Below the pieces are notes generated by a model. That model worked only from the letters and a program-made list of their open reading frames with translations. It did not search any database and was not told the origin of the DNA. This document shows, piece after piece, positions 1 through 38,068 of a stretch of 38,068 bases of DNA (position 1 is the stretch's first letter; each line of letters starts with the position of its first letter). This DNA is from Desulfobacteraceae bacterium. Lineage in GTDB: Bacteria; Desulfobacterota; Desulfobacteria; Desulfobacterales; SURF-7. Location: assembly GCA_003599865.1 (NCBI GenBank), contig QZKS01000034.1, positions 1 through 38,068 on the forward strand, read 5' to 3'. Both the position numbers and the translations under genes were made by a program.

Positions 1-1715
1 GGAGCAACAACAGGCAGAAGAGCCGGAACAACCATTTCACGCAGAGCAAAACTGGTCACGATATCAACGCATGCTGCATAATCCGGTTTTCCGGTGCCTT
101 CCATAATTCCCGGAATTTCACGGAACTGACGACGAACTTCATCAACAACCGCACCGCCTGCTTTACCAACTGCTTTCATGGCAATGGAAGCAAACAGGTA
201 GGGCAGAAGACCACCAATAAAAAGACCGATAATAACATCAACGTCAGCCAGATCAAATTTGATGGCTCCGCTTTTTCCATGAACCTGGAACTCAATGACA
301 TAACAGGCGAACAGAACCAGCGCTGCAAGACCGGCAGAACCGATTGCGTATCCTTTGGTTACGGCTTTGGTTGTGTTGCCGACTGCATCCAGAGGATCTG
401 TAACCGCGCGTACGCTTTCTTCCATTTCTGCCATTTCTGCAATTCCGCCGGCATTGTCCGTAATCGGGCCGTAAGCATCAATAGCAATAACCATACCGGT
501 CATGGAAAGCATGGACATTGCAGCCATGGCAATTCCGTAAAGACCTGCAAAATGGTGAGCAAGACCGATGGCAAGACAAATCATCAGAACCGGAGCTGCG
601 GTTGCCTGCATACTGACTGCCAGACCGGCAATGATGTTGGTTCCGTGACCGGTTGTGGAAGCTTCGGCAATGTCTTTAACCGGTTTATATTTACCAGTGT
701 AATATTCCGTGATGATAACAATGACAACTGTCAGGATAAGACCGATAAGGGTGCAGTAATAAATTTTCATTGCATCGATTCCGGGGATGTCTACCAGGAA
801 TTTCTGGGCTGCATAAAAGAACGTAATACCGGCGATAATGGCAGCGCCGAACATACCTTTGTAAAGCGCGCCCATGATATATTCGCTTCTTCCCAGACGT
901 ACAAAAAAGATCGCGATAATGGACGCAATAATTGAAATCGCGCCAAGAATCAGCGGGAAAAGAGTCGCCATCTGATGTTTCGGGAACAGAAGATGCCCAA
1001 GCAGCATGGCAGCAACAGCGGTAACCGCATAGGTCTCAAAAAGGTCGGCTGCCATACCGGCACAGTCACCAACATTGTCACCCACGTTATCGGCGATGGT
1101 TGCCGGGTTACGGGGATCATCCTCGGGAATTCCGGCTTCCACCTTACCCACCAGGTCAGCACCGACGTCTGCACCTTTGGTGAAGATACCGCCGCCAAGA
1201 CGGGCAAAAATCGAAATCAAGCTGCCGCCAAAGCCAAGGGCAACCAATGAAATAACATCATGAGTATAAGTATAGTAACCTGCAACGGATGTCAGGGCAA
1301 GACCGGCAACGATCATACCGGTAACAGATCCACCCCTGAACGCCATGGCAAGACCGGCAGCCATTCCGTTTCTGGCAGCTTCAGCCGTTCTGACATTGGC
1401 AATTACGGAAACGCGCATGCCGATGTAACCGGCAGCAAAAGATGCCAGCGCGCCCAATGCAAAACCGATGGCCGTAATGCTGCCCATTGCCCAGAAAATG
1501 GCAATAAAGATCACGATACCTGCGGTAGCCATGCTTTTGGCCTGGCGATTCAGATAGGCAATGGCGCCTTCCTGAATGGCACCGGCGATTTTCTGCATTT
1601 TTTCATTTCCTGCCGGAGCACTTTTAACGATACCGGCAAGAATCAGGGAAAAAAGAATTCCCACAACCCCGACGAGTGTACACGTCAATGGAATGTTTTC
1701 CATTAATAAATCCAT
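1..1715 (-). CDS. hppA: Membrane-bound proton-translocating pyrophosphatase (3' part cut by window edge)
   Basis: Integral membrane pyrophosphatase that couples PPi hydrolysis to ion pumping. The frame is open from the ATG at 1715 to the left edge (about 571 residues), so the C-terminus is missing. A GGAGG lies 5 nt before the ATG. The catalytic segment is visible at residues 181-218: [13 protein letters not shown] followed by [19 protein letters not shown], the PPi/Mg-binding aspartates. The chain is very hydrophobic, with repeated Gly/Ala-rich membrane helices. At residue 450 the motif reads GNTTKA; Lys at this position (Ala in K+-dependent enzymes) is the family marker for the K+-independent, normally H+-pumping class. 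It lies 28 nt after pth and may be cotranscribed. In sulfate reducers it can recover energy from the PPi released by sulfate activation; that role is inference. Confidence 0.95.
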
Positions 1716-1743
1716 GTTTTCCTCCATTCATTGTTAATTAAAA

Positions 1744-2325
1744 TCATTTATGTTTGTTAAACCTGTTCATCCCTTCCTGAATACCATCACTTACGATTAT
1801 GATGGCTGCGTCCCTGGCCCCCTCAATTACAAGGCTCAATTCTTCTTTTTCTGCAGATGAGAATCGTCCAAGTACATGATCGGTAACCTCTTTAGGACCA
1901 TCTGGACGACCAATTCCGATACGAATACGGGCGAAGTCACCATGCCCGAATGCATCGATCATTGATCTAATACCGTTATGTCCGCCATGCCCTCCTTTCA
2001 TGTTTATTTTTAATCTTTTAAAGGCAAGGTCGATGTCGTCATGTATCACAAGCATCTCCTCACCAGATATCCCGAAATATTCAGCAAGTCCTCTTGTCGG
2101 CCGGCCGCTGCGGTTCATATATGCCATTGGTCTGGCTAAAATAACATCCAATCCTTCTATGCTACCGCGGCCGTACAGTATATCAGGCTTTTTCTTCTCA
2201 ACGGGAATCGAAAACACTTCTGAAAGTGCTTCAATCACCATGAAACCCACGTTATGCCTTGTCATTGAATAGGCTTTACCTGGATTGCCGAGTCCAACTA
2301 TCAACCGAACCTGTTTCTGATTCAT
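1744..2325 (-). CDS. pth: Peptidyl-tRNA hydrolase
   Basis: Cytoplasmic esterase that releases peptides from prematurely dissociated peptidyl-tRNA. The protein has 193 residues, the usual size for bacterial Pth. The N-terminus shows the family signature GLGNPGKAYSMTRHNVGF with the catalytic His in RHNVGF and the substrate-binding Asn in GNPG. IHDDIDL supplies the conserved Asp, and GGHGGHNGIRS is the second Pth signature. The ATG at 2325 is preceded by a modest GGAAA; the ATG five bases further upstream runs at once into a stop, so 2325 is the start. It follows rplY, a common bL25-Pth pairing, and precedes hppA. Confidence 0.96.
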   Translation of the reverse strand: MNQKQVRLIVGLGNPGKAYSMTRHNVGFMVIEALSEVFSIPVEKKKPDILYGRGSIEGLDVILARPMAYMNRSGRPTRGLAEYFGISGEEMLVIHDDIDLAFKRLKINMKGGHGGHNGIRSMIDAFGHGDFARIRIGIGRPDGPKEVTDHVLGRFSSAEKEELSLVIEGARDAAIIIVSDGIQEGMNRFNKHK

Positions 2326-2363
2326 CCCATTTTCCTATCTGAAAAGATAAGAATCGGATTGAG

Positions 2364-2390
2364 GAGTTATTCCCCGCAAAGGAATAGCTC
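2364..2390 (-). other. Hairpin in the rplY-pth intergenic gap
   Basis: GAGTTATTCC at 2364-2373 pairs with GGAATAGCTC at 2381-2390 (10 bp including one G-U, 7-nt loop). It sits between the rplY stop and the pth start. No T-run follows on the minus strand, so it is not a classical intrinsic terminator; an mRNA processing or stability element is possible. Confidence 0.35.
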
Positions 2391-2440
2391 TCAGGATGAA
2401 GAAACAACATCTCGGAATCAGACTGCTCAGTTTGCTTCTA

Positions 2441-3073
2441 CTATTCAGCAGCAGGAGCCTCTTCCGCAGCAACCGCTTCCTCAACTCCTTCTTCTCCCGT
2501 TTCAACAGCTTCCCTCTTAGGCGCAAGTATGGTGATCACTGTAAAATTGACTTCCGCCGGTATTTCCATATCACCTTCCAAATGAATATCGTTGACATGG
2601 ATGGAATGACCAACCTCCAAATTGGTAATGTCCAGCTCGATGGTCTCTGGAATTTCAGCCGGATAACACAGGACCTCCAGCTCACGCCTGATGATCTGGA
2701 GCAGGCCGCCATTTTCAACACCGATGCATTTTCCTTTTACAACAACCGGAACGCGTGCTCGGATTTTACGATCCATAGCCACTTCATAAAAATCAATATG
2801 AAGAAAGCCGCCTTTAACCGGTCTGCGCTGCATCTCTTTGATCATGGTCGGTTTCTTTGGAGCTCCGTCCCCCAGATCAATGTTTATGAGCTGCTGATTG
2901 GACTTGGCATTTTTCAACAGTGTTTCAATTTCTTTTGCCTGAACAGAAAGGGAAACCGGTTGGGTATCCGGCCCGTAAAGCACTGCCGGAACCATACCAT
3001 CCCGCCTAAGGGAATGTGCAGGCCCCTTGCCGGTCTTATTTCTTTTTTCTGCTTTTAGTTCAAGTATTTCCAA
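2441..3073 (-). CDS. rplY: Large-subunit ribosomal protein bL25, CTC-type long form
   Basis: 5S-rRNA-binding ribosomal protein. The 210-residue length is that of the long Ctc/TL5 form with an extra C-terminal beta domain, not the ~95-residue E. coli form. The N-terminal half holds the bL25 signature (RNKTGKGPAHSLRRDGMVPAV), and the tail is Glu/Ala-rich (EEAVAAEEAPAAE), as is common for the long form. The start is TTG at 3073: AGGAGGG lies just upstream and no in-frame ATG is better placed. It lies 30 nt downstream of prs, so prs-rplY-pth form one likely transcription unit. Confidence 0.95.
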   Translation of the reverse strand: MEILELKAEKRNKTGKGPAHSLRRDGMVPAVLYGPDTQPVSLSVQAKEIETLLKNAKSNQQLINIDLGDGAPKKPTMIKEMQRRPVKGGFLHIDFYEVAMDRKIRARVPVVVKGKCIGVENGGLLQIIRRELEVLCYPAEIPETIELDITNLEVGHSIHVNDIHLEGDMEIPAEVNFTVITILAPKREAVETGEEGVEEAVAAEEAPAAE

Positions 3074-3103
3074 AAGTGACCCTCCTTATATTAGCCCTAA
3101 AAA

Positions 3104-4057
3104 TTATACGAAAAGTGATGTTACGGAATCCCCACGGTGGCTTCGGATGATTGCTTCTCCGACAAGTTGCGCAATTGACAGTATCTTGATTTTATCACAC
3201 GCAGAAGCTTTGCTGCTCAGAGGAATGGTATCCGTTGCCACAAGACTTTTCAGATCAGAATCAATGATCCGGTCTACCGCCGGACCCGATAAAACAGCAT
3301 GTGAGCAGCATGCATGAACCTCCAAAGCACCCGCATTCTTTATCGCACCGGCAGCCTCGGTCAGTGTGCCGGCAGTATCCACCATGTCATCCAGAATAAT
3401 GGCGACTTTATCCTTGACATCCCCGATTACAGCCATGGCCCGTGCCTGATTTGGAGCATCTCTTCGTTTGTCAACAATCGCCAGGCCGGCTCCCAGTCTT
3501 TTGGCAAATGCCCTTGCCCGTTCAACACCACCTGCATCCGGTGATACGATAACCGATTTCTCACCAAAACGTTTTTTAATAAAATCCAGAAGGACCGGAG
3601 CTGCGAAGAGATTATCCACCGGCATATTAAAAAAGCCCTGTATCTGTCCGGCATGAAGATCCATGGTAATCACCCTGTGGGCACCGGCGACATCCAGAAG
3701 ATCCGCAACCATTTTGGCACTGATCGGAACCCGCGGAGCCACCTTTTTGTCCTGACGGGCATACCCGTAATAGGGTATAACTGCCGTTATCCTCTGTGCC
3801 GATGATCGTTTCAGAGCATCCAGCATCAACAGCAGTTCAACCAGACTATCATTGACCGGCCGGCAGGTCGACTGAATGACAAACACATCGGACCCGCGGA
3901 CATTCTCATCGATTTCTATCTGGACTTCACCATCGCTGAAGGTCTTTACCTTGGAACTGCCAAGCGGCATACCGAGATATTCACAGATTTTTTTTGCCAG
4001 AACCGGGTTCGAATTTCCGGTAAATAAATAAACGCCATTTGTTGAATTATCCATCAT
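3104..4057 (-). CDS. prs: Ribose-phosphate pyrophosphokinase (PRPP synthetase)
   Basis: Makes PRPP from ribose 5-phosphate and ATP for nucleotide, His and Trp synthesis. The 317-residue length matches class I enzymes. Visible motifs are the PRPP-binding loop DDMVDTAGT, the flexible catalytic region [22 protein letters not shown], and the ATP-site stretch [10 protein letters not shown]. Two consecutive ATGs (4057 and 4054) are possible; GGAG is better spaced from the second, so residue 1 may be the second Met. It lies directly downstream of tRNA-Gln and upstream of rplY. Confidence 0.97.
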
Positions 4058-4111
4058 TTCTCCAGAGTAAACCGGACCTAAAAGCCTTTGCCTAAAAATA
4101 TAATATACAAG

Positions 4112-4187
4112 TGGCTGGGGCGGGAGGATTCGAACCTCCGAATGCAGGAATCAAAATCCTGTGTCTTTGCCGCTTGACGACGCCCCA
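4112..4187 (-). tRNA. tRNA-Gln (anticodon TTG)
   Basis: A complete 76-nt cloverleaf can be drawn on the minus strand. The acceptor stem TGGGGCG pairs with CGCCCCA, G is the discriminator and CCA is encoded. The anticodon stem is CAGGA/TCCTG around the loop TTTTGAT, giving anticodon TTG (reads CAA/CAG, Gln). The T arm is GGAGG TTCGAAT CCTCC. It lies between ispE and prs on the same strand. Confidence 0.96.
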
Positions 4188-4248
4188 AATGAAAGCATAA
4201 CCGGCAGTCCACGAAGATTCTTTTCAACGAGTTGCCGGTAATATCGTA

Positions 4249-4277
4249 AAACCGGCTGTTGCGTACATTGCCGGTTT
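4249..4277 (-). terminator. Possible weak terminator or processing hairpin after ispE
   Basis: AAACCGGC at 4249-4256 pairs with GCCGGTTT at 4270-4277 (8 bp, 13-nt loop). On the minus strand the 3' arm runs into GGTTTTACG, only a short T-run. It lies between the ispE stop and tRNA-Gln, so it could end ispE transcription or act in tRNA precursor processing. Confidence 0.35.
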
Positions 4278-4304
4278 ACAGAATGTGATTCCCTGTTTTT
4301 CTGA

Positions 4305-5177
4305 CTACACGATCATTTCTGCCAAAAATTTATGCCCCTCACGGAACTGTTTAAGCTCCCGATATGCAAACTTTGCATGGTTGATATCAGAAAAAAGGCC
4401 GAATACGGTCGGCCCGCTTCCGGACATCAGCGCTCCTCCGGCACCCAATTTCATCAGCAGCGCTTTTATCCGTTCTATATCCGGAATTATTTTGGCGGTA
4501 ACGGTTTCAAGGTCATTACACAAAAAATTGCAGATATCAACTGATCCACCACTAAAAGGAAACTTTGTAATTATTTTTTCACATTTTGTCAATCCCAAAT
4601 TCAGGTTTTTATAAACCTCTGCCGTAGACACATGGATTCCGGGATTGACCAATAATACATGAAATTTTCTCAATGAATGATACTCGATAAGCTCTTCTCC
4701 AATACCTTTTGCAACCGCCGGTCTTCCACTGATGAAAAAAGGGACATCCGCTCCGACGGCAAGACCGATCTCCCGAAGTTTCTCATCCGGCAAAACCTGC
4801 TGGAAATGCCTGTTCAGTACCTTCAAAACGGTTGCCGCATTGCTGCTGCCGCCACCAAGCCCTGCGCCAACCGGTATTTTTTTTTCAATCCGAATCCTTA
4901 CACCGGTCATATGCCCGGAAGCTTCCCCAAAAAGCCTGGCTGCTTTCCAGGCCAGATTGGTATCATTTTCCGGAACATCCGGATGTGTACACTGGATGTC
5001 TATACCGGATGCCTGAAAATCAAAATACAGAATATCAAAAAGCGTAATTCCACACATCAGGGTACATAAATCATGATACCCGTTCTGTCTTTTGCCGGTT
5101 ACCTGTAAAAAAAGATTAATTTTTGCAGGTGATAATTCTCGGATCGTAGGCAGGGTAGTCCGCATTTCTTCATTCAA
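4305..5177 (-). CDS. ispE: 4-diphosphocytidyl-2-C-methyl-D-erythritol kinase
   Basis: ATP-dependent kinase of the MEP isoprenoid pathway, phosphorylating CDP-ME at the 2-position. It is a GHMP-superfamily protein of 290 residues, normal for IspE. Visible motifs are the N-terminal SPAKINLFLQV with the catalytic Lys, the ATP-binding PVGAGLGGGSSNAA loop, the region GADVPFF with the conserved Asp, and the C-terminal MSGSGPTVFG. Two Met codons (5177 and 5165) are possible starts and neither has a strong Shine-Dalgarno. IspE next to Prs is a common bacterial arrangement. Confidence 0.95.
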   Translation of the reverse strand: MNEEMRTTLPTIRELSPAKINLFLQVTGKRQNGYHDLCTLMCGITLFDILYFDFQASGIDIQCTHPDVPENDTNLAWKAARLFGEASGHMTGVRIRIEKKIPVGAGLGGGSSNAATVLKVLNRHFQQVLPDEKLREIGLAVGADVPFFISGRPAVAKGIGEELIEYHSLRKFHVLLVNPGIHVSTAEVYKNLNLGLTKCEKIITKFPFSGGSVDICNFLCNDLETVTAKIIPDIERIKALLMKLGAGGALMSGSGPTVFGLFSDINHAKFAYRELKQFREGHKFLAEMIV

Positions 5178-5310
5178 TATATCGAATTATCACGATATGT
5201 AATTCTGCTTTCCATCGCTCGATCATCAAAAGATCGGCATGCAACCGATGATGGGAACAATGATAGTACAGCTTTTTTCCTGTGCATTGATCAATATCCA
5301 GGTAATAACG

Positions 5311-6750
5311 TTACCGCGTCATACGAACCACGATAAAACCAATATTTTTTCGTTTAATGAAAAATTGAATCTGCTCCCCTGACTTTATCCGGCTGATCAA
5401 TGTCTTAAAGTCCTTGAGTGTTTTTACAGAATGATGATTGATTTCTTTAATAATATCCCCATGCATAATACCAGCCTCTTCTGCCTGACTGTCCGGTTCA
5501 ACATCAAGAACAATCACCCCTCCGGATTCATTGAGATTATATTTTTCCCCGACCTCATCGGTAAATTCCGAGACTTCTATTCCGAGGTCTTCTTCTGTTT
5601 TCCCGCCCTGGGAATCCTCCGGCGAGGTGTCATCATTCATTCTTCCGATCTCAACATGTAATTTTATTTCCGAACCACCACGCAGGACCAGAACCGCAAC
5701 CTTCTTTCCAACATCCGTCTCCGCGACAAGGCTTGATAAAGCACGGCTGTTATCCACTTTCCTGCCGTTAATCTCCAGTATGATATCTTTTGCTTGGATA
5801 CCGGCATGATCCGCAGGTCCTCCCGGCACAACCTCAACAACAAGGACGCCCTTCCCATCATCAATGTTATAGTATTCTGCGAGCTCTTTACTGATATTCT
5901 GGATGGAGACCCCTAAAAATCCTCTTGAAACGGTTCCATGCTTTTTGAGCTGTTCGATGATACCCTTTGCCAGATCAACCGGAATCGCAAATCCAATCCC
6001 CTGTCCGCTTGCAATAATGGCGGTATTGATACCGACAACCTCGCCATCCATATCCAGAAGAGGCCCACCGCTGTTCCCCGGGTTAATGGAAGCATCTGTC
6101 TGAATAAAATCGTCATATGGACCGGAACCGATAACCCTTCCTTTTGCGCTGACGATACCTGCTGTGACGGTCTGCTCAAGACCAAAAGGACTGCCGATGG
6201 CAACTACCCACTGCCCGACCTTGACATTCGCGGAGCTCCCAAGTTTCAGGCAGGGCAGATTCTGTTTGGCCTCTACCTTGATCAGAGCAAGATCGGTCTT
6301 TACATCAAGACCGATTATCGTAGCTTCGAACTCTTTTCCATCTTTTAATATGACTTTAATCTTATCGGCATTCTCAACAACATGGCTGTTTGTTACAATA
6401 TAACCTTCCTTGTCAACAATAAAACCCGACCCGAGACTTCGCTGCGGATGATCAAACTGCGGATTATTTCCAAAAAATCGATTAAAAAACTCATTAAAAG
6501 GATCATCCTGACGAAAAGGTTTCTGATCAAAATAATGGAAATCCCCCCCTGCACCTTTGATTTTTTTCTCGGTCCGGATATTCACAACGGAAGGGCTTAC
6601 TGATTCGGCAAGGCTACTGAAACTTCCCGGCAGGATGATGGTATCAATCGGTTTTTCCCTCGCATCCGCCCTGGAAAAAGACAAGATACATGCCGCCATT
6701 AAACCGATCAGAAGTATCCGTTCCCTTTTTCGCTTATTTTCCCTTTTCAT
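5311..6750 (-). CDS. DegP/DegQ (Do-family) periplasmic serine endoprotease
   Basis: Envelope quality-control protease. The 479-residue protein starts with a basic signal peptide and a hydrophobic core (residues 1-30, ending ADA). The trypsin-like domain carries the triad His123 (in TNSHVV), Asp153 (in KTDLALIK) and Ser227 (in GNSGGPL). Two PDZ domains follow (about 270-370 and 385-475); the second has VIVLDVEPDSQAEEAGI. Between signal and protease is a flexible insert rich in Phe and Asn (FNEFFNRFFGNN), as in many DegQ/MucD proteins. The family assignment is firm; which Deg paralogue it is cannot be told from sequence alone. Confidence 0.93.
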   Translation of the reverse strand: MKRENKRKRERILLIGLMAACILSFSRADAREKPIDTIILPGSFSSLAESVSPSVVNIRTEKKIKGAGGDFHYFDQKPFRQDDPFNEFFNRFFGNNPQFDHPQRSLGSGFIVDKEGYIVTNSHVVENADKIKVILKDGKEFEATIIGLDVKTDLALIKVEAKQNLPCLKLGSSANVKVGQWVVAIGSPFGLEQTVTAGIVSAKGRVIGSGPYDDFIQTDASINPGNSGGPLLDMDGEVVGINTAIIASGQGIGFAIPVDLAKGIIEQLKKHGTVSRGFLGVSIQNISKELAEYYNIDDGKGVLVVEVVPGGPADHAGIQAKDIILEINGRKVDNSRALSSLVAETDVGKKVAVLVLRGGSEIKLHVEIGRMNDDTSPEDSQGGKTEEDLGIEVSEFTDEVGEKYNLNESGGVIVLDVEPDSQAEEAGIMHGDIIKEINHHSVKTLKDFKTLISRIKSGEQIQFFIKRKNIGFIVVRMTR

Positions 6751-6807
6751 GGTTTTTTCTCACCCCCCCACGAGTTAGAACGTAAAAAAGGTCGTATCTG
6801 AAAAAAA

Positions 6808-7185
6808 CTAACTTCGCTCTTTCACATACATGAGCCTCAGATCGTGCAGAATATGCCTGAGTAACTTTTCCTCATCATTCGTCAGATTGCCCTTTGTTTT
6901 TTCGTCCAGCATCCCGAGGATATCAATACTCTGCTTGGCAAGTGGCAGATTTTTCTCTTTTTTGCCGGAAGTTGGATCCGGGACCAGCCCCATATGATAT
7001 AACGCTGAAGAATTTAAAGAAAAAATAAAAGTTGAAAACGTGATTTTCGGTAACTGTGATTCTTTGCCGGCCCGCTCACCGGAGGTGGATGATCCGCTCG
7101 TACCTTCCTGTTTTTTCCCCGATGTTTCCCCATCAGAGGAGATCTCTGTTTCCTTGACAATATTTTCTTTTGTTTGATCCGTCAT
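6808..7185 (-). CDS. DUF1844 family protein
   Basis: A 125-residue protein of unknown function. The N-terminal ~45 residues are polar, Ser/Gly/Glu/Lys-rich and probably disordered. The C-terminal ~75 residues match what I recall of DUF1844: FSTFIFSLNSSALYHMGL, then PLAKQSIDILGMLDEKTKGN, and a tail of NDEEKLLRHILHDLRLMYV. The family is typical of Deltaproteobacteria and Acidobacteria and often lies near core genes. It lies between serA and the Deg protease on the same strand. No catalytic residues are evident. Confidence 0.8.
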   Translation of the reverse strand: MTDQTKENIVKETEISSDGETSGKKQEGTSGSSTSGERAGKESQLPKITFSTFIFSLNSSALYHMGLVPDPTSGKKEKNLPLAKQSIDILGMLDEKTKGNLTNDEEKLLRHILHDLRLMYVKERS

Positions 7186-7234
7186 GGCATACTCCCCCTT
7201 GTTTTCAATATCAAAAAGGAATCCAATAAAGCTG

Positions 7235-8815
7235 CTATAAATTTAATGGAATCACTGTTTTAACCATGGGCAGATCCATCAATTGTTTGACCACATCATC
7301 CGGAATCGGGGTATCGGTTCTTAAAATAATAACATTCCGCTCACCTTCCTCTTCCTGGCCGACCTGCATTCTGGCGATATTCAGATTGTTGAGACCCAGT
7401 GTTGTTCCGATGCTGCCGATTGCACCCGGCCGGTCCATATTGTGAATCAATGCCAGGTAACCTTTTGGTATAATTTCCAATCGAAATTTGTTGATCCGGA
7501 CGATCCGGGGGTCATTCTTTCCGAAGATGGTTCCTTCAACCGTATTGTCCATTTCTGTTGTAACAATCTTCACCTTGATCAGGTTGGTAAAATCCACGGA
7601 TTCTCCACTTGTTGTTTCCGTAACTTTAATCCCCATATCTTTTGCGATGCTCGGTGCATTGACCGCATTCACTTCATCCATGACCATCATGGAAAGGAGT
7701 CCATTCAATAAAGCGGTTGTGACCGGTGAAAGGTCGAGTCCCTGGAAATCTCCAATGTACTCGACAATCACTTCCTTAACCGGCCCCTGAATCAGCTGGG
7801 CCTGCAAACAGCCTATGCGATCTGCCAATGTCAGGTAGGGACCAAGCTTTTTCAGCAACTCGCCGGTAACGGACGGCACATTTACGGCATTAATCACCGT
7901 ATCATGTTTTAAATATGCAATGATCTGTTCCGCTACATCCACCGCAACATTGGTCTGGGCTTCCTGCGTGGATGCTCCCAGATGAGGGGTTCCGATAACG
8001 TTATCCAGCTCAAACAGAGGGGATTGTCCGGGAGGTTCGGTCTCAAAAACATCCAATGCAGCGCCGGCGACCTTTCCGGATTTAATGGCTTCATACAAAT
8101 CCGCCTCATCCACAATACCGCCGCGCGCGCAGTTGATCACCATAACCCCATCTTTCATCTGCTGAAAAGCTTCCTTATTCAGAAGCCCGATCGTACTCTT
8201 CATTTTGGGGACATGAACCGTGATATAATCAGCTCGTTTATACAATTCCTCCAGGCTGACATATTCAAAACCTGCTTTTTCAATTTTTTCCGCCGTGACA
8301 TTTGGATCATAGACAATAACGTTCATTCTCAGACCCCTGGCGCGGTCCGCCACAATAGCGCCAATATTTCCATATCCGATGACGCCCAGTATTTTGTTGT
8401 AAATTTCCCTTCCCTGCAGTTTCTTCTTTTCCCATCGTCCCGCTTTCAATGATGAAGTGCCCTGAGGGATGTTCCGGGTAAGGGCCATCATCATCGCAAT
8501 GGCATGTTCGGCAGTTGTTACAACATTCCCGCCCGGTGTATTCATAACAGCGATGCCACGTTTGGTTGCGGCCGGGATATCCACATTGTCCAGCCCGATT
8601 CCGGCACGACCGACAACCTTCAGTTTTTTCGCTGCGGAAAGAAGATCAGCGGTCACCTTGGTGGCGCTCCGTATTGCCAATGCATCATATTCCCCAATTA
8701 TTTTTTTCAGTTCTTCCGGCGCGAGCCCGGTTTTCACATCCACTTCAATGCCTTCTTCCTTCTGGAATATCTGAATCCCGACTTCACCAAGATTGTCACT
8801 GACCAAAACTTTCAT
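7235..8815 (-). CDS. serA: D-3-phosphoglycerate dehydrogenase, long (ACT-domain) form
   Basis: First step of serine synthesis: oxidation of 3-phosphoglycerate with NAD+. The start is set at ATG 8815, giving 526 residues, because GGAGG lies 7 nt upstream; an upstream in-frame start adds only 11 unconserved residues. Visible parts are the substrate-binding N-terminus, the NAD Rossmann motif GVIGYGNIGAIVADRARG, catalytic Arg in INCARGGIVDE, Glu in FETEPP and His in GTPHLGAST. The intervening ASB domain is followed by a C-terminal ACT domain (HNMDRPGAIGSIGTTLG), which in this family can mediate serine feedback. It is divergent from the chemoreceptor gene. Confidence 0.97.
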   Translation of the reverse strand: MKVLVSDNLGEVGIQIFQKEEGIEVDVKTGLAPEELKKIIGEYDALAIRSATKVTADLLSAAKKLKVVGRAGIGLDNVDIPAATKRGIAVMNTPGGNVVTTAEHAIAMMMALTRNIPQGTSSLKAGRWEKKKLQGREIYNKILGVIGYGNIGAIVADRARGLRMNVIVYDPNVTAEKIEKAGFEYVSLEELYKRADYITVHVPKMKSTIGLLNKEAFQQMKDGVMVINCARGGIVDEADLYEAIKSGKVAGAALDVFETEPPGQSPLFELDNVIGTPHLGASTQEAQTNVAVDVAEQIIAYLKHDTVINAVNVPSVTGELLKKLGPYLTLADRIGCLQAQLIQGPVKEVIVEYIGDFQGLDLSPVTTALLNGLLSMMVMDEVNAVNAPSIAKDMGIKVTETTSGESVDFTNLIKVKIVTTEMDNTVEGTIFGKNDPRIVRINKFRLEIIPKGYLALIHNMDRPGAIGSIGTTLGLNNLNIARMQVGQEEEGERNVIILRTDTPIPDDVVKQLMDLPMVKTVIPLNL

Positions 8816-9261
8816 GTCCAAACCTCCGGCTTGTATTTTTGAAAACAAAAGATTGATTTAAGGAAAACGATTCATTCGGATACATCCATTCGTGATTCCT
8901 CGAAATGAATCGAACTTTTTACAAAAGTATCCAGTAATTGTCCAACACTATTTTGATTTTTGATAAACCTCAACAAAAAAATGTAGGAAAATTTTTCATT
9001 GACAATAAAGCACGGATCATATACTTTTTGATCATTCAAAAATTATTTTTTCCTATTTTCAAAAAATAATCAATCTTAACAAATTCAAAGATTTTTGATC
9101 GAAAGATCCGCACTCTTTTTATGGAACACTCTTTTTCATGCTTTCCCTGTTCATCCGATATTCAACATGTGAAATCTTCATAACCGGCAATTAACAGTTT
9201 TTTCAAAACCATACAAAACCTTGCAATATTTCCGATCAGATGAAACATAAGGAGACAATGC
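8816..9261. other. AT-rich divergent intergenic region between serA and the chemoreceptor
   Basis: A 446-bp gap with no convincing gene. It is strongly AT-rich and holds two hairpin-forming repeats: TTTTTGA/TCAAAAA around 9025-9042, and ATTATTTTTT (9042-9051) with AAAAAATAAT (9061-9070). A plus-strand promoter candidate is listed separately. No tRNA, riboswitch or conserved ORF was recognised. Confidence 0.6.
8999..9025 (+). promoter_or_regulatory. Candidate sigma70 promoter for the chemoreceptor gene
   Basis: A perfect -35 box TTGACA at 8999-9004 and a TATACT at 9020-9025, with a 15-bp spacer that is shorter than ideal (at 17 bp the hexamer is TACTTT). It points at the gene starting at 9262, giving a leader of about 230 nt. 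Seen by eye only. Confidence 0.35.
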
Positions 9262-11097
9262 ATGTGGCGTTCATTCAGTATTGCGAATAAAATCTGGTTG
9301 AGTTTGAGTATCTTAATTATTGGATACTTTGCCTCAATGCTATTTGGATATAATAACGGCAAAAAAACCGAGATCCGGTTATTCAGCGTATCGGAGTCTG
9401 TTTTTCCGGCAAGCCGTTACAGCCAGTCGGCGTTAAATTTTTTCATCGAACAGGTAAAACTGTTCAATGATGCTGTCCTGATCGGCGACATCAATCAGCT
9501 TGAAACCGCACGCTCCAAGGCAGAAAAAATTCAGGAATCTCTCACTGCCGTTTCGGCCCTCCAAGATGTTGATCCTGAAATGAAAGAAAGAATCAATACC
9601 CTCTTGAAAGAATTATCTTCATTTTCCGAAGCAGCCCAGACGATCTATACCAAAATGATCACCTATGAAGATGCTGCGGATATGAATAAAACAGCCGAGT
9701 TGACAGAACAGACAAAATCACTTGAGAAACAACTCACCGAGCTTAGCCGGTATTTCGTAAATGAACTGAATTCGGAATTATCCTCCATCAGCGAAAACAC
9801 AAAACGGCAGCGTATCTACAGCCTGACGACCTTTTTCATTGTGGTTACCGGTTCTATCCTGCTGATATGGCTGATCTTGTCCCGGGGAATTATTAGACCG
9901 CTGAAAAAAACAGTTGCTGCACTCAATAACATGGCCCGGGGGGATCTTTCCGCCCATCTGGAAACCGGGAAAGACGAGATCGGAATCATGGGCTCCGCCC
10001 TCAATGCGGTGGTTGACTCCCTTAACATCAAAGCAAAAGCCGCTACCAATATTGCCGAAGGCAATCTTGCCCAGGAAATTGTCGTTGCATCTGAAAAAGA
10101 CACCCTCGGCAAGGCCCTGCTCACCATGATCAACAGCCTGAACAGTATGGTTACAGAGCTTAATTTTTCCGCTGCACAGGTGGATTCCGGTTCCAGACAA
10201 ATCGCAGATTCCAGCATTGCCCTGTCTCAAGGAGCGACGGAACAGGCATCCGCCATAGAAGAAATATCCAGCAGCATGACACAAATCAGCTCACAGACAA
10301 AAACCAATGCTGAAAATGCGACTCAGGCCAATACCCTGGCCAAGGCCGCACATGAAGCGGTCCGGAACGGTATCCAGCAGATGCAGGAAATGGTTTCCTC
10401 AATGAATGCCATCAGCGAATCCAGTAATGAAATTGGAAAGATTATTAAAACAATCGATGATATTGCTTTTCAAACCAATCTGCTGGCACTCAATGCCGCG
10501 GTGGAAGCGGCAAGAGCCGGTAAACACGGGAAAGGATTTGCCGTTGTGGCACAGGAAGTTCGGTCTCTGGCAGCGCGAAGCGCCAAGGCTGCTCAGGAAA
10601 CAACGGATATGATTGAAAAGTCAATTAAAAAAGTAAAGGATGGAAACCAGACCGCCGGCAAAACATCGGAAGCACTTGAAAAAATAAACACCGGTGTGAC
10701 CCAGGTAACGGACCTTGTTGGTGAAATAGCCTCGGCCAGCAATGAACAGGCACAAGGTATCGCCCAGGTCAACAAAGGGCTTCAGCAGGTCGATGACGTC
10801 ACCCAGCGCAACACCGCCAATGCCGAAGAAACATCATCCGCCGCGGAAACACTTTCCGCCCAGGCGGCACAGGTTCACCATCTGCTTGCACGGTTCCGGG
10901 TGAAGCATGATGATAGCAGCGCAGCGCCGGAAACAATACCCCAGACTGGGACACGAACTCCTGAAATGACACCCCAAACTCATAAACAACCACTATCCTA
11001 CACATGGGGTAATGCGGAAACCCATCGGAAGGGAATACCGGAACAAAAACCGGAGCAGATCATCAAACTGGATGACAGCGAATTCGGCAAATACTAG
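9262..11097 (+). CDS. Methyl-accepting chemotaxis protein
   Basis: Inner-membrane chemoreceptor of 611 residues. TM1 is at about residues 12-30 and TM2 at about 189-207, enclosing a ~155-residue helical periplasmic sensor of four-helix-bundle type. A HAMP domain follows (about 207-262), then a second HAMP-like linker (about 262-300) and the cytoplasmic signalling hairpin, with the conserved tip IAFQTNLLALNAAVEAARAG around residues 400-420. The C-terminus ends DDSEFGKY, with no CheR-binding pentapeptide of NWETF type. GGAG lies 7 nt before the ATG. No che genes are in the window, so the ligand and output are unknown. Confidence 0.93.
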   Translation: MWRSFSIANKIWLSLSILIIGYFASMLFGYNNGKKTEIRLFSVSESVFPASRYSQSALNFFIEQVKLFNDAVLIGDINQLETARSKAEKIQESLTAVSALQDVDPEMKERINTLLKELSSFSEAAQTIYTKMITYEDAADMNKTAELTEQTKSLEKQLTELSRYFVNELNSELSSISENTKRQRIYSLTTFFIVVTGSILLIWLILSRGIIRPLKKTVAALNNMARGDLSAHLETGKDEIGIMGSALNAVVDSLNIKAKAATNIAEGNLAQEIVVASEKDTLGKALLTMINSLNSMVTELNFSAAQVDSGSRQIADSSIALSQGATEQASAIEEISSSMTQISSQTKTNAENATQANTLAKAAHEAVRNGIQQMQEMVSSMNAISESSNEIGKIIKTIDDIAFQTNLLALNAAVEAARAGKHGKGFAVVAQEVRSLAARSAKAAQETTDMIEKSIKKVKDGNQTAGKTSEALEKINTGVTQVTDLVGEIASASNEQAQGIAQVNKGLQQVDDVTQRNTANAEETSSAAETLSAQAAQVHHLLARFRVKHDDSSAAPETIPQTGTRTPEMTPQTHKQPLSYTWGNAETHRKGIPEQKPEQIIKLDDSEFGKY

Positions 11098-11172
11098 TCA
11101 TCATAACTTTTTTTAAAAAGACATCCGGACGTCCATGCCTGCGAAAACACAAATCCGGTATAGGCAAACTCT

Positions 11173-12660
11173 TTATTTCATCGGCAACAGGACCGTAAAG
11201 GATGTACCTTTGCCGATTTCACTCTCAACGTCGATATAGCCGCCAAAAGAATCCACAATACCCTTCACGATCGGCAAACCAAGCCCTGTCCCGGTGATAA
11301 ACCGGGTATGCTCATTTTTCACCCGATAGAACTTTTCAAAAATTTTATCCATGTACTTGGCATCGATTCCATAACCATTGTCTTTGACAATCACCCTTAA
11401 ATGGGTTCCGGCCATATCGGCAATCACCTTGATCTCGCCTCCTTCCGGGGTATAATTGATGGCATTGGTAATGAGATTTCCATACACGCTTTCCAGTGCC
11501 ATCGGATCGGCCATGACCGGTGGAAAAGGCCCGTTCTTGATTTCAAGGGCAAGTGTTTGTTTCTTCGCGGTTGCCTGAACCCCCAGAAAATCGATAATAC
11601 TTTTCAACAACTCCTCTACCTGAACCGGCTTTGATTCCTTGGATGCCATACCCGCCTCTATCCGGGAAAGATCCAGCAGGTCCCCGATCGTGGAAATGAG
11701 TCCCCTGGTCTTCTCCTTTGCACGGGAAAGCAGATGCTGCTCATCCTCCGAAGCACCCTCGGCCATATCGTTCAGGACCATGGCAAGCTGCTCATGAATT
11801 GTGGAAAGCGGGGAACGCAGTTCATGGGACACCTTGGCAACGAATTCCGATCTCAACTGATCCAGTGCTTTCATGGCTGAAATATCCATGATATTGATTA
11901 CAGTCCCCAGACACTCCCGTTTCTTTCCCAGCACCGGTCTGGCTCTGGCCAGCAAAAACCTGCCGCCGGCCAGATTCAGTTCATGCGTCGGAATATCATC
12001 ATAATCAACATATTTTCCATGGGATATATCAATGATCAAGCGGCACAGTTCTTTGTCCTGAATATAGGCATCTACATCCCCGCCGGGCAATACATCCTTT
12101 TCAATTCCCAGATGCTGTCTGAAGGCAGGATTCAACAAAACAACCTTGCCGTTTGTGTCGGTCACCAAAACCCCGTTGGGAAGAGAATCGATGATTGTAT
12201 AAACCCTGCTTTGGGAAGTGTGAAGATCCGCCAGGGTTCGTTTCCGTTCCATTTCCAGCTTTTCCGCTTCCAGCGTCAACTGCATTTTTTCACGTGCGCG
12301 GTTCACTACGATGCGAAGCTGATCCGGCTCATAGGGCTTGGGGATAAAATCATACGCCCCCCGTTTCATCGCCTCAATGGCTGTTTCAACGGTTGCATAC
12401 CCGGTGATGACAATAACGAGGATACCCCGATCCATTTCAACAATTCGCTTTAAAACCTCCATCCCGTCAATTCCCGGCATCTTCATATCCAGCAGGACAA
12501 TAGCCGCCGGCTCCGCTTCCAGTATCTTCAAGCCCTCTTCTCCCCGGGAAGCCTTGAAAACCTGGAAGTTCATCCGGGTTAAAATCCGTTCCGCCCCATC
12601 ACGAAGAATCTGTTCGTCGTCAATGACCAGTACTTTTCCTGTATCCAGTTTATTCTTCAC
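11173..12660 (-). CDS. Receiver-PAS-histidine kinase hybrid
   Basis: Cytoplasmic sensor kinase with an N-terminal receiver. Start chosen at GTG 12660 (495 residues): GGAGG lies 8 nt upstream inside the end of the preceding gene, and MKNKLDTGKVLVIDDEQ then begins at a normal distance from the receiver. The receiver has the Asp pair DDE and a phospho-acceptor Asp in VLLDMKMPG. It is followed by a coiled-coil linker, a PAS domain (SLPNGVLVTDTNGKVVLLN), HisKA with SHELRSPLSTI, and a HATPase with GTGLGLPIVKG. It overlaps the upstream kinase by 11 nt, implying translational coupling. Its receiver is probably phosphorylated by that kinase or by another phosphorelay member; that is inference. Confidence 0.88.
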   Translation of the reverse strand: MKNKLDTGKVLVIDDEQILRDGAERILTRMNFQVFKASRGEEGLKILEAEPAAIVLLDMKMPGIDGMEVLKRIVEMDRGILVIVITGYATVETAIEAMKRGAYDFIPKPYEPDQLRIVVNRAREKMQLTLEAEKLEMERKRTLADLHTSQSRVYTIIDSLPNGVLVTDTNGKVVLLNPAFRQHLGIEKDVLPGGDVDAYIQDKELCRLIIDISHGKYVDYDDIPTHELNLAGGRFLLARARPVLGKKRECLGTVINIMDISAMKALDQLRSEFVAKVSHELRSPLSTIHEQLAMVLNDMAEGASEDEQHLLSRAKEKTRGLISTIGDLLDLSRIEAGMASKESKPVQVEELLKSIIDFLGVQATAKKQTLALEIKNGPFPPVMADPMALESVYGNLITNAINYTPEGGEIKVIADMAGTHLRVIVKDNGYGIDAKYMDKIFEKFYRVKNEHTRFITGTGLGLPIVKGIVDSFGGYIDVESEIGKGTSFTVLLPMK

Positions 12661-14137
12661 ACTCAGCTCCTCCATGATTCGGATACTCCAGAGGAAGTTC
12701 AATCCGGAAAGTAGTGCCTTCATGAATACGGCTCTTTGCCGTGATGACTCCGCCATGATCCTGAATAATGCCGTAAACCATACTCAAACCAAGTCCGGTC
12801 CCCTTGCCTTCCTCTTTGGTTGTAAAGAATGGTTCAAAAATATGATTCAACACTTCTTCCGGCATTCCGGGTCCTGTATCCCCGATTTCGATAATCATCT
12901 TTTTTCCATCATCTGAAAGGCCGGTGGATAAACGCAGGTGTCCTTTCCCATCCATGGCCTGGGCTGCATTCAGTATAATATTCATAAAAACATGGTTCAT
13001 TTGCTGGATATCAACCGGGACAAGCGGCAGGTTTTCCGCCAGCTTTTTTTCAATGACAATATTTTGAAACAACGTCTGATTTTCCAGCAAAAACATCGTT
13101 CTTGAGATGGCCTCATTTACATTATGCGGTTTGACCATATGACATGTCTGCCGTGCAAATTCCAACAGCTCCTTCACCGTATCCCTGCATCTCTCCGCTT
13201 CCTGCAGAATACGGCCGAGATCATCCTTTGCGCTCTGTTCCAAGTCATAATCCTCCAGAAGGAACTTGGTATACAGCGTGATGCCGCCCAGAGGATTGTT
13301 CAATTGATGCGCCACTCCGGCTGACAATTTGCCCAGTGAAGACATTTTCTCTGCCTGCAGAAGCTGTATCTGGGTTTTTTCAAGCTCTTTTTTAATGCGC
13401 AACTCCTCGCGAAGATCATGAAAAAAACCAATGGAAGCGACCTCTTTGTCTCCTTTATATACGATGGCTGCATTTAATTGAATCGGGATAATTTCCCCAT
13501 TTTTTCTGACCACATCCACCTGGAAGGATTTCAGTTTGCCTTTCCCCCCATGATCATCGCTTCGGAGCAACCGCATGATATCGCGTGCCGTATCCCCTTG
13601 ATAAACATCTCTGATATCCAGTGAATTCAGTGCCTCTTCGACACTGTATCCGCTGATTTCTACCGCTGCATCATTAAAAATCAGAATTTTTCCGGATTTA
13701 TCCGCCGCAATCACCCCATCTACCGAACTGAGGATTAAATTTTTTAAAAAAGAATTGGCCCTTCGAAGACTTTCTTCCATTTCTTCCCGGGATGGGTTAT
13801 CAAATTCAACAATGGCAACCGCATCGATTTTATCTCCTGAAAGTATGGGATAGGAATACCGGCAGGTGGACCATTTCAGGTCTAATGAACGGTTTTCTTT
13901 TTCCCGCAGGACGGGCTTTCCGGATTGAATTACCTGATTCGCAGGACAGCTCTCTCCGGGGGACTCCCATTCGCAGAGAACCTGATGACATTTCTGTCCC
14001 ACGATATTTGCTCCATATTTTTCCTTGGTGTAGCGATTTGTCGCTATAATTTGATAATCAGGCGAGACAATAAAGAAAATCCGGTTTGAAGCGTCAATTG
14101 CTTTTAAAAGATATTCTTTTTCCCGTTCAGAACGCAT
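12650..14137 (-). CDS. PAS-PAS sensor histidine kinase
   Basis: Soluble histidine kinase of 495 residues with no membrane segments. PAS1 (about 8-115) holds three cysteines: Cys50 and Cys55 in GQKCHQVLCE, and Cys64 in ESCPANQ. PAS2 (about 128-245) precedes a HisKA of the NtrB-like type, with His277 in VAHQLNNPLGG, and a HATPase ending GTGLGLSMVYGIIQDHGG. AGGATCACC precedes the ATG. It begins 14 nt after the AroE-like gene and overlaps the next kinase gene, so the three genes look like one operon. The Cys-rich PAS suggests redox or metal sensing, but nothing here proves a ligand. Confidence 0.9.
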   Translation of the reverse strand: MRSEREKEYLLKAIDASNRIFFIVSPDYQIIATNRYTKEKYGANIVGQKCHQVLCEWESPGESCPANQVIQSGKPVLREKENRSLDLKWSTCRYSYPILSGDKIDAVAIVEFDNPSREEMEESLRRANSFLKNLILSSVDGVIAADKSGKILIFNDAAVEISGYSVEEALNSLDIRDVYQGDTARDIMRLLRSDDHGGKGKLKSFQVDVVRKNGEIIPIQLNAAIVYKGDKEVASIGFFHDLREELRIKKELEKTQIQLLQAEKMSSLGKLSAGVAHQLNNPLGGITLYTKFLLEDYDLEQSAKDDLGRILQEAERCRDTVKELLEFARQTCHMVKPHNVNEAISRTMFLLENQTLFQNIVIEKKLAENLPLVPVDIQQMNHVFMNIILNAAQAMDGKGHLRLSTGLSDDGKKMIIEIGDTGPGMPEEVLNHIFEPFFTTKEEGKGTGLGLSMVYGIIQDHGGVITAKSRIHEGTTFRIELPLEYPNHGGAECEE

Positions 14138-14151
14138 GGTGATCCTTTTGG

Positions 14152-14970
14152 TTACAATTCCTCATCCATTGCTTTTAAAAACTCTTTTGTCTCAACATCA
14201 ATCCTGGTCCAAAGCGCAAAACTCCTTCTTGCCTGATGAGCAAGTATAGATCTTCCATCCAGAAATCGAACTGATTTTTTCTTTGCTTTTGCCTCCCAGA
14301 AATTGACCGGACGACCGTAATTCATATCCACAATCATCTCACATCCCGGAATATCGAGACTGTCGACTATGGATGCCAATTCCGGTGATTCGTCAGGGCT
14401 TGATACCGAGGTGGCGTTAATCAGAATGTCCGCTGTTATCGATTGATCATTGACCGACCGGATCGGCAAGGCCTTGCCTCCGATATTGTTAACGATTCCG
14501 GCAAGACTGTTGGCATCTCTCCCCACGATCAGAATCGATTCCGCCCGCAGCCAGTTCAAAATAAACACGACCGCTTTGGCAATACCTCCGGTTCCAAAAA
14601 CAATGGCGGTTTTGCCGGGCACATCAAACCCGATCTCTTCCAGTGTATCCATGAACCCGATGGCATTGGTATTATATCCCTTTAAGGATTTCCCGTTCCG
14701 CACAACCGTATTGACTGCGCCGATAATATTCGCACCCTCGGACAGAATATCCAGATGAGGAATAACCGCCTCTTTGTAAGGAATAGTAATATTGGCTCCG
14801 TCGATATTCAAAACCCTCAGGCTTTGCATTGCCGGTCCAATCTGACCCGGATCAACCTTAAAGGGGACATACATTCCCCGTATGCCGACTCGCTTGAATA
14901 CACTCGAAAAAATGATAGGGGATTTGGACTGGAAAGCGCGTTCATCTCCTAGGATGCAAAATATTTTCAT
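14152..14970 (-). CDS. Shikimate dehydrogenase (AroE) family protein with atypical active site
   Basis: A 272-residue protein with the full AroE layout: SKSP near residue 15 (shikimate-binding serines), NITIPYKE with Lys66, AVNTVV, a Rossmann motif FGTGGIAKAV, INATSV and a C-terminal AHQARRSFALWT with the conserved Gln. The catalytic Asp of the NTD motif is replaced: it reads GYNTNAIG with Asn102 (codon AAT at 14665-14667). The NADP-phosphate motif NRT is also changed, to GRDANSL. It may be a normal AroE with a local variant, a low-activity paralogue, or a protein with another substrate. It heads the two-kinase operon. The upstream Shine-Dalgarno is weak (AGGCAG). Confidence 0.85.
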   Translation of the reverse strand: MKIFCILGDERAFQSKSPIIFSSVFKRVGIRGMYVPFKVDPGQIGPAMQSLRVLNIDGANITIPYKEAVIPHLDILSEGANIIGAVNTVVRNGKSLKGYNTNAIGFMDTLEEIGFDVPGKTAIVFGTGGIAKAVVFILNWLRAESILIVGRDANSLAGIVNNIGGKALPIRSVNDQSITADILINATSVSSPDESPELASIVDSLDIPGCEMIVDMNYGRPVNFWEAKAKKKSVRFLDGRSILAHQARRSFALWTRIDVETKEFLKAMDEEL

Positions 14971-15004
14971 TCAGCTGCCTGTGTGGCTTGAGTTAAGCAA
15001 TTCC

Positions 15005-15035
15005 GGGAAGACCCCGCAATGCCGGGGGTCTTCCC
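15005..15035 (-). terminator. Strong hairpin between the receiver gene and the AroE-like gene
   Basis: GGGAAGACCCC at 15005-15015 pairs perfectly with GGGGTCTTCCC at 15025-15035 (11 bp, 9-nt loop). On the minus strand it follows the receiver stop by about 57 nt, but the T-run (TTTTT) lies before the hairpin, not after it. It is therefore at best a partial terminator or an attenuation/processing element separating metF-receiver from the aroE-kinase unit. Confidence 0.45.
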
Positions 15036-15092
15036 AAAAATTTGCCTGTCGTTATCCATGTCCGGTAACAGATTTTTCCTCCTTTTTTCAGG

Positions 15093-15479
15093 TTACCCGA
15101 CAAGCCGTTTCACACTCTGTAAAATATCTTGCGCGGACGCGGGTTTCGGGAGATAGTCATCTGCCTCCATGCTCATTCCGTCATGATGTGAATATCTGGT
15201 TGAACCGACATGATCAGCGACAGCCGTCAACATAATGATGGGTATATTTTTGTATTTTTCACTTTTTTTGAGTTCTGCACATACTTCGTAACCATCTTTC
15301 TCCGGCATCATGACGTCCAGTACAATTGCATCCGGAGGATTTGCTTTTACTTTGTCCAGCGCCTCAACGCCGTCATAGGCCACTTCAACGTTATAACCTT
15401 CTTTTTTAAGATTGGCCTGGACAATAGAAGCGAAATCAGGTTCATCATCAACAACGAGAATGGTTTTTTTATCGCTCAT
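15093..15479 (-). CDS. Stand-alone CheY-like response regulator receiver
   Basis: A 128-residue protein consisting of a receiver domain only. It shows the acidic pair DDE at 11-13, phospho-acceptor Asp55 in AIVLDVMMPEKDG, the Thr in IIMLTAV and the Lys in YLPKP. Between the Thr and the Lys is an extended segment (HVGSTRYSHHDGMSM) longer than in CheY. There is no output domain, so it acts by protein contact or in a phosphorelay. AGGAGGAGTAA precedes the ATG. It lies 75 nt downstream of metF and may be cotranscribed with the Hdr-Met operon or link it to nearby kinases. Confidence 0.9.
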   Translation of the reverse strand: MSDKKTILVVDDEPDFASIVQANLKKEGYNVEVAYDGVEALDKVKANPPDAIVLDVMMPEKDGYEVCAELKKSEKYKNIPIIMLTAVADHVGSTRYSHHDGMSMEADDYLPKPASAQDILQSVKRLVG

Positions 15480-15554
15480 TTACTCCTCCTTAAAAATTGC
15501 AGCTTTGTTTTGATGTATATGGAAAAACCAAATCCGCCCCATGCATTCGACGGA

Positions 15555-16484
15555 TTATATAACCGGTCTGGGAAACAGGCCGGCTCTCTCAACAATTTCG
15601 GGAACTTTTTCCTCCCACTCGATCGCCATCACATGAAACCCGTGAACCCCATCGATCTCTTTGAGTCTCTGTATGGATTCCACACAGATATTGATCCCTT
15701 CTTGCGCCTGCTTCTCCTTGGGTGTGTCTGCCATCCGTTTTACAACCGCATCCGGAACATCCATACCGGGAACCCTGTTTTTCATATACCGCGCCATGCC
15801 GGCAGATTTAAACGGCGTAACGCCTGCCAGGATATGGACTTTTTCATGAAGACCCCGGTCCCGGACTCCCTTCATCCACTTCTCAAATTTATCAAGATTG
15901 TAAATACATTGTGTCTGTATAAATTCAGCTCCTGCCGCCACTTTTTTAGCAAGCCTGGCAACACGTATTTCAAAAGGGTCGGCAAATGGATTGGCGGCCG
16001 CTCCGACAAACATTTTCGGGGGACGCTTGATCTCATCCCCTCCGATAAATTTTCCTTCATCCCGCATTCTCCGGACAGTCTGGATCAACTGCATGGAATC
16101 CAGGTCATGAACATTCTGTCCGGATGCGCAGTCTCCAAAGCTCTGATGATCCCCGGACAAACATAACATGTTATGGATATCAAAAGACGCAGCCCCAAGG
16201 ATATCACTTTGTAAAGCGATTCGATTCCGATCTCTGGTGACCATCTGAAGAACCGGTTCCAGCCCCATCAGCTTCAGCCGGATACAGGCCGCCAGACTGC
16301 ACATCCGGGTAACGGATGTCTGATTGTCGGTAATGTTGATCGCATCCACATGATCTTTAATCAAGTTCGCCTTTTCCGTAATCGCTTCCGGGTCACTGCC
16401 CCGGGGCGGACCACACTCGGATGTCACGGCAAGATTGCCTGATGCAAGAATTTTTTCCAGTTTGCTCTCTGTTTTTAGGCTCAT
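15555..16484 (-). CDS. metF: 5,10-methylenetetrahydrofolate reductase, MetF of the Hdr-Met operon
   Basis: Flavin TIM-barrel enzyme reducing methylene-THF to methyl-THF, the methyl-branch step of the reductive acetyl-CoA pathway. The 309-residue chain shows TSECGPPRGSD near the N-terminus (catalytic Glu region), DAINITDNQTSVTRM, LQMVTRDRNRIALQSD and LCLSGDHQSFGD, all MTHFR landmarks. Its start overlaps the metV stop as ATGA. The linked MetV, MvhD and HdrA indicate that reductant is delivered through an iron-sulfur/flavin complex rather than directly by NADH, as known for MetF-MetV acetogen-type enzymes. A second homologue lies at 29279-30154. Confidence 0.93.
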   Translation of the reverse strand: MSLKTESKLEKILASGNLAVTSECGPPRGSDPEAITEKANLIKDHVDAINITDNQTSVTRMCSLAACIRLKLMGLEPVLQMVTRDRNRIALQSDILGAASFDIHNMLCLSGDHQSFGDCASGQNVHDLDSMQLIQTVRRMRDEGKFIGGDEIKRPPKMFVGAAANPFADPFEIRVARLAKKVAAGAEFIQTQCIYNLDKFEKWMKGVRDRGLHEKVHILAGVTPFKSAGMARYMKNRVPGMDVPDAVVKRMADTPKEKQAQEGINICVESIQRLKEIDGVHGFHVMAIEWEEKVPEIVERAGLFPRPVI

Positions 16485-17149
16485 TCCTGAACATCCTCCC
16501 TGACAACTTTTCGGGGTCCTCCGGCTCGATCAGAGGACCAGTCCTTGATATCCGCTAATTTTTCATAATCATCCATTCTGTTCATGGCTTTGAGCCTGTC
16601 GATAATCAACTGCCAGGCACAATCCAGATCCTTGCTGATTTCACATTTTCCATTGGTTGAACCGCCGCAGGGGCCGTTTAAAATGCGCTTGGCGCATCTT
16701 GAAATCGGACAAATCCCGGCAGTGTTTGCCAGTATGCATTGTCCGCAGGCTTGACAACGTTCTGTCCATAATCCTCGTTTCTCTGTCGCACCTAAAAAAC
16801 AGGTATTCACTCCCGGATAAACCGGAGTCGATCCGTATTTGTCCGCGACAAACTGGACACCCACTCCGCAAGCAAGAGAAAGAACCGCATCATAGGAATC
16901 AATGCGATCCCGGATCTCTTCCAGATATTCGTGATCACATTGCCGTTCCAGTGTGATTTCATCGATCAGCTTTTCTTTGCCCTGGTTCAGAAAATACATT
17001 CGAAGAGCGGAAGCCAGGATTCCGACCTCTTTTTTACCACCGGCCTCACAAACGGTGACGCACTCATTGCATCCCAGCAGAAGAATTTTTTGATAATCTT
17101 TAATTTCTTGAATAATTTCTTCAATCGGTTTTTTATCAGCAACAATCAT
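16481..17149 (-). CDS. metV: MetV-like zinc/iron-sulfur subunit of methylene-THF reductase
   Basis: A 222-residue protein of the MTHFR C-terminal (MetV) family, the obligate partner of MetF in acetogens and many sulfate reducers. Cysteine motifs are visible: GCNECVTVCEAGG near residue 27, then CQACGQC and CPISRCAKRILNGPCGG in the C-terminal half, expected to hold metal (Zn in studied MetV) and possibly Fe-S. Both ends overlap its neighbours by 4 nt (ATGA with mvhD upstream and metF downstream), indicating tight translational coupling and probable complex formation. No flavin motif is seen, so it is structural or electron-transferring, not catalytic by itself. Confidence 0.88.
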   Translation of the reverse strand: MIVADKKPIEEIIQEIKDYQKILLLGCNECVTVCEAGGKKEVGILASALRMYFLNQGKEKLIDEITLERQCDHEYLEEIRDRIDSYDAVLSLACGVGVQFVADKYGSTPVYPGVNTCFLGATEKRGLWTERCQACGQCILANTAGICPISRCAKRILNGPCGGSTNGKCEISKDLDCAWQLIIDRLKAMNRMDDYEKLADIKDWSSDRAGGPRKVVREDVQE

Positions 17150-17601
17150 AAAGCACCTTCACGGATAATGGGTTTTATTTTTTTCTTTGCCAGTTTAATC
17201 GGATTCGGTCCCAATTGGATGATCTTATCAAACATCTCGTTTGCATACTTTACAAAAAGCGGCGCCTCGCTGGAGGACAGATTGCACATCCTGACACGCT
17301 CACCGCCGATTCCAATATTGTCCAACAGTATTTGAGCCTGCTCCACCCGTTTCCGGGCTCGAAAATTACCCTGGTTGTAATGACAATCCCCTTCCATGCA
17401 TCCCACCACATAGACACCATCCGCTCCTTTTTCAAAAGACCGGAGGATATGGATGACATCCACCTTTCCGGTGCATGGAACCCGAATAATTTTAATACTT
17501 GCCGGATAACTCAATCTCATCGAACCTGCCAGGTCCGCCGCGGTATATCCTCAGAAATTACAGCAAAACGAGATGATAATCGGTTGAAAATCCCTACTCA
17601 T
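17146..17601 (-). CDS. mvhD: MvhD-family iron-sulfur protein, selenocysteine-containing (in-frame UGA)
   Basis: Small [2Fe-2S] electron-transfer subunit that docks HdrA to its partners. The frame from ATG 17601 (overlapping the hdrA stop as ATGA) encodes 151 residues if UGA at 17551-17553 is read as selenocysteine 17. The N-terminus then reads CCNF-U-GYTAADLAGSMR, matching the family pattern CCN-x-C-x-Y-x-A-A-DLAG with U in the third Cys position. Later cysteines are in RVPCTGKVD, GCMEGDCHY and RMCNLSS. Taking the internal ATG at 17520 instead would discard the conserved metal-binding N-terminus. Homology on both sides of the UGA, the ATGA coupling and the hairpin below argue against a pseudogene. 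Confidence 0.88.
17521..17553 (-). promoter_or_regulatory. Candidate bacterial SECIS of mvhD
   Basis: The UGA is at 17551-17553. Twenty nucleotides downstream a triloop GGC (17528-17530) caps a 7-bp stem, CGGACCT (17531-17537) with AGGTTCG (17521-17527), including one G-U. The G at the start of the loop and the UGA-to-loop distance fit the published general model of bacterial SECIS elements. Folding was done by eye. Confidence 0.65.
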
Positions 17602-20600
17602 AACACCCCTTCCAGCAAAGCCTCCACCTTGCTAAGCAGCTGATCATCCTCGTACCAGTTCAGTTCGATCGCTTTGGCAGGGCACTCAGCAGCACAAACG
17701 CCGCAGCCATGGCACAATGCCTCATCGATCTCACTCACACCATCCTGATTGATTCTGGGTACGCCATATGGACAGGATCGTACACAGATCAGGCAGGAAG
17801 CACATCGATCTCCATCAACCCTGGCAACAACCGCAGACAGGGTTAAATGGGGTTGTGAAAGAAAAGTAGCGGCTCTGGATGCAGCAGCCTGAGCCTGGGC
17901 AATGGACTCGGTTAACAGTTTGGGACTGTGTGCCGTTCCGCAGACAAAAATACCCTCGGTTGCCATGTCGACCGGCCTCAGCTTGACATGCGCCTCCATG
18001 AAGAAACCTTCGGCATTTCGTGCCAGCTTCACAATGGATGAAAGCTCTTCCGTATCTTCGGCTACCATTCCGGCACTTAAGACAAGCAGATCCGTTCCTG
18101 CCTTCAGGTCAACGTTCAAAACATGATCCCGGAAGGTGACACAAAGCTCCCCATCTTCAACCGCGGCCTGAGGAGGATTATCGGGAGTAAAGCGTGAAAA
18201 AATTACCCCCAGCTTTCGGGCTTCCGTATAATAATCTTCCAGCAACCCGTATGTTCTGATATCCCGATACAGGATAAAGACTTCCGTTTCCGGATTCAGC
18301 TTTTTAATATGAATCGCATTTTTAATGGCTGCCTGACAACAGATTCGGGAGCAATTCGGGTTCTCCTCATTTCTGGAACCCACGCATTGCACCATGATAA
18401 CCCTGTCCAGCCCTTCTGCGCCTTTTTCTTCCAGCCGATGAGACAAGGTAACCTGAGTAATCACGCGCGCATCTTCTTTATACAAATACTCTTTTGGTTC
18501 ATACTCCTTTGCGCCGGTTGCTATGATTACAGCCCCATGATCGATTTTTCGTTCATACATACCGGGCCCGACCAATATCTCCGTTGTGAAATTTCCTTTG
18601 AACCCCGAAAATCCGACCACAAGAGACTGGAGAAGAACATCTATTTTGGGATGGGTTTTTACTTTTCGAACCAGCGTTTCCAAGTAAAAACCGATATCCT
18701 TCCCCTCAATGGTTTTTGTCAGACGGTTAGCCATTCCGCCCAATTGAGATTCCTTCTCGATCAAGACAACTTCAAATCCCTGATCTGCCAGATTCAGGGC
18801 GGCGTTCATACCGGAAACCCCGCCTCCGATAACAATCGCTCTTTCATTTACAGGAATCCTTTTTTCATGAAGCGGTTTCAATGATGCCGCCCGGGCAATG
18901 GCCATCCGAACCAGATCCTTTGCCTTGTTCGTTGCTGCTTCCGGATCTGCAGAATGAGTCCAGGAATTTTGATTACGGATATTGGCCATCTCAAAAAGAT
19001 ATTTATTCAAGCCGCAGGCTTCCAGGGTATCCATGAAAATTCCTTCATGGGTCTTGGGTGTACATGCCGCGACAACAATGCGATTCAGATTGTTCTCCCG
19101 GATGATCTTCTTCATCATATCCTGGGAGTCCTGGGAGCATGTAAACAGATTCTGTGTACTGAAAACAACCCCCGGAATCGTTTTCGCATACTCCTCAACC
19201 GCCGGAACATCCACCACACCGGCAATGTTGATCCCGCAGTTGCAGACGAACACGCCGATTCTGGGTTCCACATTGCTCACATCGATCTCTTCCGGAATCT
19301 CGATGGTCTTGATACACGTCCCCCGGGCATCGGATAAAACCGCACCGGCAGCAGCAGCAGCAGCGCTTGCCTCAATAACCGAACTGGGAATATCTTTCGG
19401 GCCCTGAGATACACCGCAGGCAAACACACCGGGCCTGGAAGTTTCCACCGGTGCAAACAGATCCGACTCCGTAAAATGATATCGATCCAGATCAATTTCC
19501 AGCCTTTCCGCGAGACGGATCGCGGATTCATCAACCTGAAGCCCGACGGAAAGGACAACCATATCAAAAATCTCTTCACAGATCTGACCGGAATCATCGG
19601 CAAAGCGAATCCGGAGATCACCGGTATTCCCTACCGGATGAATCGTATGAATTCTTGCTTTGACAAACCGGACTCCGGCTTTATGCCTTGCCCGATCATA
19701 ATATTTCTCGTAATCTTTGCCGAATGTTCGGATATCCATATTAAAAATGGTACACGCCAGTTCTTCTTTGGAGTGCTCTTTGGCAATCATGGCATCCTTG
19801 ATGGCGTACATGCAGCAAACCGAGGAGCAGTAACCATTACCGCATTTGTTATTGTCCCTGGACCCGATGCATTGCAGCCATGCGATTTTTTTCGGCTCCT
19901 TCTTGTCGGACGGACGAACTAGATGCCCCATGGTTGGACCGGAAGCACTTAAAATCCGTTCAAACTCCAGGCTCGTCAGGATATTCGGGTGTTCCTTGTA
20001 ATGATAAAACTCTTCCAGGGCTGACGGATCATACGGTCTGCTGCCGGCTGCGATAATCACGGATCCGACCTCAATCTCCCGGAATCGGACCTTCTGGGTG
20101 TGATCAACAGCCTCTGCCAGACAGGCTTCAACACACTGATAGCATTCGGAACAATAGCCGCAGTTCAGGCAGCGTTCCGCTTCTTTCCGCCCCGATATCT
20201 CATCAAACCCCTGTTCCACTTCATGGAAATTTCCCATCCTTTCGGCAATCGCAAGCTCAGCCTGTCTTTCCCTTTTCTGTTTCCGCAGACCGGTTGGTAT
20301 GGGCCGGTACTCCGGCTGTTCATTGACAGTCGGTTCTCTTCCTTCCGCCATATCCAGGCCATCCAGATAGCGGACAATGGATTTGGCCGCTTCCTTGCCG
20401 GCGGCAATGGCACCAATGGCTATCCACGGTCCGGTCTGAAGATCACCTCCGGCAAAAACACCTTCTCTTTCCGTGGCATAGGTAATCGTATCGACTTCTG
20501 CCGTTCCCCATCGGGAAAACGTCAAACCAGTGATATCCTCAAGGGGTGACAGATCCGGCCTCTGACCGATCGCCGGGATAATCTGGTCAATCTCCAGCTC

Positions 20601-22031
20601 ATATTCACTCCCGGGTATGGGAACAGGCCTTTTTCGGCCGGATGAATCCGGTTCACTGAGTTCCATGCGGATGCACCGAAGACCGGTTACCCTGCCCTGG
20701 CCCACGATCACTTCCTGCGGTGCAGACAGATAGGTGATCTTGACGCCCTCTTCTTCTGCGGCATGGATCTCTTCTTCCCACGCCGGCATCTCTGCCCTGG
20801 TTCGGCGATAAACAATGGAAACTTCTTCTGCGCCAAGACGAATAGCCGCCCGGGACACATCAATGGCGACATTTCCGCCGCCGATAATGGCCACCTTCTT
20901 TCCCACGGAGGATTTGCCGGTCAAATTTACTTCTCTCAGAAAATCAACGCCTTGCCGAACACCATCCGCCTTTTCTCCCGGGATGCCCAATTCAATGCCC
21001 TTATGCGCTCCGGTAGCCAGATACACGGCATGATAACCGTTGCCCAGTAGACCATCCACCGTCATATCCGGGCCGAGCGGTGAATTGGTTTTAATCTCCA
21101 CACCCAGATTGGTGATGACTTCGATTTCCTGGTCCAGGATATGCGGCGGCAGTCTGTGATCCGGTATGCCGACCCTCAACATCCCGCCCGGAAGCGGCAT
21201 GGCTTCGAAAATCACCGACCGGATGCCTTTGCGTGCCAGATGATATGCAGCGGAAAGTCCTGCAGGGCCGGAACCGATGATCGCCACCTTTTCTTTTCTT
21301 TCCGGAAGACATTCAATCTTCACCTTTCGGGGATCGAACCGATCCGCCGCCAGTCTTTTTAATTTGCAGATTGCTACCGGTTCGTCCACGTCACATCGCC
21401 GACAGGCATCCTCGCATCCATGAGGGCAAATTCTTCCCAGCACACCGGGAAGAGGAAGGTCTTCCATGATGATCTGCAAGGCTTCCTCATACTTTCCCTG
21501 CTTTACCATCTGGACATAACCCTGAACATTGATTCCCGCAGGACAGGCGAGACGGCAAGGAGCGAGGTCCGTCTTATCGATGGCATATGCACCGGGGATT
21601 GCCTGGGCATACCGTTTAAAGGCGGCTTTTTTTACAGAAAGCCCTTCATCATATTCATTGGGAAGGGATACAGGGCAAACCTTGCTGCACTCCCCACAGC
21701 TTGTGCATTTGGACAAATCAATAAAACGGGGTTTCTCCTTTACGAGGGCTCTGAAATTACCGACGCCCCCCTCAAGCTTTTCCAGTTCCGTGTTTGTTAA
21801 AAGTTCAATGTTGATATGCCGGCCGACCTCGACCAGTTTTGGAGAGATGATTCACATCGCGCAATCATTTGTGGGAAATGTTTTATCCAGTTGGGACATC
21901 AGCCCCCCGATGGCTGATGATTTTTCGACAAGGTAAACATAATATCCTGAGTTGGCGAGGTCCAGGGCAGACTGCATTCCGGCAATACCGCCCCCGACAA
22001 CCATGACAGATCCGATGACTTTCTTGGTCAT
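17598..22031 (-). CDS. hdrA: HdrA-GltD-HdrA fusion flavoprotein, selenocysteine-containing (in-frame UGA)
   Basis: Cytoplasmic iron-sulfur flavoprotein of 1477 residues. ATG 22031 follows GGAGGG. Residues 1-60 are an FAD Rossmann start ([10 protein letters not shown]) leading to [10 protein letters not shown], where UGA at 21852-21854 encodes Sec60 in place of the conserved HdrA cysteine; [11 protein letters not shown] follows directly. A ferredoxin-type cluster is at 109-121. An inserted GltD-like module spans about 152-600: [18 protein letters not shown] motif [20 protein letters not shown](P) motif [11 protein letters not shown] and [10 protein letters not shown]. The HdrA sequence then resumes ([28 protein letters not shown]). 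A second HdrA unit follows from about 924: [43 protein letters not shown]. Two [4Fe-4S] motifs lie at about 1410-1450. It probably routes NAD(P)H and ferredoxin electrons via MvhD to MetVF; no HdrB/C is nearby. Confidence 0.9.
21819..21854 (-). promoter_or_regulatory. Candidate bacterial SECIS of hdrA
   Basis: The UGA is at 21852-21854. After 15 nt a 7-bp stem forms between CTGGTCG (21830-21836) and CGGCCGG (21819-21825), with two U-G pairs and a tetraloop AGGT (21826-21829). The loop begins 22 nt after the UGA and has G at its second position, fitting the general bacterial SECIS model. Folding was done by eye; the same bases also encode the conserved LVEVGRH, which limits how freely they could vary. 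Confidence 0.6.
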
Positions 22032-22111
22032 ACACCCTCCAAATGACTCCATGGAAATGACAGAGAAGGTTTATCTTGGTCAAAATACATTGTTCTTTTC
22101 AGGTTACATCG

Positions 22112-22141
22112 TTTTTACCCATCAAACACGAATTTTGTCAA
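22112..22141 (-). promoter_or_regulatory. Candidate promoter for the hdrA-mvhD-metV-metF operon
   Basis: On the minus strand a perfect -35 TTGACA lies at 22136-22141. A weak -10 is TAAAAA at 22112-22117 (18-bp spacer) or GTAAAA at 22113-22118 (17 bp). It would give a leader of about 75 nt before ATG 22031. The weak -10 suggests a need for an activator. Confidence 0.35.
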
Positions 22142-22405
22142 CCCAAATTTGCTGTTTCGCATGGGGCCAAACTCCGACATTGTCGTAATTCATGGCGTCT
22201 CCCTATACCCTCCATTTTTACCTTGAACCGGCAGCCATGCCATGATAGGTGTTCTGAACAAAATGCAAATCACAAATTGTTACGCATCGAAAATGCTGAA
22301 TCGTTCTTGTCTGAATGAACAACCAGACCGGAACAGGCGGAGCCTGTAGGATGCATAAGCCGGATTCGTTTTTTCTCTCAGAAACGGATTGACGGATTCC
22401 ACCAT

Positions 22406-22424
22406 CTCCCGACAATTTTCGGAG
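22406..22424 (+). promoter_or_regulatory. Hairpin covering the Shine-Dalgarno of the TTG-started kinase
   Basis: CTCC-(C)-GA at 22406-22412 pairs with TCGGAG at 22419-22424 (6 bp with a bulged C, 6-nt loop). The 3' arm is the GGAG that precedes the TTG start at 22432 by 7 nt, so folding would hide the ribosome binding site. The stem is short and its in vivo effect is unproven. Confidence 0.35.
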
Positions 22425-22431
22425 AACAAAT

Positions 22432-23973
22432 TTGGTAAAGTCCCCATCCATAATCAACATCGCATTGATTGGAGGCGGAACATTCTGCAAGGATTTTTTA
22501 ACCAAATCCGCATTTGAATACCGTCACGAAATCGATGCGAAAATTATCGCCGTAGCAGATCCGAATCCGAATGCCCCGGGCATGATCATGGCCCGGAAAA
22601 TCGGGCTTACAACCGAAACCGATTATCACCGGTTTTACTCACCGGAATACGATCTGCAGCTGCTGATCCTGATGACGCCGGAAACAGCCATACTGGAAGA
22701 TGTTCTGGCGACAAAACCCGGCAATATCCGCCTGCTTTCTTTTCAAACCTTTGAAATCCTGTGGACCGCAATCAGTATAGAAGAAAAAAAACTTCGGGAT
22801 AGAACCAAGGAAATCGAAACCATTATCGACGGTATCCGTGATTTTATCCTGGTATTGACTCCGGACATGAAAGTAGTTGAGGTCAACCAGGCATTTCTCC
22901 AAAAAACCGGGTACAGCCGAAAAAATGTTATCGGTAAAAAATGCTTTCAAATCTATCACAAGATCGACCACCCCTGTGATGAAAGCGAGATGCACTGCCC
23001 GCTGAAGGATGTTATCCGCAACAAGCACCAGATCCGCCAGATCCAGACGCGTATGATGCCGAACAATGAAAAGCGGTATTATGAGGTCAATATCTATCCG
23101 ATCTGGGAAAAAAATGGTGAGATTTCAAAATTCATTCACATCAGCAAGGATATCACCGAACACAAACAGGAAGAAGCGGAAATCACGAGAAGGCTGGAAG
23201 CCATGGTCGATGACCGGACCCGGCAGTTGAAGGAAACCCACGAAAAGCTGCTGCATCAAGATAAAATGGCTTCCCTCGGAAAGCTTGCCGCGTCCGTCGT
23301 GCATGAAATCAACAATCCCATTGCCGGAATCCTGAATTTGATTCTATTGATGAAAAGAATCATGGAAGAAGGGTTTACCCCGAAAGATGCCGGCCGGTTT
23401 CAAGATTATCTGACGCTCATGGAGACAGAGACCCGCCGGACCAGCAGAATCGTATCCAACCTGTTGACCTTTTCCCGCCAGTCCAAAATGGAGTTAAAAA
23501 AAGTGGATATCAACAAGTTGGTGGAAAAAACGCTGTTCCTGAACTCCAATCTGCTTAAGATCGATAACGCAACGATCGATACCAGACTGGACCCTGATTT
23601 GCCGAAAATCATCGGATCAGAGGACCAGATCCTTCAGGTTTTCATGAACATCATCTCCAACGCGACCGAAGCGATCGAGGCCATGGGAGGAGGACACCTG
23701 CACGTTGAAACCCTTCACTCCCTGAAAGACAATACGGTAAAAACCATCTTCACCGATACGGGTTCAGGCATACCCCGGGAAAATCTCACCAAACTATTCG
23801 AGCCTTTCTTTACTACCAAAAAAAAAGGCAAAGGTGTGGGACTGGGGCTTTCCGTCGCCTATGGAATTATCCAGGAGCATGGCGGGAATATTTATGTGGA
23901 ATCTTCAAAAGGAAAGGGTACAAGCTTTACAATCGAACTTCCCATTGAATCAAAATTTACGCAACAGATCTGA
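22432..23973 (+). CDS. Histidine kinase with N-terminal Rossmann-like (NAD-binding-like) domain and PAS
   Basis: Soluble kinase of 513 residues. The start is TTG 22432, with GGAG 7 nt upstream; the next in-frame Met is beyond residue 50 and would remove a folded domain. Residues about 7-110 look like a Gfo/Idh-type Rossmann fold: IINIALIGGGTFC for the first strand and Gly-rich turn, then IIAVADPNPNAPGM with an acidic residue ending strand 2. A PAS domain follows (about 128-240) with cysteines C171, C182 and C189 (GKKCFQIYH, HPC, MHCP). After a coiled coil come HisKA with His291 (VVHEINNPIAG) and a HATPase (GVGLGLSVAYGIIQEHGG). No membrane segments are seen. It is followed 15 nt later by an NtrC-type regulator, its likely partner. 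It could sense nucleotide redox state, by inference. Confidence 0.85.
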   Translation: MVKSPSIINIALIGGGTFCKDFLTKSAFEYRHEIDAKIIAVADPNPNAPGMIMARKIGLTTETDYHRFYSPEYDLQLLILMTPETAILEDVLATKPGNIRLLSFQTFEILWTAISIEEKKLRDRTKEIETIIDGIRDFILVLTPDMKVVEVNQAFLQKTGYSRKNVIGKKCFQIYHKIDHPCDESEMHCPLKDVIRNKHQIRQIQTRMMPNNEKRYYEVNIYPIWEKNGEISKFIHISKDITEHKQEEAEITRRLEAMVDDRTRQLKETHEKLLHQDKMASLGKLAASVVHEINNPIAGILNLILLMKRIMEEGFTPKDAGRFQDYLTLMETETRRTSRIVSNLLTFSRQSKMELKKVDINKLVEKTLFLNSNLLKIDNATIDTRLDPDLPKIIGSEDQILQVFMNIISNATEAIEAMGGGHLHVETLHSLKDNTVKTIFTDTGSGIPRENLTKLFEPFFTTKKKGKGVGLGLSVAYGIIQEHGGNIYVESSKGKGTSFTIELPIESKFTQQI

Positions 23974-23988
23974 AATGGAGGTTTTGGA

Positions 23989-25332
23989 ATGAGCAGTACA
24001 AAAATTCTGATTGTGGATGATGAGCTGATCATGAGGGAATCCCTGGCCGGATGGCTGGAGCGGGATGGGCACCTGGTTGAAAAAGCGGAAAGCGGCGAAG
24101 AAGCACTGGAGAAAATCAAAACCACGAGATTTGATATTCTTCTGGTAGACATTAAAATGAGCGGCATCAGCGGACTCGAAGTCCTGAAAACCGTAAAGGA
24201 AAATGACGAAGATATCGATGTCGTCATGATCACCGCCTATGGTTCCATTCCAACCGCCATAGAAGCCATTCGAAGCGGCGCTTTCGACTACCTTTTAAAG
24301 CCTTTTGATCCCATGGAACTCGGTATCCTGATCGATAAAATCATCAAACATCAGGCCCAGACGCGGGAAAATCTTTTCCTCCGGGAACAGCATAAGGACA
24401 GAACCCGTTTTGAAAGCATGATCGGCCAGTCTCCGGCCATGCAGGAAGTATTCGATCTGATCCGAGACATCGCACCTGTCGAATCGACCATTCTGATTCT
24501 GGGAGAAACCGGCACCGGAAAAGGGCTTGCAGCCAAAGCCATCCATACCGCCGGCCCGCTTTCCGAAGGCCCCTTTGTCGTGGTGAACTGCGGAGCCATT
24601 CCCGAGCACCTGATGGAAACCGAACTGTTCGGTCACCAAAAGGGAGCATTTACCGATGCCCGTGAGACGAAAAAAGGAAGGCTGGAACTCGCCCATGGCG
24701 GCACCATCTTCCTGGATGAAATCGGGGAAATCAGCATGCGGATGCAGATTGACCTGCTGCGGGTTCTGGAAGACCGGGTGTTTTACCGCGTCGGCGGCAC
24801 ACAACCCATCCGGGTGGACTTCCGGGTGATTGCCGCAACCAACCGCAATCTTGAAGCTCTGATTGCAGAAGGAAAATTCCGGGAAGATCTCTTTTACCGG
24901 CTCAATGTCATTTCCTTCACCATGCCCCCCTTGCGCAAACGAAAAGAAGACCTCCCCCTGCTTGCCAACCTTTTCCTTCGGCGGTATGCCCAGGAAACCA
25001 AAAAATCAATCGATCAGATCAGCCGGGAAGCCATGGATGAAATTATGCTGTATGAGTGGCCGGGAAACGTCCGGGAACTGGAAAACGCCATTGAACGCGC
25101 CGTCGTAATCGGAAAGCACCGGAGCATTCAGGCACATGAACTGCCGCTGTTCAAAGACACCTGCAAGGAAGTTTCAGCCGGCACATCATTGAAAGACATT
25201 GAAAAGGCCCATATCACAAAGATCCTGGAAGACAACCGCTGGAACATTTCCAGGTGTGCCAAACTCCTGGAAGTTGACCGGTCCACCTTGTATAACAAAA
25301 TCAGATTATACCGGATTCAAAAATCAAATTGA
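23989..25332 (+). CDS. NtrC-family sigma54-dependent response regulator
   Basis: Transcription activator of 447 residues: receiver (phospho-acceptor Asp54 in LLVDIKMSG), AAA+ ATPase and Fis-type HTH. Walker A is GETGTGKG and Walker B is GGTIFLDEIGE. The sigma54-contact loop reads GAFTDA rather than the canonical GAFTGA. The C-terminal HTH (NRWNISRCAKLLEVDRSTLYNKI) is intact. GGAGG precedes the ATG and the gene lies 15 nt after the kinase, so they form a two-component pair. Targets are unknown; the divergent hdrA operon is an obvious candidate, but no sigma54 promoter was seen in front of it. Confidence 0.93.
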   Translation: MSSTKILIVDDELIMRESLAGWLERDGHLVEKAESGEEALEKIKTTRFDILLVDIKMSGISGLEVLKTVKENDEDIDVVMITAYGSIPTAIEAIRSGAFDYLLKPFDPMELGILIDKIIKHQAQTRENLFLREQHKDRTRFESMIGQSPAMQEVFDLIRDIAPVESTILILGETGTGKGLAAKAIHTAGPLSEGPFVVVNCGAIPEHLMETELFGHQKGAFTDARETKKGRLELAHGGTIFLDEIGEISMRMQIDLLRVLEDRVFYRVGGTQPIRVDFRVIAATNRNLEALIAEGKFREDLFYRLNVISFTMPPLRKRKEDLPLLANLFLRRYAQETKKSIDQISREAMDEIMLYEWPGNVRELENAIERAVVIGKHRSIQAHELPLFKDTCKEVSAGTSLKDIEKAHITKILEDNRWNISRCAKLLEVDRSTLYNKIRLYRIQKSN

Positions 25333-25880
25333 AGCGGTCTGCTCAACATACTGTCATTCTCTCACCCATCGGAGACATCGCTTCGTCATGGCTGCTTTCC
25401 ATTCAAGACAGCATTTCCCGAACCTTTGGGTTTTCCACTCAAACCAAGTCACTGCTGTCCGATATCTCCTTTGCCTATGATCTCAATCGAAACCAGTACC
25501 ATTCAACCGACATTCTCCGTCACCTTTCCTCTCTCCTGCCCAACGACGCCATCCGGATCCTTGCCGTTACCGATGTCGATCTGTTTATTCCCATCCTGAC
25601 CTACGTCTACGGCGAAGCCCAACTGGGAGGAATTTCCGCCATTCTCTCCATCCATCGATTAACCGAAAGTATCCGCTCTCTCCATCCGGAAAAGGTCATC
25701 CAGGAAAGAATTTCCAAAGAAGCAATCCATGAAATCGGGCACACCTTCAACCTGAAACACTGTCAGGACCCATCCTGCATCATGCACTACTGCCGCGGAA
25801 TCAATGACGTAGACCATAAAACCGATCAGCTTTGCCGGTATTGCCGGATTCTTTTGTCCGATGAACTGAAAAAGTTGTAG
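25329..25880 (+). CDS. amzA: Archaemetzincin-family zinc metalloprotease
   Basis: A 183-residue predicted metalloprotease. The hallmark motif HEIGHTFNLKHC provides three zinc-binding histidines and the catalytic Glu. It is followed by CIMHYC and by LCRYCR, which give the four Cys of the second, structural zinc site typical of archaemetzincins. The start is TTG 25329, which overlaps the regulator stop (TTGA); there is no good Shine-Dalgarno, so translation is probably coupled. There is no signal peptide, so it is cytoplasmic. Substrates of bacterial archaemetzincins are unknown. It is the third gene of the kinase-regulator unit. Confidence 0.9.
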   Translation: MKRSAQHTVILSPIGDIASSWLLSIQDSISRTFGFSTQTKSLLSDISFAYDLNRNQYHSTDILRHLSSLLPNDAIRILAVTDVDLFIPILTYVYGEAQLGGISAILSIHRLTESIRSLHPEKVIQERISKEAIHEIGHTFNLKHCQDPSCIMHYCRGINDVDHKTDQLCRYCRILLSDELKKL

Positions 25881-26357
25881 GGATATTCCCGTATCTTCAT
25901 TTCGGAAGCCGATACGCGCGAATGTCGATATGAACGAGGGCTGGTAATGACGAGAGAGCCGGTATCGACAGTGGGCCGCTCCATGAATAATTTTAAGACT
26001 TCGTCGTTCAAACTCATGAATAAGGGCTCGTAAGCCAGGTAGGATGTGCTTTTAAGCGCATCTTCCAATGCGTCTATCCGAAACCGATATTTCTCCTGCG
26101 TCTGTCGGATGGCCTAACGAAGAAAAGTTCGGCTTTCCGGAAACGTAAGTATTTTTCTCCGGCGGTAAGTTGCCACGGTGAAAAAGAATGTTCCACCCGG
26201 GTGGTGTGCTCTGCGATAATTTGTCATTAAATTTAAACATCATATTTCAAAAAAGATGCGCTTGAAAGCGCATCCTACCAGACTCCCACAAGGGGAATGT
26301 CATATCGCGCAACTTTAGGGAGAATTAATATGGGAAGCGCCCTGGCTGAAGGATTTC
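25881..26357. other. Non-coding region with inverted repeats between amzA and the PhaR-like gene
   Basis: A 477-bp gap between convergent genes. It contains the inverted repeat pair listed next and a perfect 12-bp palindrome CCACCCGGGTGG at 26193-26204. Short frames exist (for example up to 80 codons on minus across the amzA end), but they have no Shine-Dalgarno or recognised similarity. No clear intrinsic terminator was seen. Confidence 0.5.
26038..26279. repeat. REP/MITE-like element: two inverted 27-bp hairpin arms
   Basis: Arm 1 is 26038-26064 and arm 2 is 26253-26279; arm 2 is the reverse complement of arm 1 at 25 of 27 positions. Each arm is itself a hairpin: the core of arm 2 is GATGCGCTT-GAAAGC type, with GATGCGCTT and AAGCGCATC forming 9 bp around 2 nt, flanked by GGTAGG outside. 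The 188 bp between the arms carries no recognisable gene. This layout matches bacterial REP doublets or a small non-autonomous element; no target duplication was established. Confidence 0.6.
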
Positions 26358-26813
26358 TTATTTTTTTTCATCACCGGACTTAGTGAAAAAATTCATGAAG
26401 GATTGAAACTGCGGGTTGTCTTTCATCGGGTTGGCAGACATTCCGGGAAGGCCCATGCTCATATCGATCCATTTTTTAAACTGTTCTTCAAACAAGCCTT
26501 TGGCACGAATGTAATTCTGGATTGCCGGCTGAAAATATTTTTCAAAAAATTCTGCCAGCACATTATCTCCGTATTGGATAATCAGATGCAGCACCGGTGT
26601 CGGCAGCAGCGCATTTTTCTTTTTGGCTTCTTCCAGAATGATCTGGGTGAGGATAAAGTCGGTCACATCCTCATCGGTCTTGGCGTCCCTGACCTCGACC
26701 TGCATGCCTTCCCGGATCATGTCCCTAACCTGATTTAATGTGATATACCTGCTTTTTTCCGTGTCATACAATCGCCGGTTCGCATATTTTTTGATCATGA
26801 CCTTTTGAGGCAT
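26358..26813 (-). CDS. Polyhydroxyalkanoate synthesis regulator PhaR-like DNA-binding protein
   Basis: A 151-residue protein beginning IKKYANRRLYDTEKSRYITL, the signature of the PHA accumulation regulator DNA-binding domain, followed by VRDMIREG and DVTDFILTQIILEE (PHB-accumulation domain). The rest is helical and charged, with a Met/Asn/Phe-rich tail. In PHA producers PhaR represses phasin genes and binds polymer; many Deltaproteobacteria carry it without obvious PHA genes nearby, and none are seen in this window. GGGGAGAACAAA precedes the ATG. Confidence 0.85.
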   Translation of the reverse strand: MPQKVMIKKYANRRLYDTEKSRYITLNQVRDMIREGMQVEVRDAKTDEDVTDFILTQIILEEAKKKNALLPTPVLHLIIQYGDNVLAEFFEKYFQPAIQNYIRAKGLFEEQFKKWIDMSMGLPGMSANPMKDNPQFQSFMNFFTKSGDEKK

Positions 26814-26890
26814 TTTGTTCTCCCCGTGTTAGTTACTGATTTGAGATATCATACCGTTCCATTTCAAATCATGCAACAGGGTAATCAGCC

Positions 26891-27820
26891 TCATTTCCGA
26901 TCCAGAAATTGCCTGACCAGACGATCCCATGAAGATTCCGGAAGGTTTCCGTAGATATCGTTTCCCAATTGCCCGCCATCCGCAGTCAAGGGGCCGTATT
27001 CTTCTTCAACGACATGGTAGAGGGCATCAATTTCCGCTGCCAGAAAGGATTCCGCTTCGGTTCCGATCATCAGGGATTTCAAACTGTCTCTTACATTATC
27101 CGCATGGACTGTCATTACCCAGCCATCGGTATACGGGGAAATCCCGTCTTTTTTTTCACCGGACAGCATCTCCATATTCACTGCCGTGACCACCCCGGAA
27201 ACCGGCGATACCAGTGCTGCCTTGTTTTTTCCCCGCCGCAAGCAGATACTTTTATCCCCATGAGACACCACTTTCCCCATCAGCGGAGCCTTGATCTCAT
27301 CCGGAGGACCCAGCAAGCGCAGGGAAAAATCATCCAGGCCGATACGGACTTCAGCGCCCTCTTCCACCTTTACCCAGGCATGCCCGCGATGGAGATAATA
27401 CCCCTGGGGAATTTTGAACCCGTGAACGTCCAGCACCTCAACGGGCTCAATGACGGCATGCACCAGATGCCGGTCAACAAAATACTGATCAAAATCACAA
27501 TTCCCGCAGCGGTAATCATTGATGCAGTTCCGGTATTGAATCTTCCCCTTCATGGAGTGAAGACAGGGTCGATTTCCGGGAGGCCTTTCCTGCATTTTCT
27601 CTTTCCAGAAGACAATCCCGCTCCCCCTGCCTTTCAGCATTCGGCCCTGTTTTCGAAGCTTCCGGTTGTGATCCGCGATCCTTACCATGGCCTTGTCATA
27701 ATGGCAGGATGCACACTCGTAATCATATCGGCAACGTTTTTCCCGGACCACACCGGCCTGCATCCAGATGCATTCAGAATGCTGATCATTTACATATTGT
27801 CGGCTGATTGTACCCTTCAT
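26891..27820 (-). CDS. Cys-rich GcvH-like protein, copy 1
   Basis: A 309-residue protein with two parts. The N-terminal ~110 residues hold two four-Cys motifs with identical spacing CX12CX5CX2C, at C17/C30/C36/C39 and C86/C99/C105/C108, each ending in C-x-Y/F-D. The C-terminal ~170 residues resemble the H-protein of glycine cleavage: HRGHAWVKVEEGAEVRIGL, LMGKVV, then SPVSGVVTAVN and DGWVMTV. A Lys (about K198) falls near the lipoylation position, but the usual ESVKA context is absent. GGAGGGAAAG precedes the ATG. It lies 51 nt after copy 2 and is likely cotranscribed. It is not an ordinary GcvH (~130 residues); its function is unknown, perhaps Fe-S or zinc binding plus a lipoyl-type domain. 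Confidence 0.75.
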   Translation of the reverse strand: MKGTISRQYVNDQHSECIWMQAGVVREKRCRYDYECASCHYDKAMVRIADHNRKLRKQGRMLKGRGSGIVFWKEKMQERPPGNRPCLHSMKGKIQYRNCINDYRCGNCDFDQYFVDRHLVHAVIEPVEVLDVHGFKIPQGYYLHRGHAWVKVEEGAEVRIGLDDFSLRLLGPPDEIKAPLMGKVVSHGDKSICLRRGKNKAALVSPVSGVVTAVNMEMLSGEKKDGISPYTDGWVMTVHADNVRDSLKSLMIGTEAESFLAAEIDALYHVVEEEYGPLTADGGQLGNDIYGNLPESSWDRLVRQFLDRK

Positions 27821-27871
27821 CTTTCCCTCCTGAAAAGGTCCCGGCGATTCATCATGAAAAATCCTGGTCGA

Positions 27872-28870
27872 TCAGGTCTTCAAGAATGTCCTGACAAGAT
27901 TTGACCATCCCAGTTGAGGCAACGCGCCAAAAATATCATTTGTCAGATAACCGCCGTCTGCAGCAAGAGGTCCGGCCACGTCTTCGATCATCTCTTCCAG
28001 GGTGTTGATTTCCGCGTTCATCCAATCCAGGCTTTCCGTATCTTTCATCAGCTTTTTCATGGTGCTGCCGACATCCGGCGTTCTTACGGTAAACAGCCAG
28101 CCGTCTGCAAACGGTTCCTGGTTTGCCGTTTCAGGATTTTCTCTGACTTTTGGATTGACTTCCGTAATCACTCCACCGATGGGAGAAAGAACATCCGCCA
28201 GGTTGTCTTTCCGTTTGATACCCCAGCCCGGAACACCTTGATCCAGCTCCTTTCCCATCAAGGGCAAGTCAAAACCATCCGCCTTTCCAAAGAGCTTCAT
28301 GGAAAAATCGTCCAGCCCGACCCGGATAAAACCGCCGCTTTCAATTCTGGCCCAGGTGTGTCCATGATGAAAAGAATAGCCGACCGGAAGCCGGAATCCC
28401 CGGATTTCATTCATCTCAAAAGGCCTGCTGCCGGTTCTTGATGACAGGATATCTTCAAAGTACTGGTCAAAATCACACGTACTGCATTGATAATCATAAG
28501 CACAAGCCCGATTCTCCATGCGATGTGTCAGGCTGTGCCGGCAGATCCGGGCAAGAGATGGTCTCCTGCGCATGGCATCCTGCCAGCTGATCTGATTTCC
28601 CTTGCCGACTTTGGTCTGCATTCCCAGGTCATATTTGCAGGAGGTACAGTCATAATAGTTGTTGCAGCTTTTGAATTTTACTGCGCCGGACTGCATCCAG
28701 ATACAGGGGTTTTGGTCTTTGGCCTTCTTGTCAGGTGAAATCATCCAGACCTGGCCACCCAGAACCGCTGCATTGCCGATTCCATTTTTCAGATCCGACT
28801 GCATCCCTTTGGTATAGGTTGAACCATATCCCACGCTGCTTCGCTGTTTATCCTTTTTCTCCTGTGTCAT
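27872..28870 (-). CDS. Cys-rich GcvH-like protein, copy 2
   Basis: Paralogue of the downstream gene, 332 residues from ATG 28870 (GGAG 8 nt upstream; an in-frame ATG at 28918 lacks a ribosome site). A ~50-residue polar N-terminal extension precedes two four-Cys motifs of the same spacing CX12CX5CX2C, at C56/C69/C75/C78 and C110/C123/C129/C132. The second runs into CDFDQYF, exactly as in copy 1. The GcvH-like part shows HHGHTWARIESGG, SPIGGVITEVN and DGWLFTV. Where the lipoyl Lys is expected the sequence is KRKDNLADV, so lipoylation is doubtful. A promoter with an overlapping inverted repeat lies about 250 bp upstream. Confidence 0.75.
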   Translation of the reverse strand: MTQEKKDKQRSSVGYGSTYTKGMQSDLKNGIGNAAVLGGQVWMISPDKKAKDQNPCIWMQSGAVKFKSCNNYYDCTSCKYDLGMQTKVGKGNQISWQDAMRRRPSLARICRHSLTHRMENRACAYDYQCSTCDFDQYFEDILSSRTGSRPFEMNEIRGFRLPVGYSFHHGHTWARIESGGFIRVGLDDFSMKLFGKADGFDLPLMGKELDQGVPGWGIKRKDNLADVLSPIGGVITEVNPKVRENPETANQEPFADGWLFTVRTPDVGSTMKKLMKDTESLDWMNAEINTLEEMIEDVAGPLAADGGYLTNDIFGALPQLGWSNLVRTFLKT

Positions 28871-29110
28871 TTCCCGGCTCCTTTTTTTGGTTTTGTATGT
28901 GTATTGGATGATTTCCATTTTCTTTTTTACACATGGAATAGAGCAAGGGGTGTGCCACCGCCGGAAGACATTGCTGCTTCTTAGGCATAAAAGATTGAAT
29001 TTAAAAAATGATTGAACAATTCAACGCCGGCAGGCGTCAATCCTGATGCGCTGATAAGGGTGCTGGAATATCCGGCAGAACTTTTTTCCGGCCATCATGC
29101 ATTTGGATTG

Positions 29111-29148
29111 GTTATCTGTATTATATAATTATTTAAACCAGATAACAA
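29111..29148 (-). promoter_or_regulatory. Promoter with overlapping operator-like inverted repeat (GcvH-like operon)
   Basis: On the minus strand TTGTTA (29143-29148), a 17-bp spacer and a perfect TATAAT (29120-29125) form a sigma70-type promoter. An inverted repeat GTTATCTG (29111-29118) / CAGATAAC (29139-29146) brackets the -10, as expected of a repressor operator. It directs the two GcvH-like genes. Confidence 0.5.
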
Positions 29149-29209
29149 CATGTCGAAATATCCGGCATCGCCGTCTGATAATCCGACACCTGATTGTTGC
29201 ATTCACCAT

Positions 29210-29243
29210 AAAAAAAGCCGGATCAAAATAACCCGGCTTTTCG
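29210..29243 (-). terminator. Intrinsic terminator of the second metF
   Basis: AAAAGCCGG (29213-29221) pairs with CCGGCTTTT (29233-29241), with an 11-nt loop. On the minus strand the hairpin is followed by a run of seven T. It lies about 40 nt after the stop of the MetF homologue. Confidence 0.85.
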
Positions 29244-29278
29244 ATATTTGCAGATTCGTTCAGGATGTAAACAAAGGA

Positions 29279-30154
29279 TTATACGCCCATGCCTCCCAGA
29301 ATTTCAGGAAGCCGATCTTCCCAGCCAATCGTCACAATGTGAACGCCGTTGAATTGATTGAGCCGCAGGTCCTTAACCAGCTCGGATGCAATGGTGATAC
29401 ACTCCCGAACCTTATCACCCGCGTTCTGTATGCGATTGATCAAATCATCCGTGATCATCACGCTCTTGACGTTACGGGCCATATATCGCACCATGCCCAA
29501 AGATTTCAGAAGCAGCACAGTCGGAATAATTTTAACGTCGAATTTGGAGGCTTTTTCCATGAACGGATGCAACGCATCCATATGAAAAACAGGAGGCGTA
29601 ATGAAAAATTCCGCCCCTGCCTCAATCTTCTGCTCCATTTCATGGATCTCCCGATCCAGGTCTTCTCCGCTTAAAAAAGCATTCACCGTGGAACCAACCG
29701 TAAAATCGGTGGAGCCGGCCAGTTCAATTCCTGCCATATCTTTTCCGGCCTGCAGAGACTGGATCATTTTCAGCATCTCCGGCAAATTGATATCATATAC
29801 CGCCTTAGCTTCATGATGATCGCCAAAGCTGGGATCTTCCCCGGCAACCGCCATAACATTTTGAATACCACAGGCCTGCGCCGCCAGCAAATCCGCCTGA
29901 AGAGCAATCCTGTTTCGGTCGCGGCAATTTGCCTGCATAACCGTCTCCATCCCCTTATTCCGGAGAACCATTGCACCGCCTAGTGAACTCATGCGCATCA
30001 CGGCATTGCTCATTTCCGGAACAACGAATGCATCAACTGCCCCCTTAACTTTTGTGGCCTTTTGTACCATCTGAGATACATCCACACCTTTGGGAGGTTC
30101 CATTTCTGCCAGTATAACGAACTTTCCAGCATTCAACTTACTTTTCAAACTCAT
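29279..30154 (-). CDS. Second methylenetetrahydrofolate reductase (MetF) homologue
   Basis: A 291-residue MTHFR-family TIM-barrel protein. The start is ATG 30154, with GGAGG 5 nt upstream; an upstream in-frame Met lacks this site. It shares landmarks with the operon MetF (VILAEMEPPKGVD with the N-terminal Glu, MQANCRDRNRIALQAD, MAVAGEDPSFGD) but is clearly divergent and stands alone, with its own promoter and terminator and no MetV partner next to it. It may be the methionine-synthesis enzyme, a stress- or substrate-specific isoform, or a partner of another Hdr complex; the sequence alone does not decide. Confidence 0.88.
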   Translation of the reverse strand: MSLKSKLNAGKFVILAEMEPPKGVDVSQMVQKATKVKGAVDAFVVPEMSNAVMRMSSLGGAMVLRNKGMETVMQANCRDRNRIALQADLLAAQACGIQNVMAVAGEDPSFGDHHEAKAVYDINLPEMLKMIQSLQAGKDMAGIELAGSTDFTVGSTVNAFLSGEDLDREIHEMEQKIEAGAEFFITPPVFHMDALHPFMEKASKFDVKIIPTVLLLKSLGMVRYMARNVKSVMITDDLINRIQNAGDKVRECITIASELVKDLRLNQFNGVHIVTIGWEDRLPEILGGMGV

Positions 30155-30336
30155 ATATTCCTCCATTATCAAGTTAACCGACCGGTAAGAGGGCACTATG
30201 AAACCACCGGCCCCAAAAACAGAATAGTTCGTTTTTTCATGATCATCACTGAATAACGGTAATCAGAAACACATTGCCTGACTGAAAAAAATATGAATCA
30301 TGTTTTCCGCCGGTTTTTACCGGCAATATTTTTTTA

Positions 30337-30366
30337 TTGATAACGTATCGCCTTTTATAGTGTCAA
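30337..30366 (-). promoter_or_regulatory. Candidate promoter of the second metF
   Basis: On the minus strand a perfect -35 TTGACA (30361-30366) and a TATCAA at 30337-30342, with an 18-bp spacer. This would give a leader of roughly 175 nt that includes the GCCGGT/ACCGGC hairpin. Confidence 0.35.
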
Positions 30367-30451
30367 CTTAAAAAAAGACCGGTATTCATGGCAAGTTCAA
30401 ACAAAAACATCCCGATATCAATATGGATCGAATAATAAATCGAAAAAATTG

Positions 30452-30480
30452 TTTACAAAAATAATTAGTTTTTATATAAA
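30452..30480 (+). promoter_or_regulatory. Candidate promoter of the pentapeptide-repeat membrane protein
   Basis: TTTACA at 30452-30457 and TATAAA at 30475-30480 with an ideal 17-bp spacer, each one mismatch from consensus, in a strongly AT-rich setting. The implied leader is about 200 nt and includes the hairpin at 30528-30545. Confidence 0.5.
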
Positions 30481-30686
30481 AATTTACTTTAGTTAAGTAT
30501 ATTTTTACGTTTTGTGCGGAATCGGTCCCTGAAATCTATTTCAGGTAATATATAACATTAAAATTGTTTTTTTGTGCATAAAATTTATTGGAATAAAACT
30601 GGGACAAAAAACTTTTTTTTCCAGGTTCCTCCATTCTGATTCGAATCATTTTTATGCACTATTTTCAGTAGATCAAAGGGGTTCTC

Positions 30687-32078
30687 ATGGGAAAAAAAGA
30701 TCTTTTAAAATCAACCACCAAAAATAAAAAAGAACAAAAAAAGAAAACGGCAGCGCCCAAAAAAACAGCCGCCAAACAAGCAGCCCCCGCAAAAGGGACA
30801 GTTGAAAAAAAAGCCTCGCCGGAAAACCTCACAGGCACGGCTTTGCTTCTTCAGCAGTTCGATGCCTGGAAACCTGCGAAATTATTTGCCGTAACACCAG
30901 ACAAGGAAAATGAAAAAAGATATACGTCCCCCCCGTTTTATCCGGAAAAATCCAAAACAGAGATTGATGAGATTCAAAAACTGCTTGCTTTAAAATTTGA
31001 TATCCAGGAAATCCTCAAAAAAGGTGAAAAAGCGGCAGCAGAAAAGGCAGCGGCAGAGAAAGCAGCAGCGGAAAAAGCGGCGGCAGAGAAAGCAGCGGCA
31101 GAAAAAGCAGCAGCGGAAAAGGCAGCGGCAGAAAAAGCAGCAGCAGAGAAAGCGGCAGCAGAAAAAGCGGCAGCAGAAAAAGCGGCAGCGGAAAAAGCGG
31201 CAGCGGAAAAAGCAGCGGCAGAAAAGGCAGCGGCAGAAAAAGCGGCAGCAGAAAAGGCGGCAGCAGAGAAAGCAGCGACAGAGAAAGCGGCAGCGGAAAA
31301 GGCGGCGGCAGAAAAGGCAGTGGCAGAAAAAGCAGCAGCGGAAAAAGCAGCGGCAGAGAAAGCGGCAGCAGAAAAAGCAGCAGCAGAGAAAGCGGCAGCG
31401 GAAAAAACGGCAGCAGCAAAGGCGGCGGCAGCAAAGGCAGCGACAGTAGAAAAAATAGCAGCGGCCCCCGTGATTGAGGCACCAGCTATCGTCCATGCTG
31501 AGATGAAACCAGAGCCGGATCCACTCAAAAAGATCCTGACAGTCATCGCTGCATTTCTTGTCATCGTCTTTATACCCATAATCATTGCAAGCTTTCTGAA
31601 TACAACCAACTATTATCTTAAGGCAACAGACGGTGCCCTTGAGCTTTGGCAGGGAGACTTTGCCCCTCTGGGAAAAAATATTGTACTGTCCATGCCGGGA
31701 GCCGTTCCGCCGGAAACCATAGAGGAAGTATATTGCAAAAAAGATGTTTTCCCGATTGTTGCCGGCTATCTTCTGGACAAAGCAGACACCCTTATTGAAA
31801 TGGAAGGATTACCCGATTTTCAGCATATTCAATCCACCCTGCAAGAGGCGAGAGCGTATGCAATTGAAAAACCCATGAGCGCCCAAATTGATAACCGTAT
31901 GACCAAAATTGAGTTCATGAATCTTCTGTATAAGGCAGATGTTGAATTGAATTCATCATCCGTGGACGGCAAAGCTGCTGCAATCGCCTATCTGGAAAAA
32001 GCGGCCCTGCTTGACCTGGATGTGCATGAAGCGGAAATGGTGGCCCGGAAAATCAAAACCCTTCAGCCTGAAAAATAG
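30687..32078 (+). CDS. Membrane protein with long EKAAA pentapeptide-repeat helix
   Basis: A 463-residue protein I do not recognise as a named family. AAAGGGG precedes the ATG. Residues 1-45 are Lys/Ala/Pro-rich, histone-H1-like. Residues 114-243 consist of 26 consecutive pentapeptides EKAAA with four variant units (an AAT, an AVA and terminal TAA/AK forms), predicting one long charged alpha helix. One membrane helix follows at about 282-304 ([19 protein letters not shown]). There is no N-terminal signal, so the repeat is most simply cytoplasmic and the ~160-residue C-terminal domain periplasmic. That domain begins [23 protein letters not shown] and ends in TPR-like helices. The repeat resembles the TolA helix in composition but has the opposite layout. 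It is a lone gene bounded by terminators. Confidence 0.8.
31026..31415 (+). repeat. 26-unit 15-bp tandem coding repeat (EKAAA)
   Basis: 390 bp of in-frame 15-bp units, consensus gaaaargcrgcrgca-like, with frequent synonymous changes (GAA/GAG-neutral third positions, GCA/GCG alternation) but an almost invariant protein. Length variation by slippage is likely between strains. Long shadow frames on the other strand are by-products of the periodicity. Confidence 0.95.
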
Positions 32079-32103
32079 CGAAACAGACAAGACTGATCAT
32101 AAA

Positions 32104-32147
32104 AAAAGAGCGGAGAATATTTTTTAATGAATTTTCTCCGCTCTTTT
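32104..32147. terminator. Bidirectional intrinsic terminator
   Basis: A 14-bp perfect stem AAAAGAGCGGAGAA (32104-32117) / TTCTCCGCTCTTTT (32134-32147), with a T-run on plus and seven T on minus. It separates the convergent repeat-protein gene and the peptide transporter operon and can stop both. Confidence 0.9.
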
Positions 32148-32214
32148 CATGCCGTATCCCTGGAACAGCGACCAGCCATTCAGAATTTTTCGTTCAGGTC
32201 ATTTCTATCTCTTA

Positions 32215-33210
32215 TTAGAATTTTAATTCACCGGCAAAATGGCAGGCCACAAGATGCTGTTTTGTGACCATACCGGATTGAAAGGCTTCCAGTTTCGGTT
32301 CCTCAATCCTGCATTTTTCAACGGAAAAAGGGCATCTGGTATGAAACCGACAGCCAAGAGGTGGCGTGATCGGTGACGGGACATCACCGGTAATAATCTT
32401 CTTTTTTCGTCTGATACGGGGATCCGGTATCGGAATCGCTGATATCAAAGCCTGCGTATAGGGATGAAGCGGATTTTCATAGATGGAATCCGCATCCGTA
32501 TATTCTACAATTTTCCCCAGATACATCACCGCTACCCAATCCGATATATGCTTGACCACCGAAAGATCATGGGCGATAAAAAGATAAGTCAGCTTCATTT
32601 CATTCTGAAGGTCGAGAAGAAGATTCAGGACCTGGGATTGAATGGAAACATCCAATGCGGAAACAGGCTCATCACAGATGATCAGACTCGGTTTCAATGC
32701 AATCGCCCTAGCAATCCCGATTCTCTGCCTTTGTCCGCCGCTGAACTCGTGTGGATAGCGACCGGAAGCATTTCCGGGAAGCCCTACTTTTTCCAGCAGA
32801 CCGGCCACTTCCTTTTTTCTGTTTTCGGGTGAATGAGTCCTATGGATAATAAAAGGTTCTTCGATGATCTCCCCCACAGTGTGGCGTGAATTCAAGGATT
32901 CAAAGGGATCCTGAAATATCATCTGCATGGTCTTTCGCAGATCTCTCATCTGTTTCCTGTCAACATTCTTCAGATTTTTACCATCAATTATGACATCCCC
33001 GTCTGTCGGCTTATAAAGCCGCATGATGGTTCTTCCGACAGTGGTTTTCCCGCACCCGGATTCCCCAACCAGCCCAACGGTTTCCCCTGTTTTTATGGAA
33101 AAAGAAATATCGTCTACGGCATGAACCACACCTGTTTGACGTTTCCATATCCCGCTTTTTACCGGGAAATACATTTTTAAATTTCTGACCTCAAGAAGAT
33201 TATCCGTCAT
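32215..33210 (-). CDS. Peptide ABC transporter ATP-binding protein (OppF/DppF type)
   Basis: 331-residue cytoplasmic ATPase. The start is ATG 33210, overlapping the previous stop (ATGA); upstream in-frame codons run into the neighbouring gene. Walker A is GESGCGKTT, the ABC signature SGGQRQRIGIARAIAL and Walker B LIICDEPVSALD. A C-terminal oligopeptide-transporter domain carries GCRFHTRCP and ACH cysteines, as in OppD/OppF, where the region can bind an Fe-S cluster. It is the last gene of the transporter operon. Together with the next gene it corresponds to the two halves of the fused E. coli YejF. Confidence 0.93.
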   Translation of the reverse strand: MTDNLLEVRNLKMYFPVKSGIWKRQTGVVHAVDDISFSIKTGETVGLVGESGCGKTTVGRTIMRLYKPTDGDVIIDGKNLKNVDRKQMRDLRKTMQMIFQDPFESLNSRHTVGEIIEEPFIIHRTHSPENRKKEVAGLLEKVGLPGNASGRYPHEFSGGQRQRIGIARAIALKPSLIICDEPVSALDVSIQSQVLNLLLDLQNEMKLTYLFIAHDLSVVKHISDWVAVMYLGKIVEYTDADSIYENPLHPYTQALISAIPIPDPRIRRKKKIITGDVPSPITPPLGCRFHTRCPFSVEKCRIEEPKLEAFQSGMVTKQHLVACHFAGELKF

Positions 33211-34229
33211 GATGATACGGGGTTTCCCTGCTCCTTTCCGGATTGTCCGGCTGCATGCAGGTAACAAGCGGCAGAATGGTTCTCACCAACCGGGATCATA
33301 TCCGGCGGTTCGGTTTTACAGATATTCATTACTTCCGGACAACGGTTTTGAAACCGGCATCCCTGCGGCAGTTCGTGTAATGACGGGACCATGCCTCTGA
33401 TGATCGGCAATCGCGTCTTCCTTGGTATTTCCAATCGCGGGATGGATGACAACAGCCCTCGGGTATAGGGATGTGCCGGGTTTTCAAAAAGGGAAAGAAC
33501 GGGCGCTGTTTCCGCCACCTTTCCGGCATACATTACCAAAACATCATCACAGATCTCCGCGATCACACCCAGATCATGAGTGATCAAAATCACCGACATA
33601 TTGATTTCCTTCTGGAGCCGGGCTATCAGGTCCAGAATCTGGGCCTGTATCGTCACATCCAAAGCGGTCGTCGGTTCGTCGGCGATCAAAACATCAGGCC
33701 TGCATGCAAGGGCCATGGCGATCATGACACGCTGGCGCATCCCTCCGGATATCTGATGGGGATATTCGTGTATCCGCTTATCCGGATCGGAAATCCCCAC
33801 ATCCTTCAGCGCCTGGATGATCTTTTTCCGAGTTTCCGGTTTCCCCATTTTCGGGAAATGCAGTTGAAACACCTCTTCGATCTGCCTGCCGATCCTGTGA
33901 ACCGGGTTTAGGGCAGTCATGGGTTCCTGGAAGATCATGGAAATTTTTTTGCCCCGAATCCTTCTCATCTCCGTTGCGGATATTCCGGCAAGATCCTCCC
34001 CATAAAAGAGAATTTTACCGGCCTCAATCACGCCGGAAGGCTTGGGAAGCAAGCGCATGATGGACAAGGCGGTAACGCTTTTGCCGCAACCGGACTCCCC
34101 GACCACGCCAAGGGTTCTGCCTTTGGCAACCGTAAAGCTGACCTGATCAACCGCCCGTATCCTTCCTGCTTCCGTATCAAAAGAGGTGACCAGATTGTCT
34201 ATCTCAAGAATAATGTCCCGGCTCAACAA
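33207..34229 (-). CDS. Peptide ABC transporter ATP-binding protein (OppD/DppD type)
   Basis: 340-residue ATPase. The start is TTG 34229 with AGGA 6 nt upstream, 10 nt after the substrate-binding gene. Walker A is [19 protein letters not shown], the signature [15 protein letters not shown], and Walker [13 protein letters not shown]; the C-terminal domain has GCRFQNRCP and a final Cys. It overlaps the OppF-type gene by 4 nt. The heterodimer of the two would energise the YejB-YejE permease. Confidence 0.93.
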
Positions 34230-34239
34230 TTCGCTTCCT

Positions 34240-36060
34240 TTACTCTTTCATTTTATAGGTCTCATCGACAATAGTTACCGGCTGAAACGTCTTGCCCGCC
34301 TTCATCGCCTGTTTTGTCTCGGCAAAAAGATCCGGATCATACCACAGAAGTCCGCCGGTTGTACTTCCGAATGGCGAGAACAGATCTCCGCTCATTTTCG
34401 TGCCCGGAACCTCCGGCAGTTTCCACCAGCGCCAGTATGCCTGACGAACATACGGCACCATAAAGGTGGGAACAAAGCATCCGATTTCATGGATTCTGGA
34501 TTGAATTTTACGGGATAATTGAATGCGTTCTTCCTCCTCCAGGGAGTTTCGAAATGCATCAATCAATTGATCCATTTCCGGATCATCGGTGTTTGTAATA
34601 TTGTTTGTCTGTGATTTGTGTGCATTGACGGAATGAAAATGCTCCCAGAACTGCGGCCGGAGGGATGTACTCCATCCCATCCAGGCCACATCATGATTTT
34701 TTTCCAGAAATTTCTTGAATGTTGCCGATGAATCCAGGCGCTGCAGCCGCAGTTCCATTCCGGCTTTTTTGGCTTCTTCCTTGAGTACAACCAGTCTCGG
34801 GGTATGCTCATCAAAACTGTAAGTCACCTCAACGGAAAATTTTTTCCCGCCCTTGCTCCACAAACCATCCGGTCCCCGGCTCCAGCCGGAGGCTTTCATA
34901 TACTGGTCCACCTTGTCCAGATCAAACCGCCTGGCCTTGATATCCGGATTGGAATATCTGCCATACCCCACAAATCCATGCTCCAGACGGAAATAATCAT
35001 CTCGCAGCACATTTTTGATCACTTTTTCGATATTCATGGCATGGGCAAAGGCATACCGGACGTTCCGATCCTGAAAAATTTCCCGATCCTGATTCAGCCA
35101 CATGCCCATGGCGGATTGCTGGGTATCGTTAAAAAACCAGATTTTATGAACATACCCGTTTTCAATCACCGGCGTCCGTGATTTTTCATGCCAGTAATCG
35201 GGCATGACAAGCGAAAACACATCCTCCTTGCCTTTTTTGAAATATTCCCAAAGGATATTGGTATCCCGCACCACTGAAAAAACGACCTTATCCACATTAA
35301 ACCGATTTTTAAAATAATGCAGATCCTTGGCCCACCAGTCTTGTTTACGCTTAAAATGAATATACTTCCCTTTTTGAAAATCGGATATCTGGTAGGGTCC
35401 GGTATTGGGAACAATCTTCCAGTTGTATTTCCGAACAAAATCCTTGTCCAGTTTCCCGTAAAAATGCCGGGGAATGGGCGAAAGCCCTACCCGCAGATGG
35501 AGGTCCGGCTGTGCCTTGGTTGCGACAACCGCGAGAGTATGGTCGTCATAAACAATCACCCTGTCAATCTCTTTGGTATAGTAATCATTATACCAGGGTG
35601 CCACGATCTCTTTGGATCTCATGAATTCAACCGCAAACAGGAAATCATCGGATGTCACCGGTTCTCCGTCAGACCATCTGGCGCTTTTATTCAACTTGAA
35701 ATACATGGTTTTTTTATCATCCCCAAAAGCCCAATGGGTCGCCAGTTCGGGAATGATGTTTTCCGTGTTGGGATGAATGCCGATCAGTGAAAGCTGATTG
35801 TCCAGAATCGCGCTCCGGAAACTGCCGTTGGAATCCGGACCGATAACCCGGAAGGTCATGGGAAAACTGAGAATTGAGGCATGAAATGTACCCCCCTTCT
35901 TCGCCTTGTCAGAAGCAAAAACCGGATCTTTCGTATTGGTCAGCCATTTTATATTTTCCGGGAGTACTGTATTTCCAATAGCCTGATCCGGCTGATATAC
36001 GGATAGTAAAACAAGACAGATCCAAACGCCGAACAGCAGTATGCGATTATAAATTGTCAT
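34240..36060 (-). CDS. yejA: Extracellular solute-binding protein family 5, YejA-like
   Basis: Periplasmic peptide-binding component of 606 residues. An N-terminal signal peptide (hydrophobic core LLFGVWICLVLLSVY, likely cleaved near AIG) is visible. The family-5 region has ARWSDGEPVTSDDFLFAVEF and NTGPYQISDFQKGKYIHF. GGAAAGGAAAACC precedes the ATG. Linkage to YejB/YejE-type permeases suggests the Yej system (short peptides, microcin-C-like compounds in Enterobacteria). The substrate here is unknown. A 107-nt gap separates it from yejE. Confidence 0.85.
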   Translation of the reverse strand: MTIYNRILLFGVWICLVLLSVYQPDQAIGNTVLPENIKWLTNTKDPVFASDKAKKGGTFHASILSFPMTFRVIGPDSNGSFRSAILDNQLSLIGIHPNTENIIPELATHWAFGDDKKTMYFKLNKSARWSDGEPVTSDDFLFAVEFMRSKEIVAPWYNDYYTKEIDRVIVYDDHTLAVVATKAQPDLHLRVGLSPIPRHFYGKLDKDFVRKYNWKIVPNTGPYQISDFQKGKYIHFKRKQDWWAKDLHYFKNRFNVDKVVFSVVRDTNILWEYFKKGKEDVFSLVMPDYWHEKSRTPVIENGYVHKIWFFNDTQQSAMGMWLNQDREIFQDRNVRYAFAHAMNIEKVIKNVLRDDYFRLEHGFVGYGRYSNPDIKARRFDLDKVDQYMKASGWSRGPDGLWSKGGKKFSVEVTYSFDEHTPRLVVLKEEAKKAGMELRLQRLDSSATFKKFLEKNHDVAWMGWSTSLRPQFWEHFHSVNAHKSQTNNITNTDDPEMDQLIDAFRNSLEEEERIQLSRKIQSRIHEIGCFVPTFMVPYVRQAYWRWWKLPEVPGTKMSGDLFSPFGSTTGGLLWYDPDLFAETKQAMKAGKTFQPVTIVDETYKMKE

Positions 36061-36167
36061 GCGGTTTTCCTTTCCAATATCAAAATATAGGGAGCGATTG
36101 CCTCTGTTGCATCAACAAATTGTGCAAAGCGGCTGCAAATAAAATTCATCACGACCTTGAAGCGATC

Positions 36168-37211
36168 CTATTCATATGTTGTATGTAATTTCGGATCGAA
36201 CGCTTCCCGTACAGCCTCTCCAATAAATGTTACAACAATCAGGGTAATGAGCATGGAGGAAATAACCGATATCGCGATCCACCATGCGTTCATATTGGCC
36301 CAGCCCTGCTGAATCAGCTCACCCCAGCTGGGGGTTGGAGGGGCAAGCCCGAACCCCAGATAATCCAGGGAAGTCAATGCCACGATTCCGCCGGAAACGG
36401 CAAACGGAGCATAGGTTACAATAATGGAAATCGTGTTGGGCAAAAGATGCTTGAACAGAATGCGAAAACTGGATGCGCCCAGCATTTTTGCAGCCAGAAT
36501 GTATTCCCTCTCCTTTTCCTTGTACGTAACCGTACGCATGGTCCAGGTCATGCCGATCCAGCCAAAAACAGCCATAATCAGAACCAGCATCATAAAATTG
36601 GGGACCACGATGGAGGAAATGATAATGATGACATATAAAAAAGGAACGTTGGACCAGATCTCAATGATCCGCTGAAAAAGAAGATCAAATGTCCCCCCCC
36701 AATATCCCATGGCAATACCGATACTGATCCCGATTGAGTAGTTGATCAGCAGTAAGATCAGTGAGAAAGCAATAGCTATGCGAAATCCATAGACAAGCCT
36801 GGCAACGATATCCCTTCCGACGTTATCGGTTCCGAGATAATGCTTTTCCTGAAATGAGGGAGGAAAGGGCGGGTATGTATCTTCTTTAAAATCGGTTTCC
36901 AGCTTGCCATATGGAACAATCGGCATCACAACCCAGTTACCGCTGTTCTCGGTTTGAAACCCCTTCCGGAGTTGCCGATAATTGGTTTCATATTCGTAAT
37001 CCAATCCAAAAAAACTTCCGGGAATCATTTGTCCATACGTCGGGAAATACACCTCTCCTTCATAGTACACAATCAGAGCCCGGTTATTGATCAGAAGTTC
37101 CGCAAAAAGAGAGATACCGATCATGATGGTAAAGATGATCAGTGAATAATATCCCCTCCGGATCGATCGAAACCTTCGAATCTTTTTCAGTGTCAGCGGA
37201 TTTAGTCTCAT
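36168..37211 (-). CDS. yejE: Peptide ABC transporter permease YejE
   Basis: 347-residue inner-membrane permease. A first TM at about 22-42 (GYYSLIIFTIMIGISLFAELLI) is followed by a long periplasmic loop (VYYEGEVYFPTYGQMIPGSF, later YPPFPPSFQEKHYLGTDNVG) characteristic of YejE rather than OppC, then five more TMs. The EAA-type coupling loop lies around YILAAKMLGASSFRILFKHLLPN. The start overlaps the yejB stop by 4 nt (ATGA). Confidence 0.9.
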   Translation of the reverse strand: MRLNPLTLKKIRRFRSIRRGYYSLIIFTIMIGISLFAELLINNRALIVYYEGEVYFPTYGQMIPGSFFGLDYEYETNYRQLRKGFQTENSGNWVVMPIVPYGKLETDFKEDTYPPFPPSFQEKHYLGTDNVGRDIVARLVYGFRIAIAFSLILLLINYSIGISIGIAMGYWGGTFDLLFQRIIEIWSNVPFLYVIIIISSIVVPNFMMLVLIMAVFGWIGMTWTMRTVTYKEKEREYILAAKMLGASSFRILFKHLLPNTISIIVTYAPFAVSGGIVALTSLDYLGFGLAPPTPSWGELIQQGWANMNAWWIAISVISSMLITLIVVTFIGEAVREAFDPKLHTTYE

Positions 37212-38068
37212 GATTCAAAAGAAACCCTGGGATCTGTGATTGCAACACAGATGTCCGAAAGAATGTTCCCCAGCATGAACAGGAGTGATGAAATAACGAG
37301 AATACCCATGACAACCGGATAATCTCTTTCCACGACCGATTCATAACCTAGAAGCCCCATCCCGTTGATGTTAAATACCTTTTCAATTAAAAAAGACCCC
37401 ATCAGGATGAGTGAAATATTATTCCCGAAGTGTGTCGCCATCGGTATCAAACTGTTTCTCAATGCATGACGGAAAACCGCACTTTGAAATGACAGGCCCT
37501 TTGCAATAGCGGTTCTGACATAGTCTGATGACAGATTATCCATCAAGGTGTTTTTCATTAAAAATGTCATGACGGTGAATGACCCCACCATATAGGCAAT
37601 CAAAGGCAGCAAGGTGTGCATTAGAAGATCCCATGCCTTTCCCGGCAGGGTCATGTCCTGAAAATCATCGCTGACAAAACCCCCCAATGGAAAAATTTCC
37701 CATTGGGATGAAAAAAGAATCAGCAACAGGACACCGACAACCCATCCGGGGATTGCATACCCGATAAAAACAATGATGGATGAAATATTGTCAAACCGGC
37801 TTTTATGTCGGATCGCTTTTGTAATGCCAAGGGGGATACAGACACCGTAAATCAGCAGAATCGATATGGATCCGAAATATAATGATATCGGGATACGATC
37901 CCGAATCATATCCCAAACGGGATCATAGTATCGGGTTGATATTCCGAGATCTCCGGTCAATACCTTGCCTAACCATAAGAAATAGCTGACAAGAACCGGC
38001 TTATCAAAACCGTAGTATTTTCTCAGTTCCTGGATCTGTTCTTCTGAAAGAGGCTGGGTCTGATCACC
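37208..38068 (-). CDS. yejB: Peptide ABC transporter permease YejB (5' end beyond window)
   Basis: The frame is open to the right edge (287 codons visible); the N-terminal membrane segment is missing. The visible part begins with LSEEQIQELRKYYGFDKP, a typical YejB/DppB N-terminal loop, then multiple TMs and the coupling loop YVRTAIAKGLSFQSAVFRHALRN. The end is GGCC-type: VERDYPVVMGILVISSLLFMLGN, as in DppB/OppB. It is the first visible gene of the operon yejB-yejE-yejA-oppD-oppF. Confidence 0.9.
   Translation of the reverse strand, partial: GDQTQPLSEEQIQELRKYYGFDKPVLVSYFLWLGKVLTGDLGISTRYYDPVWDMIRDRIPISLYFGSISILLIYGVCIPLGITKAIRHKSRFDNISSIIVFIGYAIPGWVVGVLLLILFSSQWEIFPLGGFVSDDFQDMTLPGKAWDLLMHTLLPLIAYMVGSFTVMTFLMKNTLMDNLSSDYVRTAIAKGLSFQSAVFRHALRNSLIPMATHFGNNISLILMGSFLIEKVFNINGMGLLGYESVVERDYPVVMGILVISSLLFMLGNILSDICVAITDPRVSFES

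Follow-up and report, generated by a model that had tools for sequence, protein, structure and literature searches.

The question raised by this locus is whether mvhD, whose reading frame is interrupted at codon 17 by a TGA, encodes a selenoprotein, and what a selenocysteine (Sec) at that position might do. The window analysed here is a stretch of 38,068 nucleotides of a Desulfobacteraceae genome. Papers cited by PMC number are represented by excerpts of their text. On the minus strand of the window, four genes lie head to tail in the order hdrA, mvhD, metV, metF, and every start overlaps the preceding stop:

17598..22031, minus strand: hdrA of the HdrL type, encoding a pair of HdrA units, a GltD-like insert and a predicted Sec60
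17146..17601, minus strand: mvhD, FlpD/MvhD family, 151 residues plus stop when the UGA is read as Sec
16481..17149, minus strand: metV-like gene (methylene-THF reductase C-terminal family), Pfam PF12225 at 5.2e-37
15555..16484, minus strand: metF, methylene-tetrahydrofolate reductase family, Pfam PF02219 at 1.2e-37

The neighbours of this run, a response regulator and a histidine kinase, are encoded on the opposite strand. The metV-like gene has no NCBIfam match in the profile scan, and a Pfam scan finds hdrB or hdrC neither in the run nor among 20 other ORFs of the window. Elsewhere in the window there is a second gene of the MTHFR family (29279-30196; PF02219, 7.9e-31), two adjacent genes with glycine cleavage H-protein domains (26891-28918; PF01597, proteins of 309 and 348 residues) and a 463-residue ORF (30687-32078) matching the histone H1-like HC2 and extensin profiles, matches that composition alone may explain.

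MvhD matches the Pfam family FlpD (PF02662, 4.7e-47) over residues 9-131 with 159.5 bits, the cut-off being 22.3, while on the narrower NCBIfam VhuD model NF045873 it scores 178.6, under the cut-off of 215. The sequence confirms the start proposed in the initial annotation, an ATG at 17601-17599 that shares two bases with the stop codon of hdrA (17600-17598). There is one in-frame TGA in each of the first two genes, at residue 60 of hdrA and residue 17 of mvhD. After the latter the mvhD frame reads GYTAADLAGSMR and stays open until the TGA stop at 17148-17146. Plain ORF calling shortens the gene, and the called ORF begins at 17520.

17551..17553, minus strand: UGA codon of Sec17 in mvhD, a TGA in 80 of 80 GTDB loci kept (best 80 of 125)

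The search of GTDB genomes gave 125 stretches encoding a relative, of which the best 80 were retained. In these 80 not only the TGA but also Cys13 and Cys14 before it are conserved. The search was not biased to TGA, because one of its six patterns was the Cys form of the site. In the whole collection, which is partly hand-chosen, TGA17 is found in 106 of 163 distinct mvhD sequences. The homologues are related by descent and such counts are not independent events; for the SECIS described below, the argument is carried by the contrast between Sec and Cys forms. MvhD matches with E-values up to 1e-30 are present in 143 of the 147 genomes of the class; ranked by E-value, all of the matches listed have an in-frame TGA down to 3.2e-59 and the first one lacking it is at 3.0e-57, the position of the TGA being confirmed for those loci whose DNA was examined. 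A 66-base stretch around the site has a DNA match in 60 of 198 sampled genomes of the phylum, where the match and not the TGA was scored. Of the 15 MvhD matches in the genome itself, ten have no TGA, three have one at position 17 and the other two at position 68. The frame and the homologues thus agree that the UGA at 17551-17553 is real and sits on a family cysteine.

The second line of evidence is a hairpin within the coding sequence.

17521..17537, minus strand: mvhD SECIS hairpin, core GGACCU-GGC-AGGUUC (17536-17522), outer pair weakly kept

The stem of 7 bp (CGGACCU/AGGUUCG, 17537-17521) and the GGC loop described earlier both exist. The spacing of 20 nt given with them belongs to the loop, and the stem itself lies 13 nt past the UGA. 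Of the seven pairs of the stem, the inner six survive in 96-100% of the 106 distinct Sec17 homologues and the outermost in 34%; 105 of these sequences have a GGC loop. Codons +5 to +9 after the UGA are almost fixed in these sequences, with GCG in 102, GAC in 106, CTG in 106, GCA in 105 and GGT in 103. The 40 Cys17 homologues encode the same amino acid in 40/40 cases at four of these five positions, but the codons vary: GCG 14 at +5; GAC 17 and GAT 23 at +6; CTG 10 and ATG 23 at +7; GCA 11 and GCC 21 at +8; GGT 4, GGC 23, GGA 7 and GGG 6 at +9. Five of the six inner pairs drop to 10-42% in this group. In an alignment of 24 chosen sequences the hairpin block is unbroken. In the comparison of Cys and Sec homologues that the initial annotation called for, the hairpin codons are nearly frozen at synonymous sites where there is a UGA and free where there is a Cys. 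Judged from the nucleotide sequences, frozen synonymous codons beside a UGA are the mark of a bacterial SECIS. We also considered fold energy as evidence for the hairpin and dropped it in favour of the synonymous codons, since shuffled versions of the mvhD site are about as stable as the site itself (z 0.13 over 45 nt and 0.65 over 60 nt). That the UGA exceeds chance, as had been claimed, is carried by the conservation of the TGA and of the SECIS codons.

The adjacent gene presents the same picture:

21852..21854, minus strand: UGA codon of HdrA Sec60, motif C57-A-M-U60
21819..21836, minus strand: hdrA SECIS hairpin, CUGGUCG-AGGU-CGGCCGG, fold z -1.48

The seven pairs of the hdrA hairpin are kept in 99-100% of 76 Sec60 sequences, one of which diverges from the others past the UGA, versus 38-96% of 50 Cys60 sequences. 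HdrA thus also qualifies by sequence as a selenoprotein with its own locked SECIS, in line with the earlier claim of two selenoproteins in one operon. Two MvhD paralogues of the same genome carry Sec at position 68 and not at 17 (L036 near 10643, L038 near 14095). The Sec68 site has its own, different hairpin with the same lock, seen by comparing 16 Sec with 145 Cys sequences.

Could the TGA be a sequencing error, or the sign of a decaying pseudogene? An identical TGA occurs in 106 distinct homologues, including two further paralogues of the same genome, and we found no point in favour of an error or of decay; this explanation is ruled out by conservation, with a probability that is practically nil. 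A true stop, with translation of MvhD starting inside the frame at the ATG of 17520, deserves slightly more attention, though we still consider it very improbable. This ATG is the codon of Met28 (codon +11), just past the SECIS, and it is an ATG in 106/106 Sec17 homologues and in 12/40 Cys17 homologues. Against an internal start stand the conservation of Cys13 and Cys14 ahead of the UGA in the 80 GTDB loci and the frozen synonymous codons downstream, which are confined to UGA-bearing sequences. The short form would also be without Cys14, the strand of residues 9-14 and the helix of residues 18-27 of the AlphaFold2 model. We conclude that the UGA at 17551-17553 is most probably decoded as selenocysteine, giving a full-length MvhD (probability about 0.92). 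The gene then provides a well-defined Sec site, open to direct testing, in the electron-carrying subunit of a reductase module of the Wood-Ljungdahl pathway.

The initial annotation had named the absence of the Sec machinery as an argument against this reading. The genome contains selA (638.8 bits), selB (381 bits), a tRNA-Sec whose anticodon is TCA (74 bits) and selD (372.8 bits), which also has a TGA within its frame, so that argument fails.

Another contig of the genome (C38, locus L034) carries an all-Cys copy of hdrA-mvhD-metV-metF at 1254-6703, followed by a small HesB-like gene (P0006), as judged by eye. At 6737-8769 of the same locus, a tRNA-Sec-like gene with anticodon TCA and U73 immediately precedes a divergent selB (279 bits). 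The two operon copies may represent Sec and Cys isozymes between which selenium supply decides, as it does in methanogens. U73 is an identity base of CysRS, and a Cys-charged decoder of UGA, tRNAReC, is known. The tRNA and the divergent selB may form a UGA decoder that inserts cysteine. Fourteen further divergent selB loci (L244-L257) were hand-picked among the matches listed, and such a tRNA is found directly upstream in 15 of the 15 loci examined, our own included. All 16 tRNAs at these loci end in U73-CCA, while the canonical tRNA-Sec of the genome has G73. A better selB match is also present in 13 of the 14 other genomes; the remaining one, G142, has a single match among those listed. The G4 element is kept in 14 of the 15 divergent proteins (SelB2), the exception being the SelB2 of this genome, which has lost both G4 and switch I. 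Bacteria with two tRNA-Sec genes have been reported (PMC5330540). The literature consulted, much of it as excerpts and with tRNAReC's own literature outside it, describes no additional SelB accompanied by a dedicated U73 tRNA, and we claim no novelty for the pair.

This raises the alternative that UGA17 itself is read as cysteine, wholly or under selenium shortage, by the divergent SelB and a U73 tRNA of the tRNAReC type. The constant pairing of the two genes speaks for such a system, as does the excerpted statement in PMC5330540 that position 73 of tRNA-Sec is a G, any other base there blocking serylation. On the other hand, the U73 tRNA of this genome lies on another contig, where it adjoins the all-Cys operon copy, and the SelB2 lacks its G4 and switch I residues; the putative decoder, presumed to be charged with cysteine, also has no known client gene. 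We therefore regard a cysteine reading as improbable. The same low odds apply to a dual reading, in which SelB1 with the G73 tRNA-Sec would insert Sec and SelB2 with the U73 tRNA would insert Cys. If the dual reading were true, selenium supply would decide whether the product of one mvhD gene is a Sec or a Cys enzyme.

For the preferred reading, decoding of UGA17 as Sec, the following mechanism can be proposed. SelB and tRNA-Sec would read the UGA under the direction of the hairpin 13 nt downstream, and the resulting MvhD would carry the motif C14-x-x-Sec17. MvhD would act as a [2Fe-2S] carrier that supplies the bifurcating flavin of HdrA with electrons, and would serve an HdrL-MvhD-MetV-MetF module acting on methylene-tetrahydrofolate in the Wood-Ljungdahl pathway.

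The fold of MvhD agrees with that of its family. The AlphaFold2 model (pLDDT 91.8, 13 sequences) superposes on four solved MvhD-type chains with Z-scores of 22.4-23.3, led by 8rvu_F (Z 23.3) and 5odc_D (Z 23.0), and the next match is at Z 9.7. The structure 9sfi is absent from these matches (library up to April 2026). Cys14, Cys43, Cys68 and Cys73 are invariant in 13 MvhD paralogues of the genome when Sec is counted as Cys, and a legend in PMC5736913 mentions four conserved cysteines in the MvhD family. The excerpts consulted on Hdr/MvhD complexes do not name the ligands of the MvhD cluster, and none of three phrases describing Sec as a ligand was counted among the papers listed. At position 17, paralogues have Ser (L029), Gly (L030) or Asp (L031, by eye). 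Because these paralogues retain Cys14, Cys43, Cys68 and Cys73, a cluster held by four cysteines with Sec17 as an additional residue is suggested. We give roughly even odds to the proposal that these four cysteines would hold the [2Fe-2S] cluster and that Sec17 would be a fifth, redox-tuning residue and not an indispensable ligand.

The two selenocysteines of the operon had been taken to suggest Sec chemistry at the interface between HdrA and MvhD. HdrA residue 60 corresponds to Cys197 by arithmetic, as query residues 8-110 align with 145-247 of 5odc_A. According to excerpts of PMC9012536, the N-terminal cluster of HdrA, with Cys197, is on the way to ferredoxin; Cys197 is a ligand of this cluster supplied by the other HdrA, and in tandem and fused HdrAs, Cys197 and the N-terminal domain are complementary. 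The first unit of the HdrL protein contains C57 and U60 and starts without an N-terminal domain, while in the second the motif of that domain occurs at 926 and the position matching residue 60 is not a Cys. It can thus be proposed, with even chances, that Sec60 of unit 1 would ligate the Fe-S cluster in the N-terminal domain of unit 2, across an intramolecular pseudo-dimer. As the presumed ligand of an N-terminal cluster within one chain, going by the excerpt of PMC9012536, Sec60 would not be located at the MvhD interface. A figure legend of PMC12350162, as excerpted, points the opposite way: it names clusters "of the N terminus of HdrA" along the electron path to the homologue of MvhD. On balance, the alignment of Sec60 with a ligand of the ferredoxin branch does not support Sec chemistry at the interface.

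The distribution of the two residues bears on the same question. The pairing table covers 149 loci with 163 distinct MvhD, and since some of the loci were selected by hand, in part for their stop status, it is not a random sample; with Cys or Sec required at both 57 and 60, the HdrA motif is readable in 124, and 39 of the 163 rows are without a readable upstream motif, one of these also without residue 17. HdrA with Sec60 (n=78) accompanies MvhD with Sec17 in 70 cases and with Sec68 in 8, two of which (L194, L195) have the HdrA motif 4.5-4.6 kb upstream, so that it may not belong to the nearest hdrA; it never accompanies an all-Cys MvhD. HdrA with Cys60 (n=46) accompanies Sec17 in 12 cases and an all-Cys MvhD in 34, and these 12 show that the Sec pairing is not obligatory. 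Among the GTDB operons with Sec17 and a readable HdrA motif, 50 of 57 have Sec60. The cultured relative Desulfocicer vacuolatum (L101) has both codons, TGA17 in mvhD and TGA60 in the preceding hdrA. Sec at both 17 and 68 is found in none of the 163 MvhD.

The idea that Sec17 and Sec60 act as a pair at the interface therefore has points in its favour, namely that in 78 of 78 cases Sec60 comes with a Sec in its MvhD, and that the legend of PMC12350162, as excerpted, routes N-terminal HdrA clusters toward the MvhD homologue. However, on a quick LG+G4 tree of 162 MvhD, built after deletion of both Sec columns, the fewest changes are 4 for position 17, 2 for position 68 and 2 for HdrA residue 60. 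The link thus comes down to two independent pairs, and the co-occurrence cannot reach significance. In addition, Sec68 replaces Sec17 in 8 of the 78, and the excerpt of PMC9012536 assigns the Cys197 cluster to the ferredoxin branch. We consider a functional pair at the interface improbable. The contrast between Sec17, Sec68 and all-Cys MvhD, combined with Sec60 and Cys60 HdrA, makes the role of selenium near Fe-S clusters in flavin-based bifurcation testable.

Selenoprotein pairs of HdrA and MvhD have been in print since 2006, and the mvhD described here is a further member, a selenoprotein of an established type with good support and no new system. The excerpt of PMC1794560 (2006) reports Sec-containing HdrA and FrhD (MvhD) in one operon of Deltaproteobacteria, that of PMC2702500 (2009) Sec-containing mvhD1,2,3,5 with hdrL1 and hdrL3 in Desulfobacterium autotrophicum, and that of PMC5109826 Sec-containing MvhD and HdrA in Desulfococcus multivorans, where one operon is not stated in the excerpt. 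In a 2026 review (PMC13188914, excerpt) the family is entered as CxxU, with at most two Sec. As in these deltaproteobacterial proteins, both subunits are predicted selenoproteins here, and in several of the earlier cases the genes are also adjacent; an HdrL-type partner is common to Desulfobacterium autotrophicum and the present operon (PMC2702500). Unlike those pairs, going by the excerpts, the present one heads a metV-metF operon; the likeness is drawn at the level of whole proteins.

A solved homologue is 9sfi. In chain 9sfi_K (F420-non-reducing hydrogenase subunit delta) an X aligns with MvhD position 17 and another with Cys68, and in 9sfi_A (HdrA) an X aligns with residue 60. An X in a PDB sequence stands for any non-standard letter; as a control, Sec140 of Escherichia coli FdhF (formate dehydrogenase H) is also printed X. 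In 9sfi and 9t1s a non-standard residue stands where MvhD has residue 17 and HdrA residue 60, which is strong but indirect evidence for the Sec reading. Their complex would be of the methanogen type, to go by the F420 formate dehydrogenase chain of 9t1s, and it differs from the present MvhD by the X at position 68, where the latter has a cysteine.

The closest known system in gene content is HdrABC-MvhD-MetVF of Moorella thermoacetica, in which hdrA, mvhD, metV and metF are together (PMC5736913, excerpt) as they are in one operon here. The present operon differs from it in being without hdrB and hdrC and in the GltD-like insert of its HdrA. Type III HdrAs, known from archaea, likewise carry a GltD domain as an insertion (PMC12054007, excerpt). 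Both systems have two fused HdrA units in which Cys197 and the N-terminal domain are complementary, and the order of the units in the present fusion is reversed relative to the fusions described in the excerpt of PMC9012536.
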